A stretch of 64,000 nt of DNA from a virus. The stretch spans positions 62,001-126,000 of the IMG/VR virus record IMGVR_UViG_3300021354_000450; one strand, given 5' to 3'. The notes beneath the pieces are model-generated. The model did not search any database, had not been told where the DNA came from, and saw only the letters and a list, made by a program, of their open reading frames with translations. Numbering within the stretch: the first letter of the stretch is position 1; each line of letters begins with the position of its first letter. The position numbers and the translations under genes are program-made. This document shows positions 1 through 64,000 of this stretch, in pieces.

Positions 1-1
1 T

Positions 2-856
2 ACAATTTGTAATTGTAGTTATGGATCATCGATTACATTTCCAACTACAGGCCAATCTGGATCTATTACTAAAACAAATTATAGAGGAACAATCCTCGGA
101 GATGGCACAACTCCGTTGAACGCTGGACAATTACATGCAAGCGGTATATACAGTGGAGTAGTGCCTTACTTTTCAACTTCGATAGCTGCAGATATCCAAC
201 AAGCAATTGATGATGGTATTATTGTAGTAGCAGCAGCAGGAAATGAATCTTCATTAATTGATACAGTTGGCGGGTTAGATTATAATAATACATTTGAAGC
301 AACTTATTTCGGAATACCTAGTACATGGTATAGTAATAGAGGAACTACTCCGAGTGCAGCATCTAATGTAATATGCGTAGGATCAATAAATAATTCTGTA
401 ATCGAACAGAAAGCAAGTTATAGTAACACAGGTCCTCGAATTTCAATTTTTGCACCTGGAACTAAGATTACAAGTTCAATAAATAATTCTTATACGACTT
501 GGGGGGCCATTAATGATAGAAGAAATAACACATATTTTATAACGTCAATTTCAGGTACTTCAATGGCATCTCCACAAGTGTGCGGGATATTAGCATGTGT
601 TTTAGAATTATATCCAAGAATGACGCAAGCTGATGCATTAGCATACATTCAAAAATATGCAAAACAAGGACAGATAACATCGACTTCAGGTGGAGTAGGA
701 GATGTAACTGATATTCTTAATGCAGGTAATCGATATTTGTATTTTAATCAAGAAAGAGGTTCAATAAACACAGTATTTCCAAAAGTTAATAATTTTTTAA
801 GACCATCTTCTGGTCTTTTGTTTCCAAGAACTTCACGTAATATTAGATTCAAATAA
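2..856 (+). CDS. Subtilisin-like serine protease (S8), 5'-truncated by the window
   Basis: The frame is open from the second base of the window, so the N-terminal part lies upstream; an internal TTG at 116 is not a credible start. The visible part has the oxyanion-hole block (AAAGNES) and the serine block (SGTSMASP) with the catalytic Ser, both diagnostic of the peptidase S8 fold. The first residues (ICNCSYG) look like the segment after the catalytic His, so Asp and His should be just outside. It ends with a basic tail and is followed by a small virion-type gene. S8 proteases in phages may process virion proteins or act on the host envelope; the role here is inferred only from the neighbours. 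Confidence 0.85.
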   Translation, partial: TICNCSYGSSITFPTTGQSGSITKTNYRGTILGDGTTPLNAGQLHASGIYSGVVPYFSTSIAADIQQAIDDGIIVVAAAGNESSLIDTVGGLDYNNTFEATYFGIPSTWYSNRGTTPSAASNVICVGSINNSVIEQKASYSNTGPRISIFAPGTKITSSINNSYTTWGAINDRRNNTYFITSISGTSMASPQVCGILACVLELYPRMTQADALAYIQKYAKQGQITSTSGGVGDVTDILNAGNRYLYFNQERGSINTVFPKVNNFLRPSSGLLFPRTSRNIRFK

Positions 857-897
857 TAAATCACAATTAAATAATTTTATAAAATAGGTAAATTAAA

Positions 898-1224
898 ATG
901 ACAAGTTCAATAACAAATTATAGTTCAACTATAGATGTGCAATTTCCAGTTCCTGGAGTAGATAATGATACTCAAGGTTTTAGAGATAATTTTGGTAATA
1001 TTAAAAATGCATTAGATGCTGCTTCATCAGAAATATCTGATCTGCAAATCATTCAATCCGCATTAGTTTCATTAGTTTCAACTGAACCTTTATATTCATA
1101 CGGACAACCTGGTGATTTACAAGGTCAGATTTATGCAACAACACAAACTGTTTACATTTGTACCCAATCATATGTAAATACTTCAACAAAAATTTGGGCA
1201 AAAATTAATTGTATTAATTGGTAA
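898..1224 (+). CDS. Small putative virion structural protein
   Basis: This 108-residue protein has an N-terminal block (PGVDNDTQGFRDNFGNI) that I recognise from tail or fibre-associated proteins of marine T4-like phages, where it precedes a helical stretch. The C-terminal half is rich in Tyr, Thr and Gln and may form beta structure. A TATAAAATA-like stretch lies just upstream (about 881-889), which would suit late expression. No enzyme motif is visible. Its place after the S8 protease gene fits a structural or assembly role, but this is inference. Confidence 0.6.
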   Translation: MTSSITNYSSTIDVQFPVPGVDNDTQGFRDNFGNIKNALDAASSEISDLQIIQSALVSLVSTEPLYSYGQPGDLQGQIYATTQTVYICTQSYVNTSTKIWAKINCINW

Positions 1225-1230
1225 CAATAT

Positions 1231-1473
1231 ATGTTTAATCCTTTGATAGAAGATTTTACGCATCTAAAAGATAATGAACTTGATGCTAAAATTACAGATT
1301 TAAATAAAAAATATAGTATTTCTTTAAGAACAGGAAATAGTGCCCTTGCAATGCAAATAGCCATCATCCTCGAATCATTGAAAGAAGAAATTCAAAGACG
1401 TCAATACGAAGCTTCTAAGAAACTCATGCAAAAACAAAATAAAGACCTTGATGGTCTAATCAATGTCGGTTGA
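1231..1473 (+). CDS. Small helical hypothetical protein
   Basis: This 80-residue protein begins six bases after the previous stop, so the two are probably co-transcribed. It is mostly predicted alpha-helix with heptad-like Leu/Ile spacing (residues 35-70) and a basic, Gln-rich C-terminus, so a short coiled coil is likely. The ribosome binding site is weak. I do not recognise a family; it could be a chaperone or a minor virion component. The next gene has its own promoter overlapping the end of this one. Confidence 0.6.
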   Translation: MFNPLIEDFTHLKDNELDAKITDLNKKYSISLRTGNSALAMQIAIILESLKEEIQRRQYEASKKLMQKQNKDLDGLINVG

Positions 1474-1498
1474 TCTTTCTTAAAAAATATGCTATACT
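1470..1498 (+). promoter_or_regulatory. Sigma70-type promoter
   Basis: TTGATC at 1470-1475 and TATACT at 1493-1498, separated by 17 bases. It overlaps the end of the upstream gene. The predicted start of transcription (about 1505) coincides with the ATG of the next gene, so either that gene is translated from a leaderless mRNA or the promoter mainly serves the groES-mazG genes further on. Confidence 0.6.
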
Positions 1499-1504
1499 TA
1501 GACA

Positions 1505-2023
1505 ATGAAATCAACAGAATTTGGCGAAATTATTTTATCAGAACAGGATATAGTCCAAGGCCTATATTCTGGTAAAATTACAGATTTAAACAATCTAAAT
1601 ATTGACAATCTGAAATTAATTGAACAATTTAATTTTGCACGTAAACAAAATGCAGATGTATTTCAAGATTTAAAAAGTTTTCAAAATTTATATACTTCAG
1701 TTAAATTGTTTGATAAATCAAACCAATCAAATTGGTTCATGCCAGAAGATTATTGTACAAATTTAGTAGAATTTTTATACGATCAATGTACGACCAAAGA
1801 ACAACAAACAAGAGTAGACCAAGAATTAACTTTGTTTATTCAACATAACATGTTTGATCTATTATTTTATCTTAAATACCTAGTTGACACAATGCGAGAA
1901 CATAATGTTGTTTGGGGTGTTGGTCGAGGAAGTAGTGTTGCAAGTTATGTATTATACTTAATCGGAATACATAAAGTTGACAGCATTAAGTATGATTTAG
2001 ACATACATGAATTTTTAAAATAA
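1505..2023 (+). CDS. DNA polymerase III alpha (DnaE/PolC)-like fragment protein
   Basis: The C-terminal 70 residues match the start of the palm region of bacterial replicative polymerases of family C: an EL...F.YL...V pattern, then WGVGRGSSVASYVLYLIGI and a KVDSIKYDL segment, equivalent to the GPGRGS...AY.LGIT.IDP block of DnaE. The protein stops (EFLK) just before the place where DnaE carries its catalytic PDFDIDF motif, so it cannot be a polymerase by itself. Residues 1-95 are helical with no recognised domain. The phage has its own family B polymerase (20129-22975). It could be a decoy, a regulator of the host replisome or a domesticated relic. Homology is fairly clear; function is unknown. 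Confidence 0.7.
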   Translation: MKSTEFGEIILSEQDIVQGLYSGKITDLNNLNIDNLKLIEQFNFARKQNADVFQDLKSFQNLYTSVKLFDKSNQSNWFMPEDYCTNLVEFLYDQCTTKEQQTRVDQELTLFIQHNMFDLLFYLKYLVDTMREHNVVWGVGRGSSVASYVLYLIGIHKVDSIKYDLDIHEFLK

Positions 2024-2034
2024 GGAGAAGTAAA

Positions 2035-2238
2035 ATGAGTGAACGTAAAGTATATCGTAGTATGCAAGGTAAAGAAGTTGATATGGAAGCATTAGCACAA
2101 CGCAACGAAACAATGCCAGCAGTTGGCAATGTTCGAATGAACGCTCGAGGTGATGAGTTAGGACCCGGCGGTATCATTGCTCGTAAACGTGAAGATATTG
2201 TAAACGACCACTATAATCAACAAAATCCTAACAAATAA
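2035..2238 (+). CDS. Small conserved marine T4-like phage protein
   Basis: This 67-residue protein has a good Shine-Dalgarno (AAGGAG) seven bases before the ATG. It carries a conserved-looking block (AVGNVRMNARGDELGPGG) that I recognise from hypothetical proteins of marine T4-like phages. It is polar, with no membrane segment and no catalytic motif. It sits between the DnaE-like gene and the co-chaperonin gene. Function unknown. Confidence 0.65.
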   Translation: MSERKVYRSMQGKEVDMEALAQRNETMPAVGNVRMNARGDELGPGGIIARKREDIVNDHYNQQNPNK

Positions 2239-2246
2239 GGAAAAAA

Positions 2247-2627
2247 ATGAGTAAAATTTTCGGTAAATTACTACCATTAAAGAAAAATGTTTTTGTAAGT
2301 GATATTAACTTTGATGAAGAAATTACTTCAAGTGGAATAGTATTACTAAGTGATAACGGTAAAGGTCATGGTGTTAAACCTCGGTGGGCAAAAGTTTGGG
2401 CCATAGGTCCCGATCAAACTGATGTTAAAGTTGGCGAATGGGTCTTATTAGAGCACGGTCGATGGACACGCGAGGTTGATTATCAAAATGAAGATGGCAC
2501 AATTACTAAACTTCATATGGCAGATCTCAACGGTATAATGCTAGTTGCAGACGAAAAACCAAGTGATATACAAATAGGTATAGCTGCAAAAGCTGGTTCA
2601 AATTTTAACTTTAACATTCCGGGATAA
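2247..2627 (+). CDS. GroES/gp31-like co-chaperonin
   Basis: The 126-residue protein opens with LLPLKKNVFVSDI, the GroES-type first beta strand, followed by a mobile-loop-like stretch (EEITSSGIVLLSDNGKG, residues 26-42) ending in the SGI/V hydrophobic edge that binds GroEL. A KVWAIGPDQTDVKVGEWVLLEHG segment matches the second half of the GroES barrel. T4 gp31 replaces host GroES so that GroEL can fold the major capsid protein; the same role is inferred. No GroEL gene is in the window, so host GroEL would be the partner. Two bases separate it from the mazG gene. Confidence 0.8.
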   Translation: MSKIFGKLLPLKKNVFVSDINFDEEITSSGIVLLSDNGKGHGVKPRWAKVWAIGPDQTDVKVGEWVLLEHGRWTREVDYQNEDGTITKLHMADLNGIMLVADEKPSDIQIGIAAKAGSNFNFNIPG

Positions 2628-2628
2628 T

Positions 2629-3003
2629 ATGTCAGTTTTTAAAGATCAAGAAAAATTTATGGTTGCATGTGATCAATCTGTTGATAAATTCAACAATGAT
2701 CAATTTACGATGTATGTAAAATTAATTGCTGAAGAGTCACAAGAACTTATTGATGCTATCACAGCAAGTGATAAAGTTGAAACATTAGATGCATTAATTG
2801 ATATACTTGTTGTAACAATCGGTGCAATTCATTCAATGGGCGCAGATGCTGAAGGTGCATGGGATGAAGTAATGCGTACAAACTTTGCAAAAATTGATTT
2901 AGACACAGGCAAAGTAAACAAACGTGAAGATGGAAAGGTATTAAAGCCCGAAGGATGGAAAGCTCCTGAATTAGCACAATTTGTTGAAAAAATAAATCTT
3001 TAA
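2629..3003 (+). CDS. mazG: MazG-like nucleoside triphosphate pyrophosphohydrolase
   Basis: This 124-residue all-alpha protein has the metal-binding acidic motif of the MazG/HisE superfamily: EESQEL (residues 35-40), then ETLDALID (51-58), which supplies the second set of carboxylates. The C-terminal part (NFAKID, TGKV.KREDGKVLKPEGW) matches the phage MazG-like subfamily. These enzymes hydrolyse (d)NTPs or ppGpp-like nucleotides to monophosphates and are frequent in marine myoviruses, where a role in adjusting host nucleotide or stress signalling has been proposed. It is followed by a hairpin-promoter before the clamp-loader gene. Confidence 0.85.
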   Translation: MSVFKDQEKFMVACDQSVDKFNNDQFTMYVKLIAEESQELIDAITASDKVETLDALIDILVVTIGAIHSMGADAEGAWDEVMRTNFAKIDLDTGKVNKREDGKVLKPEGWKAPELAQFVEKINL

Positions 3004-3010
3004 TAATATC

Positions 3011-3049
3011 GAAAAGGGTATTGACATGCCCTTTTCTTCCCAATATACT
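3011..3049 (+). promoter_or_regulatory. Sigma70-type promoter with -35 in a hairpin loop
   Basis: TTGACA (3021-3026) and TATACT (3044-3049) are spaced by 17 bases. The -35 lies in the 10-base loop of a perfect 8-bp inverted repeat (GAAAAGGG 3011-3018, CCCTTTTC 3029-3036). In read-through mRNA from mazG the repeat could act as a weak terminator or as an mRNA end; the promoter then restarts transcription for gp44. Confidence 0.7.
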
Positions 3050-3081
3050 AGCACAAATTAACACACAAAGAGAGAAAAAAT

Positions 3082-4005
3082 ATGGCAAAAGCATTATGGG
3101 TTGAACAATACCGTCCAAATACCGTTGATGGGTATGTATTTCGAGATGACAATCAAAAGAAACAAATTTTATCTTGGATTAAAGATAGATCAATCCCGCA
3201 CTTGATGTTAAGTGGAGCACCTGGTATCGGTAAAACAACTTTAGCAAAATTATTGCTTCATGAAATTGATATTCCTGATTTTGATGTTCTTGAAATGAAC
3301 GCTTCGAGAGAACGTGGTATTAAAGAAGTTCAAGAACGAATTACAAACTTTATTAGTATGATTCCTTTTGGACCATTTAAAGTTGTATTATTAGATGAAG
3401 CAGATTACTTAACTCCAGATGCACAGGCTGCGTTAAGAGGAGTAATGGAGGAGTTTTCAGGTACTAGTCGTTTTATTTTAACATGTAATCATCCTAATAA
3501 AATTATTCCAGCAATTCATAGTCGTTGTCAACAAATGCATTTTACAAGCATTGATCAAACAGAATTTACTGCTCGTGTTGCAACAATTTTAGTTGAAGAA
3601 AATGTTGAGTTCGATCTCGATACTTTAGATACTTATGTAAAAGTTACATTTCCAGATTTACGTAAATGTATTAATTTTGTTCAACAAAATACACAAGATG
3701 GTCATTTGCTTGGAGCAAAACAATCAGATGCAGGACAAGCTGATTGGAAAATACAAATGGTTCAATTATTTAAAGATGGTAAGATCAAAGAAGCACGAAA
3801 ACTTATATGTGGAAGTGCTCGTCCAGAAGAAATGGAAGACGTTTATCGCTGGATGTATGATAATTTAGATTTATTTGGACAAGATGATGATACTAAAGAT
3901 TCTGCATTATTAATTATTAAACAAGGATTAGTTGATCATGCATTAATTGCTGATCCTGAAATAAATCTTGCCGCAGTTTGTGTCAAATTAGCTAGATTAC
4001 AATAA
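3082..4005 (+). CDS. 44: Clamp loader ATPase subunit, T4 gp44-like
   Basis: This 307-residue AAA+ protein of the RFC small-subunit type begins with WVEQYRP (RFC box). Walker A is GAPGIGKTT (about residues 46-54), Walker B is VVLLDEAD (about 103-110), and the sensor/arginine-finger motif SRCQ follows. Four gp44 subunits with one gp62 load the sliding clamp onto primer-template DNA. A gp62 gene was not seen here and may lie elsewhere. It has its own promoter (3011-3049) and ends at a strong terminator shared with the convergent phoH gene. Confidence 0.92.
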   Translation: MAKALWVEQYRPNTVDGYVFRDDNQKKQILSWIKDRSIPHLMLSGAPGIGKTTLAKLLLHEIDIPDFDVLEMNASRERGIKEVQERITNFISMIPFGPFKVVLLDEADYLTPDAQAALRGVMEEFSGTSRFILTCNHPNKIIPAIHSRCQQMHFTSIDQTEFTARVATILVEENVEFDLDTLDTYVKVTFPDLRKCINFVQQNTQDGHLLGAKQSDAGQADWKIQMVQLFKDGKIKEARKLICGSARPEEMEDVYRWMYDNLDLFGQDDDTKDSALLIIKQGLVDHALIADPEINLAAVCVKLARLQ

Positions 4006-4014
4006 AAACAAAAA

Positions 4015-4057
4015 CCGCATACGTGATTTGCAGGTCGTTATGTATGCGGCTTTTTTT
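4015..4057. terminator. Bidirectional intrinsic terminator between gp44 and phoH
   Basis: CCGCATAC (4015-4022) pairs with GTATGCGG (4042-4049) around a 19-base loop, followed by C and seven T on the + strand and flanked by an A-run on the other side, so it can end transcription from both directions between the convergent genes. Confidence 0.8.
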
Positions 4058-4076
4058 AAATTGTAAGGTACTACTT

Positions 4077-4829
4077 TTAGTCTAATTCCTTGTAGATTGA
4101 TAAGATCTCTTTAACTACAGGGTGGCGCTCTATGTCTTTTGTTTCAAACTTTGCCATAGCAATCATACGGTTTTCACCTCCTTGGTCGTACAGACTGCAA
4201 AATTCTAGCAAACCATTCTCTTTTGGTCTGTCAGCTTGGTTTAAATCACCAGTGACAACCATTCTCGATCCTTCCCCAATACGTGTTAATAGCATTTTCA
4301 TCTGACTAGGTGTTGCATTCTGCATTTCATCAGCAATGATAAAAGCATGTTTGAATGTACGACCGCGCATATATGCCAATGGGCTTATTTCTAAAATCCC
4401 ATCTTCTAACAATCCTGCTACTTCTCTTGGGTGATAATACTCATGGAACACATCAAATATAGGTCTTGTCCAAGGCTCCATCTTTTGGTTTAATGTACCT
4501 GGTAAAAACCCATGTTCTTCATCAACAGAAACAGCTGGCCGGGTTACTACGATCTTTTCAATCACCCCCTCTTTTAATTGTTTAATGGCCCACTGAACCC
4601 CAAGCATCGTTTTACCAGTACCCGCAGGTCCGATAGCAAAAATAATGTGTTTCTTAGGATTTTTAAGATACTCGAGGTATTTTTCCTGGCTGGTATTGCG
4701 AGGAATTATGTTAACTTCGCGTTTCTTTTTGATGTAATGTTTGATTTCGATGAGGTTTTGTGCCTCATTTCCTCGCGGATCTGCACCATTTGTGCCGTTG
4801 CTGCGTTCGCGTCTCTTAAGTCTTGACAA
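4077..4829 (-). CDS. phoH: PhoH-like ATPase
   Basis: The 250-residue protein is a PhoH-family P-loop ATPase: Walker A GPAGTGKT (residues 67-74), the family block VVTRPAVSVDEEHGFLPG, Walker B HAFIIADEMQNAT (about 158-170) and a VVTGDLNQ sensor. The first 35 residues are a polar, basic extension. The start is TTG at 4829, supported by a strong Shine-Dalgarno (AAGGAGG) seven bases upstream and by the absence of any ATG before the P-loop. It is the only - strand gene in the first 28 kb and faces gp44 across a terminator. PhoH is common in marine phages; its role (RNA metabolism or phosphate stress) is unsettled. Confidence 0.92.
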   Translation of the reverse strand: MSRLKRRERSNGTNGADPRGNEAQNLIEIKHYIKKKREVNIIPRNTSQEKYLEYLKNPKKHIIFAIGPAGTGKTMLGVQWAIKQLKEGVIEKIVVTRPAVSVDEEHGFLPGTLNQKMEPWTRPIFDVFHEYYHPREVAGLLEDGILEISPLAYMRGRTFKHAFIIADEMQNATPSQMKMLLTRIGEGSRMVVTGDLNQADRPKENGLLEFCSLYDQGGENRMIAMAKFETKDIERHPVVKEILSIYKELD

Positions 4830-4924
4830 GTTTGACCTCCTTTAAGGGATGACCTGCAACAATATTTAAGTTATTTTTAAAAAACCGTTTTTAAAGAGGC
4901 TTTTTTTGAATAGCTGTTTATTTG

Positions 4925-4932
4925 CATAAATA
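4925..4932 (+). promoter_or_regulatory. Candidate T4-type late promoter (CATAAATA)
   Basis: CATAAATA matches the T4 late consensus TATAAATA at seven of eight positions. Transcription would start near 4940, upstream of the ATG at 4959 but after the GTG at 4935, which argues for the ATG as start. Confidence 0.5.
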
Positions 4933-4958
4933 TTGTGTCAAGAGGACACGAGAAAACT

Positions 4959-5498
4959 ATGCATGATATTGTAGATATAATTAAAAACATCGAATCACTA
5001 ACTACAAGTGATGATTCTTTTAAAATCTTGAAAGATTTTGAAAGAGTTATTGACGATCTAGACCTATACGTTTTTAAAAATTGGGAAGATGGCGAACTTA
5101 TTGTCGGACCTGAGGTTCATAGGCATTCAGTTAGTTGTAAATTTATGTGGTCAGAGGAAAAAATGCCTGATCCAGACGCTGCTTCAAGGCTTTTAGACTA
5201 CGGATGTAAGGTAACTTACCAAAAAGAAGAATTACTTGTTCCTCGTAGAGTATTTAAACCGAGTGATTTTCGTCCTGGTACTAAAAAAGGTAAAATTGAT
5301 GCTCATCCTGTATGGATTGTATCAATTACAATGCCAAAAAAATTAATGCAAGACATATTCCAAGGACAAAAACGTCAACAAAGTGAATATATCAAAGATC
5401 ACATTAGTCTTGATCCAAATAATTCAATGAATGCAGACTCATCAGCACAGGAGGCGATGCCAAATGACCCAGTTGCAGAACCAATTCAAGGACAATAA
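4959..5498 (+). CDS. Hypothetical protein, probably late and virion-related
   Basis: I chose the ATG at 4959 over the upstream GTG (4935) because the candidate late promoter would start transcription after the GTG. The product is 179 residues, with an acidic N-terminal helix, a central mixed alpha/beta region with conserved-looking pieces (WEDGELIVGPEVHRH, SRLLDYGC, KPSDFRPGTKKGK) and an unstructured acidic, Ala/Pro/Gln-rich tail. Similar proteins occur in marine T4-like phages without a known role. It overlaps the next gene, so the two are probably translationally coupled. Confidence 0.6.
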   Translation: MHDIVDIIKNIESLTTSDDSFKILKDFERVIDDLDLYVFKNWEDGELIVGPEVHRHSVSCKFMWSEEKMPDPDAASRLLDYGCKVTYQKEELLVPRRVFKPSDFRPGTKKGKIDAHPVWIVSITMPKKLMQDIFQGQKRQQSEYIKDHISLDPNNSMNADSSAQEAMPNDPVAEPIQGQ

Positions 5499-6234
5499 GG
5501 TTATGGAAGGCTTGCGTAGAGCTGATCTAAAAGATATGATTGATAATCTTTTCACTATCGATCAATATGCCAGCAAAATGGGTGATGATAAAGATATTAT
5601 CACATTACGATTTCGTGCAGCAAACAAAGAACCTGCGATCGATCTAATGGAATTTATTGAAAGAGGTTTCGAATTTGTTCTTGATGCAGATGTGAGTTCA
5701 GGTGAAGAACGTGACGGACAATATAGCATTTTTGTTGAACTTGAAAGAAATGATCAAGCACCTTCAAAGATAACAGAATTATTAAGCGGACTTAGTCAGT
5801 TATGTGATTGCAAATCTTGGAGATTTCGTTGGTATAAAGATATACAAGGACACGATTTTACCAAAGAAGCTATCATTAAAACCGTACCTTTATCACCAGA
5901 TGAATATGCAAATAGCATAGAAGGTGCAGATGCTGGAGAAGTTTCAACATTTTTTGATCAAGGTGCTATGGATTCAATAGAAGTTGATGAAAATAGAAAC
6001 ATTACTTTTAGAAAACCTTATGCAGAACCATTAACTGCAAAAGTTATTGCTATAGGTGAATATAATACATTAAAAAATGCACTTAAAGGTGCAATTCAAT
6101 TAGACGAATCAAGCCAAGGACAGGTTTTATATTTAAATAAGTATCTAGGAAACTACGATATTAACAAAATTGAAAATCATTTCTTAATTAGAAATAAAAA
6201 TAAAGCAGTAATTCTAGCCAAAACAATTTGGTAA
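5464..6234 (+). CDS. Hypothetical protein, partner of the preceding gene
   Basis: The start at 5464 is preceded by a full AGGAGG (5449-5454) nine bases upstream, a better site than the ATG at 5431 or 5503. The 256-residue product has two similar alpha/beta halves: one around FEFVLDADVSSGEERDGQYSI and one around PLTAKVIAIGEYNTLKNALKG. No catalytic motif is seen. It overlaps the end of the previous gene by 35 bases and precedes the lysis cassette. Its order in the genome suggests a virion or assembly role; not proven. Confidence 0.6.
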   Translation: MTQLQNQFKDNKVMEGLRRADLKDMIDNLFTIDQYASKMGDDKDIITLRFRAANKEPAIDLMEFIERGFEFVLDADVSSGEERDGQYSIFVELERNDQAPSKITELLSGLSQLCDCKSWRFRWYKDIQGHDFTKEAIIKTVPLSPDEYANSIEGADAGEVSTFFDQGAMDSIEVDENRNITFRKPYAEPLTAKVIAIGEYNTLKNALKGAIQLDESSQGQVLYLNKYLGNYDINKIENHFLIRNKNKAVILAKTIW

Positions 6235-6256
6235 ACTAATTTTAAAAGGATAAAAC

Positions 6257-6892
6257 ATGTCAGAATCATTTGATTTTAATTTTACACAGAACCAGCTTGC
6301 ACAAATTATTACAAATAATCCGGTTATTGAACATTGGTTTGAAGCATTAAACACAATTCTTCCAGATTATGAAATTAATACAATTCCACGTGTTGCGGCA
6401 TTTTTAGCACAAACTGCACACGAAAGTGGTAATTATAAATTTTTAAAGGAAAATTTAAACTATAGAGCTGTTACATTAAGAAAAGTATTTCCAAAATACT
6501 TTCCAAACGATGCAATTGCAAATGAATATGCTCAAAAACCAGAAAAAATTGCTAACAAAGTTTATGCAAATAGAATGGGAAATGGTTCGGAAGAATCAGG
6601 TGACGGATATCGTTATTGTGGTCGAGGTCTGATCCAATTAACTGGAAAAAGCAACTATACTTGGTTTGCTGAAAGTTTAGAAATCACTCCAGAAGAAGTT
6701 GCTGAATATCTAAGCACTTTTGAAGGTGCTGTACAATCAGCTTGTTGGTTTTGGGAAACAAATAACTTAAATCAATTTGCAGACAAAAGAGATATTATTA
6801 TGTTAACAAAACGTATAAATGGAGGTACAATCGGTTTAGAAGATCGTATTAAACATTATGATCATGCAATTAAAGTTTTAAAAGGACAATAA
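6257..6892 (+). CDS. Endolysin, GH19 chitinase/lysozyme-like
   Basis: The 211-residue protein matches the phage GH19 endolysin family: FLAQTAHESGNY (with candidate catalytic Glu56), KENLNY (Glu65), VYANRMGNG, GYRYCGRGLIQLTGKSNY and a C-terminal ACWFWE segment. GH19 phage enzymes cleave the glycan strands of peptidoglycan. There is no signal peptide or membrane anchor, so it should accumulate in the cytoplasm and reach the wall through the holin encoded at 8917-9408. It opens a lysis cassette of seven closely packed genes (6257-9408) and has a Shine-Dalgarno AAAAGGA. Confidence 0.9.
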   Translation: MSESFDFNFTQNQLAQIITNNPVIEHWFEALNTILPDYEINTIPRVAAFLAQTAHESGNYKFLKENLNYRAVTLRKVFPKYFPNDAIANEYAQKPEKIANKVYANRMGNGSEESGDGYRYCGRGLIQLTGKSNYTWFAESLEITPEEVAEYLSTFEGAVQSACWFWETNNLNQFADKRDIIMLTKRINGGTIGLEDRIKHYDHAIKVLKGQ

Positions 6893-6893
6893 A

Positions 6894-7373
6894 ATGTCTC
6901 AAATCTTTTGGATGTTAAGTTTACTACCAGATAACGTGTTGAATGTATCAATAAACATTGCTATCATATTAGGATTAATCTTAACATTTGCTTTATCTTT
7001 TATAAATTCTATATATATTGACTTATATAAACCGCCTTTACAACTTTTAGGAATTTTGTTGTTAATTGTAGGTATATTTTTTAAAGGGTATATCATATCC
7101 GAAATGGAATGGAAAGCAAAAATTACTGAAGAACAAGAAAAAGTTAGAATTTCTGAAGAAAAATCGAAAAAAGCAGTTGAAGATCTTGCTAACGAAATTG
7201 AAAGGAAAAAATCAGGTGTAAAAGAAGTACAAGTTGTAATTAAAGAACGAATTAAAACTGTTGAAAAACAAATTGATAAAGATTGCAACGTTGATTTTGA
7301 AGCAATTAGTATTATTAATGATGCGGCATTAAATCGTTTAGGATATATAAATCAAATAGAGGTTAAAAAATGA
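6894..7373 (+). CDS. Inner-membrane spanin-like protein (Rz-like)
   Basis: The 159-residue protein has two hydrophobic segments (about 15-37 and 47-67) followed by a long charged helix (about 70-125, Glu/Lys-rich with heptads) typical of an i-spanin ectodomain, and a short C-terminal domain with one Cys. It starts one base after the endolysin stop and overlaps the lipoprotein gene that follows by ATGA, the usual neighbour of an i-spanin. Lambda Rz has one membrane segment, so the second segment here is atypical. The spanin call rests on topology and position. Confidence 0.65.
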   Translation: MSQIFWMLSLLPDNVLNVSINIAIILGLILTFALSFINSIYIDLYKPPLQLLGILLLIVGIFFKGYIISEMEWKAKITEEQEKVRISEEKSKKAVEDLANEIERKKSGVKEVQVVIKERIKTVEKQIDKDCNVDFEAISIINDAALNRLGYINQIEVKK

Positions 7374-7645
7374 AACATTTATTGATTTTAATTTTTACAA
7401 TGTTTTTAGTAGGGTGTGGATCTTCTAAAACTGTTTCAGTTAAACGTAAATTTCCAGATGCACCTTCAAGTTTGAAAGTTACATGCCCTACTTTAAAAGA
7501 GATCGATTCAACCACATCTAAATTAAGCGATGTTATTTCTGTAGTTACTGAAAACTACGGAATGTATCAAGAATGTAAAATTAAAGTTGTTAGTTGGAAC
7601 GAATGGTATAATACCCAGAAAGACATATTTGAGAGTGTAAAATGA
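7370..7645 (+). CDS. Outer-membrane lipoprotein, spanin-like (Rz1-like)
   Basis: The 91-residue precursor has a lipoprotein signal peptide (ILIFTMFLVGC) with the lipobox LVGC, Cys16 being the predicted lipidated residue. The mature part has CPTLKEID, LSDVISVVTENYG and VSWNEWYNTQK, a pattern I recognise in candidate o-spanins of large myophages. It overlaps the i-spanin-like gene (ATGA at 7370) and the next lipoprotein gene (ATGA at 7642), so translation is coupled. Two Cys in the mature part could form a disulphide in the periplasm. Confidence 0.7.
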   Translation: MKHLLILIFTMFLVGCGSSKTVSVKRKFPDAPSSLKVTCPTLKEIDSTTSKLSDVISVVTENYGMYQECKIKVVSWNEWYNTQKDIFESVK

Positions 7646-8040
7646 AAAAAATATTAACAGCGTTAACAGTTGTTTTATTATCAGGATGTGCTGTTGTTGA
7701 TTCGTATCTAATGAAATATGATACAAATGAATATCGAATTATTTCTGAAATACGAGAAAATGCTAATCTTTATAAAGAAAATTGCAATGATTTTGAATTG
7801 AGCAGTATAAATTCAACAGCAATTGCAAATAAAACTCATTTTTTTGTTTTCTTTACAGAATATATTCCGCACAACGAACCTGTACAAAATGCATCAGTTG
7901 ATCTTAATAAAATTGCCCAAGGTTTGAAAGAACAATATTCAAAAGGCAAAGTAAGTCCGATGTTTTGCAAAATTAAATTTGATACAATAGAAAAATCTGC
8001 AGAAAGTATGCAGAAAATTATAGGAGATAAACCACGATGA
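7642..8040 (+). CDS. Second lipoprotein of the lysis cassette
   Basis: The 132-residue precursor begins with a lipoprotein signal (LTALTVVLLSGC, lipobox LSGC, Cys16). The mature domain has two further Cys (residues 48 and about 113) and mixed helix/strand character, with no recognised enzyme motif. Similar small lipoproteins sit beside spanin genes in other marine phages. It may be an accessory spanin, a superinfection-exclusion lipoprotein or a lysis regulator. It is coupled by ATGA overlaps to both neighbours. Confidence 0.6.
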   Translation: MKKILTALTVVLLSGCAVVDSYLMKYDTNEYRIISEIRENANLYKENCNDFELSSINSTAIANKTHFFVFFTEYIPHNEPVQNASVDLNKIAQGLKEQYSKGKVSPMFCKIKFDTIEKSAESMQKIIGDKPR

Positions 8041-8294
8041 CTATTGAGTATAACCAAAGTTTGTTAGCAAGTATTAGCAGTTCAAATCCTGACATTAATG
8101 CAGCTAATGCACAAGTAAATGAATTATCTGAATTGTTAAAAACAGGTCAAATTAGTAAAGAAGAATATTCTGAACTTGTTTTAGATGTACAGCGTCAAGT
8201 TAACATTCAAGCAAACATGGCCGATTTAGCAGCTATGGAAACATTAAATACAGCTATTAACGGACTTATTACAATAGCTAAATTAATGCCGTAA
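8037..8294 (+). CDS. Small helical protein of the lysis cassette
   Basis: This 85-residue protein is almost entirely helical, with amphipathic heptads (residues 25-60) and a mildly hydrophobic C-terminus (TLNTAINGLITIAKLMP). It has no signal peptide and no Cys. It overlaps the preceding lipoprotein gene by ATGA. It could be an antiholin-type or scaffold peptide; there is no motif evidence for either. Confidence 0.55.
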   Translation: MTIEYNQSLLASISSSNPDINAANAQVNELSELLKTGQISKEEYSELVLDVQRQVNIQANMADLAAMETLNTAINGLITIAKLMP

Positions 8295-8305
8295 AGGAGA
8301 AAACT

Positions 8306-8896
8306 GTGGCATTAATTGATTCAGTTTTAAATATGGTTAATAAAAAACCAAAAGTTCTAAATGAAACAAGCCATCCAGTAGGATCACGAAGTGAACGTGA
8401 AGCCAAAATTAAAGATAAGGCAGGGTTAGTTATTAATGTATTTGCATTATTGCTTGCTGTTAATACTTTTTTCGGAAATGGATACAGTAGTTTAATTTTA
8501 AATAATACTATTAAAGCAAACGATACATGGGCATTTTATCAAGCTAAAGCACTTAAACAAACCATGGCTGAAAATGCTTTATATGATGCACAAAGAATTG
8601 GCGACAAAGTACGTATTGCAGATCTGTCAGAAAAGATCAACCGTTACGAGTTTGAACCAAGTGATGGTAAAAAAGCATTAATGGAAAAAGCTCAAAAGTT
8701 AGAATACGATCGTGATGTAGCAAAATCAAAAAGTCCTTGGACAAGTTATGCATCAACTGCATTTCAATTATCAATTGTATTACTATCAGCAAGTATTTTA
8801 GCAGTTAGTATGACGTTGTTTTGGGGCAGTTTTATAGTAGCAGGATTAGGAACATTATTAATGAGTCAAGGCATTTGTCTTTGGATTCCATTATAA
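8306..8896 (+). CDS. Membrane protein resembling DUF4337
   Basis: The 196-residue product starts at GTG with a clear Shine-Dalgarno (AAGGAG). There is one membrane segment at about 40-65, a long soluble helical middle including NDTWAFYQAKALKQT (a pattern I associate with DUF4337 membrane proteins), and two closely spaced hydrophobic segments at the C-terminus (about 152-196). It lies between the lipoproteins and the holin, so a lysis or membrane-timing role is possible. Function is not known for the family. Confidence 0.6.
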   Translation: MALIDSVLNMVNKKPKVLNETSHPVGSRSEREAKIKDKAGLVINVFALLLAVNTFFGNGYSSLILNNTIKANDTWAFYQAKALKQTMAENALYDAQRIGDKVRIADLSEKINRYEFEPSDGKKALMEKAQKLEYDRDVAKSKSPWTSYASTAFQLSIVLLSASILAVSMTLFWGSFIVAGLGTLLMSQGICLWIPL

Positions 8897-8916
8897 CAAA
8901 TTTTTAGGAGAAAATT

Positions 8917-9408
8917 ATGGCAACAAAAGTAGCAAAACAAAAAGGGGACGACTTTATGAAAAACAATTGGAGACCGATGATGGCGATAACTTACATGTTA
9001 ACATGTTTGTTTGATTTCGTTGTTGGACCGGTTTTATATAACATTTTACAATTCTATAATCCAGGACAACATTTAGATATGTGGCAACCGTTGACACTTC
9101 AGGGTGGTGGATTATATCATATTGCAATGGGTGTAGTTTTAGGTATTACTGCACATGGTAGAACACAAGAAAAAATTAATAGTGCTTCATCTTTACCAGG
9201 ATTAGGTAATTTTATGCCACAACCTGCGGCACCATCGTATGCACCGGCTCCAGTAGCTCATGCACCTGCTCCAGTAGCTCCTGCACCAGCTTATCATGCA
9301 CCGGCTCCGGTAGCTCCTTCATTTGGTACACCGGCTCCAGTAGTTGCTGCAGTTGATGCAAACAAATTTGGTAAAGTTGTTCCACAACATGAAGAACCGG
9401 TTCTCTAA
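8917..9408 (+). CDS. Holin-like protein with Ala-Pro repeat tail
   Basis: The 163-residue protein has a RPMMAITYMLTCLFDFVVGP segment and a second hydrophobic stretch (residues 68-82), matching the small three-helix phage holins that begin with a short polar N-terminus and NNWRP. The last 75 residues are a low-complexity Ala/Pro repeat (APAPVA units) and a short charged end, presumably exposed to the cytoplasm. Holins form lesions that release the endolysin; the lysis genes just upstream support this. The Pro-rich tail is an unusual addition that could tune lysis timing. Confidence 0.7.
   Translation: MATKVAKQKGDDFMKNNWRPMMAITYMLTCLFDFVVGPVLYNILQFYNPGQHLDMWQPLTLQGGGLYHIAMGVVLGITAHGRTQEKINSASSLPGLGNFMPQPAAPSYAPAPVAHAPAPVAPAPAYHAPAPVAPSFGTPAPVVAAVDANKFGKVVPQHEEPVL
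9226..9345 (+). repeat. Ala-Pro coding repeat in the holin-like gene
   Basis: Imperfect tandem repeats of CCGGCTCCAGTAGCT-type units encode repeated APAPVA and YHAPAPVA. Copies differ mainly at third positions, so the repeat is kept at the protein level. Confidence 0.75.
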
Positions 9409-9419
9409 GGAAAAGTAAA

Positions 9420-9620
9420 ATGAAATTATTTTTAGCAATTTTATTTGCAAGTACAATTAGTTTTTCAGCACTTGCGGTAGAAAAAAAAGAAGTATGTAAA
9501 GATGTTTTAGATAATAAAGGTCAAGTAGTTAAGAATAAAAATGGTTCTGTTAAAAAAGAATGCAAAATTATTAAAATTCACAAAAAGTTTAAAGGAACAA
9601 AAGTTCCAGAGAAAAAATAA
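9420..9620 (+). CDS. Small secreted basic protein
   Basis: The 66-residue precursor has a Sec signal peptide (LFLAILFASTISFSALA) with a good cleavage site after ALA (residue 19). The mature part is about 47 residues, very Lys-rich, with two Cys (in EVCKDV and KECKII) flanking a DNKGQVVKNKNGSV turn, suggesting a disulphide-closed hairpin. A periplasmic location is predicted. It is the last gene of the lysis cassette, followed by a hairpin-terminator, and has a clear Shine-Dalgarno (AAGGAA). Role unknown; it may act on the envelope during lysis. Confidence 0.6.
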   Translation: MKLFLAILFASTISFSALAVEKKEVCKDVLDNKGQVVKNKNGSVKKECKIIKIHKKFKGTKVPEKK

Positions 9621-9629
9621 TTCAGTTTC

Positions 9630-9658
9630 TTGACAACACAAGGTTTATAGTGTATAAT
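9630..9658 (+). promoter_or_regulatory. Consensus sigma70-type promoter of the dnaJ-def-clpA operon
   Basis: TTGACA (9630-9635), 17-base spacer, TATAAT (9653-9658): a perfect consensus. Its -10 overlaps the loop of a hairpin that ends the upstream lysis operon. Transcription would start near 9665, inside the right arm, so the new mRNA cannot form the hairpin. Confidence 0.8.
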
Positions 9659-9678
9659 TAACACTATAAACCTTTCTT
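9641..9678 (+). terminator. Hairpin terminator overlapping the promoter
   Basis: A perfect 13-bp inverted repeat (9641-9653 with 9661-9673, 7-base loop) is followed by TTCTTTTT. It would end read-through from the lysis genes while the embedded promoter starts the chaperone operon. Confidence 0.7.
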
Positions 9679-9689
9679 TTTATAGACTT

Positions 9690-10511
9690 ATGAATATGGA
9701 CTACTATCAAATATTAAACGTTGATCGCAACGCATCACAAGACGAAATCAAAAAGGCTTATCGTGCCTTAGCAATGAAACATCATCCTGATCGTGGCGGT
9801 GATGATAACAAATTTAAAGAAATACAAGAAGCATACGCAATCTTAGGGGACGAACAAAAGAAATCGCAATATGATAATCCTCAACCACAATTTCACGGCG
9901 GCCCAGGTGGTTTTGAATTCCACTTTGGAGGTGGAGGACCTGCAGGATTTGAACACATGTTTGGTGATATTTTTGGATTTAGACAAAGGGCTCCTGTAAA
10001 TAGAAATATTCAACTCCAAACTCAAATATCTTTAGAAGATGCGTTTTATGGAAAAGAAGTTATCGCAAATATTTCACTTCCGAGTGGACGTGAACAAACA
10101 ATTAATGTAAAAATTCCTCCAGGAGTGCATGAAGGTACTAATTTACGGTTAAGTGGAATGGGCGATGATAGCATATCTGGAATACCACGTGGAGATATTT
10201 TATTATCAGTTCATATTACAGAACATCCAAAATTCAAACGTCAAGGTGATGATCTTGTTATCGAACATGAAATTTCATGTATCGAAGCAATGACTGGTTC
10301 TACGATTAACATTACAGGTATTGATAATAAACGATTAGAAACCACAGTTCCTGCAGGCATACAACATGATTCGATTTTAAGTTTAGCTGGAAACGGAATG
10401 CCAAACTTTAATGATCCTTCACGTAAAGGAAGATTATTGATTAGAATTAAAATTAGTATTCCTTCACTAACAGAAGATCAAAAAAGTTATTTAAGGAATT
10501 TGAATATATGA
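9690..10511 (+). CDS. DnaJ/CbpA-like J-domain co-chaperone
   Basis: The 273-residue protein has an N-terminal J domain with HHPDRGG (HPD at 32-34), a Gly/Phe-rich linker (about 65-100) and two C-terminal substrate-binding domains (about 110-270), without the Cys-rich zinc finger. This is the type II (CbpA-like) layout. It should recruit and stimulate host DnaK; no DnaK gene is in the window. The start is ATG 9690, although the second ATG (M3) also fits. It overlaps the deformylase gene by ATGA, forming an operon with def and clpA under a consensus promoter. Confidence 0.92.
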
Positions 10512-10996
10512 ATATCGTAAAATTTCCTGATCCAATATTAAGAGAACAAATGCCTTTATTTGATTTTGAGAATCCATCACATGATCCTGTTCAGTTAGAA
10601 CAAGATATGTTAGATTTGATGATTAAATTTGACGGTATTGGACTTGCAGCAAACCAGGTTGGTGAACGTGTTCGTATGTTTGTTATGGGAAGTAAGGCGA
10701 ATCCAACTAAAGGAATTGCATTTTTTAATCCAGAAGTGATTGCAAATACAGAAAATTTGCTTGATTTGGAAGAAGGTTGCTTGAGTTTTCCTGGAATTTA
10801 TGTTAAAATAAAACGTCCTAGCGCAATTAAAGCAAGGTGGCAAAATTCAAAAGGTGAAGTAATGGAAGGAGAGTTTACAGGTTACGATTGTAAATGTTTC
10901 CTTCACGAACTTGATCATTTAGAAGGTGTAGTTTTTCAGGATAGAGCAAGCAGTATTAAATGGGCTCTTGGTTTAAAAAAATTAAAAAGGAAATAA
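10508..10996 (+). CDS. def: Peptide deformylase
   Basis: The 162-residue protein has all three deformylase motifs: GIGLAANQ (43-50), EGCLS (89-93, metal ligand Cys91) and HELDH (133-137, two metal His and the catalytic Glu). The enzyme removes the formyl group from the N-terminal Met of nascent proteins. Phage deformylases are known in marine myoviruses and are usually short, like this one. It sits between dnaJ and clpA, so it belongs to a protein-maturation operon. Confidence 0.95.
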
Positions 10997-10997
10997 T

Positions 10998-13271
10998 ATG
11001 TTAGATCCAGATCAAGATTTAGAAGCGATATTTGAACGTGCTATTAAGTTAGCAATTAAAAACAAACATGAGTATATCACATTAGAACACTTTTTGTATG
11101 GTATGATTACTGATGCAAAAATTGAACAACAATTAACTGAGTTTGGTGCCGATCTCAAATCATTAAAATCAAATCTTGATAAATTTATTAAGAAAGAGTT
11201 AGATGACATTGTAAACATTGAATCAAAAACTCGTCCTAAAAAAACACACAGTGTAGAACGTATGTTAAATCGTGCATTTACACAGGTATTATTTTCTGGT
11301 CGTTCAACTATTGAACCACAAGATTGTTTTATAAGTTTATTTTCAGAAAAGAAAAGTTATGCATTGCATTTTATGCGTCTTGCAAAAATTGAAAAAGATC
11401 CATACCTTGAATTTATTAGTCAAGGCTTTGTAAAAGGCGGTGACTCAGATACTGAAGAAAAAGGTAATCCACAACTTGAAAAAGTCTTAGTTCAATACTG
11501 CGTTAACCTTAATAACCAAGTTAAACAAAAGAAAATTGATCCTGTTATCGGCCGAGATAAAGAAATTGATGATATTTTATTAATACTTGCTCGTCGTCAA
11601 AAATCAAATGTTATGATGATCGGTGATCCGGGTGTAGGTAAAACTGCAATTGCTGAAGGCCTTGCACGTAAAATTGTTGAAGGAAATGTTCCAAAATATC
11701 TTCAAAATCATACAGTTTATAACTTAGATATTAGCGCAATGATTGCTGGTTCGAAATATCGTGGTGATTTTGAAGAAAGATTAAAAATGGTCATCACGGC
11801 CATGGAAAAGAAAAAGAATTCAATTATGTTTGTTGACGAAGCACATATGATGAGTGGTGCTGGAGCAACAGGTGGAAGTGCTAACGATATGTCTAATATG
11901 CTTAAACCTGCACTTAGCAAAGGTACACTTAAAGTTATTGCATCAACAACATGGGAAGAATTCCGTAAGCACTTTGAGAAAGATCGTGCATTGATGAGAC
12001 GTTTCCAACGTGTTGTTGTTGACGAACCAAGCGAAGCAATGGCAATTAAAATTATCACAGGTCTTAAAAAATATTATGAAAAACATCATAATGTTAAGAT
12101 CACAAAACAAGCAATTGCCGACTCGGTAAAATATAGTGCTAAATTCATAACTGATCGTAAGCTTCCAGATAAAGCAATTGATTTAATTGATTGTGCTTCA
12201 GCAAGATTTAAAGTACGTGATGAAGAAGGCGGTGTTGTTGATCACGATGAAATTGTTTTCGAAGTTGCTAAACAAGCAAACTTACCACTTGAACAAATTG
12301 CGGCAAAAGAAAATAAAAATCTTAAAGATCTTGATAAAAATATGCATGGTAAGGTATTTGGTCAAGACTCTGCAATTAATATCTTACTTGATAAAATCTT
12401 TATTGCACAAGCAGGTTTAAAATCTCATAATAAACCAGTTGGTAACTTTTTGTTTGTCGGACCAACAGGTTGTGGTAAAACAGAAACTGCCAAGGTACTT
12501 GCAGAATCAATGGGTGTTAAACTTGTTAGATTTGATATGAGTGAATTCCAAGAACAACATTCAGTTTCAAAGTTTATTGGTGCACCTCCAGGCTATGTAG
12601 GGTTTGAAGATAATGCTGGACAACTTATTACACAACTTCAAGAACATCCTAATTGTGTTTTATTATTAGATGAAATTGAAAAAGCTCATTCGAGTGTTAG
12701 CAATGTGTTATTAGGGTTAATGGATAACGGATTTGTAACAGGATCAAATGGGAAAAAAGCAGATGGTCGTAATGCAATCATTATTTTAACTTCAAATTTA
12801 GGTGCAAGCGATGCTGAACGTAATGCAGTAGGTTTTGGTTCACAAGAACGTGAAGGTGAAATCAATAATGCTGTTAATTCTTTCTTTAAACCAGAATTTA
12901 GAAATAGATTAGACGGTATTATTACGTTTGGCAAACTTGAACATACAACAATGATTAAAATTGTTAAAAAATTCATGGATGAACTTAATGCACAAATTAA
13001 AGACAAAAATGTGCATGTTAAACCAACTGTTGAAGCTGTTGAATTATTGATCAAAAAAGGATTTAATAAGAAAATGGGTGCTCGTCCGTTACATCGTGCA
13101 ATTGACGAACATATTAAGAAACCACTTAGTAAAGAAATACTGTTTGGTAAATTAACAAACGGTGGTGTTGTTGAGATTGACGTTATTGATAATACTTTTA
13201 CTTTTAACGTTATCGAAGTTATGTCAACTGAAAAAGTTAAAATCGAACAAGACGAAGATTTAAAAGACTAA
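10998..13271 (+). CDS. clpA: ClpA-like AAA+ unfoldase
   Basis: The 757-residue protein has the full ClpA layout: Clp N domain (about 1-145), first AAA+ module with GDPGVGKTA (about 209-217) and FVDEAH, and second AAA+ module with GPTGCGKTE (about 489-497), LLLDEIE and a C-terminal D2 small domain. There is no ClpB-type middle domain. At the position of the ClpP-binding loop of ClpA (IGL) it has AVGFG (about 610), so docking to host ClpP is plausible. No ClpP gene and no adaptor are seen. Located one base after def. It may redirect host proteolysis or recycle proteins during infection. Confidence 0.93.
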   Translation: MLDPDQDLEAIFERAIKLAIKNKHEYITLEHFLYGMITDAKIEQQLTEFGADLKSLKSNLDKFIKKELDDIVNIESKTRPKKTHSVERMLNRAFTQVLFSGRSTIEPQDCFISLFSEKKSYALHFMRLAKIEKDPYLEFISQGFVKGGDSDTEEKGNPQLEKVLVQYCVNLNNQVKQKKIDPVIGRDKEIDDILLILARRQKSNVMMIGDPGVGKTAIAEGLARKIVEGNVPKYLQNHTVYNLDISAMIAGSKYRGDFEERLKMVITAMEKKKNSIMFVDEAHMMSGAGATGGSANDMSNMLKPALSKGTLKVIASTTWEEFRKHFEKDRALMRRFQRVVVDEPSEAMAIKIITGLKKYYEKHHNVKITKQAIADSVKYSAKFITDRKLPDKAIDLIDCASARFKVRDEEGGVVDHDEIVFEVAKQANLPLEQIAAKENKNLKDLDKNMHGKVFGQDSAINILLDKIFIAQAGLKSHNKPVGNFLFVGPTGCGKTETAKVLAESMGVKLVRFDMSEFQEQHSVSKFIGAPPGYVGFEDNAGQLITQLQEHPNCVLLLDEIEKAHSSVSNVLLGLMDNGFVTGSNGKKADGRNAIIILTSNLGASDAERNAVGFGSQEREGEINNAVNSFFKPEFRNRLDGIITFGKLEHTTMIKIVKKFMDELNAQIKDKNVHVKPTVEAVELLIKKGFNKKMGARPLHRAIDEHIKKPLSKEILFGKLTNGGVVEIDVIDNTFTFNVIEVMSTEKVKIEQDEDLKD

Positions 13272-13281
13272 GGTTTGATAC

Positions 13282-13324
13282 TGTTCTCAGATATACATTA
13301 GGTTAAATAGTATATCTGAGGACA
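13282..13324 (+). promoter_or_regulatory. RBS-hiding hairpin with a late-promoter motif in its loop
   Basis: A 15-bp stem (13282-13296 with 13310-13324, one G-U pair) encloses a 13-base loop that contains GTTAAATA (13302-13309), a T4 late-promoter-like element. The right arm covers the Shine-Dalgarno GAGGA (13318-13322) of the gene at 13329. Long mRNAs from the clpA operon would hide the site; late mRNAs starting near 13316 would lack the left arm and be translatable. Confidence 0.65.
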
Positions 13325-13328
13325 AACA

Positions 13329-13793
13329 ATGACACAATTAAGTAAAACATTTGAATTTTATAATCAATATTCAACAAACAATGCCCATACCACTCAGGCA
13401 ATCATTCAAATGCCACAGATGGTCAACGGCCGCACACCTCCTCCTGTTTTAACTTTTTTCAGTAATAAATTACCAGGTTCAGCTTATTACAAATTAGGTG
13501 AACGAATTCACACTGTAACGTATACAATTGAAGGTTCTTTTAGAGGAACATGTTCAATACAAGTAAGCAATAGCCCAAGTCCAATTGATCAAGATTGGGA
13601 AACACTTACATCAACACAAAAACAATATCTCGGTTTAGAAACAACGGGTGCTCCTGGAATAAGCGGGTTTGGTGGCGCAATAAGTCATCCTACTCAAACT
13701 GATATGTTTAATTTTACCGGTGATTATGCATGGATACGTGTGCAATTAGACATAAGTCGTGGAACATTGCAAGCCGCAAAGCTTAACTTTTAA
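13329..13793 (+). CDS. Putative virion protein under late control
   Basis: The 154-residue protein is rich in beta-prone residues with a central TYTIEGSFRGTCSIQVSNS stretch and DWETL, GDYAWIRVQLD segments, like small beta-sandwich virion proteins seen in marine T4-like phages. No catalytic motif. Its ribosome binding site is inside the hairpin at 13282-13324, implying it is not made from the upstream ClpA transcript but only from a late transcript, as expected for a structural protein. Confidence 0.65.
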   Translation: MTQLSKTFEFYNQYSTNNAHTTQAIIQMPQMVNGRTPPPVLTFFSNKLPGSAYYKLGERIHTVTYTIEGSFRGTCSIQVSNSPSPIDQDWETLTSTQKQYLGLETTGAPGISGFGGAISHPTQTDMFNFTGDYAWIRVQLDISRGTLQAAKLNF

Positions 13794-13810
13794 AAAGTTA
13801 TCTAAAATAC

Positions 13811-13818
13811 GCTAAATA
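13811..13818 (+). promoter_or_regulatory. Candidate late promoter (GCTAAATA)
   Basis: GCTAAATA lies 29 bases before the ATG at 13848 and shares the TAAATA core of the T4 late consensus. It would drive the virion-type genes 13848-19701. Confidence 0.45.
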
Positions 13819-13847
13819 CTGGATAATTTACTAGGACTGTAATCAAT

Positions 13848-14243
13848 ATGAAACTATTTGAATTTTTTGGAAATATTAACCACGATGTTGATCGTGACAA
13901 AGATCGAGATTCTCAGGCTTTAACAAAAGAAGAAGAACAAGAATTTAGTGATAACGTTTTTTGGTATATTATTGATGAAGATGATCTACATAAAAAATAC
14001 TTTTTGCCAATAGCTAAAGATCTAAAAAAGAAATATGATGATACAACTGATGATGATTCAGTCGATTGGAAAGTTTGGCTTCCGATAGTTAATGCAGGAT
14101 GTACAAAGTACTATAAAGATCATAAAATCGATAAACATCCCAAAGATGCATTCCAACAAAAGTTTCGTATGGAATTGTGTAAACGTTTAGAAGACCACTT
14201 TCATCAAGATATCGCAAAAGGCGAATATAATTTAGGCAATTAA
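13848..14243 (+). CDS. Small acidic protein with MKLFEF start
   Basis: The 131-residue protein is strongly charged (many Asp, Lys, Glu), mostly helical, with no enzyme motif. Its first residues (MKLFEFFGNI) resemble those of the next gene (MKLFDLIHK) and the style of MRAREFIEE at 17817; similar short N-terminal peptides target internal proteins into the T4 capsid. The suggestion that it is a capsid-internal protein is inference. It ends one base before the 1085-residue gene. Confidence 0.6.
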   Translation: MKLFEFFGNINHDVDRDKDRDSQALTKEEEQEFSDNVFWYIIDEDDLHKKYFLPIAKDLKKKYDDTTDDDSVDWKVWLPIVNAGCTKYYKDHKIDKHPKDAFQQKFRMELCKRLEDHFHQDIAKGEYNLGN

Positions 14244-14244
14244 T

Positions 14245-17200
14245 ATGAAATTATTTGATTTAATCCACAAACCTGAGATTTTTTCTGAAACAATTGAACC
14301 AACGGATTTTAAAGACATACTTAAAGTATTTTTACCAATAGCAAAGACGATTATTAAATTAGATAAACTTCCAACTATTATACTTAAAAAAACTCTTTCT
14401 TATGAAGATCAACCAACAATGGGACGTTTTTATAACAAAGAAAACAAATTAGAACTCGCAATTGCAAATCGACAACCGGTTGATGCATTACGCACACTTG
14501 CACACGAACTTGTTCACGCAAAACAACATCAAGAACATAAAGATATCGATCCAACAACAGGTTCACCAGAAGAAAATGATGCAAATGTTGTTGCTGGTAT
14601 CGTAATGCGTGAGTTTAACAAACTTCATCCAGAATATTTAAAAGCACAACCTATAAGTGAAGGTGGAAATCTTTCAATTAACGGGCATGATGCAGAACAA
14701 ATAAATCTAAAAGTTACGCAAAGAGGATATATTGTTCCAATACTTAACAATTTATTACTTTCTATTAATAAATCATTTTCTCAACAATATCATGTTCCAT
14801 TATGGAGACCTGAACTACTTAAAAGTCAAAAGTTCTTAAGTGGTAGTTCATTACACTTTTTTAATGTAAAAGGTATATCAGATGAACAATTTGTTACTAA
14901 GAAACCTAAAGTAGGTGATATTGATACAATGGTTCCTAAAGAAAATGAAGCAGAACTTGAAGAATTCTTAAAATCTGTTCAAGGAAAACAAGTTGGACTT
15001 GCAACTTGTCTAGGATTTCAGCGTGGAAATGAACAGTTTAGCAGTTTATGGGAACTAGAAAACCCGCCAATCAAGGTTCAAATTGACCTTGAATTTGTTG
15101 AATTTGCAAACAATGAACCAACAGATTGGGCAAAATTTAGTCATTCAAGTTCTTGGGACGATTTACAAGCAGGAGTTAAAGGAGTATTCCATAAATTTCT
15201 AATTCAATCATTTGGAGTATTAAGTAAAAAAGAATTTATACTTCGAAAACTCGACGGACGAGGGGCAGCTCGTGTTGAAAAAGATTTTCCAAAGTCAGAT
15301 AGTATGCTATCTTTTGCAGTGAGCTCAAAAGAAGGCGGAGGATTACGTGCAAAATACGAACCGGTTCTTGATAAACAAGGTCTTCCATTGTTAATTGATG
15401 GGTTACAGGTAATGCGAGAATTACCTACATCAAATTATGATCACGATATTGATAAAATCTTTTTAACTTTATTTGGAGATCGTATCGGTCCTAAACAGGC
15501 AGCCGCACTTTCACAAGACTTTTGGTCGTTTACTGGTTTATTAAAAGTTATGAATCAAATTTTAAAACCTGAAGAAAAAGAACGAGTTGTTAAGAGTTTT
15601 ATTTCAAAACTTTTCAACATAGGCGCACAGTGTTTATATAAAGATGATCCTGATAGAGATTCAGTAGAAAAATCAGTTGCTGTAGATTTAATGCTCAAAA
15701 CATTACAAGTTTCTGCTCCGGATTATTTAGATGAGTTAAAACAGGATTATATTACCGATGTTAAAACTCCTAAAGTTAAAAAAACTAAAAAGGTAACTGA
15801 AGCTGATGCTCCAAATTATAAACGTCAAGGTATTCAACATATCTACAATCCAGGATCAACTGTTGAAATGAAGAACTTGGACTTTATTGATATGTGTAAA
15901 GAAATTGCTGATAATGGCGGTACATTAGATGGTATGGCAATTAACTTAAAAGCAGACGGTGCTGGGATTCGCTTTGGAAAAGATGAAGCAGGCCGCCCGT
16001 TCTTTATGACTTCAAAAGTTACTGAACCAAAATATGTAGATAATATCGGTGATTTTGAAAGATTTGGTAAAGAATCAGGTCAACCACCAGATCGTTTAGA
16101 ATTTACTAAAAAATACGATGCTGCTATGAGTTTGATCTTACATAGTAACTTTATTAAAGTATTACCACCTGATACAATTGTACAAGCAGAAATGATGTAT
16201 AATGATATGGCACAACAAACACCACAAGGATTAAAGTTTGTAAACATTCCATATGATCCTAAAAAATTAGGTAAATCAATGACACTTGTGCCGTTTATTT
16301 TTAAAAAATATAGCACTGGCGAGAATCTACCTGATGCAGATAAAATCAAAAAAATGCTGTTGTCAAAAAGCGATGCAAATATCAAAATGGTTAACAATCA
16401 ACTTGAACAAAAAGGTGTTAATGTTAGTAAGATAATTGCTCCTGTTGTAAACATGAAACCAGATCTTGTTGCTTCATTAACAGCTCGTACAAGAACTAAT
16501 CCACTTAAAGACCAAGCAATTGAAATTCTTACAAAAGCAAGAAAAGAACTTTCGGATACAATTATAAGCAGTCCAAATATTGTAGGGAAAGACCAATTAG
16601 GTAGCCACATCGAAGGATTGGTGTTTAATTTACCAAGTGGAAGACTTGCTAAAGTTACAAGTCAGTTAATGAAAGATACAATGGCTTCAAAAAAAGTGCA
16701 ACCTGCTCCAGCGAAAACAGATGGTAAGACTGCTGTTGTTGCAATCGGAAGTTTTGTTGGACATATTGGCCATGAACAATTATTTAACTACACAATTAAA
16801 AAAGCAAATCAACTAAATGCTGTTCCATATTTGTTTATTGGCAATGCAGTAGGTAAAGCTGATCCTATTCCGGTAAATGTAAAAGTTCAAACTTGGCATA
16901 AACTTTATCCTGAGTATGCAAATCATATTTCTGCTGTTACGCATGAAGGCGGAAACTTAATGCAAAAGATTAAACATGAATTAATCAATCCAATGCCAGG
17001 TCAACCACCTAAATATGATAATATCATTATTATGGTCGGTGAAGATCAAGCAAATATGCCAATTGCACAAGCTTTAATGAAAGCTGTTAACAAATTCCAA
17101 GGGTATGAACATGTTAAAGTAAGTTTAGAAGTTACTCCGCGTGGTACAGGAATAAGCTTTTCAAAATTACGTGATATTTTAAAAGATCCAAGTGCAAGTA

Positions 17201-17502
17201 CTGAACAACAATATGAAGTTTGGGCACAAGGATTTGATGAAAAGAAATTAGGTAAACCTTGGATTTTAAAATTAATGGAATTGACTAAACACGGAATGGG
17301 GATAACAAAACCTACTCCTGCTGTTACAACTCCTGATCCTATTGCTGAAGAAAATACTCGACTAGATTCTAAATGTTGGAAAGGTTATAAAAAACAAGGT
17401 ACTAAAATGAAAGGTGATACTCGTGTTAATAATTGTGTTAAAGTTGGCGAAGCATGGGAATCGGAAATTGGAAAATTAATCAGGTTGCTTGAAAACAAAT
17501 GA
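14245..17502 (+). CDS. Multidomain protein: zinc protease plus three nucleotidyltransferase-type domains
   Basis: This 1085-residue protein appears to hold four enzyme-like domains. (1) Residues 20-135: SprT-like zinc protease with HELVH (87-91). (2) About 190-500: Pol beta-type nucleotidyltransferase, with FLSGSS (198-202), DID (225-227) and a third Asp in VQIDLEF (281). (3) About 540-815: ligase-type covalent nucleotidyltransferase, with KADG (569-572, candidate nucleotide-linked Lys569), VQAEMMY (Glu649), HIEGLVF (Glu790) and AKVTS (Lys803). (4) About 826-1015: adenylyltransferase of the NMNAT/cytidylyltransferase fold, with GSFVGHIGHEQL (HIGH at 840-843) and ISFSKLR (970-976). The C-terminus has CWKGYKKQGTKMKGDTR, a tail I associate with marine T4-like virion proteins. 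Linkers carry IxE-type sites (ISE 137-139, IAE 1033-1035) that a prohead protease could cut. Domain identities are from motifs; the joint function (repair, RNA or NAD metabolism on injection) is open. Confidence 0.7.
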   Translation: MKLFDLIHKPEIFSETIEPTDFKDILKVFLPIAKTIIKLDKLPTIILKKTLSYEDQPTMGRFYNKENKLELAIANRQPVDALRTLAHELVHAKQHQEHKDIDPTTGSPEENDANVVAGIVMREFNKLHPEYLKAQPISEGGNLSINGHDAEQINLKVTQRGYIVPILNNLLLSINKSFSQQYHVPLWRPELLKSQKFLSGSSLHFFNVKGISDEQFVTKKPKVGDIDTMVPKENEAELEEFLKSVQGKQVGLATCLGFQRGNEQFSSLWELENPPIKVQIDLEFVEFANNEPTDWAKFSHSSSWDDLQAGVKGVFHKFLIQSFGVLSKKEFILRKLDGRGAARVEKDFPKSDSMLSFAVSSKEGGGLRAKYEPVLDKQGLPLLIDGLQVMRELPTSNYDHDIDKIFLTLFGDRIGPKQAAALSQDFWSFTGLLKVMNQILKPEEKERVVKSFISKLFNIGAQCLYKDDPDRDSVEKSVAVDLMLKTLQVSAPDYLDELKQDYITDVKTPKVKKTKKVTEADAPNYKRQGIQHIYNPGSTVEMKNLDFIDMCKEIADNGGTLDGMAINLKADGAGIRFGKDEAGRPFFMTSKVTEPKYVDNIGDFERFGKESGQPPDRLEFTKKYDAAMSLILHSNFIKVLPPDTIVQAEMMYNDMAQQTPQGLKFVNIPYDPKKLGKSMTLVPFIFKKYSTGENLPDADKIKKMLLSKSDANIKMVNNQLEQKGVNVSKIIAPVVNMKPDLVASLTARTRTNPLKDQAIEILTKARKELSDTIISSPNIVGKDQLGSHIEGLVFNLPSGRLAKVTSQLMKDTMASKKVQPAPAKTDGKTAVVAIGSFVGHIGHEQLFNYTIKKANQLNAVPYLFIGNAVGKADPIPVNVKVQTWHKLYPEYANHISAVTHEGGNLMQKIKHELINPMPGQPPKYDNIIIMVGEDQANMPIAQALMKAVNKFQGYEHVKVSLEVTPRGTGISFSKLRDILKDPSASTEQQYEVWAQGFDEKKLGKPWILKLMELTKHGMGITKPTPAVTTPDPIAEENTRLDSKCWKGYKKQGTKMKGDTRVNNCVKVGEAWESEIGKLIRLLENK

Positions 17503-17816
17503 GACAGTATAATATAACAAGTGAACATATTCCTCAAGATAGTTCAGATGATGCGTACCTTGCTCCAGATGATCCTTTACAAGAATTAAAAATTGTTCAA
17601 TATCTTGCCGGATTAGGTGCAGAAGCACGTTTACAAGAGTATCGTGCAAAAAATGCACACAACAATGAAATAAATAAGGGAAGTAATGTTTCGTTAACTG
17701 GAAATGAAAAAGGTGAGTTAATGAAGAAAAACAATATTAAACCAGGTACTGATGAATGGTTTAAACTTTGGTTTAGTAGACCATATCTCACAAATGAAAA
17801 GCCTGTAGGAAAATAA
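17499..17816 (+). CDS. Conserved small protein of marine T4-like phages
   Basis: The 105-residue protein overlaps the end of the large gene by ATGA. It has ITSEHIPQDSSDDAYLAPDD near the N-terminus and GTDEWFKLWFSRPYLTNEKP at the C-terminus, both of which I recognise in hypothetical proteins of marine T4-like phages. No membrane or catalytic motif. It belongs to the virion-type operon 13848-19701. Function unknown. Confidence 0.65.
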   Translation: MRQYNITSEHIPQDSSDDAYLAPDDPLQELKIVQYLAGLGAEARLQEYRAKNAHNNEINKGSNVSLTGNEKGELMKKNNIKPGTDEWFKLWFSRPYLTNEKPVGK

Positions 17817-18182
17817 ATGAGAGCAAGAGAATTTATAGAAGAAAGCAAACTTCGTAAAAGTGCAGTTTCAAGTATACCCGGTGCTCAACAGTATCCTGAA
17901 TTAGATAATAGCAATCCTTATCATTCTTATAGATTTGGGGTAGCAATGGCAGGGGCTCCTGACTTCATGGCAGATAAAGACGGTCCAACTGGACAACATT
18001 TGGTTACAATTGGATACACAAGTGCATGTGATGAAATTACAAATGCGGCGTCAAAACATTTAGGTTTTAAATCAAAAAAATTAACACCTAAAGATAGTAC
18101 AGAAGTAGATACTACAGGTAAACATAGTCCGGTTTCAAATTGGTTGAAACCTACAAAAAAAGAGAAGAGTAAAAAGAAATGA
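17817..18182 (+). CDS. Putative capsid-associated protein (MRAREFIEE start)
   Basis: The 121-residue protein starts immediately after the previous stop. The N-terminus MRAREFIEESKL resembles T4 capsid-targeting peptides (MKTYQEFI...), and the middle (PELDNSNPYHSYRFGVAMAG) is a block shared with hypothetical proteins of marine T4-like phages. The tail is very Lys-rich. A packaged internal protein is plausible by inference. It overlaps the HAD gene by ATGA. Confidence 0.6.
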   Translation: MRAREFIEESKLRKSAVSSIPGAQQYPELDNSNPYHSYRFGVAMAGAPDFMADKDGPTGQHLVTIGYTSACDEITNAASKHLGFKSKKLTPKDSTEVDTTGKHSPVSNWLKPTKKEKSKKK

Positions 18183-18967
18183 AAAAACCAAACGTTTATT
18201 TAGACATGGATGGCGTATTAGCAGACTTTTTTACAGAGTATGCAAAACTTGCCGGAGTTGAAAGTGGAAACTATAGAGAAATTCCACCAGCAAAAACAGA
18301 TCCTACATTAAACAAAATGATAGGAACTGATTTCTTTGCTAGATTACCAAAATGTCCAGCGGCTGATCAAGTTGTTGGTATGTCGGTTAAGTTATTTGGC
18401 AAATACTATATTTGTTCAAGTCCTTTACGAGGCGATCATGAAGGTTCAGAAAAATGGAAAAAAGTTTGGATTAAACAACACTTAAATCCACAACCTGCTG
18501 AAGTTATCATTACTCCAAACAAAGCAAAATATGCAAAACAACCAGATGGTACTCCTAACATCTTAATCGATGATAGAGGAAGTAACATCAGTGCTTGGGA
18601 AAATGCAGGTGGTATTGGTATTAAATATCAAGCAGATGAAGATAGTTTACAAGTAATTGTTGATGGATTTGCTCGTGCAAGAAAAATCCTTAAAGGTCAA
18701 GAAGAACACAAACCACAACAGTTAAAAAGTTTAGACCGTAGTTCTGGTAAACTTATTGCTAAAAGTGGTGACGAAGATGAACATCCTACTTCAGCTGCTG
18801 ATTTAACAGTTAAAGAATCTGCAAGTGCTGGTGCAAGTGGTTCAGGCGGAATTGCGTCAAATTCAGCTACAGGCGGTTATGGTAATGGTTTTGTAAATGG
18901 CGGGCCAGGTGCAGAATCAATTGCACAAAAAAAGAAAAAATCAAAACAAATTAAGAGGGTGTCATGA
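18179..18967 (+). CDS. HAD-family 5'(3')-nucleotidase-like protein
   Basis: The first 165 residues form a small HAD phosphatase of the 5'(3')-deoxyribonucleotidase type: motif I VYLDMDGVLADF (Asp10, Asp12), motif II CSSP, a Lys-containing region and motif IV NILIDDRGSNI. Such enzymes dephosphorylate nucleoside monophosphates. The last 95 residues are low-complexity, Gly/Ser/Ala-rich, ending in a Lys cluster, which is unlike ordinary HAD enzymes and typical of virion-linked proteins in this operon. It is coupled by ATGA overlaps to both neighbours, so it may be packaged or virion-associated. Confidence 0.8.
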   Translation: MKKPNVYLDMDGVLADFFTEYAKLAGVESGNYREIPPAKTDPTLNKMIGTDFFARLPKCPAADQVVGMSVKLFGKYYICSSPLRGDHEGSEKWKKVWIKQHLNPQPAEVIITPNKAKYAKQPDGTPNILIDDRGSNISAWENAGGIGIKYQADEDSLQVIVDGFARARKILKGQEEHKPQQLKSLDRSSGKLIAKSGDEDEHPTSAADLTVKESASAGASGSGGIASNSATGGYGNGFVNGGPGAESIAQKKKKSKQIKRVS

Positions 18968-19701
18968 ACGAAGGTAAAAAAGCAAAAACTGAACAACCAG
19001 ATAATCGAAATTGGGTTGCAAAAAATGCAATAGCAACAACTAAAAGTGCTGCAGGTTATCAAAAAGATCGTAAAAAAGCCGATAAACGCGGTGAAACAAA
19101 ATACAAAGAAAAGTATACCGAAAGTAATGAATACTCTGACGAAGTAGGTATGGTTAAAAGCAATTTACACACAATTATTCGTATGTGTAAAGAACTCGAT
19201 GATCATATGATTAGTGATGAAAATTTACCAGAATGGGTTGAAGAAAAAGTTAGTCAAGCAAAAGCTATGATTGTTTCTGCAGGTGACTATATTATTAGTC
19301 AACACGAAATGGGAAATATTCAAAAAACAGATGAAGGATGGAAAGATGTTGCAAAAGGAGCCGGTCGAGGTTTGGCTGCTGCGGCAATTATCGGAGGTGC
19401 TTCTGGTATCGGAAGTCATTTAGATAAAACTCATCCAAGTCAATTTAAATCTAATAACACACGATATACAATTTCACATAATCCACAAGACGCACAAGGT
19501 CGTGATGCTCAAAAAACAATGTTAAATGGTAAACCATACCTAGTTTGGCATTGGAAAGGACAAGATTTTGCTTATGCATTACCAGTAAAAGAAGGATTTT
19601 GGACACACGATACATTAGCAGATCAATTATTTGAACACGAACGCACATACGAAGAAGTGTTAGAAAATAAACTCAACAAACAACTCAAAAAATATTCTTA
19701 A
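18964..19701 (+). CDS. Conserved virion-type protein of marine T4-like phages
   Basis: The 245-residue protein starts with a Lys-rich segment (MNEGKKAKTEQPDNRNWVAK) and a region EYSDEVGMVKSNLHTIIRMC followed by ENLPEWVEEKVSQAK, which I recognise as a conserved block in marine T4-like phages. A glycine-rich hydrophobic stretch (about 126-146) may insert in a membrane or pack helices. The C-terminal domain ends in a helix. It is the last gene of the operon, before the palindromic promoter at 19708. Role unknown, probably structural. Confidence 0.6.
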   Translation: MNEGKKAKTEQPDNRNWVAKNAIATTKSAAGYQKDRKKADKRGETKYKEKYTESNEYSDEVGMVKSNLHTIIRMCKELDDHMISDENLPEWVEEKVSQAKAMIVSAGDYIISQHEMGNIQKTDEGWKDVAKGAGRGLAAAAIIGGASGIGSHLDKTHPSQFKSNNTRYTISHNPQDAQGRDAQKTMLNGKPYLVWHWKGQDFAYALPVKEGFWTHDTLADQLFEHERTYEEVLENKLNKQLKKYS

Positions 19702-19707
19702 CCTATA

Positions 19708-19746
19708 TTGACATTGTATTATTGAGATATTATAATACAATGTCAA
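19708..19746 (+). promoter_or_regulatory. Consensus promoter inside a 15-bp perfect palindrome
   Basis: TTGACA (19708-19713), 17-base spacer and TATAAT (19731-19736) form a perfect consensus. The same stretch is a 15-bp inverted repeat (19708-19722 with 19732-19746, 9-base gap), with the -35 in the left arm and the -10 overlapping the right. No T-run follows, so it is not a terminator; an operator is likely. Confidence 0.75.
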
Positions 19747-19768
19747 CCTAACCTGAAGGAAAATAAAA

Positions 19769-20038
19769 ATGTCAAAAGTATTTGGTGCCCCAGAACAAGC
19801 AAAAATCCGTCAATTAATCTCAGAAGGCGTAACTGTCTTACAAGAAGTTCAAGATTTAAACGAAGGGTTAAATGATACGATTAAAGCTGTAGCAGAAGAA
19901 CTCGAAGTAAAACCAAGCATTATTAAAAAAGCAATTAAAGTTGCAATGAAAGGTGATTGGGATCGTGTATTTACAGAATTTGACGATTTAGAAACTATCG
20001 TTGAAATTAGCGGTCACGCTATTCGTCCAGATGAATAA
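19769..20038 (+). CDS. dsbA: DsbA-like dsDNA-binding protein
   Basis: This 89-residue helical protein resembles the T4 DsbA family by size, charge pattern and the segment IKAVAEELEVKPSIIKKAIKVA followed by an acidic helix. T4 DsbA binds double-stranded DNA and affects late transcription. It has a strong Shine-Dalgarno (AAGGAA) and a consensus promoter embedded in a palindrome, and it precedes the polymerase gene. Binding of its own palindrome would be a natural feedback loop, but there is no evidence of that beyond position. Confidence 0.6.
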   Translation: MSKVFGAPEQAKIRQLISEGVTVLQEVQDLNEGLNDTIKAVAEELEVKPSIIKKAIKVAMKGDWDRVFTEFDDLETIVEISGHAIRPDE

Positions 20039-20064
20039 CAAGTTTTAAAGCAATACAAAAATTA

Positions 20065-20123
20065 AAGGTCCGGCGAGCCATAAATCGCAACTTAGAAGGT
20101 CAGTGAGCCATAAATCACGAGGA
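20065..20123 (+). promoter_or_regulatory. Tandem RNA hairpins in the DNA polymerase leader (translational operator candidate)
   Basis: Two tandem units begin with AAGGTC (20065, 20096). Each forms a hairpin with the same 8-base loop GCCATAAA: stem GCGA/TCGC (20073-20076, 20085-20088) and stem GTGA/TCAC (20103-20106, 20115-20118). The stems differ by a compensating pair change. The second ends one base before the Shine-Dalgarno GAGGA (20119-20123). T4 gp43 represses its own translation by binding a hairpin with an 8-base loop at this place. Confidence 0.75.
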
Positions 20124-20128
20124 TAAAA

Positions 20129-22975
20129 ATGAGTTATGTAGATGCCATCTGGAACCGTGACGAGGATATCGTCCGTGTTGTTGAAAGAGATCCAGTTAAG
20201 GGTCGAACCTATCAAGAATTTCCCGCAAAGTATATGTTTTATTACCCTGATCAAAAGGGTAAGTATAGATCAATCTATGACGATTCTTTAAGTAAAGTTG
20301 TCTGTAAAAACTGGAAAGACTTTATTAAAGAACAAAAGATTCATAGTACACACAAGTTATTTGAATCAGATATTAATCCAGTATTTCGATGTTTAGAAGA
20401 CAATTATCTTAATCAAGAAGCTCCAAAACTAAATGTAGCGTTTTGGGATATCGAGGTTGACATGCAACCATTTGCTGTTTCAGGACAACACCTGGTAAAG
20501 ATTCGAAAAATAAAAACAGTAGTGGATGAAAAAGAAATAACAGTATTTAAATTAAATGAATTACCAAATAAAGAAGAGTATCAAGTATGGGATGATATTA
20601 AAAAGGAATGGGTTGATATTTACGGATGTAGATATTTAGAAGCAGGACCTGGCTATGCAAGTCCAGAAGATGCATTTATGCCTATTACTGCAATTGCTGT
20701 ACACCTACAATGGTTAGATATGCTGGTGTGTTTAGCTGTTCCACCTAAAACTCTTAAAATGGAACAAGCACAAGAATTAATTAAAGATATTCCGAATACT
20801 TTTCTATTCGACACAGAAGCAGAAATGTTAGAAACATTTTTAAATTTAATTGAAGATGCTGATGTACTAAGTGGGTGGAATAGTGAAGGCTTTGATATGC
20901 CGTATACTGTTAATCGTGTAATAAAAACTCTAAGTAAAGAAGATACTAGACGTTTTTGTTTGTTTGACCAATTTCCAAAGAAACGTGAATACGAAAAATA
21001 CGGAAAGAAAGCAAGTACATATGATCTTGTCGGTCGCGTACATCTTGATAGTCTTGAACTTTATAGAAAATATACCTACGAAGAAAGACACACTTATCGA
21101 TTAGATGCAATTGGTGAGATGGAAGTCGGTGAAACTAAAACTGTTTATGAAGGTACACTTGATCAATTATACAATAATGATTTTCGTACATTTATTCTTT
21201 ATAATAGACAAGATACCGCACTATTAGACAAGTTAGATAAAAAACTTAAATTTATTGACCTTGCTAATACAATTGCACATGAAAATGCAGTTTTGATTGC
21301 AACAACTATGGGTGCAGTTGCAGTAACAGAACAAGCAATTATAATTGAATCACATTCAAAAGGTTTAATTGTTCCAAGTCGTCCAAGAAAAGATGATACT
21401 GCTGATAATCAAGCAGCAGGTGCTTATGTTGCTTATCCAAAAAAAGGATTGCATGATTGGATAGGGTCAATGGATATAAACTCTCTATATCCGAGTGCTA
21501 TTCGTGCATTAAACATGGGTCCAGAAACTATTATTGGTCAACTAAGACAAGATTATTCAAAAGAAGAAATTGCTACCAAGATGGCAAAGAATGGCGGTAA
21601 GTTTGCATTAGCGTGGGAAGGAAAGTTTGGCAGTAATGAATATGAATTTGTTATGGCAAAAGATAAATCACATGATATAATTGTTGATTGGGAAAACGGA
21701 TCAACTGATGTACTAAGTGGTGCTCAAATCTACGAAATGATTTTTAATAGCAATCAACCTTGGATATTAAGTGCAAACGGTACAATCTTTACTTATGAAA
21801 AAGAAGGTATTATTCCAGGTTTGTTAAAAAGATGGTATTCCGAACGTAAGTCCCTTCAAGCAAAACTTAAAGATGCAATTAAAGCAGAAAACGAAGTTGA
21901 AGAAGAATATTGGGATAAACGACAATTGGTAAAAAAGATTTTGCTAAACAGTTTATACGGTGCTATTTTAAATTCAGGATGTAGATTCTTTGATAAACGG
22001 ATCGGTCAATCAACTACATTAACTGGTAGACGTATCGCTCGTCATATGGCTGCAAAAGTAAATGAATATGTTGCAGGCGAATACGATTATATTGGAAAAA
22101 GTATTATATACGGTGATACTGACTCTGTTTATTTTAGTGCATGGCCAATTTTAAAACATGATATCCAAAAAGGACTTATTCCTTGGAACAAAGATACAGT
22201 TGTTCAATTATATGATCAAATTTCTGATGAAGTTAATGCTACATTTCCAAAGTTTATGCTTGATGATTTTCATGTGCCAAAATCACGTGGTGAAGTAATT
22301 AAAGCAGGACGAGAAATTGTTGCTATCAAAGGTTTGTTTATTACTAAGAAAAGATATGCTGTATTATATTTTGATAAAGATGGTAAGAGACAAGACCAAG
22401 ACGGAAAACCTGGAAAGATCAAAGCAATGGGTTTAGATTTAAAACGATCAGATACTCCAGAATTTATGCAAAACTTTTTGAGTGAAGTATTAGAAAAAGT
22501 TTTAAATGGTGCAGAAGAACCGGAAATTTTAGAAATGATTTGTAATTTTAGAACTGAATTTAAAGCAAGACCTGGCTGGGAAAAAGGTAGTCCAAAACGT
22601 GCCAATAAAATAACTGATTATCAAGCTAAAGAAAAGAAACAAGGTAAGGCAAATATGCCGGGTCATGTTCGTGCAAGTATTAATTGGAATACTTTAAAAA
22701 CAATGCATGGTGACAAATATAGTCAACAAATTGTCGATGGTATGAAAGTTATTGTTTGTAAGATTAAAGACAATCCACTCGGTTTTACAAGTGTTGCTTA
22801 TCCAGTTGACGAATTAAGATTACCTAAATGGTTTCAAGAATTACCATTTAATCATAGTGAAATGGAAACTGCAATTATTAATAACAAGTTAGACAATTTA
22901 ATCGGTGTACTTGATTGGGATTTAAGTTCAACAACACAAGATAATAACTTTAACAGTTTATTTTCATTCAATTAA
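20129..22975 (+). CDS. 43: Family B DNA polymerase, T4 gp43-like
   Basis: The 948-residue protein has a complete exonuclease and polymerase set: Exo I DIEVD (about 109), Exo II GWNSEGFDMPY, Exo III YNRQDTALLD, motif A DINSLYPS (about 448), motif B KKILLNSLYGA and motif C YGDTDSVYF (about 661). The end (NNFNSLFSFN) resembles the clamp-binding tail of T4 gp43. It is the replicative polymerase, with 3'-5' proofreading. No intron or intein is seen. The leader has two hairpins in the position of the gp43 operator. The sliding clamp gene follows from its own promoter. Confidence 0.97.
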   Translation: MSYVDAIWNRDEDIVRVVERDPVKGRTYQEFPAKYMFYYPDQKGKYRSIYDDSLSKVVCKNWKDFIKEQKIHSTHKLFESDINPVFRCLEDNYLNQEAPKLNVAFWDIEVDMQPFAVSGQHLVKIRKIKTVVDEKEITVFKLNELPNKEEYQVWDDIKKEWVDIYGCRYLEAGPGYASPEDAFMPITAIAVHLQWLDMLVCLAVPPKTLKMEQAQELIKDIPNTFLFDTEAEMLETFLNLIEDADVLSGWNSEGFDMPYTVNRVIKTLSKEDTRRFCLFDQFPKKREYEKYGKKASTYDLVGRVHLDSLELYRKYTYEERHTYRLDAIGEMEVGETKTVYEGTLDQLYNNDFRTFILYNRQDTALLDKLDKKLKFIDLANTIAHENAVLIATTMGAVAVTEQAIIIESHSKGLIVPSRPRKDDTADNQAAGAYVAYPKKGLHDWIGSMDINSLYPSAIRALNMGPETIIGQLRQDYSKEEIATKMAKNGGKFALAWEGKFGSNEYEFVMAKDKSHDIIVDWENGSTDVLSGAQIYEMIFNSNQPWILSANGTIFTYEKEGIIPGLLKRWYSERKSLQAKLKDAIKAENEVEEEYWDKRQLVKKILLNSLYGAILNSGCRFFDKRIGQSTTLTGRRIARHMAAKVNEYVAGEYDYIGKSIIYGDTDSVYFSAWPILKHDIQKGLIPWNKDTVVQLYDQISDEVNATFPKFMLDDFHVPKSRGEVIKAGREIVAIKGLFITKKRYAVLYFDKDGKRQDQDGKPGKIKAMGLDLKRSDTPEFMQNFLSEVLEKVLNGAEEPEILEMICNFRTEFKARPGWEKGSPKRANKITDYQAKEKKQGKANMPGHVRASINWNTLKTMHGDKYSQQIVDGMKVIVCKIKDNPLGFTSVAYPVDELRLPKWFQELPFNHSEMETAIINNKLDNLIGVLDWDLSSTTQDNNFNSLFSFN

Positions 22976-22978
22976 TGC

Positions 22979-23007
22979 TTGACCATAACTACTTTTGGTT
23001 GTATAAT
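22979..23007 (+). promoter_or_regulatory. Sigma70-type promoter of the sliding clamp gene
   Basis: TTGACC (22979-22984), 17-base spacer, TATAAT (23002-23007). Transcription would start near 23014, giving a leader of about 22 bases with the Shine-Dalgarno AAGGAA. Confidence 0.8.
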
Positions 23008-23035
23008 AATAAAACATTTAAAAAAAGGAAAAATA

Positions 23036-23770
23036 ATGATTGATTTACTTAAAGACATTGTATCACACACTCATAACTTAGGTTTTTTAGATACTGTTAA
23101 AATTACAGGTGACGATGAATCAACTAAAGTTGATAGTATGGCTGCTGACCGTTCAGTAATTTTATATGGAGAAGTAAACTCACCCGTGCCAGAAATGAAA
23201 GGTATTTTTGGTATGCCACAACTTAACAAATTAAAAATACATTTAGATTGTCCTGTTTATAAAGAAAATGCAAAACTTGAAATTGTTACAGCAGATCGTA
23301 ATGGTGAAACAGTTCCAGTCGGTATTCATTTTGAAAATGATCTAGGTGATTTTAAAAACGATTATCGTTTTATGAACACCGACATTATTAATGAAAAACT
23401 AAAAACTGTAACATTTAGAGGTGTTACTTGGCATGTAGAAGTTAATCCTACAATTACTTCAATTCAAAGATTTACTTTTCAAGCAAATGCAAATAATGAA
23501 CATCCAACATTCTTAACAAAAGTAGAAAATGGTAATCTAAAGTTTATATTTGGTGATCAATCAACACATGGTGGCGAGTTTGTATTTGCATCAAATGTTG
23601 TAGGTAATTTAACTAAAGCATGGACTTGGCCGGTAAGTCAAGTATTGAGCATTTTAAAAATTGCTGATGCAAACAATGCAAAATTAAGTATTAGTAATGA
23701 CGGTGCAATGCAAATTACTTTAGACAGCGGAATTGCAACTTACAAATACATTATTCCAGCTCAAGCATAA
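23036..23770 (+). CDS. 45: Sliding clamp, T4 gp45-like
   Basis: I take the ATG at 23036 (244 residues); an upstream TTG at 22979 lies in the -35 element. The protein is rich in alternating beta strands. Two-domain clamp features include DRSVILYGE, GIFGMPQLNKLKIHL, and a last strand MQITLDSGIATYKYIIPA like the C-terminus of PCNA-type clamps. T4 gp45 (228 residues) is a trimeric clamp that tethers gp43 and also activates late transcription. Its location directly after gp43 and its size support the call, although overall similarity is low by eye. Confidence 0.75.
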   Translation: MIDLLKDIVSHTHNLGFLDTVKITGDDESTKVDSMAADRSVILYGEVNSPVPEMKGIFGMPQLNKLKIHLDCPVYKENAKLEIVTADRNGETVPVGIHFENDLGDFKNDYRFMNTDIINEKLKTVTFRGVTWHVEVNPTITSIQRFTFQANANNEHPTFLTKVENGNLKFIFGDQSTHGGEFVFASNVVGNLTKAWTWPVSQVLSILKIADANNAKLSISNDGAMQITLDSGIATYKYIIPAQA

Positions 23771-23900
23771 TGGGAAGTATAAATCCTACAAACAGGTTTT
23801 CTATCTTTTACGGAACAATTCCATATGTTCTATATATTTCACAGAACCTTGCCAATCCGTTTTAAGGAATATGAACTTTAGTAAGGTGACTCTGGCGGGT

Positions 23901-23908
23901 AATAAATA
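23901..23908 (+). promoter_or_regulatory. Candidate late promoter (AATAAATA) before a homing endonuclease
   Basis: AATAAATA 20 bases before the ATG at 23928, with AAAAAGGAA as ribosome binding site. Late expression is typical of free-standing phage homing endonucleases. The 157-base gap after gp45 (23771-23927) shows no other feature. Confidence 0.4.
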
Positions 23909-23927
23909 ATGAAAAAAGGAATAAAAT

Positions 23928-25436
23928 ATGACAATATCATTATGTAAAATCTGTGGTGCACCCGTTGTTAAATTTATCAAATCAACAAATAAATGGTGGG
24001 ATTGGTGCTCAAACAAATGTATGGGTGCTGATCCTTCAATTTTAGAAAAAAAGAAACAAACAAATTTAAAGAAGTTTGGAGTTGCTCATCCGATGGAATT
24101 AGTAGAAATACGAGATAAAATTAAAACAACAAATTTAGATCGTCATGGGTATGAAAATCCATTTAGTGATAAAGAAATTCAGAAAAAATTAAAACAAACT
24201 TATATTGATAAATTTGGAGTTAATAATCCATCAAAAAATAAAGAAATAATTAAAAAGATCAGTGAATCTGCAATTTTAAGATATGCCGATTCAAAAGAAG
24301 AAATTCTTAACAAACGTCAAGCTACTTCTCTTAAAACATTAGGTGTTGCTTCAAATAAGCAATTACATATTCCAAAAGAATCTATTCGTTTAATGAAAGA
24401 TTTAGAATGGTTAAAAGATCAACATTTTATTCAAAAGAAATCATGTCAACAGATTGCAAATGAATTAGGAGTGTCTGCAACTCCGATCTTAACATTTATG
24501 TCAAATAACGGAATTGAGATAATTCGCCATTCCGTTTCACAAGTTGAACATGAAATAAGAGAATTTGTTAGCACGTTAACTGATGATGAAATTATTTTTA
24601 ATGATCGATCAATTTTATATCCAAAAGAAATAGATGTATTTTTTCCAAGACAACATTTAGGAATCGAAGTAAATGGTGTTTTTTGGCATTCTGAAGAAAG
24701 AGGAAAAGACAAGTATTATCACATTAATAAGACAAAAAAATGTGAAGATAAACAAATTCAACTATTACATATATATGATACTGAATGGGCAAACCCAATT
24801 AAGCAAGAAATTATTAAATCAAAATTAAGACATAAATTTAATAAATCAATAAGAATTTTTGCAAGACAGTGTCTTATAAAAGAAGTTGATAATAAACAAG
24901 CAGAAGAATTTTTAATTGCAAATCATTTACAAGGAAATGTATCTTCGCGTTTTAAAATAGGATTATTTTATAATAATGAATTAATTTCAATTGCAACACT
25001 TGGAGTTTCTCGTTATAATAAATCATATCAATTAGAACTTTTGAGATATTGTAATAAATTAAATCACACAGTTGTTGGCGGCTTAAGCAAAATATTAAAG
25101 TATGTTGCTAATAGAAATAATATCGATTCAATAATCTCATATGCAGATAGAAGATGGACTGCTAATTTAAATCATAATTTGTATGAATCATCAGGATTTA
25201 CATTTTTACACGAGGCATTACCTAATTACAAATATTTTAAAATAACTGATATAAATTTAACACTTCTTTCAAGAAATCAGTTTCAAAAACATTTACTTGA
25301 ATCAAAATTACAAACATTTGATAGCACACTTACAGAATATGAAAATATGACCATAAATGGATATTTTAGAATTTGGGATTGCGGCAATTTAGTATATATT
25401 TGGAAAAATAACAAAAAGGAAAAACATGAAATATAA
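23928..25436 (+). CDS. Homing endonuclease, Vsr-like (EDxHD-type) fold
   Basis: The 502-residue protein has an N-terminal CxxC...CxxxC zinc-finger-like segment (residues 6-28), tandem repeats of the TNLKKFGVAHP / TYIDKFGVNNPS type (about 45-105, DNA-binding modules of free-standing homing endonucleases), a helix-turn-helix (about 165-195) and a nuclease core KEIDVFFPRQHLGIEVNG plus FWHSE (about 234-258) like the very-short-patch-repair fold of I-Bth0305I relatives. A C-terminal acetyltransferase-like alpha/beta domain (about 310-450) is common in this group. It lies between the clamp gene and dpdA and overlaps dpdA by 11 bases, a typical invasion of a conserved cluster. Confidence 0.8.
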   Translation: MTISLCKICGAPVVKFIKSTNKWWDWCSNKCMGADPSILEKKKQTNLKKFGVAHPMELVEIRDKIKTTNLDRHGYENPFSDKEIQKKLKQTYIDKFGVNNPSKNKEIIKKISESAILRYADSKEEILNKRQATSLKTLGVASNKQLHIPKESIRLMKDLEWLKDQHFIQKKSCQQIANELGVSATPILTFMSNNGIEIIRHSVSQVEHEIREFVSTLTDDEIIFNDRSILYPKEIDVFFPRQHLGIEVNGVFWHSEERGKDKYYHINKTKKCEDKQIQLLHIYDTEWANPIKQEIIKSKLRHKFNKSIRIFARQCLIKEVDNKQAEEFLIANHLQGNVSSRFKIGLFYNNELISIATLGVSRYNKSYQLELLRYCNKLNHTVVGGLSKILKYVANRNNIDSIISYADRRWTANLNHNLYESSGFTFLHEALPNYKYFKITDINLTLLSRNQFQKHLLESKLQTFDSTLTEYENMTINGYFRIWDCGNLVYIWKNNKKEKHEI

Positions 25437-27060
25437 ACCACCAGTAGATCTAACTCAAGGCGTTGGCGATTCGGCTGTATTTTTGCCAGCTATCAGTTCG
25501 TTTTATTCAACATATATTGCAAAACAACGACTTGAAGAATTTGTTCCAACTGATCGAATCCCAAAAGGATTCGATCGTGGGATCGAAGGAATGAATTTTT
25601 TAAATCCAGAAGACGGATACTTTACTTACAAGTACGGGCTATATTCAGCAGGACATGCACAATTAGATCTTAATAAAAGTCTAATTCAAGAATCAATGAT
25701 TCAACAACGCGATAGAAAAAACACTATGATTCTAGGTGACTCAGGTGGTTATCAAATAGGAAAAGGTGTTCTTAAATTTGATTGGTTAAACTTCGATGGT
25801 CCTAGTGCAAATAAAACTCGTCAAAGCATTTTAGAATGGTTAGAATTAACTGCTGATTGGTCAATGATGCTTGACGTGCCGACCTGGGCTTGTGATCATA
25901 TTCATAGTCCAAAAACAGGTTTAAAAACATTTGAAGACTGTTTAGAAAAAACACGTTTTAATAATGATTACTTTTTACAAAATCGGTTAGGACAAACTAA
26001 ATGGTTAAATGTATTACAAGGTGGTGATTGGGATACTGCTGAAAAATGGTATCTTGGTGTAAAAGAGTTTAGTGATCCAACCGGTCCTTATGCTGGTAAA
26101 GAAGCAGAAGGATGGGCATTTGGAGGTGCTAACATGTGTAAAATGGATATCACTTTAAAACGTCTAATGACCATGCGTGAAGATAAGTTATTAGATGGAA
26201 AAAATTGGATTCACTTTTTAGGAACAGCACAGTTAGATTGGAGTTGTTACTTAACATCAATTCAACGTCAAATTAGAAAACATATAAATCCAGAACTTAC
26301 TATATCATTCGATTGTGCAAGTCCTTTTATCGCAACAGCACATGGTCTTGTTTATACTAATGCACAACACACAACTAAACGTTGGAGTGTTATTATGGAT
26401 AAAGCAATGGATAATAAAGGACTTGCCGGCAGTGAAATTCCATTTCCATTTGAAAGTGAATTTGGTAGACGGTTAACAGTTGGTGATATTTGTTATTATG
26501 ATTTAGGTGTTCCAAAAACACAACAAGAATTAGGCGAAGGTGTTAAATTTAATCACGTTGATCCTAATCATTATACTGTTGTTCCTAAACTTAATAAGTT
26601 GAATAAAATTCCAAATAAAACTTCTTGGGATAGCTTTGCTTATGCATTAATGATGGGACATAATGTATATTGTCATATTGTTGCTGTACAACGTGCAAAT
26701 CAATTAATGGATATCGAACGTGCAAAAGCAGAACCAGATTGGCGTTATTGGAACAAATTAAATGCAAAACAAGCAGGTCAAGATGAATATAGTGATTGGG
26801 TTCCAAGAAATATTTTATATTTTGATCGTTTTGTAACTGAATTGTTTGAAACAACTACTAAAGAAGAAGCATTTGAAATGATTGAACAAGCAATGCCATT
26901 CTTAAAATCGTTAGAAGGTGCAAGATTACAAGGTGGGCCTGCACAAAATACATTTAGTAATTTATTTGAAGTTGAAACCGTAACCAATGCAGAAGAAATC
27001 GATCTTGCGAATCCAGATGACGATGACTTACGTGCTTTAGAAGAAAGTATATCAGAATGA
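25426..27060 (+). CDS. dpdA: DpdA-like 7-deazaguanine DNA transglycosylase
   Basis: The 544-residue protein has the tRNA-guanine transglycosylase core: DSGGYQ (Asp105, base binding), MMLDVP (Asp150), VLQGG (196-200), WAFGGANM (230-237), HFLGTA (263-268) and SFDCASP with Asp296 at the position of the TGT nucleophile. No CxCxxC zinc site is visible. In phages such DpdA proteins exchange guanine in DNA for preQ0 or related bases and protect DNA from restriction. It is followed by an unknown gene and a QueD-like gene with ATGA overlaps; folE and queE are 3-7 kb downstream, which strongly supports the DNA-modification role. Confidence 0.85.
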   Translation: MKYKPPVDLTQGVGDSAVFLPAISSFYSTYIAKQRLEEFVPTDRIPKGFDRGIEGMNFLNPEDGYFTYKYGLYSAGHAQLDLNKSLIQESMIQQRDRKNTMILGDSGGYQIGKGVLKFDWLNFDGPSANKTRQSILEWLELTADWSMMLDVPTWACDHIHSPKTGLKTFEDCLEKTRFNNDYFLQNRLGQTKWLNVLQGGDWDTAEKWYLGVKEFSDPTGPYAGKEAEGWAFGGANMCKMDITLKRLMTMREDKLLDGKNWIHFLGTAQLDWSCYLTSIQRQIRKHINPELTISFDCASPFIATAHGLVYTNAQHTTKRWSVIMDKAMDNKGLAGSEIPFPFESEFGRRLTVGDICYYDLGVPKTQQELGEGVKFNHVDPNHYTVVPKLNKLNKIPNKTSWDSFAYALMMGHNVYCHIVAVQRANQLMDIERAKAEPDWRYWNKLNAKQAGQDEYSDWVPRNILYFDRFVTELFETTTKEEAFEMIEQAMPFLKSLEGARLQGGPAQNTFSNLFEVETVTNAEEIDLANPDDDDLRALEESISE

Positions 27061-27593
27061 AAAGAGATTATGAGTCAGGTTCAAAAGAAGGAGTAACGTT
27101 CTTTGTCGGTAAAGAAATTGAACAAACTCCTGCTTTTGGAAAAATAACTTTATTTGTGGTTGGAGTACAAGATGTAGAAGAAATTTTACATCTTGTAAAA
27201 AACTATCCTTATGGTCCTATCGAACACATTTATTTTGGTGCAAATCAAAGTTTTCCAAAATTAAGATATGATGATGTAGAACGTTGGTCAAAATGGGAAG
27301 TTATGATCAAACAATGTTTAGATGCAGGATATCTTTGTACATTAGATTTTGATGTTGAGCAAGTTGAGGGATTATTAGAAAGTTGTTTAGTCGAACATCA
27401 TTTGTTTATTCCGCAAATTTCGGTGAAAATTCCTTACTTGACACAGTTAGGATATAATGCTACAATTAAGATAGACGATAAGGATTTTAAAGCTACAAAT
27501 CCCGGCGTTTGGTGTTTACCAATAAATGATGTAACACAACGAAAGTATTTTACTAATTGGTTTGAATATAAAAACGATGAGATTATAAAATGA
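27057..27593 (+). CDS. Conserved unknown protein coupled to dpdA and the QueD-like gene
   Basis: The 178-residue protein overlaps both neighbours by ATGA, so it is translated as part of the modification operon. It has FFVGKEIEQTPAFGKITLFVVG (first 35 residues), then HIYFGANQSF and a C-terminal CLPINDVTQRKYFTNWF block. I have seen similar hypothetical proteins in marine T4-like phages. No SAM, P-loop or zinc motif is clear. Its strict placement suggests a role in making or installing the modified base, perhaps as a DpdA partner; this is inference. Confidence 0.65.
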   Translation: MKRDYESGSKEGVTFFVGKEIEQTPAFGKITLFVVGVQDVEEILHLVKNYPYGPIEHIYFGANQSFPKLRYDDVERWSKWEVMIKQCLDAGYLCTLDFDVEQVEGLLESCLVEHHLFIPQISVKIPYLTQLGYNATIKIDDKDFKATNPGVWCLPINDVTQRKYFTNWFEYKNDEIIK

Positions 27594-28012
27594 GCATTGC
27601 GGCGACAATAAGAAATGCAAATCGACAAATTTGGGTAACTTTCAAAAAGGAAGGAATTCACTGTTTTCCAGCGGCAAAAAGCGATCCGAGGTTAAATACA
27701 AATGATGAATACGATGTTTCGTTCCTTGCGAGTCCACATCGTCACATTTTTCACTTTAGAGTGGCAATTGACGTTTTTCACAATGATCGAGATATTGAGT
27801 TTATCCAATTTAAACGCTGGCTAGAAAATTTATATGCCAGTTCTCTCAATAATTCTATTTTAGAACTTAACAACAAGAGTTGCGAAATGATTGCAGATGA
27901 CTTGTATCAGCAAATTGCACAACGATACCCTAATCGTGATGTAGTAATTGAAGTATCCGAAGATGGTGAAAATGGATGCACAATTTCATATAATGGAACA
28001 ACCGTAATTTAA
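27590..28012 (+). CDS. queD: QueD-like 6-carboxy-tetrahydropterin synthase
   Basis: The 140-residue protein matches the 6-pyruvoyl-tetrahydropterin synthase fold in order: IHCFPAA (residues 23-29, the Cys/His start), HRHIFHFRVAIDV (about 50-62, equivalent to the H.H zinc pair), DIEFIQFKRWLENL (V.DF..LK helix) and SCEMIADDLYQQI (ptaE helix), then VVIEVSED. QueD converts the FolE product to 6-carboxy-tetrahydropterin, the substrate of QueE. The zinc motif is divergent from bacterial QueD, so activity needs proof. It is in the dpdA operon. Confidence 0.7.
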   Translation: MSIAATIRNANRQIWVTFKKEGIHCFPAAKSDPRLNTNDEYDVSFLASPHRHIFHFRVAIDVFHNDRDIEFIQFKRWLENLYASSLNNSILELNNKSCEMIADDLYQQIAQRYPNRDVVIEVSEDGENGCTISYNGTTVI

Positions 28013-28023
28013 AGGAAAGCGAA

Positions 28024-28251
28024 ATGGCACAACCCAAATGGCTCAATAAGTATTTGGTTATGAAACCAGATGTCATCAGGATTTATAACGATCTTGAAAC
28101 TTGGCACAATCATTGTCGTATTGAATTGATTGATTTTAATCCAGCAGATTTATACAAATCTAAAGCTTATAAAGATTGGCAACGAACGCAAGAATACTTG
28201 CAACGTAAAGCTCGTCGAGAAGCAAAAGCGAGGCAAAGTAATCAGATTTAA
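28024..28251 (+). CDS. Small basic hypothetical protein
   Basis: The 75-residue protein has LIDFNPADLYKSKAYKDWQ and an Arg/Lys-rich C-terminal helix (QEYLQRKARREAKARQ). The Shine-Dalgarno AAAGGAAAG is good. It is the last gene of the dpdA operon and meets the convergent HNH gene with a four-base overlap. Possibly a nucleic-acid-binding accessory; unknown family. Confidence 0.6.
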   Translation: MAQPKWLNKYLVMKPDVIRIYNDLETWHNHCRIELIDFNPADLYKSKAYKDWQRTQEYLQRKARREAKARQSNQI

Positions 28252-29063
28252 TCTGTATAGTCTCTGACCTTACATAGTTTATTAAACTCCCAGAAGCCCC
28301 TTAAATGGGGTTTCGTTGTATCAAGTGATGGGCCGATTCCTTGTTCTTTACAAAATTGTATTCGATTGCCTTTGATTATAAAAACTTCCCCAGTCGGAGA
28401 TGTTGCCTGCCATACATAGGCATTATAGTTTTGTTCAGCAAATGAATCTCGTTTAGGACGTCTACGATTAGATTCTTTAGATTTAATTTTTCCCTCTTCT
28501 AATCCTGCCTGCCTAACCGATTCTACCCATTCTTTTCCAAAGTTATTGATAAGTAAATGCCGTATAGTATATTGTGCGTGGCCTGTTTTTTCAGCAGTAG
28601 TTTTAATGGTTTTGTATTTTTCAAAAAATGATTTAATAGAAGCGACATAAGTTTGATGATCAACATAACCGATTTTCTGTGCTATTGAATCCAAATGTTT
28701 GATCTTAACTTTTGGACAACTCATCGAATTTGGAAGAGCAGCAGTTAGTTCTCTAATAGTTTGATATTGTCGGGCTGTTAAAGTCCTTTGTGTTCCAGGC
28801 TTGGTCATCTTAAAAGCATCAACAGCTCTAAGCATCTTAAACCTAAATACTCCAGAAGTCATCTTTACTAATAATAGATGACATATATAATGTTCTCGAG
28901 CAGTTAGTGAAACAAGATTACTTTGGTCATTAGATCCCCCAAGACTCTTTGGATGTATATGATGTTTCTCAAAATAGCCAGAAGGAGCATTACCAATACG
29001 GCGATTGATAATGTTGTAATACCAACGATGATATTTATTGACGATGAAGTTGTTATGACCCAT
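28248..29063 (-). CDS. HNH homing endonuclease
   Basis: I take the ATG at 29063 (271 residues) over the TTG at 29078. The N-terminal nuclease has KHHIHPKSLGGSNDQSNLVSLTAREHYICHLLL (about residues 28-60), a classic HNH with the HH pair, Asn and His. The middle has helix-turn-helix-like modules and basic RRRPKRD; the end carries NUMOD-type residues. A GATAAATA element lies five bases upstream of the ATG. It lies on the - strand between the dpdA operon and the glycosyltransferase gene, so it is a mobile insertion in the modification region. Confidence 0.85.
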   Translation of the reverse strand: MGHNNFIVNKYHRWYYNIINRRIGNAPSGYFEKHHIHPKSLGGSNDQSNLVSLTAREHYICHLLLVKMTSGVFRFKMLRAVDAFKMTKPGTQRTLTARQYQTIRELTAALPNSMSCPKVKIKHLDSIAQKIGYVDHQTYVASIKSFFEKYKTIKTTAEKTGHAQYTIRHLLINNFGKEWVESVRQAGLEEGKIKSKESNRRRPKRDSFAEQNYNAYVWQATSPTGEVFIIKGNRIQFCKEQGIGPSLDTTKPHLRGFWEFNKLCKVRDYTD

Positions 29064-29094
29064 ACGATTATTTATCAATTCGATAGAAAAATGT

Positions 29095-29135
29095 TTGACT
29101 TTAAGAAAATTGTGTTGTATAATGTGTTGTATAAT
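29095..29135 (+). promoter_or_regulatory. Sigma70-type promoter with a duplicated -10
   Basis: TTGACT (29095-29100), 17-base spacer, TATAAT (29118-29123). A 12-base direct repeat (GTGTTGTATAAT at 29112-29123 and 29124-29135) duplicates the -10, giving a second TATAAT at 29130. Drives the glycosyltransferase and folE genes. Confidence 0.75.
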
Positions 29136-29153
29136 ATAGTAAAGGAGAAAAAA

Positions 29154-30245
29154 ATGACTGTATATATTGTGGATTTAGAAAAATTAGAAACTCGCTATAC
29201 TAAGCAATGGGCCATTCATGTGCCTAATTTAATAACACAACACGGGCACGAAGTAGTAGTCATCAGTGGTCCAGATGATATTCCATCTATTCCGACTCCT
29301 GGAATGTTTTTAAACTTTTCTGCTACCAATGTATACAAAGCAGTTCAAGTAGAAAAAATCAGCAGATTATTTTGCGAAGGTAAAATTAAAGACGGTGATT
29401 ATTTTCTCTTTACCGATGCTTGGCATCCCGGTGTTATCAATCTAAAATACATGATTAACTTGTTAGGTATTAACGCAAAAATTGGAGGTCTGTGGCACGC
29501 AGGATCTTACGATAAATGGGACGGATTAGGTCGTCTTGTTGGTAATGAACCATGGGTCCGTCACGCTGAGAAAAGTTTTTTCTGGGCATTTGATCATAAC
29601 TATTTTGCAACTGATTTTCATATTAACATGTTTGTTACTAATTTACTAAATAATGGGTTTAATGTTGGTGAATGGAAACAAGAAGATGTTGATAATTTAA
29701 AAAAATCAGGAAGGATTGTAAGAACAGGTTGGCCAATGGAATATATGGAAAATGCATTAGTAGAATATAAAAATATGGAAAAACGCGACCTTATTTTATT
29801 TCCACATCGTATTGCTCCAGAAAAGCAGGTTGAAATTTTTAGAGATTTAAAAGAACACTTACCACAATATGAATTTGTTGTTTGTCAAGATCAATACTTA
29901 ACAAAAAATGAATATCATAATCTATTAGGCGAGGCTAAACTTGTGTTTAGTGCAAATTTACAAGAAACTTTAGGCATTAGTTGTTACGAAGGTGCTGTTG
30001 TAGATGCTATCCCAATGGTTCCTGATCGTTTGAGTTATTCTGAAATGTATTATAGTGCATTTAAATATCCAAGTGAATGGACCGAATCATTTGAATCATA
30101 TGAAAAAAATCGTACTGCAATTTGTCATAGAATTAACCAATATATGGACAATTACAACCAATTAAAAGCAACAGTACGTAAACAAACATCTGACCTTACT
30201 GAGCAATTTTTTAGTTGCAATGTTTTATTAAAGATGTTAAAATAA
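29154..30245 (+). CDS. GT-B glycosyltransferase
   Basis: The ATG at 29154 has a strong Shine-Dalgarno (AAAGGAG) and follows the promoter; the longer frame upstream overlaps the HNH gene and is not real. The 363-residue protein has a GT-B layout: N-terminal Rossmann domain, then LILFPHRIAPEKQVEIFRDL (about 203-222) and a nucleotide-sugar-binding block LGEAKLVFSANLQETLGISCYEG (about 259-281) with the conserved ExxG-type Glu. The acceptor is unknown: DNA bases, given the neighbouring 7-deazaguanine genes, or host surface glycans. Confidence 0.8.
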   Translation: MTVYIVDLEKLETRYTKQWAIHVPNLITQHGHEVVVISGPDDIPSIPTPGMFLNFSATNVYKAVQVEKISRLFCEGKIKDGDYFLFTDAWHPGVINLKYMINLLGINAKIGGLWHAGSYDKWDGLGRLVGNEPWVRHAEKSFFWAFDHNYFATDFHINMFVTNLLNNGFNVGEWKQEDVDNLKKSGRIVRTGWPMEYMENALVEYKNMEKRDLILFPHRIAPEKQVEIFRDLKEHLPQYEFVVCQDQYLTKNEYHNLLGEAKLVFSANLQETLGISCYEGAVVDAIPMVPDRLSYSEMYYSAFKYPSEWTESFESYEKNRTAICHRINQYMDNYNQLKATVRKQTSDLTEQFFSCNVLLKMLK

Positions 30246-30286
30246 AAACACAATGTCATCCACGACATTAACTCGGAGAAATATAA

Positions 30287-30979
30287 GTGTCAAATCAAAC
30301 AGTAAGCGAAAAAATTCGCACTCAATTAAAAACTAGCGGAAAACGTTTTTGGGCAGGAGATAATATCTCTGAATTTGTTAGTGAAAGCGATAAAATTAAT
30401 CTTATCATTGAAGCAACACGTGCTTTCGAACTTGTTTTAGATTCATTACTAATAGACCGTGAAACAGATCCAAACTCACAAGGTACTGCCCGCAGGCTTG
30501 CAAAAATGTACTTTAATGAAATTATGGCTGGACGGTATGATCCGGCTCCGGATGCAACAAGTTTTCCTAATGATAGCGATGACCGGTATGAAGGAATGTT
30601 GGTTGTACGAAGTGAATTAAAGTCAATGTGTTCACATCATCACCAACCTGTTAGTGGTGTAGCATATATCGGTATTATTGCTGCACAAAAACTTATTGGT
30701 TTATCAAAATATTCTAGAATTGCACAATGGTGTGCAAGACGTGGAACACTTCAAGAAGAACTATGTAACGATATTGCACGTGAAATTAGTCTAGCAACAG
30801 GCAGTGATAATATTGGTGTTTATTTAGAGGCCGAGCATGGCTGTTGCCTAAATAGAGGTATAATGGCTCACTCGAGTTTAACTCAAACAACTGTGCTTAG
30901 AGGAGCATTTAGAACTGATCCAAGTACTAAGAAAGAGTTCTTTGATAACATCAAACTTCAATCAAGAAACGGAAAATAA
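30287..30979 (+). CDS. folE: GTP cyclohydrolase I
   Basis: The 230-residue protein starts at GTG with CGGAGA upstream and has the FolE zinc and active-site pattern: CSHHHQPVSGVAYI (Cys115, His117-119), LIGLSKYSRIAQWCARRGTLQEEL (about 136-159) and EAEHGCCLNRGI (Cys186/187). It makes dihydroneopterin triphosphate from GTP, the first step to 7-deazaguanine (with QueD and QueE) or to folate. The usual CEHH is CSHH here. A small hairpin (30252-30269) sits in the leader. Confidence 0.92.
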   Translation: MSNQTVSEKIRTQLKTSGKRFWAGDNISEFVSESDKINLIIEATRAFELVLDSLLIDRETDPNSQGTARRLAKMYFNEIMAGRYDPAPDATSFPNDSDDRYEGMLVVRSELKSMCSHHHQPVSGVAYIGIIAAQKLIGLSKYSRIAQWCARRGTLQEELCNDIAREISLATGSDNIGVYLEAEHGCCLNRGIMAHSSLTQTTVLRGAFRTDPSTKKEFFDNIKLQSRNGK

Positions 30980-30980
30980 T

Positions 30981-31271
30981 ATGATTTTTAAAAAATGGTT
31001 TAATCGTAAAGTTAAAGAAGCAATCCAATCAATCCAATCAGATAATCAACGAACCCCTAAACCAATGGAAAATTATGTCAATCAGTCAATTGACTGTGAT
31101 AAAGGTATTCGATTTAAAGTTTTAAAAGCACAAGGTGGAACCATTATAGAAACAACTTTGTGGGATAATCGAAAATCTGACAATAATTTCGGACTTTATA
31201 TTATAAGAGATGATGAAGATCTTGGTCAAGGTATTGCAAAGATTATAACAATAGAATCATTAAAATCATGA
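30981..31271 (+). CDS. Small hypothetical protein
   Basis: The ATG at 30981 follows the folE stop directly and is preferred to an in-frame start inside folE. The 96-residue product has a basic helical start (MIFKKWFNRKVKEAIQS) and a beta-rich C-terminal half (FKVLKAQGGTIIETTLWDN, GLYIIRDDEDLGQGIAKI). Similar small proteins occur in marine T4-like phages. No known function. Confidence 0.6.
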   Translation: MIFKKWFNRKVKEAIQSIQSDNQRTPKPMENYVNQSIDCDKGIRFKVLKAQGGTIIETTLWDNRKSDNNFGLYIIRDDEDLGQGIAKIITIESLKS

Positions 31272-31453
31272 TCTGTTATATGAGTGAAGAGATTGATGAA
31301 GATTTTGGCGATCTTGACAAGCAAAATAAATGGTTTCAAACCTATAAGCTTGATCCTATTAAATTAGGATATATGTGTGAAGAATATCCAGCTTTACAAA
31401 AAAGTTGGAATGAATTTATGATAATTTATAATTTATGTAATGGTTTAAAATGA
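31268..31453 (+). CDS. Small acidic hypothetical protein
   Basis: The 61-residue protein overlaps both neighbours by ATGA (31268 and 31450), so it is a real coupled gene. It is acidic with several aromatic residues (NKWFQTYKLD, YMCEEYPALQKSWNEF). A second ATG at 31280 is possible. No recognised family. Confidence 0.55.
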   Translation: MICYMSEEIDEDFGDLDKQNKWFQTYKLDPIKLGYMCEEYPALQKSWNEFMIIYNLCNGLK

Positions 31454-31950
31454 ACAAATTAATTTTAGATGATGCAAAATTTAAAAACTTAGTTGCAAAT
31501 CTCTGTAGAGAAATTTCACTTAGTAATTGGAAACCTGACTATGTTGTTGGGCTAACACGCGGTGGTTTATTACCTGCTGTTATGATTAGTCATTACTTTG
31601 AAATTCCGTGTGAAACTTTAAAAGTAAATTTACGAGATCATAAAACTGGATTAGAATCAAATTGTTGGATGGCAGAAGATGCATTTCATAACAAAAAAAT
31701 ACTAATTGTTGATGATATTAATGACACCGGTGCAACTATTAATTGGATTATGCAAGATTGGCCACAAGGTTGTTATCCAAATAATGAAGTTTGGGAATCA
31801 ATTTGGAACAACAATGTAAAATTTGCAGTTGTGGTTGATAATTTATCAAGCGACTGTGAAGTTAAAATAGATTATGCAGGTATGGAAATTAACAAAGCCG
31901 AAAATGATGTTTGGGTTGATTTTCCTTACGAAGAATGGTGGACAAAATAA
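31450..31950 (+). CDS. Phosphoribosyltransferase
   Basis: The 166-residue type I PRTase has VVGLTRGGLLPAVMIS (32-47) and the PRPP loop KKILIVDDINDTGAT (82-96) with the diagnostic DD and TGAT. The size resembles hypoxanthine or xanthine phosphoribosyltransferases. Its substrate cannot be read from the sequence. Near folE and queE it could act on purine or deazapurine bases, or simply in salvage. Confidence 0.88.
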   Translation: MNKLILDDAKFKNLVANLCREISLSNWKPDYVVGLTRGGLLPAVMISHYFEIPCETLKVNLRDHKTGLESNCWMAEDAFHNKKILIVDDINDTGATINWIMQDWPQGCYPNNEVWESIWNNNVKFAVVVDNLSSDCEVKIDYAGMEINKAENDVWVDFPYEEWWTK

Positions 31951-32319
31951 ATGGCAAGATTAGAAGGATTTGTTGAGAAAGGTTGGGGACACGAAATGAT
32001 CTGGTCAACTAATGACAAGTACTGTGGGAAACTTATGCACTTTAATGAAGGTGCAAAGTTTTCAATGCATTTTCATGCTGAAAAAGACGAAACTTGGTTA
32101 GTGCTAAGTGGCTGTTTTATTGTTGAATATATCGATACAACTGATGCATTAGTTCGTTCAAAAACTTTAACAAAAAATAGTGTTTGGAGGAACGAACCGT
32201 TAGTTCCTCACAGACTTATTTGTGTTGAGAAAGGTGATATTATTGAAGTATCAACTCCGGATAGTGTTGAAGACAATTATCGTATATTACCAGGTGATAG
32301 TCAAAAATTAATAAAATAG
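31951..32319 (+). CDS. Cupin-fold protein
   Basis: The 122-residue single-domain cupin has MHFHAEKDETWLVLSG (His40, His42, Glu47) and VPHRL (His87), the metal set of cupin motif 1 and 2. It resembles the cupin half of mannose-6-phosphate isomerase/guanylyltransferase proteins. It starts directly after the PRTase gene. Could be a sugar isomerase or epimerase supplying the glycosyltransferase, but the substrate is unknown. Confidence 0.75.
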   Translation: MARLEGFVEKGWGHEMIWSTNDKYCGKLMHFNEGAKFSMHFHAEKDETWLVLSGCFIVEYIDTTDALVRSKTLTKNSVWRNEPLVPHRLICVEKGDIIEVSTPDSVEDNYRILPGDSQKLIK

Positions 32320-32348
32320 TTGATTTTATTTTAAAGTTCATGTATAAT
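32320..32348 (+). promoter_or_regulatory. Sigma70-type promoter before the Cys-rich gene and queE
   Basis: TTGATT (32320-32325), 17-base spacer, TATAAT (32343-32348). The leader would be about 14 bases and contains AGGAGG (32359-32364) close to the ATG at 32369. Confidence 0.65.
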
Positions 32349-32368
32349 AAATTTTTTTAGGAGGTTGT

Positions 32369-32527
32369 ATGAGTTGTGGTTGCGGTCGTAGTCCAACAGG
32401 TGAGTGTTGCGGTTGGCATGGTTTATCTGAAGATGCTTATAGACAAAAATTAGCTGAGTATGATAATAAAAATGTCGAAGTTCAAACTGAAGTAAACAAC
32501 TCTGGAAATGATAGTGAGCAAGATTAA
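32369..32527 (+). CDS. Cys-rich 52-residue protein
   Basis: This short gene starts with MSCGCGRSPTGECCGWHGLS and continues with an acidic helix. Four Cys in the pattern CxCx8CC plus a His suggest a small metal site. It has a strong AGGAGG and its own promoter. The start block resembles small proteins of marine T4-like phages. It overlaps queE by 20 bases. Possibly a zinc-ribbon regulator or a partner of QueE; unproven. Confidence 0.65.
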   Translation: MSCGCGRSPTGECCGWHGLSEDAYRQKLAEYDNKNVEVQTEVNNSGNDSEQD

Positions 32528-33356
32528 AGTAGCGGAACTTTTCTACTCAATTCAAGGTGAAGGAAGATATATGGGAGTACCATCTATCTTCTTACGTACT
32601 TTTGGTTGTAATTTTTCTTGTAAGGGATTTGGTATGCTTCGAGGTAATATAAGTGAAGAATACTTGACTGTTAATCCAGAACTATATACAAAATACGATC
32701 AGCTGCCATTAGTTAGCACAGGATGTGATAGTTATGCAAGTTGGGATCCGAGATTTAAAAATCTTAGTCCTTTACTTGATACTGATGAAATTGCTGAAAG
32801 TATTATCGAAATGTTACCATTTAAAGAATGGCGTGATGAACATCTTGTGATTACAGGTGGTGAACCGTTATTAGGTTGGCAACGAGCTTTTCCTGATTTA
32901 CTTGACCATCCTAAAATGCAAGGATTAAAAGAAATTACATTTGAAACAAATGGTACTCAACCGTTGACTGATCAATTTAAATTGTATCTTTATAATTGGC
33001 AATTACAACAACCTGGAAGAGAAGTTACATTTAGTGTTAGTGCAAAATTAAGTGTAAGTGGTGAACATCCTGATCAAGCAATTCGTCCTGAGATTGTTTG
33101 TGGCTATGAAGATGTTGGATATACTTATCTTAAATTTGTTGTTGCATCTGAAGAAGATGCAGAAGAAGCATTAGAAGCAGTTGACATTTACCGTGCCGAA
33201 GGATTCATTGGGCCAGTTTATTTAATGCCCGTCGGTGGTGTTGAAAGTGTTTATACTTTAAATAATCGCACAGTTGCAGAATTAGCAATGAAAATAGGGT
33301 TAAGATATAGTGATAGATTACAAGTGCCGTTGTTCAAGAACGCGTGGAGTACATAA
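32508..33356 (+). CDS. queE: QueE, 7-carboxy-7-deazaguanine synthase (radical SAM) with altered Cys motif
   Basis: The 282-residue protein starts AELFYSIQGEGRYMGVPSIFLR, the QueE signature, and has CNFSC (Cys34, Cys38) and then, 34 residues later, GCDSYASWD (Cys73), equivalent to the CDTKHTW block of bacterial QueE. The motif is therefore CX3CX34C instead of CX3CX2C. VITGGEPLL (SAM site) and ETNGTQPL follow. It makes 7-carboxy-7-deazaguanine from the QueD product. No queC is found in the window. It overlaps the Cys-rich gene. Confidence 0.88.
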   Translation: MIVSKIKVAELFYSIQGEGRYMGVPSIFLRTFGCNFSCKGFGMLRGNISEEYLTVNPELYTKYDQLPLVSTGCDSYASWDPRFKNLSPLLDTDEIAESIIEMLPFKEWRDEHLVITGGEPLLGWQRAFPDLLDHPKMQGLKEITFETNGTQPLTDQFKLYLYNWQLQQPGREVTFSVSAKLSVSGEHPDQAIRPEIVCGYEDVGYTYLKFVVASEEDAEEALEAVDIYRAEGFIGPVYLMPVGGVESVYTLNNRTVAELAMKIGLRYSDRLQVPLFKNAWST

Positions 33357-33758
33357 ATGATATTAGATGGAATATTTGATCTTTGGAACAATTATCGTTC
33401 TAAAAGAAAAGCAAAAAAAGAAGCAAAGAAATACAGAACAGCTAAAACAGACGAAGTTAAAGATCCGAAAACTCAAGCAACTGAGAATAACGAACCGTGG
33501 GTTACTGTTTTAAAAACACATGTTGATCCAACAAGTCCACGTAATGGGTTTTTTGAACTTGATTGGAATGAACAGTTTGTTTCAATGTTGCGTGGTAATG
33601 GTTATACTGGGGTTACTGAAGAAGAAATTGTAGACCAATGGTTTAGTGATCTTTGTAGAGAAGTAGGTAGTGAAGAAAATGTTCCTGGATTAGATCGTAG
33701 AGGATCTGGGTACATTAATGTAAACAAATTAAGCAACGGCAGAAGCGAGGTAAGTTGA
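33357..33758 (+). CDS. Conserved hypothetical phage protein
   Basis: The 133-residue protein begins directly after queE. The N-terminal 40 residues are Lys/Ala-rich helix; the rest has PWVTVLKTHVDPTSPRNGFFELDW and EEEIVDQWFSDLCREVG, a block I recognise in small conserved proteins of many large phages. No enzyme motif. It may be independent of the modification pathway. Confidence 0.65.
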   Translation: MILDGIFDLWNNYRSKRKAKKEAKKYRTAKTDEVKDPKTQATENNEPWVTVLKTHVDPTSPRNGFFELDWNEQFVSMLRGNGYTGVTEEEIVDQWFSDLCREVGSEENVPGLDRRGSGYINVNKLSNGRSEVS

Positions 33759-34016
33759 TTAAATAGAAACTATAATATATCCTTTATAGCTTTTTCCTAA
33801 TTTTGCATTTTTATGAATTGTGTCTTTTGATTGCGGTCCTCGTTGTCTATTACGTTCTCCAATCTGCTGTTTTTCCTCTTCAGACCACATTTGTTTACCT
33901 TTATTCCACGGAATTCTTCCTTTACCTGCTTCACTGATACGTTTTCGTACTTCTTCACTTTGGCGTCCACCGTCACCACATTCATTTATATTAAAGTTGA
34001 CTTTTCCTGAAATATA
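33759..34016 (-). pseudogene. NUMOD3 homing-endonuclease remnant
   Basis: On the - strand an 84-codon open stretch without any plausible start codon reads NECGDGGRQSEEVRKRISEA, then IPWNKGKQMWSEEEKQQIGE and RGPQSKD, the NUMOD3 DNA-binding motif (IPWNKGK.WS.EEK) found in GIY-YIG and HNH homing endonucleases. The nuclease part is missing and a stop closes the frame upstream (34017-34019). It fills most of the intergenic gap before the FEN gene. Likely the leftover C-terminal piece of a lost mobile element. Confidence 0.75.
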
Positions 34017-34025
34017 TTATATAAT
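33997..34025 (+). promoter_or_regulatory. Sigma70-type promoter of the FEN nuclease gene
   Basis: TTGACT (33997-34002), 17-base spacer, TATAAT (34020-34025). Transcription from about 34032 favours the ATG at 34055 over that at 34037. Confidence 0.8.
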
Positions 34026-34054
34026 GTATTTTTTTAATGAAGAGAAGTAACTAC

Positions 34055-35047
34055 ATGAACAGAACATTTTTAATTATTGATGCGGCTAATTTATTTTATC
34101 GAAGTAGGCATTCAGTTAGAGGAACTTCTGAAGAAAAAGTAGCAATGTCATTACATATCATCTTATCATCAATAGCAAAATGTTGGCGTGAACAAAAAGC
34201 AAACCATTGTGTCATTGCATTAGAAGGTCGAAGTTGGCGTAAAGACTATTACGAACCGTATAAAAGAAATAGACAAGTTGCTCGTGATGCCTTAAGTCCA
34301 AAAGATGCAGAAGAAGACAAAGTGTTTTGGGAAACGTTTGATGACTTTAAAACATTTATTCAAGAAAAAACAAATTGCACCGTATTACAAAATCCTCAAT
34401 TAGAAGCAGACGATTTAATTGCAGGTTGGATTAAAGCTCATCCAAATGATAATCATGTTATTATTAGTACAGATGGCGATTTTGCACAACTAATTGCTCC
34501 GAATGTTCGTCAATACAACGGTGTTAGTCAAGTAACAACTACACACGAAGGCTATTTTGATGAAAAAGGTAAACGTGTTAAAGACAAAAAAACAGGGTTA
34601 GAAAAACCTGCACCGGACCCAGAATGGCTGTTATTTGAAAAATGTATGCGTGGCGACACAAGTGATAATGTGTTTAGTGCATATCCAGGTGTTCGTACAA
34701 AAGGTACAAAAAATAAAATTGGTTTACTTGAAGCATACGCTGATCGTAAAACAAAAGGGTTTAATTGGAATAACATGATGTTGCAAAAATGGGTTGATCA
34801 TGAAGGAGTTGAACATAGGGTTCTTGATGATTATGCTCGTAATGTTACCTTATGTGATTTAACTGCTCAACCAGGTATTATTCAATTAGAAATTAAAGAT
34901 ACAATTCAGAATGAAATTGATAAAGAAAAGAATATTAGTCAAGTTGGTATTAGATTAATGAAATTCTGTGGATCTTATGATCTAGTTAAAGTATCTGAAC
35001 AAATAACTTCATTTGTTGAACCTTTAAATGCAAGGTATCATCAATGA
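34055..35047 (+). CDS. rnh: 5'-3' exonuclease / RNase H, T4 Rnh-like (FEN family)
   Basis: From the ATG at 34055 the product has 330 residues with the FEN pattern: FLIIDAANLFYRSRH (first metal Asp), YKRNRQ, LEADDLIAGW, STDGDFAQLI and GDTSDNVF. T4 Rnh removes RNA primers from lagging-strand fragments and works with the phage replisome. The start follows the promoter at 33997 with AGAGAAG as ribosome binding site. It overlaps the next gene by ATGA. Confidence 0.92.
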   Translation: MNRTFLIIDAANLFYRSRHSVRGTSEEKVAMSLHIILSSIAKCWREQKANHCVIALEGRSWRKDYYEPYKRNRQVARDALSPKDAEEDKVFWETFDDFKTFIQEKTNCTVLQNPQLEADDLIAGWIKAHPNDNHVIISTDGDFAQLIAPNVRQYNGVSQVTTTHEGYFDEKGKRVKDKKTGLEKPAPDPEWLLFEKCMRGDTSDNVFSAYPGVRTKGTKNKIGLLEAYADRKTKGFNWNNMMLQKWVDHEGVEHRVLDDYARNVTLCDLTAQPGIIQLEIKDTIQNEIDKEKNISQVGIRLMKFCGSYDLVKVSEQITSFVEPLNARYHQ

Positions 35048-35514
35048 CTACAATAGCAAAAGTATTAGTTCCGAATAAATTTTGGATAATCGAAAATGAT
35101 GGAGAAAAGTTTGGAACACTTAGCAAAGAGAAAAAAGGATATAGTATTCTTTGCAAAGGTCAAAAAATTGAATTTCATGATTTAACTGAAATTAAAGAAC
35201 GTTTTGGTATTACAATTGATCAAAGCGAAATTAAAAAAGAAAAGAAAACTCTTTCAAATGACATTTATGGTTTTCCGGTAAATGGTCGGGCATACGAACC
35301 ACTTTGGAATGTTCAGAAAAAATTACCAATATATGCAAAAAGTGGAAAAAGTAAAAGTTTATATTGTGCAGGATATTATGTTATTCAATTCCGTAAAGGT
35401 TGGGTTAAATCATTTTGCCCAAAACTAATAACGCTCGATCGGTATCCTTTTAAAGGTCCATTTAAAACTGAGTTTGAAATGCGTTCTATATTAAACAATG
35501 TGAGTAAAGCCTAA
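35044..35514 (+). CDS. Hypothetical protein
   Basis: The 156-residue protein overlaps the FEN gene by ATGA. It has a beta-rich N-terminal half (VPNKFWIIENDGEKFGTLSK) and a C-terminal block GYYVIQFRKGWVKSFCPKL with FKTEFEMRSIL. I recognise related short proteins in marine T4-like phages but no function. No catalytic motif seen. Confidence 0.6.
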   Translation: MTTIAKVLVPNKFWIIENDGEKFGTLSKEKKGYSILCKGQKIEFHDLTEIKERFGITIDQSEIKKEKKTLSNDIYGFPVNGRAYEPLWNVQKKLPIYAKSGKSKSLYCAGYYVIQFRKGWVKSFCPKLITLDRYPFKGPFKTEFEMRSILNNVSKA

Positions 35515-35741
35515 TGAATCAACCATTGAACACATTACCAATCGAAATGTACTTAGAAAAGGTCAGAATCGCACGAAAAAGTGGTCAAAAGAGCATCAAT
35601 TTGTCAATAAATGATGCTTCTTTGTTAGAAGATAGTTTAGCTGTAGTAATGACACGTCTTGCAGGCAATTTTGATGAAATAATTAGAAATAATCAACAAA
35701 GTGACGATATTGTTATTAAGATGGATGGCGGAGGTTTATAA
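35514..35741 (+). CDS. Small conserved hypothetical protein
   Basis: The 75-residue protein begins at the last base of the preceding stop. It has ARKSGQKSINLSINDASLLEDSLAVVMTRLA, a helix-rich block shared with hypothetical proteins of marine T4-like phages, and an acidic end. No function known. Confidence 0.6.
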   Translation: MNQPLNTLPIEMYLEKVRIARKSGQKSINLSINDASLLEDSLAVVMTRLAGNFDEIIRNNQQSDDIVIKMDGGGL

Positions 35742-35747
35742 AAACAA

Positions 35748-35780
35748 GATAAATAACTGCGTATATTAAGGAGGATACGC
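35748..35780 (+). promoter_or_regulatory. Late-promoter motif followed by a hairpin that displays the RBS in its loop
   Basis: GATAAATA (35748-35755) is followed by GCGTAT (35759-35764) and ATACGC (35775-35780), a 6-bp stem whose 10-base loop contains AAGGAGG. The ATG is at 35784. The RBS is presented in the loop, a possible translation switch. Confidence 0.5.
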
Positions 35781-35783
35781 ATA

Positions 35784-36071
35784 ATGGCGCGGCCAAAACC
35801 TAAAGTATTAATCGAAGTAACGAGCAAAAAAACATATAAGACTGAACAGGTATTAGAAGCTGAAGCTATTTGGGCTGTATTTTATCAAGGTAAACCTGTT
35901 AACTTAAAAACAACAAGTTTAATTGCACAACAAGTAGGTCCTAAGTACAAAAAAATATCATTTTCAAACTCCGGTCATGCTATTAATCTTGCAGAAAAAC
36001 TTAATAAAATGTTTAACTGCACAGATTTTTCAGTGTTTAAATTAACAACGGGTGAAGAACTTAAGCAATGA
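35784..36071 (+). CDS. Small hypothetical protein with hairpin-presented RBS
   Basis: The 95-residue protein has a basic start (MARPKPKVLIEVTSKKTYK) and AIWAVFYQGKPVNLKT, then a helical end. Related proteins occur in marine T4-like phages. Its leader carries a late-type promoter motif and a hairpin with the Shine-Dalgarno in the loop. It overlaps the next gene by ATGA. Unknown function. Confidence 0.6.
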   Translation: MARPKPKVLIEVTSKKTYKTEQVLEAEAIWAVFYQGKPVNLKTTSLIAQQVGPKYKKISFSNSGHAINLAEKLNKMFNCTDFSVFKLTTGEELKQ

Positions 36072-36454
36072 ACTTTAAAAAACCGTTAACCAAACTTGTT
36101 TGTACACAGCTAGGATGGTTAACAGATCTAAAAACTTTTCAAAAATGTTATAACCTAATTTGGCAAAATCCACGTGACAAAGATCAAGGTGGGATGCGAT
36201 TAACTGATCAAGGTTTTACAATCTTTACTGAAAAAATGGAAATGAAATCATATGAAATTCAGTTTCCAAAAGACTTAATATTTACAAATCAAGTTTTAGT
36301 TTGGTTAGATCGTTTTATTGACGGTCCTTATTATATCACAAAATCTTCAATTATTGTTTTTAAAGAAAAAACCGCTGTTCAGTTAATATTGTTTAACGGA
36401 GATATCCAAAGATTTGGACAAGCAAAAATAATGTCTTTGGAAAATAATTCTTAA
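36068..36454 (+). CDS. Hypothetical protein
   Basis: The 128-residue protein has an aromatic-rich alpha/beta composition, with YNLIWQNPRDKDQGGMRLT and VLVWLDRFIDGPYYIT as the most conserved-looking segments. I recognise it as a short conserved protein of marine T4-like phages without known role. Coupled to the previous gene by ATGA; ends just before the moxR promoter. Confidence 0.6.
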   Translation: MNFKKPLTKLVCTQLGWLTDLKTFQKCYNLIWQNPRDKDQGGMRLTDQGFTIFTEKMEMKSYEIQFPKDLIFTNQVLVWLDRFIDGPYYITKSSIIVFKEKTAVQLILFNGDIQRFGQAKIMSLENNS

Positions 36455-36462
36455 ATCTTTTC

Positions 36463-36491
36463 TTGACTTTTACCACAGTTGGTCTTATAAT
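36463..36491 (+). promoter_or_regulatory. Sigma70-type promoter of the MoxR gene
   Basis: TTGACT (36463-36468), 17-base spacer, TATAAT (36486-36491), continuing as CTTATAATATACACATA, identical to the sequence at the VWA-gene promoter (38152-38168). Confidence 0.85.
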
Positions 36492-36547
36492 ATACACATA
36501 TTAAAGAAACAACAAATTTTTAAATCCTTAACACAGAGAGAAATAAA

Positions 36548-37630
36548 ATGGCTGAATCAGTAAGTTCAAATCGTACTCAAACTCCAAACGAAGCAAAGGC
36601 AGCAATTCGAAAATGTTTTGCAATTAAGCGTCCAGTATTCTTATGGGGTGCACCTGGAATTGGAAAATCAGATATTGTTAAGCAAATTGCGGCTGAAACT
36701 AATCGTGAGGTTATTGATATTCGGTTAAGTTTATGGGAACCAACAGATATTAAAGGTATTCCATTTTATAATCCAGAACTGCATACAATGCAATGGGCGG
36801 CTCCTTCGGAATTACCAAGTGACCCAAATTCAACTGCTATTTTATTTTTAGATGAGCTTAATTCAGCAGCTCCTGCAACACAAGCGGCAGCATATCAGCT
36901 TATTTTAGATGGTCGCGTTGGTACTTATCGTTTACCTAAAGGTGTTAGCATTGTAGCGGCAGGTAACCGTGAAAGTGATAAAGGTGTTACCTACAGAATG
37001 CCTGCTCCGTTAGCAAATAGATTCTTACACTTAGAATTAAAAACTAATTTTGACGATTGGCAAGAATGGGCTGTTAAAAACAAAGTTCATGAACAAGTTG
37101 TTGGTTATATCGGTTTTGCTAAACAAGATTTATATGACTTTGATCCAAGAAGTTCAAGCCGTTCGTTTGCAACTCCTCGCTCTTGGAGCTTTGTATCAGC
37201 ATTATTAGGTGATGATGATTTATCAGAAGGTACTTTAACTGATTTAGTTGCAGGTGCGATTGGTGACGGGTTAGCTGTAAAATTTATGGCGCATCGTAAA
37301 ATTGCAAATCAACTTCCTAAACCAGAAGAAATTTTGCAAGGTGTAGTTAGAAAATTAGACATTAAAGAAATTTCAGCAATGTATTCTTTAACAATCTCAA
37401 TGTGCTATGAATTACAAACTGCACATGAGAAAAAAGTTAAAAATTGGAATGACATGGCAGATTGTTTCTTCCGTTTTATGATGGACAATTTCCCAACTGA
37501 ATTGGTTGTAATGGGTGCAAAAGTTGCATTAACACAATATGCATTACCGTTTGATGCATCCAAACTAAAAAGTTTTGATGAGTTTCACGAAAAATACGGC
37601 AAATACATTATTTCAGCAATGGAGAACTAA
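36548..37630 (+). CDS. MoxR-type AAA+ ATPase
   Basis: The 360-residue protein has Walker A GAPGIGKS (34-41), Walker B AILFLDELN (about 94-102), the MoxR-type sensor I segment AAGNRESDKG and ANRFLHLEL with the arginine finger. MoxR ATPases work with VWA-domain partners to remodel or activate other proteins (as RavA-ViaA). The VWA partner is at 38190, under the same type of promoter. The target in phage infection is unknown. Confidence 0.9.
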   Translation: MAESVSSNRTQTPNEAKAAIRKCFAIKRPVFLWGAPGIGKSDIVKQIAAETNREVIDIRLSLWEPTDIKGIPFYNPELHTMQWAAPSELPSDPNSTAILFLDELNSAAPATQAAAYQLILDGRVGTYRLPKGVSIVAAGNRESDKGVTYRMPAPLANRFLHLELKTNFDDWQEWAVKNKVHEQVVGYIGFAKQDLYDFDPRSSSRSFATPRSWSFVSALLGDDDLSEGTLTDLVAGAIGDGLAVKFMAHRKIANQLPKPEEILQGVVRKLDIKEISAMYSLTISMCYELQTAHEKKVKNWNDMADCFFRFMMDNFPTELVVMGAKVALTQYALPFDASKLKSFDEFHEKYGKYIISAMEN

Positions 37631-37634
37631 AATT

Positions 37635-37661
37635 AATGGGCCTTACGGGGCCCATTTTTTT
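37635..37661 (+). terminator. Intrinsic terminator after the MoxR gene
   Basis: AATGGGCC (37635-37642) pairs with GGCCCATT (37649-37656) around a 6-base loop, with the last T of the stem leading into a T-run to about 37661. Confidence 0.85.
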
Positions 37662-37668
37662 GATACAT

Positions 37669-37941
37669 ATGATTAATTTAAATTTTTCTATTTCAAATCC
37701 ATGGAGCGATCGATGGAATGCAATTTGGTGTAAATCAGGAAGTCTTTGTAAATTTAAAGGGTGGGAATTTAATATATATAAAACACATTACCTAATTAAT
37801 GTAGATCTAAGTTTAAATGTTAGATGTGATCATGCAGGATTTCAAATTATGTTAGGTTTGTTTGGATATAGTGTAGAATTACATTTTTATGATTCTCGTC
37901 ACTGGAATTATGAAAATAATTGTTGGGAAGTTTATGATTGA
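37669..37941 (+). CDS. Small conserved phage protein
   Basis: I take the ATG at 37669, because an in-frame ATG at 37636 lies inside the terminator. The 90-residue product has NIYKTHYLINVDLSLNVR and CDHAGFQIMLGLFGYSVELHF with DSRHWNYENN, a block I recognise in small proteins of marine T4-like phages. It is probably expressed by read-through or an unrecognised promoter. Unknown function. Confidence 0.65.
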   Translation: MINLNFSISNPWSDRWNAIWCKSGSLCKFKGWEFNIYKTHYLINVDLSLNVRCDHAGFQIMLGLFGYSVELHFYDSRHWNYENNCWEVYD

Positions 37942-38134
37942 AAAAGATAAAGTTACATCAAATGATATTTTAATGTTAGGTAGTTCAGTAACAATAATTG
38001 AAGCTGAAATAGTCGGAAAAGTTGATGCAATTATTCAAGAACGCACAGGAATTTCGTACCGTATAAAATGGTGGAGTGGAAATACTAGATCTTCTATTTG
38101 GTGTTTACCTGATGAAATTATAATCAATGATTGA
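37934..38134 (+). CDS. Small hypothetical protein
   Basis: The ATG at 37934 overlaps the previous gene by eight bases and gives 66 residues. It has SVTIIEAEIVGKVDAIIQER and YRIKWWSGNTRSSIWCLPDE, suggestive of a small beta-barrel (SH3-like). The longer start at 37889 would overlap more. It ends just before the VWA-gene promoter. No known function. Confidence 0.55.
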   Translation: MIEKDKVTSNDILMLGSSVTIIEAEIVGKVDAIIQERTGISYRIKWWSGNTRSSIWCLPDEIIIND

Positions 38135-38159
38135 CAAAACATCAATTTGACCTTATAAT
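38131..38159 (+). promoter_or_regulatory. Consensus sigma70-type promoter of the VWA-metallopeptidase gene
   Basis: TTGACA (38131-38136), 17-base spacer, TATAAT (38154-38159). It shares CTTATAATATACACATA with the MoxR-gene promoter, so both genes should respond alike. Confidence 0.85.
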
Positions 38160-38189
38160 ATACACATACACTAACACAAAGGAATTAAA

Positions 38190-39398
38190 ATGGCAACAAT
38201 GAAACAAAAGAAAACTGAAAAAACACGTGAGTTTACTTCTGCAGAGAAAAACAAAGTTATCGAAAAACTTACCACTGCAAGAGTTGGTTTGCTTTTAAGA
38301 CATCCGTTTTTTGGTAACCTTGCAACACGATTAAAATTAGTTGATGCTAGTCATTGGTGCGAAACTCTTGCAACTGATGGAAGAACATTTTATTACAATG
38401 TTGGATTTGTTGATCGTCTTACTCCTAAACAAGCTGAATTTGGTTTTGCACATGAAGTATTACATAATGTGTTTGATCATATGGGTCGTCGAGATGGACG
38501 TGATCCAAAGCTTTCAAACATTGCGGCTGATTATGCAGTTAATCAAATTCTTAAAGATGAACGTATCGGAGAAGTTCCTGATTGGATTAAAATATTTCAA
38601 AATGACAAATATCGTAGTTGGTCATATGAACAAATTTACGCCGACCTTGACGAAAATGCAATTAAAATTGATTTTAATTCATTAGGTGAGTTATTTGATG
38701 AACATTTAGACGGAGATGAGGACGGTGACGGTCGTCCAAAATTAACTCCTGAAGAGAAAAAAGCAATACGTGATGAAATTAAAGAAGCTATGGTTTCGGC
38801 TGCACAATCTGCAGGTGCTGGTAAAGTTCCAGGTAGTATTGCTAGACTTATTTCAGATTTTACTGAACCAAAAATGGATTGGCGACAAATGTTGCGTATG
38901 AATATTCAAAGTATTCTAAAAAGCAATTTTAGTTTTAGTCGTCCAAATCGTAAATCACAGATGTGCGGTGCTATTTTGCCAGGCATGATGAATGAAGAAA
39001 CAATTGATGTTTGTTGTGCAATTGATATGTCAGGTTCTATTAGTGATAAAATGGGAAATGACTTTATCAGTGAAGTAAAAGGTATTATGGATGAATATCA
39101 AGATTTTAAATTAGATCTTTGGTGCTTTGATACACAAGTTTATAATCATGTAAAATTTAGTGGTGATAACGCAGGCGATATTTTAAATTATAAATGTATG
39201 GGCGGTGGTGGTACTGATTTTAATGCGAATTGGGAATTTATGAAAGAAAATGATATTAATCCAAAACGCTTTATTATGTTTACTGACGGTTATCCGTGCG
39301 GAAGTTGGGGTGATGAAGATTATTGTGAAACATTGTTTATTATTCACGGTGACGATTCCATAAATCCACCACACGGCCAGGTTGCTTATTATAAATAA
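38190..39398 (+). CDS. VWA-like domain protein with metallopeptidase motif (DUF2201 type)
   Basis: The 402-residue protein has an N-terminal zinc-peptidase-like domain with FAHEVLHNVFDH (HEVLH at 88-92, His97), an acidic linker, a helical middle, and a C-terminal VWA-like domain with CAIDMSGSIS (about 277-287, MIDAS-type DxSxS). This domain pair matches the family often encoded next to MoxR ATPases. The MoxR gene is 560 bases upstream with the same promoter sequence. Cofactor and target unknown; they may act as a chaperone-like pair. Confidence 0.88.
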   Translation: MATMKQKKTEKTREFTSAEKNKVIEKLTTARVGLLLRHPFFGNLATRLKLVDASHWCETLATDGRTFYYNVGFVDRLTPKQAEFGFAHEVLHNVFDHMGRRDGRDPKLSNIAADYAVNQILKDERIGEVPDWIKIFQNDKYRSWSYEQIYADLDENAIKIDFNSLGELFDEHLDGDEDGDGRPKLTPEEKKAIRDEIKEAMVSAAQSAGAGKVPGSIARLISDFTEPKMDWRQMLRMNIQSILKSNFSFSRPNRKSQMCGAILPGMMNEETIDVCCAIDMSGSISDKMGNDFISEVKGIMDEYQDFKLDLWCFDTQVYNHVKFSGDNAGDILNYKCMGGGGTDFNANWEFMKENDINPKRFIMFTDGYPCGSWGDEDYCETLFIIHGDDSINPPHGQVAYYK

Positions 39399-39410
39399 AG
39401 TAGGTACATA

Positions 39411-39686
39411 ATGGCATTAGTTAGAGGAACAATTAATCCACTAAATGTATTAGGAGCAAGGCGTTTAACTTTTATACCTAAACACTTTGCTTCTATGACA
39501 ATTAAAAATAATTGGGATAAAATAGACAGTTGGATTTATAAAAATTTAGATAGTAGATATGCAATCATTCAAGATTTAGAAGTTGATCAAAATAATAAAA
39601 TAGTTGAGATCCACAAATTAGGTGTTGAAGATCCAAAAGAACTAACTATATTAAGTTTATCATGTCCGTACTTAGACAAAAATTAA
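39411..39686 (+). CDS. Hypothetical protein downstream of the VWA gene
   Basis: The 91-residue protein begins 12 bases after the VWA gene. It contains RRLTFIPKHFASMTIKNNWD and DSWIYKNLDSRYAI, with an acidic C-terminal half. Probably in the same transcript as the VWA gene. Related small proteins exist in marine T4-like phages. No function. Confidence 0.6.
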   Translation: MALVRGTINPLNVLGARRLTFIPKHFASMTIKNNWDKIDSWIYKNLDSRYAIIQDLEVDQNNKIVEIHKLGVEDPKELTILSLSCPYLDKN

Positions 39687-39698
39687 TAGGAGAAAGAA

Positions 39699-39920
39699 AT
39701 GTCTGAACAAGAAAATCAAACAGCAGCAACTGAAACATCGCAACCTGAATTAACTATTCAAGATTTAGGTAACTTACGTGCAATTATCGATGTTGCAAGT
39801 CAACGTGGTGCATTTAAAGCTGCAGAACTTCAAGCGGTAGGAACAGCATTTAATAAATTAAATGATTTTTTAAATTCAGTTGCACCTGCACAAACTGAAG
39901 AAGATCAACCAACTGCCTAA
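39699..39920 (+). CDS. Small acidic helical protein
   Basis: The 73-residue protein has a Gln/Glu/Thr-rich start and a helical block LGNLRAIIDVASQRGAFKAAE that I recognise in marine T4-like phages. It has a good Shine-Dalgarno (AGGAGA). Probably co-transcribed with the next gene. Function unknown. Confidence 0.65.
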   Translation: MSEQENQTAATETSQPELTIQDLGNLRAIIDVASQRGAFKAAELQAVGTAFNKLNDFLNSVAPAQTEEDQPTA

Positions 39921-39933
39921 AAGGAGATCTTAA

Positions 39934-40542
39934 ATGAAACATGTTGGCAAAATGAAAAACAATGGGGCAAAAATAGTTATTGCATATCGAACTATCCCAG
40001 GTGATCCAAATTCTGCACTTGTTGTAGGTACGCAAGCCCTTATGGATTCGTACCACGACTCATTGATGAGTTTAGTTGAATCAGATGCTGGTCAACAAGC
40101 AGATGAATTAGCAGATGTAATGGCTGTACGTAGATTTCCTGATGGTACTGGCATGTTGCAATATGTCCATGCCAACGGTTATTTAACAAAGGTTCCTACT
40201 TCTGGAGTATTAGTTACTCCAGATAACAAAACATCTGTTCCGTTAGATGAATTAAACAATATTATTGCACAACAAAAAGGCGTTACATTAAACGAACTTG
40301 CAATTAAAGATGGTTCTAATTCAACTGTACCAACAATATCAAATACTGATGTAGTAACAGATTATACAAACGAAATTGTTATTGAAGATTCTCAAACTTC
40401 TGTTACATTAACCCCAGCAGAAATGCGGTCACGTGCAGATGCTTTATATAAAGAAGCAGCAAAACTTCGAAAATCAGCAGATGAAATTGATCCGCCAAAA
40501 AGTAAAAAAACAAAAGAAGTTGTTTCTACAGAAACTGCTTAA
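39934..40542 (+). CDS. Conserved hypothetical protein
   Basis: The 202-residue protein has an N-terminal block GAKIVIAYRTIPGDPNSALVV, DSYHDSLMSLVES and FPDGTGMLQYVHANGYL, followed by a Thr/Val-rich linker and a coiled C-terminal helix. Similar proteins occur in marine T4-like phages. Good Shine-Dalgarno (AAAGGAGA). It is the last + strand gene before the terminator that separates it from the tail cluster. No function known. Confidence 0.65.
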   Translation: MKHVGKMKNNGAKIVIAYRTIPGDPNSALVVGTQALMDSYHDSLMSLVESDAGQQADELADVMAVRRFPDGTGMLQYVHANGYLTKVPTSGVLVTPDNKTSVPLDELNNIIAQQKGVTLNELAIKDGSNSTVPTISNTDVVTDYTNEIVIEDSQTSVTLTPAEMRSRADALYKEAAKLRKSADEIDPPKSKKTKEVVSTETA

Positions 40543-40554
40543 TAGTTTTAAGAT

Positions 40555-40580
40555 AAAAACCCGCATTATGCGGGTTTTTT
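40555..40580. terminator. Bidirectional intrinsic terminator at the strand switch
   Basis: An 11-bp stem (40555-40565 with 40569-40579) with a 3-base loop and A-run/T-run on both sides (AAAAACCCGCA - TTA - TGCGGGTTTTT). It separates the + strand genes from the convergent - strand tail cluster. Confidence 0.9.
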
Positions 40581-40587
40581 ATTGATA

Positions 40588-42669
40588 TTATACAACTTTA
40601 ACTTCAATAACTCCATCAACTCCGTTAAAATCTTCTAGAGCACGAGCTAATATTGCATTAGGATTGTCATTTGCAAATGCACGTTCAGCATATCCAGGTT
40701 TTGATGATGTAACTAATAAATCACCTTTAGTGATAGGACCGACTACTTTACAAGGAACACGACCTGCAATTGCAATGTAAGGGTGAGTGTCATTATCTCC
40801 TGCATCAATATTTAAAGTATATGCAGGATTAGTTGAAACGATTCCAACTTGTGCTGGATTACCATGACGATTAGTTGTAGTTACTTCTTCTTCCCCACCT
40901 ATAATTAAAACTGTTCCTGGTTCATATATTTGATCAGCTGCATATCGTTCTGCTAAATCTGCATATGTTGCATTTAAAGTTGCTCCGCCATTTAAAGTCC
41001 ATGCTCCACTTATTTGACTACCATTTGCATCTGCAATTAATGTACTTATTGTTAATCCGTTAAATGTTGGACTACTTGATGTTGCAATAGATTGAGGAAG
41101 AGATAAAGTTACTGCTCCGGCACTTGAAGAAACATTAATTTGATTAGCAGTTCCTGTTAATGATGATACCCCATAAGATGAAAGAGATGCTTCTGTAATT
41201 ACTCTCGAATTGTTATCATATAAGAAATCTGCATTAACTCTTTTAAAAGTAACAGTTGCAGTTGTATTAATTGCTTGTGGTAAAGAAAGTGTTGGATTTT
41301 GTCCAGTTGAAACATTAATTTGATAAGTAGTTCCAGATAACGATAAAATTCCTGTATTAGTTAAACTTACATTTAGTGTATTAGCATAAGATAGCGTTCC
41401 TCCGCCAGTTAATCCAGTTCCTGCTGCAATTGTAACACTTGTTAAAACTCGTTTAGAACCTTCGTATAATAGATCACCAGAAATATTATTACCATTAATT
41501 GTTGGTCCATTAAATACAGAACAAGTAATTGTAGTACAATCAACCCACTGACTGTTAACTCTAGTTCCGTTAACTGTAGTTCCGTTAACTGTAGTTCCGT
41601 TAAATGTTGTTCCATTAATTGTAGTAGCAGATATTGAATTAAAATATCCAAATCCAAACTTTTGATTTGAAGCACCTAAATTTACCGATGCTGCTGACGG
41701 ATTTGGTAAAATGTTACCTGTATTATTTGATCCGGTTGAAATATAAAAAATATTAAAATAATCATTTTCATTTGTTGAAACTTTATTACTTGTTGTAATA
41801 TTAAAATACAATTTATTACTAGTATTATTTCCAACATGACTTATGTGTGCAGCTCCATTGATGATATGAAGTTTTAAAACACCTTGTTGACCAATCAATA
41901 TTCCTGAATCATCTGCAACTGAAATTGAACCACTTAATGACGAAAGTTGACTAGATAATAAAAAATCATCAGCTGAATGATACGTTCCATTTGCTTTAAC
42001 TAAGCCTAAAGAAGTTGCCGCAGTTCCCCAAAGAATATGACCCCCATTTAAAGGTGTAAAACTAATGCCGTGAATATCACTTGAAGGAAAAGTTATACCT
42101 TTTTTAACTAACGGAAATAACGAATATGATTGATCAGATGATTTTGTTGTAAAGTCAATTGAAGATGAAACAAACGTATCTTCTGAGTTAACAATCATCT
42201 TAATAACTGTCTGTTCTACCTCTGCATTATTAACTATAATTGATTCAATTGCACCACTTGTATTTGATCTTGAAGTTAGTGGTCCGACAATTACCCAATT
42301 TGTGCCAACTCCGGTATATGCATATAATCGATTTTCATTTTTATCAAACCATAAATCACCTGCATTATATCCAGATGATGGTCTTACCGTTCCATTTTCA
42401 ATAATACCTAATGATTTAAACTGTGTTCCGTCAAAAATTTTAAATTTTTTGTTAGCGGAATCAAACCATGCCTGACCAGTAAGGCGTTTACTTGGGGGTG
42501 TTGTATTTGAAAAATTTTCTAAAATCTTTACAAAATTTTCATTAAATGCTTCTCCATACCCTAAGAAGTTTTTTCCTATTAACGTAAGATCAAGTGAATT
42601 AGTATCAGCTGTTCCATCTTGAATAACTGCTATCTTTGTACCGTTTGTTTTGTTTATAATATATGGCAT
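40588..42669 (-). CDS. Tail fibre-type structural protein, paralogue 1
   Basis: The 693-residue protein begins with the family block LTLIGKNFLGYGEAFNENFVK and LTGQAWFDS shared by the next three genes. The middle is a repetitive beta-structure with NGTTV/NGTTF 5-residue repeats (DNA repeat at 41556-41622) and LTGGGTL segments. The end ADLAERYAADQIYEPGTVL with GRVPCKVVGPI and GDLLVTSS resembles the C-terminal domain of myovirus fibre proteins. Host adhesion is inferred. Confidence 0.8.
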   Translation of the reverse strand: MPYIINKTNGTKIAVIQDGTADTNSLDLTLIGKNFLGYGEAFNENFVKILENFSNTTPPSKRLTGQAWFDSANKKFKIFDGTQFKSLGIIENGTVRPSSGYNAGDLWFDKNENRLYAYTGVGTNWVIVGPLTSRSNTSGAIESIIVNNAEVEQTVIKMIVNSEDTFVSSSIDFTTKSSDQSYSLFPLVKKGITFPSSDIHGISFTPLNGGHILWGTAATSLGLVKANGTYHSADDFLLSSQLSSLSGSISVADDSGILIGQQGVLKLHIINGAAHISHVGNNTSNKLYFNITTSNKVSTNENDYFNIFYISTGSNNTGNILPNPSAASVNLGASNQKFGFGYFNSISATTINGTTFNGTTVNGTTVNGTRVNSQWVDCTTITCSVFNGPTINGNNISGDLLYEGSKRVLTSVTIAAGTGLTGGGTLSYANTLNVSLTNTGILSLSGTTYQINVSTGQNPTLSLPQAINTTATVTFKRVNADFLYDNNSRVITEASLSSYGVSSLTGTANQINVSSSAGAVTLSLPQSIATSSSPTFNGLTISTLIADANGSQISGAWTLNGGATLNATYADLAERYAADQIYEPGTVLIIGGEEEVTTTNRHGNPAQVGIVSTNPAYTLNIDAGDNDTHPYIAIAGRVPCKVVGPITKGDLLVTSSKPGYAERAFANDNPNAILARALEDFNGVDGVIEVKVV
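41556..41622 (-). repeat. 15-bp tandem repeat in a tail fibre gene
   Basis: About 4.5 copies of TTCCGTTAACTGTAG-like units (+ strand) encode repeated NGT(T/R)V pentapeptides. The repeat is coding and nearly identical between copies, suggesting recent expansion. Confidence 0.85.
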
Positions 42670-42682
42670 AATTTTGTCTACT

Positions 42683-44956
42683 TTAATATTTTATAATTGG
42701 TAACAATGCAATGTTTCTTGGGCGAGTTTCAGTTCCACCTATAGGTTGTATATCTGCCGAATCATTGACACCAACTGCTTGTTCAGCTCCTGAACCTGTA
42801 ACATCGTTTCCGGTGAGAGAACCTCCATATGGAGGTCGTAGTAATCTTGTAAAATTTCCATTTGCATGATTATGTGACTTGAAGTCATCAGTTTGATGTG
42901 AACCTAATACACGACCTGTATCAACTCCTCGACCAAGATCTGCACCTCGGACAAATTCGCCTCTTAAATCAGGTACACGAAAATTTGCACCACTACCTCC
43001 ATATGTATATCCGATAACTTCAAATAGATCTGGAAAAGATGCAGTTGCATATGATGCGCCATTTGCAACAAGATATCCTGTAGGCGGTGTTGTTCCTGCT
43101 GAATAAAAAATTGATCCAACCGGAACTGTTTTAATATTTGATAATGCTAATTGAAGTTGACTTGCAATCTGATCAATATAAGTTTTAACTGCTTTTTGGG
43201 TTGATAATCTATTATTAGAATCAGCAGTCAATGTTCCATCAGTATCAAACTTGTTAATAAGTGTGCTATCTCTATCTAAAATATTCGTTGCAACAATTGT
43301 ATTTGTATCAATAGTATCAAATTGCGTATCTGTAATAGTTGCAAATGTAGCTGTAATATTATTTACAAACACATTATCCCATTTTAAACTATTTGATCCA
43401 ATTGAATATAAATTAGGTGTGTTTGGAAGGAGATTTCCTTCAATTAACGGTGTTCCAGTAAATAAAATTGATGATAAGTGTGATCCTGCAGAAATTTCCG
43501 ATGTGTGTACCACATTTTCAATCCATAAGTCGGTAATTGTCGCACTTGATGATTTAATATTATTTGCAATTACATTATTCCACTTTAAACTATTTGTTCC
43601 TAATGAATATGTATTATCTGTCGAAGGAACAATATCTCCCGAAACATGCGGAGATCCTGTAACTACAATTGACGAAACAGCAGAACCTGCAGAAATGCCT
43701 GTAGTATACACAATATTAAATCGGTTACTAGATGTTCCTAAACTATTTGATAAATCAGTTTCTGGAGAAAGTGTAGATAGTGGTGATAGCTTCCACGCTC
43801 CGACTAAACTTGCACTATTTGACGAAGTGCCTGCATTTAATGTTTTTGAATATACTGTATTAAATCTATTTGAAAAAGACCCTAAATCATTTTGAATATC
43901 ACTACTTGGATTTAATTTGCTATTAGTTGTTAATTTCCAATCACCTTCTAAACTTCCAACTGTAGATGAATTTCCACTACTTATTTTTGAAATGTATCCA
44001 ATTCCAAATGGATGACTAGTAGTTCCTAAATTAACAACGTTAGTTAAAACAGATAAAGAATTACCATTAAATGTTAATTCTGAAGTACCTGACTTTAATT
44101 TAATATTGCTAGTCGAATCTAAAAATATAGATGATAAAGAATTATCCCAATAAATTGATGATTCTTCAGAAGTTCCAAAATAAAGTAAATTAGTTGAATC
44201 AATAGACCAATTTGATTGAATATGTTCTGCAAAATTTCTACGAACAAAAGTTTGATCTAATTGGTTATGAAGACCATAAAGACTTATGTCTGATGCAGAA
44301 GCAGTAAACGTGCTTGAACTATAATTTTTAAATGTTATTCCACGATAAACTTTTGAAAATCCAGAAATCGGATTTTGTAAAGTTTGAACAAATGTATCAG
44401 GACTTTGAATACTGATAACTTCTCCATTAACAATCGTTTGAATAACTGCATGAGGAGTTCCTAGATTATCAAACATTTTAGCAGAAGACATTTTAGTTAT
44501 TCCAAACCCTGCAACTGATTCAGGACCGATTAGTGTAGTTTGTGTTGCAACCGTTGTTCCACTTGTAACAACATGTAGTTGTTTATTAACGCTATCAAAC
44601 CAAAAATCACCTGGTCGGCTTGCTGCAAAAGGAGCACCTTCTACATTAACTATTGTATCTGTAGGAGATGTTCCATACCACGAAATTGCTAAAGGACGCC
44701 AATTAGTATCATCAAATACTGCAGGACGAAATACTCTATCAGTTGTATTAAACCAAAGTTGCCCTTGAAGAGGACTTCGTGGTTCAAAATTATAAGAAAA
44801 ATTTTCTAATAAATGAAGGAAATTTTCATTTTGAACATCTCCAAAGTTTGAAACATTTTTTCCAATTAATCCAACTGACGTTAGTTCGTTATCAATTACT
44901 CCGTCATTTAAAAGAACAAGTGTTCCACCATCAGTTTTACTTAAAGTATATGCCAT
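42683..44956 (-). CDS. Tail fibre/collar protein, paralogue 2 with tail-collar C-terminus
   Basis: The ATG at 44956 (MAYTLSKTDGG) has AAGGAAAAA upstream and matches the starts of its paralogues; a longer frame to 45031 overlaps the next gene. The 757-residue product has the shared LTSVGLIGKNVSNFGDVQNEN start, a set of SAGSxxSSIxxTGxP repeats in the middle (about 370-540), and the tail-collar domain at the end: VGSIFYSAGTTPPTGYLVANG, FRVPDLRGEFVRGAD and SHNHANG. This collar fold is found in T4 gp12-type receptor-binding fibres, so it may contact the host. Confidence 0.85.
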   Translation of the reverse strand: MAYTLSKTDGGTLVLLNDGVIDNELTSVGLIGKNVSNFGDVQNENFLHLLENFSYNFEPRSPLQGQLWFNTTDRVFRPAVFDDTNWRPLAISWYGTSPTDTIVNVEGAPFAASRPGDFWFDSVNKQLHVVTSGTTVATQTTLIGPESVAGFGITKMSSAKMFDNLGTPHAVIQTIVNGEVISIQSPDTFVQTLQNPISGFSKVYRGITFKNYSSSTFTASASDISLYGLHNQLDQTFVRRNFAEHIQSNWSIDSTNLLYFGTSEESSIYWDNSLSSIFLDSTSNIKLKSGTSELTFNGNSLSVLTNVVNLGTTSHPFGIGYISKISSGNSSTVGSLEGDWKLTTNSKLNPSSDIQNDLGSFSNRFNTVYSKTLNAGTSSNSASLVGAWKLSPLSTLSPETDLSNSLGTSSNRFNIVYTTGISAGSAVSSIVVTGSPHVSGDIVPSTDNTYSLGTNSLKWNNVIANNIKSSSATITDLWIENVVHTSEISAGSHLSSILFTGTPLIEGNLLPNTPNLYSIGSNSLKWDNVFVNNITATFATITDTQFDTIDTNTIVATNILDRDSTLINKFDTDGTLTADSNNRLSTQKAVKTYIDQIASQLQLALSNIKTVPVGSIFYSAGTTPPTGYLVANGASYATASFPDLFEVIGYTYGGSGANFRVPDLRGEFVRGADLGRGVDTGRVLGSHQTDDFKSHNHANGNFTRLLRPPYGGSLTGNDVTGSGAEQAVGVNDSADIQPIGGTETRPRNIALLPIIKY

Positions 44957-44967
44957 TATGTTTTTCC

Positions 44968-47007
44968 TTAAATCCAAGTTCCGTCGTTGTACACTGTATT
45001 TGATGTACCTGAATAAGTTGATCGAACCCAAGTTTGTGCACCTGCTGATCCAGCTACAGTATATTGTTTAATACATCGATTAATACCTAAATTTGCTGCA
45101 GGAAGATCAATGTTTACACTATAATTCGGTGAATATTGAATAACCCTTTCTGCATTTTGAACTCCTTCTTTATCAACAAAAACAGGAATAGTGTCAATTG
45201 CTTTACTTTGAACATCAAGTACTTTTGGAGTGGTATATCGTGTACATAAAACTCTTGCTCTTGATCCTGACGGTGTATCATATGGAATCGGAGCATTAGG
45301 ATCAAGCAAATAACCTAACATCTGAATTACAAAAATATCAAGTTCCGGATCTTCAGGATTAGTTGCATGACCTGTAACATCAATTGTTAGTGCAATTTTT
45401 TGATTTTGTGAAATTCCAACTTCAGATCGAACAAAATCTACAGTTGCAACTTCTTGAAGAAAATTATTCCATAAAGTTCCAGATGAAACACCTGGTGGAG
45501 TAGGAGTACGGGCATTTGTTAATTTGGTTCCATTAAAATTAATATTTGAAGTAAGATTATCACCTATTACAATCGAACTAAGTTGTCCATTTGTTATATC
45601 CGAATTAATTCCAAAAGTTGTTTCTCTCGACCCACTTCTATAAATTTTAACATCACAAACAGTGGTAGATGTTGATACAATAAGATTTTCAAGTCCCAAT
45701 GCATTTTTAATATCAAGACCTAACGAATCTTTAGTAAGAACTATGTTTCCATCAATCATATAAGTTGATGTAGACCCTCTTAATTCAAAATTATCAGTTG
45801 CTTGCCATACATTTGATGAATTTGTATTTGGTCCAAGTTGATCAATTTGATCAGCAGTTTGAAACCATTTAATATATCTATTATAAGGAAAACTTTGAAG
45901 GATGATTCCGCCTCCAGTTGATTTAATATTATTTGATACATTTGTCGCTGAATACGCTAATGTTATTGTGTTATCAAGAATTAGTAAATCTTGAGATTCA
46001 ACATTAGAAGTTGCTCCTAAAACAAATAAATTTCCATCAATTGTAACATCACCTTTAACTGAAAACTCACTTTTAGGAGTAGTTGTAAAAACTCCAACCC
46101 TACCATTAACTGAATCAAGGTGAAGTGCAGGGTCAGATGTTGCAAACGAATTCATTTGTAATTGAAATGGTTGTTCTTGTTTAGCAATTTTCAAAACAGC
46201 AACATTGTTTACAACTGAGAATTTAAAGTTTTCAACATAAACATTTGATGACGGATGCGTCCCAATAGAAAAATTATTAAAAACTCTAACAGAATTAGAA
46301 AAATCGATTTGTTTATTATCAATAATAACTTGTTCAGGAGTGATTATACGGCCTAAACTATCAGTTAGTGATTCAGCACTTGTTGCAGTTCCGATAAATT
46401 TAGTTTTTAAAGTTGAATCATAACGTGCATTATATCCAAGTTTAATACTTTTAAAATTTATATAATTTGGATCAGAAGGTGCAACAGAAAATGTAACATT
46501 ACTTGCTACCCCAATGATGTTATTATTCGAATAAAGACTTAAAACAGATGAAGTATTTCCAGTATTAGTCTGCCAAATTTCTTGAATCCATCCTGACTTT
46601 CCTGATGAAGAAGTATATTCAGGACCAATTACAACAATTGTGCTTGGATCTTTTTGAAACTTTAATTGTGAAGTTGTTGTATCATACCATAAATCGCCGA
46701 CTGTTAATGTATTTGGTTTTGTTGCACTAATAATTGGAGAACCAACTTGTTTAAATTCATTGTTTACCGTATATACTTTAATTTTTTGAGTAACTGTATC
46801 AAACCAAAGTTGTCCTTGAAGAGGTGCAACTGGTTCTGTCGAATTAGCAAAATTTTCTAAAATTCTGATATAGTTTTGATTAATATCAGTTCCATAGGCA
46901 TTTACGTTTTTGCCAATTAAAGTTAAACTTGTAGAAACACTATCCGATGTTTGATCAGGAAGTGTTAATAATATCTTACCATTTGTTAGTTTTAATGTAT
47001 ATGCCAT
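44968..47007 (-). CDS. Tail fibre-type structural protein, paralogue 3
   Basis: The 679-residue protein shares the N-terminal module SLTLIGKNVNAYGTDINQN, then PLQGQLWFD and a GDLWYD segment, with its three neighbours. A beta-rich middle includes a FSVKGDVTIDGNLFVLG-type repeat, typical of fibre shafts. The C-terminal part differs from the others (AYTLKLT start, PNYSVNIDLPAANLGINRC near the end), so the tips are specialised. Probably a short tail fibre or baseplate-attached fibre. Confidence 0.78.
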   Translation of the reverse strand: MAYTLKLTNGKILLTLPDQTSDSVSTSLTLIGKNVNAYGTDINQNYIRILENFANSTEPVAPLQGQLWFDTVTQKIKVYTVNNEFKQVGSPIISATKPNTLTVGDLWYDTTTSQLKFQKDPSTIVVIGPEYTSSSGKSGWIQEIWQTNTGNTSSVLSLYSNNNIIGVASNVTFSVAPSDPNYINFKSIKLGYNARYDSTLKTKFIGTATSAESLTDSLGRIITPEQVIIDNKQIDFSNSVRVFNNFSIGTHPSSNVYVENFKFSVVNNVAVLKIAKQEQPFQLQMNSFATSDPALHLDSVNGRVGVFTTTPKSEFSVKGDVTIDGNLFVLGATSNVESQDLLILDNTITLAYSATNVSNNIKSTGGGIILQSFPYNRYIKWFQTADQIDQLGPNTNSSNVWQATDNFELRGSTSTYMIDGNIVLTKDSLGLDIKNALGLENLIVSTSTTVCDVKIYRSGSRETTFGINSDITNGQLSSIVIGDNLTSNINFNGTKLTNARTPTPPGVSSGTLWNNFLQEVATVDFVRSEVGISQNQKIALTIDVTGHATNPEDPELDIFVIQMLGYLLDPNAPIPYDTPSGSRARVLCTRYTTPKVLDVQSKAIDTIPVFVDKEGVQNAERVIQYSPNYSVNIDLPAANLGINRCIKQYTVAGSAGAQTWVRSTYSGTSNTVYNDGTWI

Positions 47008-47018
47008 TTATTTTCTCT

Positions 47019-48749
47019 TTAGATCAATCTTTCAACTATTAAAGAAGCTGAATTTGGGCTGCTAGTACGCAAACATGTTAATCTGTATATTTTTTCTTCT
47101 GTTATATTTTGAATATGAACAACCATCGAACTCCCAATCGCTGTTAATTGTGTATTTGACACAGGTGTCCACGTTGATAGGCTAGAAAACCGATTAACTA
47201 CTCCGGCAGGCGTTGGATTATATAAAACAAGTGCTGAAAAAGCAACATCAAGTATTCCAGAAACCGAATTGATCTGAACAATTCCTCCAGTTGTTACTCT
47301 TGCCTGTAAATTGTCAAAGCTTACTACTGTATCAAACGGAACATTGTTATTAGTTCTTATTTTAGTAACAACATTTGTAGCAGACGTTGCTGATACTACA
47401 ACAAGATCATTATCAACATATAAATTTCCACCAATTCCTACTCCGCCACTAACTGTTAATGCACCAGTTGTTGTGTTTATCGAAGTTGTTGAATTGTTTA
47501 TAAAAAATGGTTGAGTTGTTCCTGCTAATGCAGCCCATCGAACTCCGGTTCCGTCTGTAATAAGAACTTGTCCAGATACTCCAGATAACCCATTTATCCA
47601 AATTCTTTTATTTGCATTAATATACAATTCATTTCTAAGATTTAAATTTCCGCCAATACTAACTGAATTACTAATTGTTGCAGAATTCGAAACAATAATA
47701 TTTGCAACAGTTACTGTATTTACAGTATTTGTTAATAGTAAATTTCCACCAATAATTAAATCACCACCAATTCCTACTCCGCCACCGACTACTAATGCTC
47801 CAGTACTGGTAGAAGAAGCAGTTGTTTGTGAATTAATTTTAACCTGTGTAGGATTCCCACCAATTTCAACAATTTTAATATTGCCAGCATTGTTATTTTT
47901 AATATTAAATGCAAACGAACCATAACTATTATAAGAATTGACAAAATTTGCAACTGAATTATTACGTTCGATAATAAAAGTTGGATCTGTTCCTATTCTT
48001 AAAGCATTTCCATCCGTTGCAATTGTAAATTGACCATACAATGTTTGATTAAGATCTTTTCTTAAAAATGAATTCCCGTTAACAGAAATTCCATTTTGTT
48101 TTAAATTATTTGACGAGTATGATGTTCCATTAAAAATTGCACCTTCAGCAAGATTAACACCAAATTGAAGTGTTGTTGACCCTGAAAATCCATCAATAAC
48201 ATTTTTTGCAATGAACGCTTCTGATGCGATAACCGAAACAACGTTACCTCCAACAATATTTTTAATAATGTAATGTGGTTGACTTGTAACATCTTCAACT
48301 ATTAATGGTACTGCTCCTGATTCAACTGATCCGAAACTTTGATCACCGATTGGTTTCCAAATACTGCCGGTATAAAATTTAACTATATAGTTATAGGTAT
48401 CAACCCAGATATCGCCTGCACTAACATTTGTTGGTTCAGTTTCTTGTTGAAATAAACCATTAATTGGTTTCCAATTTGCATTACTTGCAGCACCGTCATT
48501 AATTCGTAACTTTTTGGTACCACTATCAAACCATAGTTGTCCTTCAATTGGATTAACCGGAGGAAATGTATTTGAAGAATTTTCTAACAAATGAATAAAA
48601 TTTTCTGCAATTGATTGACCGTATGTTGGAAAATTTCTTCCAACAAGTGTAAGACCACCAGTTCCGACACCGTTGTATTGAACTTCATCTTGTACTACAA
48701 TAGGATAACTATATTTTGCCGGATCTGAATAAAAAATAGAATAACTCAT
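47019..48749 (-). CDS. Tail fibre-type structural protein, paralogue 4
   Basis: The 576-residue protein has the same start module (TLVGRNFPTYGQSIAENFIHL, PIEGQLWFDS, GDIWVDTYN). The middle holds two or three ALVVGGGVGIGGDLIIGG-type repeats, a motif of phage fibre shafts where the glycine turns stack. The end (FSALVLYNPTP... IYRLTCLRTS) is a beta-sandwich-like tip. It is the last of four adjacent paralogues. Confidence 0.8.
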   Translation of the reverse strand: MSYSIFYSDPAKYSYPIVVQDEVQYNGVGTGGLTLVGRNFPTYGQSIAENFIHLLENSSNTFPPVNPIEGQLWFDSGTKKLRINDGAASNANWKPINGLFQQETEPTNVSAGDIWVDTYNYIVKFYTGSIWKPIGDQSFGSVESGAVPLIVEDVTSQPHYIIKNIVGGNVVSVIASEAFIAKNVIDGFSGSTTLQFGVNLAEGAIFNGTSYSSNNLKQNGISVNGNSFLRKDLNQTLYGQFTIATDGNALRIGTDPTFIIERNNSVANFVNSYNSYGSFAFNIKNNNAGNIKIVEIGGNPTQVKINSQTTASSTSTGALVVGGGVGIGGDLIIGGNLLLTNTVNTVTVANIIVSNSATISNSVSIGGNLNLRNELYINANKRIWINGLSGVSGQVLITDGTGVRWAALAGTTQPFFINNSTTSINTTTGALTVSGGVGIGGNLYVDNDLVVVSATSATNVVTKIRTNNNVPFDTVVSFDNLQARVTTGGIVQINSVSGILDVAFSALVLYNPTPAGVVNRFSSLSTWTPVSNTQLTAIGSSMVVHIQNITEEKIYRLTCLRTSSPNSASLIVERLI

Positions 48750-48752
48750 TTA

Positions 48753-49400
48753 TTATGTCCCACTTGTTAGACTTTGAATTCTAACTGTATAATCAATTTG
48801 TAATAGTCTGTTTAATGATTTTTGAACTGGATGAAAAATAACATGTGTTAACAACATCCCTGTTCCTGAACCTTCTAAACTATAACCTTTAAGCCCAATT
48901 TCGTCAAATACAAAATCTGATTTTAAAGTACTTGTATCAAATGCTTCTTGTCCTGACGGTTCACCAAAGTCGAGCAAGCAACTTACAAGAATATCAGAGT
49001 ATGCTGTTCCTGTAATATGTCTAACTTCCATAAAATTTCTTGAAGGATCTAAGTTTGTTTCATTAAATGCATCGATATTTTTAATATAAGTTTGATTGTA
49101 CAAACTTGCATTTAACCCTACAGAATTTGGTGTAAGATAGGTAATAATTCCAGTAGGATCAATTCGACTCCCACCATTTCCAAATGCCATTTCACTTATG
49201 AAACCTTTTCCTTGATTGCTCATAGCTTGAGCTAGTCCAATACTAAAGTTTTCATAATGAATTGCATTTCGTTTGTCAATGAAGATCTCTTGAGTTTCAG
49301 GGTCAAAAATCCTGATGTGACCTTGAATATGAAGATTTCCGTGTTCGTTAGTTTGTGAATTTTGATTTATAGTCATAATATTATCTGTTGGTTCTTCCAT
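48753..49400 (-). CDS. Structural protein between fibre genes and the giant gene
   Basis: The 215-residue protein has GNLHIQGHIRIFDPETQEIF and NAIHYENFSIGLAQAMSNQG, a pattern found in phage structural proteins beside tail genes, then beta-rich C-terminal half (LLDFGEPSGQEAFD, FDEIGLKGY). The ATG at 49400 lies five bases after AATAAATA, so if this is the late promoter the mRNA would be leaderless or the start would be M9 (49376). Role presumably in tail or baseplate. Confidence 0.7.
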   Translation of the reverse strand: MEEPTDNIMTINQNSQTNEHGNLHIQGHIRIFDPETQEIFIDKRNAIHYENFSIGLAQAMSNQGKGFISEMAFGNGGSRIDPTGIITYLTPNSVGLNASLYNQTYIKNIDAFNETNLDPSRNFMEVRHITGTAYSDILVSCLLDFGEPSGQEAFDTSTLKSDFVFDEIGLKGYSLEGSGTGMLLTHVIFHPVQKSLNRLLQIDYTVRIQSLTSGT

Positions 49401-49405
49401 ATTGT

Positions 49406-49413
49406 TATTTATT
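49406..49413 (-). promoter_or_regulatory. Candidate late promoter (AATAAATA, - strand)
   Basis: AATAAATA on the - strand, five bases from the ATG at 49400. The same arrangement, with GATAAATA, precedes the HNH gene (29069-29076, ATG 29063). Late transcripts would start at or near the start codon. Confidence 0.4.
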
Positions 49414-49438
49414 CGCTTGTTAACTTGTTTGTTTACAT

Positions 49439-52400
49439 CTAATTTTTTGGTAACTTAGCCAATGCTTTAGCAATAAATTTTGCTTGCGGAGTAGTATTTT
49501 TAGCCAAAGTACTATTTGAATCATACCACGAACTTGCAAATCGTTTAATAACTTCAAGTTTTGCACCTTCGATGATTGTAACTGATGCGGTATTAAGTGT
49601 TAAAATTCCTGTTGAAGAAATATTAAAATCAGAAGGAACACTAATATCAGCTGTAGATGTTGAATCATAGGCAATTTCTAAATCATGTTTAACAGTTAAT
49701 AACCCTGGTTTTAATAATAATTTTCCTTGGTATCTTACTTCTACCTGATCAGTAAAATTTGCATCTGAGGTAAAAGTTATACCTGTTAACAAATACGAAG
49801 GCGTTAAAACCGAAGTTGAAGTTGTATATTTTTGTGTTTCTTCAGTTGACAAAATTGTCTGATCTGTTCCTTGATCAATAACTTCGTAACCTGCATAATA
49901 AATTTCAGCAGGTGCTGTTCCTAATGTACTTCTACGTAATTGGCTAAGAGTATTTCCTTGTTTAATAAAAAATTCAATCCGTTCTTTTTGAATCAACACA
50001 ATTCCTGGACGATTATGACTAGGATCTGGTTCAGTTAAAACACTTGCATCTTCAACTTCTATTGTTTGATCATTTAAAGAAAAATTTCGAACCAATACCG
50101 TTGAGTTTGATTGACTTAATCTCTTATAATGGGTTCTTCCTAAAATATCACGAAATAATCTGTAAGCAACTGTTGATTCTCGATCTGCAAAACTTGTGAT
50201 TAAAACATAATCTTGAGAATTTTGATAAAAACCATTTCTTATCGTAACGGTTCTGTTATCAGGTCCAATTGAATAATCTAAATTTACTGTTAACGGACTT
50301 CCGTTATATGTAACCCAGACATAAGATGCATCAATACACGAACGTTGCATAACATATTGGCTACTTTCACTTACATTAAATCTTTCTGTTCTAATAAAAT
50401 CAGGATCGTGATTTGTAAATGTTGTAACTACAATTGAAGTTCCAGTTGAAGCAGGAGTTGTTAAATTTAATTGGTTATCTTGAATCAAATACTCTTGCCC
50501 TTCTTTAACTACAACTGCAATACTGTCACTAATTGACAACACTCCAGGAAAAAATTCAATTTGATTTGTTTGTTCATTTAAATTCCATTCTCGTAATGCA
50601 GCAACTTCGATACCATTGATATAAACTTCAATTTGAGATTGATCAATTCTTCCTAATTTAAAATCAATCGACTTACAAATATCAAATGTTGTTTGCTCAT
50701 TCTCAACTTCGTAATAAGTTAAAACAGGAGGTTTCAATCTTTTTCCATTTTTTGTTACAAAAACTTGATTATGTAACGGTTTTGCATTTCCTGGAATTGG
50801 ATTTAAAGTAAAAATTGACCTATTACTTGACGGAACTGTAATAATTTGATCAGTAATTTCACTAAAAGATTTTGTTGTTTCTAAAAACAAATATACTTGT
50901 ATTGTGCCTGATCTTTTAACTGTTATTCTTGCAGAACCACGATAATTTGTAAATGAATATTCCGGAGGGCTTATACTAACTCCATTAACTGAAACAAAAA
51001 TACTACCAACTTCACTATATCTAACAAACGAAGTAAAAACAGTTTCAGATAACGACGAAATCGAAGTTAATGAATCTAACAATTTAACCGTTCCTATTTG
51101 CATAGATGTAATACTTAGCCAGCCAGTTATTGGTGTAACTGAATTAAAAGTAAGTGTGTTATTTTGATAGTTAATTGTATAATTGTTTGAAGTAACAATC
51201 TGATCATTTAATAATACAGATACAGATTTTTCAGTTGATGGACAAATTCCAAGATCAAATGTTCTTATTGTTCCATCTAGATAATATTTTTTATTAATAA
51301 TCAACGGAGAAGAACTTACAGGTTGTGAATATACACTAATTCCAAATGCTTCTTGTATTTGTCCAGGAACGCATTCTTCAGGAGCAAAACTGTTAATTGA
51401 ATTTAAAAATCCATCATCATTCATTCCGGTAATATGTCTTGTTGAAGACGATCCACCATCTAAAATAATTTCACTTGGTGAAAGACCTAACGCGGTAGTA
51501 TTCTCTAAATTTCCACCGTTAACAATTGCATCTAAACTATCTTGATCAGATGGAACAACAGTACCGTCACTTGTTGAATATCTTAATACTACCTGTGTCG
51601 AAGATGTTGTGAATGCAACCTTTGGAATTGTAATTGTTGATGTTGTGATGTTTGAATTAATTTCAGTAAATTCTGATTTTAATGTTGCTCTTGCATACGC
51701 ACGAGTAGTTACAGAACTTGAAGTATGATTTGGGTTTATTGATTCTAGAATTGTTATAACCGGAGCTTCAGTATATCCACTTCCTGGATTTACAATTTGA
51801 ATATCAACCAATCCATTTGTTATTGTTGCAGTAACTGTTGCATTAATTCCGTTAAGCGTATTTGGAGCAGAAACAAAAACAGTTGTATATTCTGCAACAT
51901 AACCCGATCCAGGAACAATCATTGTTACTGTAGAAATAGCACCAGTTCCTAATCCAATTAATGTTTTAACTATAGAAGTCGAATTTACTCCATCAATACG
52001 TTTTCCACTTGCACTAGAATCTAAATTACTTTTTAAATAAACATTTACTTCTGTTCCAGAAGAAATAATCGTCGGAACTATAAATGTCTGTGTTGATGTA
52101 GACGTTGTTTTATAAGAAGTGTATCCTTCTTCAAATCCAAAATTATCCCAAGGAGTTGTTGACCACGGAATGTTGTTTGCATTCCACCCACCTGATGAAT
52201 CAAAAGGTAATCCAGTTACCTGTAATCCAGAATATTCGATACCAGTCATTAATTGAGCAAGATCTTTACCTGGCATTCCATATGAAGGGTTATAATAATC
52301 TTCGATTCGACTTGCAGCATTATATAAATCTAAATTTTTAGGATAGGTAATTTCAAGTATATCACCTGCATCTGGAATAAAAGATAACTTTAACGATGCA

Positions 52401-55400
52401 AATAGTTTTGAATATTCAGTATTTGGTTGAGGATTGTATAATTCAGTTGAAAACACAATAGTAAAAGAATCAATCAATTGAAGAATACCATTTTTTGTAA
52501 ATGTTATTAATTCTTTTTTAGTAATAGGAGGCCAATCTAATTTATAAGAAGTATCTATTCCATCACTTATAAAACTCTGTGTAACATATTGTGTTCCAAT
52601 TTCACGCTGTTTAGTAATTCTATCAAATTTTAATCTAATATAATTAGATCTCACAGGGCAGTTTCCAAGTTGAGCATATGCTCTTGCTGAAATTAAACTT
52701 GTACTTCCTCCACCATTAATAATTACAGTTGGTGTTGCTGTATATCCTTGACCTGGATTCGTAACAATTATTTGACTAACTTTTCCTAGACTAATAAAAG
52801 CAACTGCTGTTGCTCCAAATCCAGTATCACCATATGCAGGAACAATAGTAATATCAGGAGTTGAAGTGTATCCGCTTCCGCCTGTTGCAAGAGAAATAGT
52901 TTCAACTTGATATGTAAAATTATTAAACCATGCTTTCCATGGATATTGTAACAACATGTTATTTTCAAATTCAACTTTTTCAAATTTTGCAGTTGCTTCA
53001 TTATAATACAATGGCATATCAAAATCAGTATTAAATGTATTTGTAAGTTCAGTTGTTGTATATTGTTCTGTAAATTTTCTAATTTTAGTATGATACGGTT
53101 TAGCTTCTTTTAAGAAATCTTCAAAATAAGAAACATTTTGAAGATTAAATGTTGAAACTTGATCTAAGCTACCGGCTTGATTAACAACACTAATAAATGT
53201 TGTTTTAAATGCCCAGTCTAAAAATTTCTGTTCGCTCATTGCATAACGAACTGCTTTAAAAAATAGTTGATTCCAATATATTTTACATTCATTTATAAAA
53301 ATGTCATTTTTTATTGCATTTAAAATAAATGAAATTTCTGTATCTGGTGATTGATCAAATTGACTTTGATCCCATCCAAAATTTTGATCCCATCCAAATA
53401 ATGACGCAGAAGAATTCCATAAAGAATCTAAGAAATAAATGGTTCCATTTTCAGAATATACAATATCCCAATAAGGATCAAATGATCCTTGACTTCCGTT
53501 TGTTTTACGTAAAATTAAATAACGACCATCTCCACCATTTTGGACTTTAACATAACTGCCTTCTTCAATTGTTTGAAGAACTTGTAATGCATAAGGTTCT
53601 GCAACTGAAGAAACAATATTCTGAAAAGGATCAAAGTCTTTTGCTTTCCAATCAACATATTTCCAATACAACGGAGTATTATACGATTGAGTACGTGGTT
53701 TGATCCATTTAGACTCAGAAGAATTCCATTCATAAACTGCCCATTTTCCTCCAGAATTAACATCTGTTTGAACTACAACAGTATATGGTCGAACAACTAA
53801 TTCAGTAGTTGAATCATAATTTTTTCCACCATTAATAATATCAACAGATGTAATTCTTCCAAACATATCAATGTTTGCATATAATTCTGCTCCCGTTCCG
53901 TTACCTAAAATTGTAATTGTTGGAGAAGTTTTATACCCAAATCCTTGATTTAACAAAGTATTATTAGAATTTCCAGTTGTTCTAACATTAACAATAGTTC
54001 CGTTTGAATCAATTTCTGCTTCGATATATGCAGTTACTAATGAGTTTGTTGATATTAATTCAAAATTGTAAATATCTTCAACAATTGTATCATACGAATC
54101 ACTTGCCGGAATTGATTCAATTTCATTAAGATTTGAAAAATTAACTTTTCCTGTTACTATTTCATTAGCTAAAACGAAGTTTGTAAATTCAATAATATTA
54201 CGTAATGCTTCTTTACGATCAACAAATAAACTTTGACGAGGTCTGACTTCAATTCCATATTTTAATTTATTTGGTAACGAAGGATCAGGTACCGCATTAC
54301 CAAGACTATCATGTCCTAATAAACTATCAATTAATTTTTTCTCTAATAACCAATTTGGTTTACTATTTGGATCATTTTCTTGTAATAATAACCACTCAGT
54401 ATGTCTATTAGCTGAATCAGTTATTGTATCAAACGAGATGTTTAAATTAATTTGTTCAGACGTAATTAATGGTTTTGTATTTGCAAGTATAAATGCCGAA
54501 GGGCTAATAACAACTAAAAACTTAGCACCTGTGCTTTTAGGATCTGCAATTTGTTGAGCAACTTCATATGCAGGTTTTTTACGATTTCTTACGTTAGCAG
54601 GAACTGTGGTTTTATTTTTAACCCAATAATAATACACGTTTGAAAATGAATTTGAAACATTATTATAAACTTGTTTAACTGAAATTATGTTGTTATCATA
54701 AAATTTAGGTTGACCGCTTATTCCTTGCGTAAGCCCATCTGCTGTATCTGCTAATTGACTCCATTCTGAAGGAAGATATTCAGTACGAACCCATTCATAC
54801 ACATCAATACTACTTCCTGGAAAGAGATTATTCCAATTATTTTTTCGATATTCAAGTTCACCTTGTTCTGACCAAACAAATTTAACCGTTGATAAATCCC
54901 ACCAAAGTTCTCCAACATGTTCATCAATCCAATTTGTATTTGGATCAATATTAACTCCAGTAATGCCTAAACTATAAATTGCCGGATCGTAATGTGTGAT
55001 GTATCGTAATTCTTCAGCCGCTGTTCCTAATATATTCCCTTTAATAGGATCAATAACATCGATATAATCTTTAATTTGTTCTGAATTTGAATCAATTGTT
55101 ATTGCACGTTTAATTGGTGAAATATCAACTAACGGAATTTGAGATCGATGAACTGCCCAAGAATTAATTAATTTATTAATTTTATTAAATTCAAAAATTT
55201 GACCAATTCCAAAATTAACTCCGTTATCAATTTGTGACGGAGCTCCGACATAAATTTTATCATCTAATGTAAGAACACTTGTTCCAAACATTGTATTTGA
55301 TGTTATTTTATCACTTGTTAATTCTTGAGCATAAATCCATTTTGTTGAATTTGTTCCAAGGCGGTTATAAACATGCGCAGAACCAGCATTCGTATATTTT

Positions 55401-58400
55401 GAGGAAAATCTAGTACTTCCACTATCAAATGTTGTTGTAAGTTTACGTGCAATTGACTCAGAATTATTAACATAATTTGATTCAAATCCTAATGTTGTTA
55501 TTGTTGACGTTGAAAATCTTTCAGTATAATTGTCAAAAGTCGGACGTTTTGATTTTGCTCCGCCAATTGATGTTATAACAAGAGTATCAGCTGAATCATT
55601 TAAAGAAATATCATAAGCAAATGTTGTAGTTGATGTAATTGATGATAACGGTAAACTAATACGTTGATTATGATTAAATTTTGTTCCGTTCCAAACAAAT
55701 GTATCAACAACACCTGTTTTAACTCCAAGCCCGGGATCAAATGCTATCGGACTTGCAACAATTAAAAATTGCCCATCCTGTGACATCTTAACTTTTGTTC
55801 CGAAAATATCACCAATTCCCATCGGAATTGATAGATCATTGCCGGTAATAATTGTCGGTGAAGTTTGAAGATTATTATATATGTAAACTGCACCTATTGA
55901 AGTTAATTCTGCTGAAGTATAACCTGGAGCAGAAACAGCAATTCTTGATAAGGAATTATTACCTGCAATATCATATCCAAACTTATCTGACAAGTCTTGT
56001 GGATGAGATAAAAGAAAATCTTGTGTTACAGTAATAGCAGATGAAGTAACGCCAACTGTAAACACATATACTTTACCAGGTGATGAAGTTTCAATTGCTG
56101 GAGCTCCAACAATTAATTTATTAGTCGATGTTGAATATGCAATACTCCATCCAAAATTTACATTTGAACTAAGAGTTGGTAGTGTTATTACAACAGAAGC
56201 ATCTAATAAATGAAAAGTACTTTTATTAATTAAAGAAAGTTTAACAACTCCTGTTTTAATAAATGCAGAACTTTCACCTGCTGGATTAACTTTATTTGTA
56301 TTAGGAATTAATGCTTTTACACGTGAAGTAAACGGTGCTCCTGCAATGATTAATCCAAAATTTGGGTCAAATGCAAGACTTTGTCCATATTTTGTTGTTT
56401 CGTACCCCGGTACTTCTGCATAATAACTAGCATATACATCATTAATTGTAAAATTATCATACATTTGAAGATTACCAAAACTATCAGTAACCATAACATA
56501 TACTCGACCATAACTATTTGATGTTAATGGAATATAATCCGGAGCAGATATAATTGTAATATTAGAACTTGCATGACTTGCAATTGAAGTTCCAAAATGT
56601 TGAGCAGTAATTGAAGACACTTCAGAAGAATATGCTGTTCCTATATAATTATTTGTTTTTTTATAAACTTCCCAATTTCCTGTGCCGTTATCATCAACCC
56701 AAATATTTTCTCCAAAATTCCATCGATCAATAAATGGAATGTTATCAATTTCATCAGTTGTTTTAATACGTGACGATTTAAAAACAGAAACTAATCCTAA
56801 TACAGGATTATCTAATGATGGCAACGAAGTTATTGTTGATAATACTACAAATTGATTATCATTTATTACTTCTTGAACAACATAACATTGATTAATCTCT
56901 GTTGCTATATTTGTAACACTAATTAATTCATTAGGTAACAATTGATGAGCATAATATGTTGTAAGTAAAATTGATTGACCTGGAATATTAATAGAAACTG
57001 CGCTAATAAATGTAGGAATATCTGTAACTCGAAGAACATCCCATTCGCCATTTTCTAAAAATCCTAACCAAATTGTATTTCCAATTTTAAGACTTGAATT
57101 ATTTGCAATATCTAATACACTATTCTTATTATAAGCAGTAGCTGTAATATCATCAAATCTAACATAACCTGCAACAGGCACTTTAAAGATAGTATCATCA
57201 TATACAGTTGTTTGAAAAATTGATGAAATATTAAAATCTTCAGAAGTAAGAATAAAATCAGATTGATCTTTATAATAAATCATTGTTTCTGAGTTAACAG
57301 GTTTTTCTTGAACAAACTCAACAATTTGTGGGTTTTCTAAAAATTTTGACGATTCTAAATTTATTTCTATTTCTTGAAATGTATTATATCCACCATAATA
57401 ACCGATACGGAATGCCCATTCTTCATTAAAATTAAGACTACTACGATATCTGTTAAGACTTGCTTTACCTAAATTTGTTAAAGATTGTTTGGTACCTTTT
57501 TCACGTATAAAACCTTGATAAAATTTATATTGTGCAATCGAATCACCAATAATATAGTTTAAATATGGACGAGGAGTATATCCAGTTAAATGTTGAGCCA
57601 TTGATTGTTGAGCAATATCAAAGTTATCAATGTCTAACGAATAAAAATCTTCAAACTGATTTATCTTATAATCAAAATTTGGTAAAAGTTGTGAAACAGG
57701 TTTTTTATCTAAAAATGTCCATTGAGTAATATCAAATGCTTCTGAACCAGAAATTGACTTATTTGCAGAATAATAATTTCCTGAAAAACGAACAACATCA
57801 CTGATACTGTAATCAACAAATTTTTTCCAATCACTAATTTTAGCTTGATCAAAAACAAAACCTGGACTAAAAAAATCACCATTCCAATTATCTGTAACAA
57901 ATCCTTTTAATTTAACTCTACGTTGACGATATCCTGTTTCTTTATCATATATAACATCATTGAACAATGTAAAGTTTTTAAAAACAATTGCATGTTCTTT
58001 TTGTGTAACATTAATTTTTGCAAAGAAAATTCCTTCTTGTGTATTAATTGTCGAAATTGAAAATTCACCATCTAATCGAACAATTGAAAAATTATGTTTT
58101 GAAAAAGGAAACCCGTCTGCTTTTAATAAACTATATTCATAAAAATTATTAACAATACTATCAACAATACCGATATTAGAACGGAAAGTTAATTTATTAG
58201 CAAATGGACTTATTGTAATAACTGCATCTTCGGCCCAATTTTGTGTTGTCCAATATAAAAATTCTTTTGAAGAAAAATTATAATTTAAAATTTGATCTAA
58301 TGTTGAATTGTATTCATCAAATACAAATCCTTTTGTTTCTAACCATTTTCCATAACCTAATATTAAATCATACACTTCTTGGTGAGTTTGATATTCTTTA

Positions 58401-61400
58401 CCATAAGGAACTATAGTTTCAACAGTTTCAAATGAAGTTCTACGCAATACTCCTATTCCACCTTTTGTTGGTAAAGAAGGAAGTCCTTGATAATAAGAAG
58501 ATGTAAAAATTGTTCCACTATTATGTTTTTGTTTTACTCTATAATATCTGTCAACATAAAAAACAATTTCATTTTCATTATAGGTTGTATTTGAATCCCA
58601 CAGAACATATGTTTCACTTTCTCCGCCGACTCTTTCGATTTGAGTCGAGTTACCTTCAAACGGTTTAAAAATTGTAAAGTATGGACAGTATCTATCATAT
58701 CCTCTAACAGTCCATCCTATTTTAGTTTTTTGAATAATAAATCCAGAAATTCCTAAACTTTGAATAGGATTACTTTTATTGTAAAAAATTTGATAATCTT
58801 CTGCAGGAATTAACGACCCGGGATAAGGACTTGACGGATCAACTGCATCAATAACAACAGATAATTTATCTTTACTTACAAATGACCCAAGTTTAACCAT
58901 TAATCTATAATCTAAATTTGCAAGATCATGTTTAAGTTCTGTTATATAATTTGAATTTTTAGCAGTACCTGTTTCAATAAGCATAACACTATAACCTGAT
59001 GCTAGAACCCGAGTTCCGTCATCTAATGTGTTATTAAACAAAACAACTTTTGAAGGATTTAAAAAAGATCCTTGGTATCTATATTCACCTGATATATTTT
59101 TTTCAAGTCGACTTGGATCAAACATTAATGCAGAATATGATGCAGGAGATGTTAGTGCTAATAGTAACTGACAAGTAAATGGCCACCAACTGCTTCGACG
59201 CCATGCAGTTTCTGCAGGTGCTTGATCACCAACTTTCCAATTTGAAGAAATTTGTTCACTTCTTAACAGAATAATACGATCTGGATCATCAACATTAATA
59301 ATCGGTGTAGTTGCTAACTTTAAATCAACTGGACTTATTAATTCTCCATATTCGTTTACAGGAATTATATTACTTAAACCAGGTCGAGCAAACATAGGAT
59401 TAATAATACCTGTATTTGCGTTTAGACCTTTTTCAAGATCATTCCACATTACAAGATTACCACTTGTATATGGTGCTTCACCATACGTAGTTTTCCACCA
59501 GCTAGGTTCTTCACTTAACCCAAGCATTTCCCACGGATGTGAATGAGGACGATCAGTATCATAAAAATACTTATAAACACTTCTCCAATAACCCGTTAAT
59601 GGATTTTTTGAAAGCGTGTCGATGCTTCCTGTATAATTGAATGTAAATGAATCTAATTCGTCAAATATCGAATTAGAAATATAATCAACCCCAAAATATC
59701 CTGCCCATTTTAGAAAATCAGCAGACAGAAGATTTGTAATTTCTATCTGAGAAAAATTATCAGTTCTAAATGCACTTGGCATAATTGTTAAAATATCTAA
59801 CAACTCTGAATTATATTCTGTTTTAATATTGTTATAAATTCGAGTTTCATATTCTAATAAAATAGCATCTCGGTAATCACCATATGTTAATGTTATACTT
59901 CCGTCATGCCCTTGAAGAACTTCACGTGGTTCACCAACAAACGTATCATCTAAATAAATCTGAGGTTTAAATTTTGGAAAAAGACCAAGTTTAGTCGGTG
60001 TAGGCGGAACAAAACTTCCATCTGTATTTGAAAAATCCAAAATTGTGATTATATCACCTTTTGTTAAAGAACTTATAATTCTAATGCTAGGATCATATTT
60101 TTCAACGATATAATCATATCCTTTTGTTAATAAAATATCATTTTTATAAACTAAAACTGATCGTTGACTTAAAATTGTATCATCAAATATTGTTGAAATA
60201 TTATAACGAACACTTTTAATATCATTAACTGTAAAAATTTTAGTTGTGCAATTGTTTCCAAAAGCCAACATATCTGAATTTTTATAGCTTGTAAAATCAT
60301 CTTTTGTAGAATTCATCGATATTAATGCAATATCTAATGATTGAGCTGGTGTAAAGTTTCCTTTTAAATTTGTTATGTTTCTTAATAAATTTGATTTAAA
60401 TTGATTATAATCAATTGCAACCTTTCGTATACTTGAAATAAGATTATCTGAAACTTCTCCACCTAAGAAATAATGAGCAAAACTTATCGGATTGCAATGA
60501 CTTACTAATCTTGAACCAAAAGAACTTACATCTGAAATATCTCTTAGATTACTTAACCCAGGAAAAACTCCATTAAATGTTTGAATAGAATCAACCATTG
60601 TTTTTACATGATCACTAATTTCAGTAAATGTAAATTCTTCAATTGATCCATTGAGTGGATTGTTGGTTAAATTAGTCGGTGGTTCATAAAATCCATTTGC
60701 ATTTGGTGTGTTATTAGTGTATAATTTTAAAAGAACCTTATCATTTTTTGAAAAAGTTGTTGTTGAAACAATAAAAGAACGGTTAACATTGTTTGTTTTA
60801 ATGTAATCAACATTATGAATTTGTTTAACATCATTAATAAAAACTTCAACTGTTAAATCTGAAACATATCCAGGTTCGTTAATTGAATTAATTTCAATAA
60901 ATGTTAAATCTTCAGTAAGAACTTGATATTGTAATATCGGAATTGCTTTGTCAACTGTTTTAGTCCAAACTGTTTTAAAAGTTTCTCCTGTTAACGAATT
61001 TATTTTTAAAAACCCGTTTGAAACATTTCTTACTTCGGTAGTATTGTTTACAAAATTTGTAAAAGAATCTATCATATAGAAATTCTTAAATAGATATTCA
61101 CCAACATTTGCAACATTTTTATATGCTAAATTAAATCCTAAAACAGAGTCATAAACTGTGCCAAGTTCATACCCGAACATTTTAGTTCCTGCAAATGAAC
61201 TATCATATATTGCCGTATCAGAAAATTTATTTCCACTACTATCGTATAATTCCCATAATGGTGCTTGATTTAATCCTGTTTTTTGTTGAGAAAAAATCCA
61301 AGTTGTTCCATCAAACCACCAACTAGTTCCTGCAAATTCAGTTCCTTGTTTAACTGATACTGCTTCAAACAATTTTGGTTCTGAATCAAATACTTCTTCT

Positions 61401-62908
61401 AAATTAATTCTTTGTTTATTATTAACAATCGAAACTTTTACTTCATATACTTTTCCACGCACTAATGAATCTTTATCAGCATTAAAAATAACTCGATATC
61501 CCGGTTCTATTTCAACACCATCGATAAAATATCCAGGTGAGTTTTCAACTTGTTTAAATGCATCAGTAGTTGTTGTATCGATTAAATTAATATCATCTTT
61601 ACCTATATTACCAAATTTATATAGTTGAAGACCTGCAATAAATTCAATAATCGGACGTTGCGCTCTTTTATCTGCAGGAAATACAACAGGAACACCGTTT
61701 GCTTTTGCAGTTGCAGAAATAACATCAGAATGAACCCACCGATTATATTTTGACCAAGGATTTCTATCTAATGAAGCACGATTAATTGTAATATAATCAG
61801 GAGTCATTGGAACAAAACTAAAATCGTCAAACGGGTACTCATCAAAAGGTTGAGCATCAAAATTAACATCAAGATTTGTTGTTTCGACACCGATCGGTTG
61901 TAATTTTGAATAGTCAACTAATGTGATCGATGTTCCAACTCCTTCAACAATCCAATCTTTGTTAAGATAAGTTTCAGGTAAAATATTTCCTGAAAAACGA
62001 ACTTTCATTCCATTTGAAAAAGAAACGCCGTTGTTTGATTGGTAAGTTTGTTTTCCGATAATATCAACTTCAACATCAAGTACAGTATTTTCTGAAAGAG
62101 ATTTAATTGCAAATCTGCCAACTGCGGTCGGATTGCCTTCTGCATAGTAAAATAAAGAGGTTGGAGTATAATCATCAATTTTAATAATTACTTGCCCGGT
62201 ACTAACTCCGTTGTTTATTGTTCCTTCAAATAAATTGTCAATCCCTGAAACATATGCAGTTTTAATATAAAAAGGATATACACTATTAACATCAAAAACA
62301 TAGGTTAATCCTCTATATAAAGTTAATAAAGGATTTGTTGTTGCTCCGTCTGGTGAAAAAATTAAACTTTCACCATTTTCAGAATCAGTTACTGTGTATG
62401 TGCTGATAGCATCTTTTTGTTTTCCTAAAATCTCAATTGCATCCGGACCAGTTGGCATCCAATAATATTGACGGAAATTAACAAATTTATCCCAATCAAT
62501 ATGTGGATCAAAAGAGTAAGATTTAGGACGAAATAATTTATCTAAATTTGAAACATTTGCATTATTGAAAGCAAGTTGATTAATAAGATCATCAAAACCT
62601 AAGGACATGTTAATATTGTTATCAATATCACTAAGAACTAACGACGGTTCAAGTTGATAATCTTTTCTTAATTTTGTAGTATCTTCGATATATTCATCAG
62701 TTGTTGGATTATAATTAGGACTTAATCTACTTCCAACAAATCCGTTTATTCTTTTAATTTGCGGTTGCTGAATAAATTGATCAAGTGTACTTGCTAAAAA
62801 TTTTGTATTTTTTTCTGTTCTATGATATGTAGGTAAAAGATCAGCCGATCTACGAGTTGCTGAAGGATTATTAATATCTACTGGATTTATGATATCTTTA
62901 CTGGCCAT
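49439..62908 (-). CDS. Giant virion/adhesin protein (4489 residues) with integrin-like propeller
   Basis: One unbroken 13.5-kb frame. The start (MASKDIINPVD, RSADLLPTYHRTEKNTKFLASTLDQF) is a module I recognise in large structural proteins of marine T4-like phages. The first 2000 residues are a long series of beta domains. Residues about 2125-2570 hold FG-GAP-like repeats (YGQSLAFDPNFGLIIAGAP, NFGWSIAYS...VGAP, DKFGYDIAGN...VSAPG, MFGTSVLTLDDKIYVGAP), as in integrin alpha propellers. From about 2990 to 3720 there are repeated GxGYxxxPxVxI units (for example GSGYTEAPVITI). It ends with NTTPQAKFIAKALAKLPKN. It is likely a very long tail or fibre protein for host binding. No enzyme motif found. 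Confidence 0.82.
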   Translation of the reverse strand: MASKDIINPVDINNPSATRRSADLLPTYHRTEKNTKFLASTLDQFIQQPQIKRINGFVGSRLSPNYNPTTDEYIEDTTKLRKDYQLEPSLVLSDIDNNINMSLGFDDLINQLAFNNANVSNLDKLFRPKSYSFDPHIDWDKFVNFRQYYWMPTGPDAIEILGKQKDAISTYTVTDSENGESLIFSPDGATTNPLLTLYRGLTYVFDVNSVYPFYIKTAYVSGIDNLFEGTINNGVSTGQVIIKIDDYTPTSLFYYAEGNPTAVGRFAIKSLSENTVLDVEVDIIGKQTYQSNNGVSFSNGMKVRFSGNILPETYLNKDWIVEGVGTSITLVDYSKLQPIGVETTNLDVNFDAQPFDEYPFDDFSFVPMTPDYITINRASLDRNPWSKYNRWVHSDVISATAKANGVPVVFPADKRAQRPIIEFIAGLQLYKFGNIGKDDINLIDTTTTDAFKQVENSPGYFIDGVEIEPGYRVIFNADKDSLVRGKVYEVKVSIVNNKQRINLEEVFDSEPKLFEAVSVKQGTEFAGTSWWFDGTTWIFSQQKTGLNQAPLWELYDSSGNKFSDTAIYDSSFAGTKMFGYELGTVYDSVLGFNLAYKNVANVGEYLFKNFYMIDSFTNFVNNTTEVRNVSNGFLKINSLTGETFKTVWTKTVDKAIPILQYQVLTEDLTFIEINSINEPGYVSDLTVEVFINDVKQIHNVDYIKTNNVNRSFIVSTTTFSKNDKVLLKLYTNNTPNANGFYEPPTNLTNNPLNGSIEEFTFTEISDHVKTMVDSIQTFNGVFPGLSNLRDISDVSSFGSRLVSHCNPISFAHYFLGGEVSDNLISSIRKVAIDYNQFKSNLLRNITNLKGNFTPAQSLDIALISMNSTKDDFTSYKNSDMLAFGNNCTTKIFTVNDIKSVRYNISTIFDDTILSQRSVLVYKNDILLTKGYDYIVEKYDPSIRIISSLTKGDIITILDFSNTDGSFVPPTPTKLGLFPKFKPQIYLDDTFVGEPREVLQGHDGSITLTYGDYRDAILLEYETRIYNNIKTEYNSELLDILTIMPSAFRTDNFSQIEITNLLSADFLKWAGYFGVDYISNSIFDELDSFTFNYTGSIDTLSKNPLTGYWRSVYKYFYDTDRPHSHPWEMLGLSEEPSWWKTTYGEAPYTSGNLVMWNDLEKGLNANTGIINPMFARPGLSNIIPVNEYGELISPVDLKLATTPIINVDDPDRIILLRSEQISSNWKVGDQAPAETAWRRSSWWPFTCQLLLALTSPASYSALMFDPSRLEKNISGEYRYQGSFLNPSKVVLFNNTLDDGTRVLASGYSVMLIETGTAKNSNYITELKHDLANLDYRLMVKLGSFVSKDKLSVVIDAVDPSSPYPGSLIPAEDYQIFYNKSNPIQSLGISGFIIQKTKIGWTVRGYDRYCPYFTIFKPFEGNSTQIERVGGESETYVLWDSNTTYNENEIVFYVDRYYRVKQKHNSGTIFTSSYYQGLPSLPTKGGIGVLRRTSFETVETIVPYGKEYQTHQEVYDLILGYGKWLETKGFVFDEYNSTLDQILNYNFSSKEFLYWTTQNWAEDAVITISPFANKLTFRSNIGIVDSIVNNFYEYSLLKADGFPFSKHNFSIVRLDGEFSISTINTQEGIFFAKINVTQKEHAIVFKNFTLFNDVIYDKETGYRQRRVKLKGFVTDNWNGDFFSPGFVFDQAKISDWKKFVDYSISDVVRFSGNYYSANKSISGSEAFDITQWTFLDKKPVSQLLPNFDYKINQFEDFYSLDIDNFDIAQQSMAQHLTGYTPRPYLNYIIGDSIAQYKFYQGFIREKGTKQSLTNLGKASLNRYRSSLNFNEEWAFRIGYYGGYNTFQEIEINLESSKFLENPQIVEFVQEKPVNSETMIYYKDQSDFILTSEDFNISSIFQTTVYDDTIFKVPVAGYVRFDDITATAYNKNSVLDIANNSSLKIGNTIWLGFLENGEWDVLRVTDIPTFISAVSINIPGQSILLTTYYAHQLLPNELISVTNIATEINQCYVVQEVINDNQFVVLSTITSLPSLDNPVLGLVSVFKSSRIKTTDEIDNIPFIDRWNFGENIWVDDNGTGNWEVYKKTNNYIGTAYSSEVSSITAQHFGTSIASHASSNITIISAPDYIPLTSNSYGRVYVMVTDSFGNLQMYDNFTINDVYASYYAEVPGYETTKYGQSLAFDPNFGLIIAGAPFTSRVKALIPNTNKVNPAGESSAFIKTGVVKLSLINKSTFHLLDASVVITLPTLSSNVNFGWSIAYSTSTNKLIVGAPAIETSSPGKVYVFTVGVTSSAITVTQDFLLSHPQDLSDKFGYDIAGNNSLSRIAVSAPGYTSAELTSIGAVYIYNNLQTSPTIITGNDLSIPMGIGDIFGTKVKMSQDGQFLIVASPIAFDPGLGVKTGVVDTFVWNGTKFNHNQRISLPLSSITSTTTFAYDISLNDSADTLVITSIGGAKSKRPTFDNYTERFSTSTITTLGFESNYVNNSESIARKLTTTFDSGSTRFSSKYTNAGSAHVYNRLGTNSTKWIYAQELTSDKITSNTMFGTSVLTLDDKIYVGAPSQIDNGVNFGIGQIFEFNKINKLINSWAVHRSQIPLVDISPIKRAITIDSNSEQIKDYIDVIDPIKGNILGTAAEELRYITHYDPAIYSLGITGVNIDPNTNWIDEHVGELWWDLSTVKFVWSEQGELEYRKNNWNNLFPGSSIDVYEWVRTEYLPSEWSQLADTADGLTQGISGQPKFYDNNIISVKQVYNNVSNSFSNVYYYWVKNKTTVPANVRNRKKPAYEVAQQIADPKSTGAKFLVVISPSAFILANTKPLITSEQINLNISFDTITDSANRHTEWLLLQENDPNSKPNWLLEKKLIDSLLGHDSLGNAVPDPSLPNKLKYGIEVRPRQSLFVDRKEALRNIIEFTNFVLANEIVTGKVNFSNLNEIESIPASDSYDTIVEDIYNFELISTNSLVTAYIEAEIDSNGTIVNVRTTGNSNNTLLNQGFGYKTSPTITILGNGTGAELYANIDMFGRITSVDIINGGKNYDSTTELVVRPYTVVVQTDVNSGGKWAVYEWNSSESKWIKPRTQSYNTPLYWKYVDWKAKDFDPFQNIVSSVAEPYALQVLQTIEEGSYVKVQNGGDGRYLILRKTNGSQGSFDPYWDIVYSENGTIYFLDSLWNSSASLFGWDQNFGWDQSQFDQSPDTEISFILNAIKNDIFINECKIYWNQLFFKAVRYAMSEQKFLDWAFKTTFISVVNQAGSLDQVSTFNLQNVSYFEDFLKEAKPYHTKIRKFTEQYTTTELTNTFNTDFDMPLYYNEATAKFEKVEFENNMLLQYPWKAWFNNFTYQVETISLATGGSGYTSTPDITIVPAYGDTGFGATAVAFISLGKVSQIIVTNPGQGYTATPTVIINGGGSTSLISARAYAQLGNCPVRSNYIRLKFDRITKQREIGTQYVTQSFISDGIDTSYKLDWPPITKKELITFTKNGILQLIDSFTIVFSTELYNPQPNTEYSKLFASLKLSFIPDAGDILEITYPKNLDLYNAASRIEDYYNPSYGMPGKDLAQLMTGIEYSGLQVTGLPFDSSGGWNANNIPWSTTPWDNFGFEEGYTSYKTTSTSTQTFIVPTIISSGTEVNVYLKSNLDSSASGKRIDGVNSTSIVKTLIGLGTGAISTVTMIVPGSGYVAEYTTVFVSAPNTLNGINATVTATITNGLVDIQIVNPGSGYTEAPVITILESINPNHTSSSVTTRAYARATLKSEFTEINSNITTSTITIPKVAFTTSSTQVVLRYSTSDGTVVPSDQDSLDAIVNGGNLENTTALGLSPSEIILDGGSSSTRHITGMNDDGFLNSINSFAPEECVPGQIQEAFGISVYSQPVSSSPLIINKKYYLDGTIRTFDLGICPSTEKSVSVLLNDQIVTSNNYTINYQNNTLTFNSVTPITGWLSITSMQIGTVKLLDSLTSISSLSETVFTSFVRYSEVGSIFVSVNGVSISPPEYSFTNYRGSARITVKRSGTIQVYLFLETTKSFSEITDQIITVPSSNRSIFTLNPIPGNAKPLHNQVFVTKNGKRLKPPVLTYYEVENEQTTFDICKSIDFKLGRIDQSQIEVYINGIEVAALREWNLNEQTNQIEFFPGVLSISDSIAVVVKEGQEYLIQDNQLNLTTPASTGTSIVVTTFTNHDPDFIRTERFNVSESSQYVMQRSCIDASYVWVTYNGSPLTVNLDYSIGPDNRTVTIRNGFYQNSQDYVLITSFADRESTVAYRLFRDILGRTHYKRLSQSNSTVLVRNFSLNDQTIEVEDASVLTEPDPSHNRPGIVLIQKERIEFFIKQGNTLSQLRRSTLGTAPAEIYYAGYEVIDQGTDQTILSTEETQKYTTSTSVLTPSYLLTGITFTSDANFTDQVEVRYQGKLLLKPGLLTVKHDLEIAYDSTSTADISVPSDFNISSTGILTLNTASVTIIEGAKLEVIKRFASSWYDSNSTLAKNTTPQAKFIAKALAKLPKN

Positions 62909-62910
62909 TA

Positions 62911-64000
62911 TTATGAGCTCGCTGTATTGGTAATAATTGATGCTGCAGAATTAATTTCTAACGAAGTTATTGAATCTATAATTTCAATATCATTAGCAGT
63001 TGCACCACTGATTAATATTTCATTTAATTGACATGATATTTCAAATAAACTACCAAATGGAATATTAGGATTCTTAGGAACAATTATAAAGTTTACAATA
63101 TCAGGTGTTAATTGATTTAAAACAAATGTTGCTAATTCTGTAAAATTAAAAGATTGACCAAACTCCCATTTATCTAAACTAAAAAATGAATTTATTGAAT
63201 ATAAGATTCTAGTTTTTAAATCATTATCACTTGTTGGTCTTGCTGGATTACGAACAGCTTTAAATGTTCCTTGTAAATTTGCAGATGCTTGTGTTCCAAA
63301 CAATATTTTATAATTTGCAGGATGATAAACTAATGTATCAGAAATTGATTTAATTGGTTCTAATGAAGAAGAAAAATCATTTTCAAGACTTTGACTAGTA
63401 GGCGGAAGTGGTGCTGCTCCGCTATTTGTTGTTTGAAGCCATTGTCGGTAAGCAGTATCGTATGCCGATGTTAAAACATAAACATCTATAATATTTGACT
63501 TACTCGGATCTATTCTACGTTCTTCTCCACTATTATGCATATAATGAAATTTAATTTTAGAACGACCTGGTCTTGCAAAATAGTTAGTGTTTAACACAAA
63601 TTCATTTGAAGTATATGTTTTAATAACATCAGAACCGTAAAAATAAAATAAATCACCTTCTGATATTGTTTGATAATCAACCCGAGATTCATCAAATAAA
63701 GGCGTAATTGTATCTGTATCTACTAATGAATATCTATTACCATCACTCGACATTTTAAAATAAACAAAATTTATTAAATTTCCTGTTAATGTTCCATCAT
63801 CTGTTGTCGACGGAGAAACAATTATATCAAATGCATCAGGATTATCAATCTGTCCGTCATTATTTGCATCATAAAAACTAACAACAACTTTTTTAGGTTC
63901 AATATACCCGTCAGTTTCAATTATTGAACTACTTATGTGCCATCGAAAATCTTGTGCCAAACCAACTGAATTATTATTTGGAATAGAATTTATTCCTAAT
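62911..64000 (-). CDS. Structural protein upstream of the giant gene, truncated by the window
   Basis: The frame stays open to the window end; an internal TTG at 63960 is not a convincing start, since the frame continues upstream with NSIPNNNSVGLAQDFRWH. The visible 363 residues contain a calcium-loop-like YDANNDGQIDNPDAFD (EF-hand/dockerin type), a beta-rich middle with YFARPGRSKIKFHYMH, and a helical RQWLQTTN segment. It ends three bases before the giant gene starts, so the two are co-transcribed. A structural role is inferred. Confidence 0.7.
   Translation of the reverse strand, partial: LGINSIPNNNSVGLAQDFRWHISSSIIETDGYIEPKKVVVSFYDANNDGQIDNPDAFDIIVSPSTTDDGTLTGNLINFVYFKMSSDGNRYSLVDTDTITPLFDESRVDYQTISEGDLFYFYGSDVIKTYTSNEFVLNTNYFARPGRSKIKFHYMHNSGEERRIDPSKSNIIDVYVLTSAYDTAYRQWLQTTNSGAAPLPPTSQSLENDFSSSLEPIKSISDTLVYHPANYKILFGTQASANLQGTFKAVRNPARPTSDNDLKTRILYSINSFFSLDKWEFGQSFNFTELATFVLNQLTPDIVNFIIVPKNPNIPFGSLFEISCQLNEILISGATANDIEIIDSITSLEINSAASIITNTASS

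Follow-up and report, generated by a model that had tools for sequence, protein, structure and literature searches.

A candidate capsid-targeted polyprotein with a zincin and three nucleotidyl-transfer domains in a phage

Domain organization and gene neighborhood

The window, i.e., the whole stretch of 64,000 nucleotides of viral DNA that was analyzed, contains an open reading frame at positions 14245-17502, which starts with ATG and encodes 1085 amino acids without an internal stop. On the complementary strand, the frame that was read is rich in stops across the same interval. The encoded chain opens with an N-terminal peptide, continues with zincin, Pol-beta-type nucleotidyltransferase, RNA-ligase-type, and HIGH/NMNAT-type nucleotidyltransferase domains, in this order, and closes with a Cys-Trp motif at the C-terminus. 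The presence of a zincin and three different nucleotidyl-transfer domains in one polypeptide, proposed in a first-pass annotation, is confirmed, and the motifs on which it had been based (HELVH, GSS, DID, KADG, EGLVF, HIGH, and ISFSKLR) are all located where that annotation had placed them. The features of the reading frame are as follows.

14245..14289, + strand: N-terminal peptide MKLFDLIHKPEIFSE, residues 1-15, resembling a capsid-targeting sequence
14290..14661, + strand: zincin metallopeptidase domain, residues 16-139, with HELVH at 87-91 and E110
14653..14670, + strand: predicted prohead-protease site ISE|GGN, cut after E139
14662..15801, + strand: Pol-beta-superfamily nucleotidyltransferase domain, residues 140-519
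15793..15810, + strand: predicted second prohead-protease site VTE|ADA, cut after E519
15817..16680, + strand: RNA-ligase-type (KxDG) nucleotidyltransferase domain, residues 525-812
16714..17289, + strand: HIGH-motif (NMNAT/cytidylyltransferase-like) domain, residues 824-1015
17332..17469, + strand: C-terminal KCWKGYKK...NNCV motif (tag)

The order Pol-beta/ligase/HIGH is kept in about 60 non-redundant proteins from viral contigs, and only this triad is the conserved core. The zincin is fused to the triad in four of these proteins only (the window protein, L089, L170, and L186) and is encoded elsewhere as a separate ORF. Xanthomonas phage X1 and Stenotrophomonas phage YB07 encode the same enzymes in separate adjoining genes. 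Longer homologues carry C-terminal extensions, in which no convincing Pfam domains were found. Several genes surrounding the triad gene recur near the triad in other loci.

9690..10511, + strand: DnaJ-like J-domain protein (phrog_14336 and sequence; 19 loci with a homologue close to the triad)
10508..10996, + strand: peptide deformylase (phrog_2890, E 3.7e-40; 21 loci)
10998..13271, + strand: ClpB-like double-AAA ATPase (Pfam AAA_2 1e-53, Clp_N, ClpB_D2-small; 27 loci)
13329..13793, + strand: 154-aa protein with a weak virion structural match (phrog_13657, E 5e-4; phrog_14467, E 0.018; 15 loci)
13848..14243, + strand: 131-aa protein, similar to a stretch between the N-terminus and the Pol-beta domain in homologue L100
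17499..17816, + strand: 105-aa protein (31 loci)
17817..18182, + strand: 121-aa protein starting MRAREFIEE (27 loci, sequence)

The assignment of this region to a virion-type operon holds in part: the conserved neighbors are the DnaJ-like protein, the peptide deformylase, the ClpB-like ATPase, and small proteins, with a DNA polymerase lying downstream. No tRNA genes, which might have supported a role in tRNA repair, were found within the window.

Catalytic domains

The zincin domain gave weak Pfam matches (M78, DUF6782, and DUF3920). In the alignment of its homologues, H87, E88, and H91 as well as E110 are unchanged in 14/14 sequences. The earlier label 'SprT-like' was not upheld: no SprT family was matched in Pfam or PHROG, and the invariant downstream residue is a glutamate, so that a SprT/Spartan identity was rejected. 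Glutamate is the third ligand in the metallopeptidases of polyvalent proteins (PMC5512222), and the combination of HExxH with a downstream Glu suggests that the zincin resembles this type.

Pfam searches with the Pol-beta and ligase domains yielded no meaningful matches and no RlaP or RNA ligase family, and sequence-profile searches of the PDB gave no matches for the domain queries A1-A3. Since both approaches were uninformative, structure models were needed for fold assignment. In the Pol-beta-type domain, the motifs are located at residues 200-202 (GSS) and 225-227 (DID), with the third Asp at 281, and the G/S/D/D/D residues of GSS, DID, and QID are unchanged in 27/27 homologues. For the AlphaFold model of residues 138-515 (pLDDT 92.4), the best Foldseek hits in the PDB were Pol beta, Pol mu, poly(A) polymerases, and TUTs (best E 6e-3, prob 0.99); TM-scores were low (0.2-0.25) because the match covers the core only. 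This assignment is further supported by a match to phrog_19290 (E 1.6e-28). The Pol-beta domain of the window used alone as a query found no relatives in the viral contigs scanned. Membership in RlaP was rejected, as no such family was among the Pfam matches of the 27 members.

In the RNA-ligase-type domain, the motifs are found at 569-572 (KADG), 649 (E), 790-794 (EGLVF), and 803 (K), and the residues K569, D571, G572, R576, E649, E790, G791, K803, and T805 are unchanged in 31/31 homologues. RNA ligases occupied ranks 1-20 of the Foldseek matches (E 7e-5, prob 1.0, TM 0.31-0.41) to the AlphaFold model of residues 525-812 (pLDDT 92.0). With KxDG, R, E, EGxV, the motif V lysine, and the modeled fold, the domain has the sequence and fold features of the ATP-dependent RNA ligase (Rnl) superfamily.

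For the C-terminal nucleotidyltransferase, HxGH together with ISxTxxR was used as the NMNAT motif criterion. The domain carries HIGH at 840-843 and ISFSKLR at 970-976; among its homologues, HxGH and LR are present in 31/31 and S in 28/31. Residues 808-981 match PHROG 3041 'cytidyltransferase' (E 8.6e-11), and the domain profile aligns with cyanophage NMNAT-like proteins (96.9%, E 1.5e-10), a family which in turn matches NMNAT structures (E 2.7e-6). Motifs and this profile link via the cyanophage family indicate that the domain is probably NMNAT-like. HIGH enzymes accept substrates other than NMN. Foldseek, PHROG, and profile matches together support the view that three nucleotidyl-transfer folds are united in one chain, an uncommon combination.

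The HIGH domain is the best-conserved part of the protein, with 57-79% identity. The homologues are otherwise as little as 24-35% identical, while the checked catalytic residues stay invariant over 14-31 homologues per domain; the motifs are thus conserved and not fortuitous. This invariance argues against the idea that the domains are inactive relics serving as head scaffold or DNA-condensing filler, a reading to which the lysine- and cysteine-rich tag and the head-type targeting signals described below would lend some appeal and which appears next to negligible.

Leader peptide, predicted cleavage sites, and C-terminal tag

The first-pass annotation had included neither the processing sites nor the C-terminal motif and had not recognized that the conserved core is limited to Pol-beta/ligase/HIGH. 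In zincin-less homologues, a peptide such as MILNELFRPKKLVVE is followed by GGN immediately ahead of the Pol-beta domain; the N-terminus of the CP220 homologue reads MKLSELMFILEGGN. MKNFSSFLTE is a further leader of this kind, and Campylobacter phage IBB_35 encodes a homologue, AEF56792. In most triad proteins, the leader ahead of (I/L/V)-x-E|GGN comprises 13-20 residues, the vertical line marking the predicted cut. In the window copy, the zincin stands between the leader and ISE139|GGN. The leader ends with FSE, and the first site of the window protein is therefore off the L/I-x-E consensus, F being located two residues ahead of E15. The capsid-targeting sequence of T4 has 10-19 aa and is cleaved according to the rule L/I-X-E (PMC9026906), and leader and site fit the pattern of a propeptide of a T4-type capsid-targeted internal head protein, as far as can be judged from sequence.

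The residue two positions before the E of EGGN is I, L, or V in 49/49 homologues (I or L in 43, V in 6), comprising a first set of 25 and 24 unseen, out-of-sample sequences that all fit; the background for L/I/V/M/F at the same position is 24%. A second candidate site is found in the linker between the Pol-beta and ligase domains, where [ILV]xE[AGS] occurs in 53/61 homologues compared with 9.0 expected by shuffling. The same pattern occurs in 0/61 homologues in the ligase/HIGH linker. The conservation of the sites owes something to shared ancestry. The presence of (I/L/V)-x-E|GGN leaders on triad proteins, built like a T4 capsid-targeting sequence with its prohead-protease site, appears to be new.

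Alternatively, the protein might be an unpackaged, cytoplasmic multifunctional RNA/DNA repair enzyme, with the EGGN site being merely a conserved domain edge. The solo homologues of phages Va1, X1, and YB07, which begin at MGGN and have no leader, would fit this explanation, as would the DnaJ-like, peptide deformylase, ClpB-like, and DNA polymerase neighbors, which are not head genes. A plain domain edge would not be expected, however, to be preceded in 49/49 cases by a variable leader ending in L/I/V-x-E before an invariant GGN, nor to be accompanied by a second such site solely between Pol-beta and ligase, and this explanation is considered improbable. Cleavage of the chain by the zincin instead of a prohead protease, as suggested for polyvalent proteins, of which zincins are the commonest domain and the proposed processors (PMC5512222), is rated lower still: of about 60 triad proteins, only 4 have a zincin, and the zincin-less ones keep sites fitting the gp21 rule. 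Because most homologues have no zincin, this idea was rejected.

Packaging of the triad protein into the head is strongly suggested by the sequence. The earlier guess that the protein is associated with the virion and injected gains support. Genes for gp21 (PF03420) and gp23 (PF07068) are present on the relatives' contigs G005, G008, and G011 and on the tag-bearing contig G014; neither was found on the contig of the window itself, which comprises 141 kb and may not be complete.

The KCWKGYKK...NNCV tag, which is rich in lysine and cysteine, recurs on many unrelated phage proteins in N-terminal, middle, or C-terminal position (379 places in 367 phage records). It is single-copy per contig in 12/16 contigs searched, and a search for further copies on the window's contig returned one. 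DUF6321 was not found on this contig in a search that had no positive control. In cyanophages, the virion proteomes of S-CREM2, S-SCSM1, and S-CBWM1 include NMNAT-like proteins. The S-CREM2 virion contains the tag-bearing gp160, the DUF6321-bearing gp137, the HIGH protein gp154, and the Pol-beta-motif protein gp156, and a post hoc comparison indicated enrichment of N-termini resembling capsid-targeting sequences in this virion: the strict pattern gave 5/5 (p 6e-4), and a looser pattern gave 6/10 (p 0.013).

Proposed function and relation to known systems

The favored reading, considered somewhat more likely than not, is that the phage is T4-like and that the protein is a polyprotein which is targeted to the capsid, is cut during head maturation, and carries end-repair and NAD enzymes. 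The short N-terminal peptide would steer the chain into the prohead core like the capsid-targeting sequences of T4 internal proteins, and a gp21-type prohead protease would cleave after glutamate at ISE|GGN and VTE|A. In this phage, the products would be a zincin fragment, a Pol-beta nucleotidyltransferase starting with Gly-Gly-Asn, and a two-domain ligase-HIGH enzyme with the C-terminal tag. The cleaved enzymes would remain in the head and enter the host together with the DNA. There, nucleic-acid ends may be extended by the Pol-beta enzyme and sealed by the ligase, RNA being a likelier substrate than DNA, while the nucleotide cofactor formed by the HIGH enzyme may be adenylated or cytidylated, NAD being the likeliest candidate. 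The enzyme set would work ahead of phage gene expression and reverse a host nuclease or NAD-depleting attack.

A packaged protein could also have a mainly chemical task instead of repair: the HIGH and ligase-type enzymes would manage NAD/AMP by rebuilding NAD or by adenylylating host proteins or signal molecules, in response to NAD-depleting or nucleotide-signal defenses, and the Pol-beta enzyme would modify a protein or small molecule. The high conservation of the HIGH domain, its linkage to the ligase without a predicted cut, the NMNAT-like proteins of cyanophage virions, and the proposal that Pol-beta nucleotidyltransferases of polyvalent proteins are protein modifiers (PMC5512222) point in this direction. 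However, the ligase fold matches polynucleotide ligases and not protein-adenylylating enzymes, and Pol-beta plus RNA ligase is a known phage repair pairing (PMC7824862); a mainly chemical task seems rather unlikely.

The triad protein resembles several known systems. In T4 IPI-IPIII and Alt, too, a short peptide at the N-terminus precedes a site of the L/I-x-E type, which gp21 cleaves, and Alt is a cargo enzyme ejected into the host (PMC9026906). Each of the T4 cargo proteins is a single enzyme or a small protein behind one leader; here, one leader precedes three or four enzymes, and an extra internal site would turn the chain into a polyprotein. Polyvalent proteins (Iyer et al. 2017, PMC5512222) share the multi-domain architecture, in which at least two distinct effector domains are joined in a phage polypeptide, the zincin (HExxH plus downstream Glu), the Pol-beta nucleotidyltransferase, and the presumed delivery with DNA. 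Here, however, no ArdC-N domain was detected, and processing is predicted to be carried out by the head protease and not by the embedded zincin. The ligase and HIGH domains also fall outside the polyvalent-protein catalogue: a text search of PMC5512222 found ligase named only for 2H associations and neither the HIGH superfamily nor adenylyltransferase. The RNA repair sets of jumbo phages, consisting of RlaP and the ATP-grasp RNA ligases Rnl1/Rnl2 (PMC7824862), likewise pair a Pol-beta nucleotidyltransferase with a KxDG RNA-ligase-type enzyme, whereas the present protein matches neither family in Pfam, has a HIGH domain attached, and is probably packaged.

The cyanophage virion NMNAT/cytidyltransferases (S-CREM2 gp154, S-SCSM1 ORF91) have a homologous HIGH domain, are virion-borne, and in several cases bear an N-terminus resembling a capsid-targeting sequence, but are solo proteins encoded beside separate genes. 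In Kyanoviridae and Straboviridae, a string of a protein X, a KWDG ligase-like protein, and a cytidyltransferase is encoded, in which the ligase-like gene immediately precedes the HIGH nucleotidyltransferase gene; the KWDG ligase-like/cytidyltransferase string is present in S-RSM4, S-8S55, P-TIM40, P-RSM4, and S-RIM44. These are separate genes, however, and X is an additional, restriction-endonuclease-like protein by motif call only. Homology between the KWDG ligase-like neighbor in Kyanoviridae and the ligase domain described here was tested and not shown (2.9% probability).

The extension to a polyprotein strategy used by some T4-like phages is more tentative and stands slightly below even odds. 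One leader would serve a Pol-beta nucleotidyltransferase, an RNA ligase, and an NMNAT-like enzyme, the zincin being optional, and the head protease would cut the chain, expose the required Gly-Gly-Asn, and thus supply an injected kit for repair and NAD restoration. If true, phages would preload their virions with enzymes for repair or NAD rescue, available ahead of all phage gene expression. Polyprotein processing is a trick of animal viruses, and the head protease would here double as a polyprotein processor. This would also help to account for the NMNAT-like enzymes, SAM hydrolase, kinase, and Cas9 in cyanophage virions, several of which bear T4-like capsid-targeting N-termini, and would provide a rule by which injected phage effectors could be predicted from sequence.

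Domain architecture of the protein

The 141,321-base contig of an uncultivated virus that contains the window encodes, in a single open frame, a protein of 1085 amino acids with the following features.

Features of the protein encoded at window 14245-17502 (+), by residue
1-15: N-terminal residues, MKLFDLIHKPEIFSE
after 1-15: zincin, with HELVH 87-91 and E110
140-519: Pol-beta-type domain
525-812: ligase-type domain
824-1015: HIGH-type domain
C-terminal, after the HIGH-type domain: KCWKGYKK...NNCV motif (tag)

Homologues were gathered from viral contigs and aligned domain by domain. With the exception of S148 of the HIGH-domain alignment (28/31), all checked catalytic residues were invariant, namely HExxH and E110 of the zincin (14/14 homologues), G, S, D, D, D of the Pol-beta domain (27/27), K, D, G, R, E, E, G, K, T of the ligase domain (31/31), and HxGH and LR of the HIGH domain (31/31). 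Since sequence profiles found no PDB relatives of the zincin, Pol-beta and ligase domains, the latter two were modelled. In structure searches, nearly all matches of the Pol-beta model (pLDDT 92.4, pTM 0.89) were chains of Pol beta, poly(A) polymerase, Pol mu and TUT, although the scores were modest (E 6e-3, probability 0.99, TM about 0.25). The ligase model (pLDDT 92.0, pTM 0.86) matched best the RNA ligases archaeal Rnl, Naegleria Rnl, T4 Rnl1 and T4 Rnl2 (E 7e-5 to 1e-3, probability about 1.0), followed mostly by DNA ligases. The HIGH domain matched the PHROG 3041 cytidyltransferase and, in a profile comparison, cyanophage NMNAT-like proteins (96.9%, E 1.5e-10), whose own profile matches NMNAT structures (E 2.7e-6).

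The Pol-beta, ligase and HIGH triad and its surroundings

About 60 non-redundant proteins from viral contigs share a fixed order of Pol-beta, ligase and HIGH domains; 37 of them are plain and 13 carry the tag, the rest being cut by contig ends or bearing further pieces. Judged from these sequences, the triad is the conserved core of the protein. The zincin is fused to it only in the window and in three further loci (L089, L170, L186) and is elsewhere encoded by its own ORF, e.g., in cyanophage S-SRM01. Xanthomonas phage X1 and Stenotrophomonas phage YB07 encode the three enzymes in separate neighbouring genes, in the order Pol-beta, unknown protein, ligase, HIGH NTase, which indicates a functional link independent of fusion. 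The conserved neighbourhood consists of genes for a DnaJ-like protein, a peptide deformylase, a ClpB-like ATPase and two small proteins, followed by the triad and two further small proteins.

The short, very conserved tag (KCWKGYKKxGTKMKG..RVNNCV, window 17371-17439; also L002-L081) occurs about once in each phage genome, at no fixed position and on widely differing proteins; a total of 379 sites in 367 phage records was counted, almost all of them in cyanophages. The tag is accompanied by two more short cysteine motifs, DUF6321, present in 17/46 tagged proteins, and CYxKVKSRYxVWPSAYASGALVKCRK (S-CREM2 L130-L134, L021, L125, L127, L129). All three occur together on one protein in several cyanophages, in Syn19 and S-RIM8 directly after the small terminase gene. 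A KWDGAP ligase-like family (T4-GC 71), annotated as hypothetical, occurs in 468 phage records, mostly of cyanophages, and adjoins a cytidyltransferase gene in most loci inspected (L128, L147-L152). An unknown protein adjoining the ligase gene (L121 6858-7862, L122 7016-7852, L147 3449-4483, L151 3569-4468) has an RxKxDVxL...ISLKK pattern like that of restriction-endonuclease-type nucleases. The window also contains a 4489-aa open frame (49439-62908, -) upstream of tail-type genes, and its GTP cyclohydrolase, phosphoribosyltransferase and QueE-like genes (30287-33356) suggest synthesis of 7-deazaguanine for DNA modification.

Leader peptide and predicted cut sites

Triad proteins without zincin mostly start with a leader of 13-20 residues before GGN, such as MILNELFRPKKLVVE, MKLLELFSRPRLLSE and MLLNQLFAPKKLFE. 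T4 internal proteins have N-terminal capsid-targeting sequences (CTS) of 10-19 residues, which are removed by the prohead protease gp21 after L/I-X-E (PMC9026906). The position two before the conserved glutamate was I, L or V in 25/25 distinct sequences of a first set and in 24/24 from contigs that had played no part in framing the hypothesis, counts that come from related sequences and do not amount to 49 independent trials; L/I/V/M/F precedes 24% of the other glutamates of the same proteins at this distance. An independent check came from Pol-beta homologues in other phages: the one in Campylobacter phage CP220 begins with MKLSELMFILEGGN, whereas Vibrio phage Va1, X1 and YB07 have homologues beginning with MGGN; thus, the Pol-beta domain seems to have GGN as its natural N-terminus. 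The window protein has its zincin between leader and site, and the predicted site is ISE139/GGN.

The linker between the Pol-beta and ligase domains contains [ILV]xE[AGS] in 53/61 proteins (9.0 expected when each linker is shuffled), and that between the ligase and HIGH domains in 0/61 (1.9 expected). With VTE519/ADA as second predicted site in the window protein, the predicted products are the leader, the zincin (16-139), the Pol-beta domain (140-519) and a ligase-HIGH-tag protein (520-1085). The literature searched yielded no previous account of a phage cargo polyprotein of this kind, which does not in itself prove novelty. The predicted scheme of leader and head protease is shared with T4 internal proteins and Alt, but these are single-enzyme cases. 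Polyvalent proteins likewise combine several effectors with a zincin, but no ligase or HIGH domain turned up among theirs when the text of the polyvalent-protein paper was searched. The window protein is therefore a plain member of neither group.

Probable virion association and proposed function

Contigs of relatives encode T4-type gp21 and the shell protein gp23; neither was found on the window's own contig, which may be incomplete. Virion proteomes of cyanophages S-CREM2 (PMC10665884), S-SCSM1 and S-CBWM1 (PMC9602691) include NMNAT-like proteins, for which the authors themselves mention carry-over as possible. When all 219 ORFs of S-CREM2 were compared with its 52 virion proteins, the sole tag-bearing ORF (gp160) and the sole DUF6321-type ORF (gp137) were virion proteins, as was gp156, which has a Pol-beta motif (GGN...YSDIDLHLVV) and whose gene is two away from that of the HIGH protein gp154, itself in the virion. 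A strict CTS-like pattern matched five ORFs, including SAM hydrolase, kinase and HIGH protein, all in the virion (5/5, p 6e-4), and a looser one had 6/10 in the virion (p 0.013). Because two matching N-termini were already known when the pattern was written, this enrichment counts as no more than supportive.

Among S-CREM2 gp6, gp12, gp13, gp14, gp136 and gp154 (L130, L131, L133), virion-associated proteins that include the SAM hydrolase, the kinase and the NMNAT-like protein open with MKxFxxFLxE in the manner of T4 internal proteins, and Cas9 (gp12) has RFASFMAEAA just downstream of its annotated start. Possibly also a capsid-targeted fusion, a 477-aa open frame (L004 3037-4467, L005) contains MKLNEFFHISE close to its beginning and combines a domain that is deaminase-like by its motif (HAE...PCC) with a zincin of the family described above.

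NAD is the product of NMNAT-like enzymes. Phages are known to pair a Pol-beta NTase with an RNA ligase for repair (RlaP with Rnl; PMC7824862). Direct NAD or protein chemistry is the main rival to the reading favoured here. RNA would be preferred over DNA as ligase substrate solely by the first rank of RNA ligases in the fold comparison. From the enzyme families, the favoured reading is that the triad enzymes would be injected and would combine end repair with restoration of NAD.
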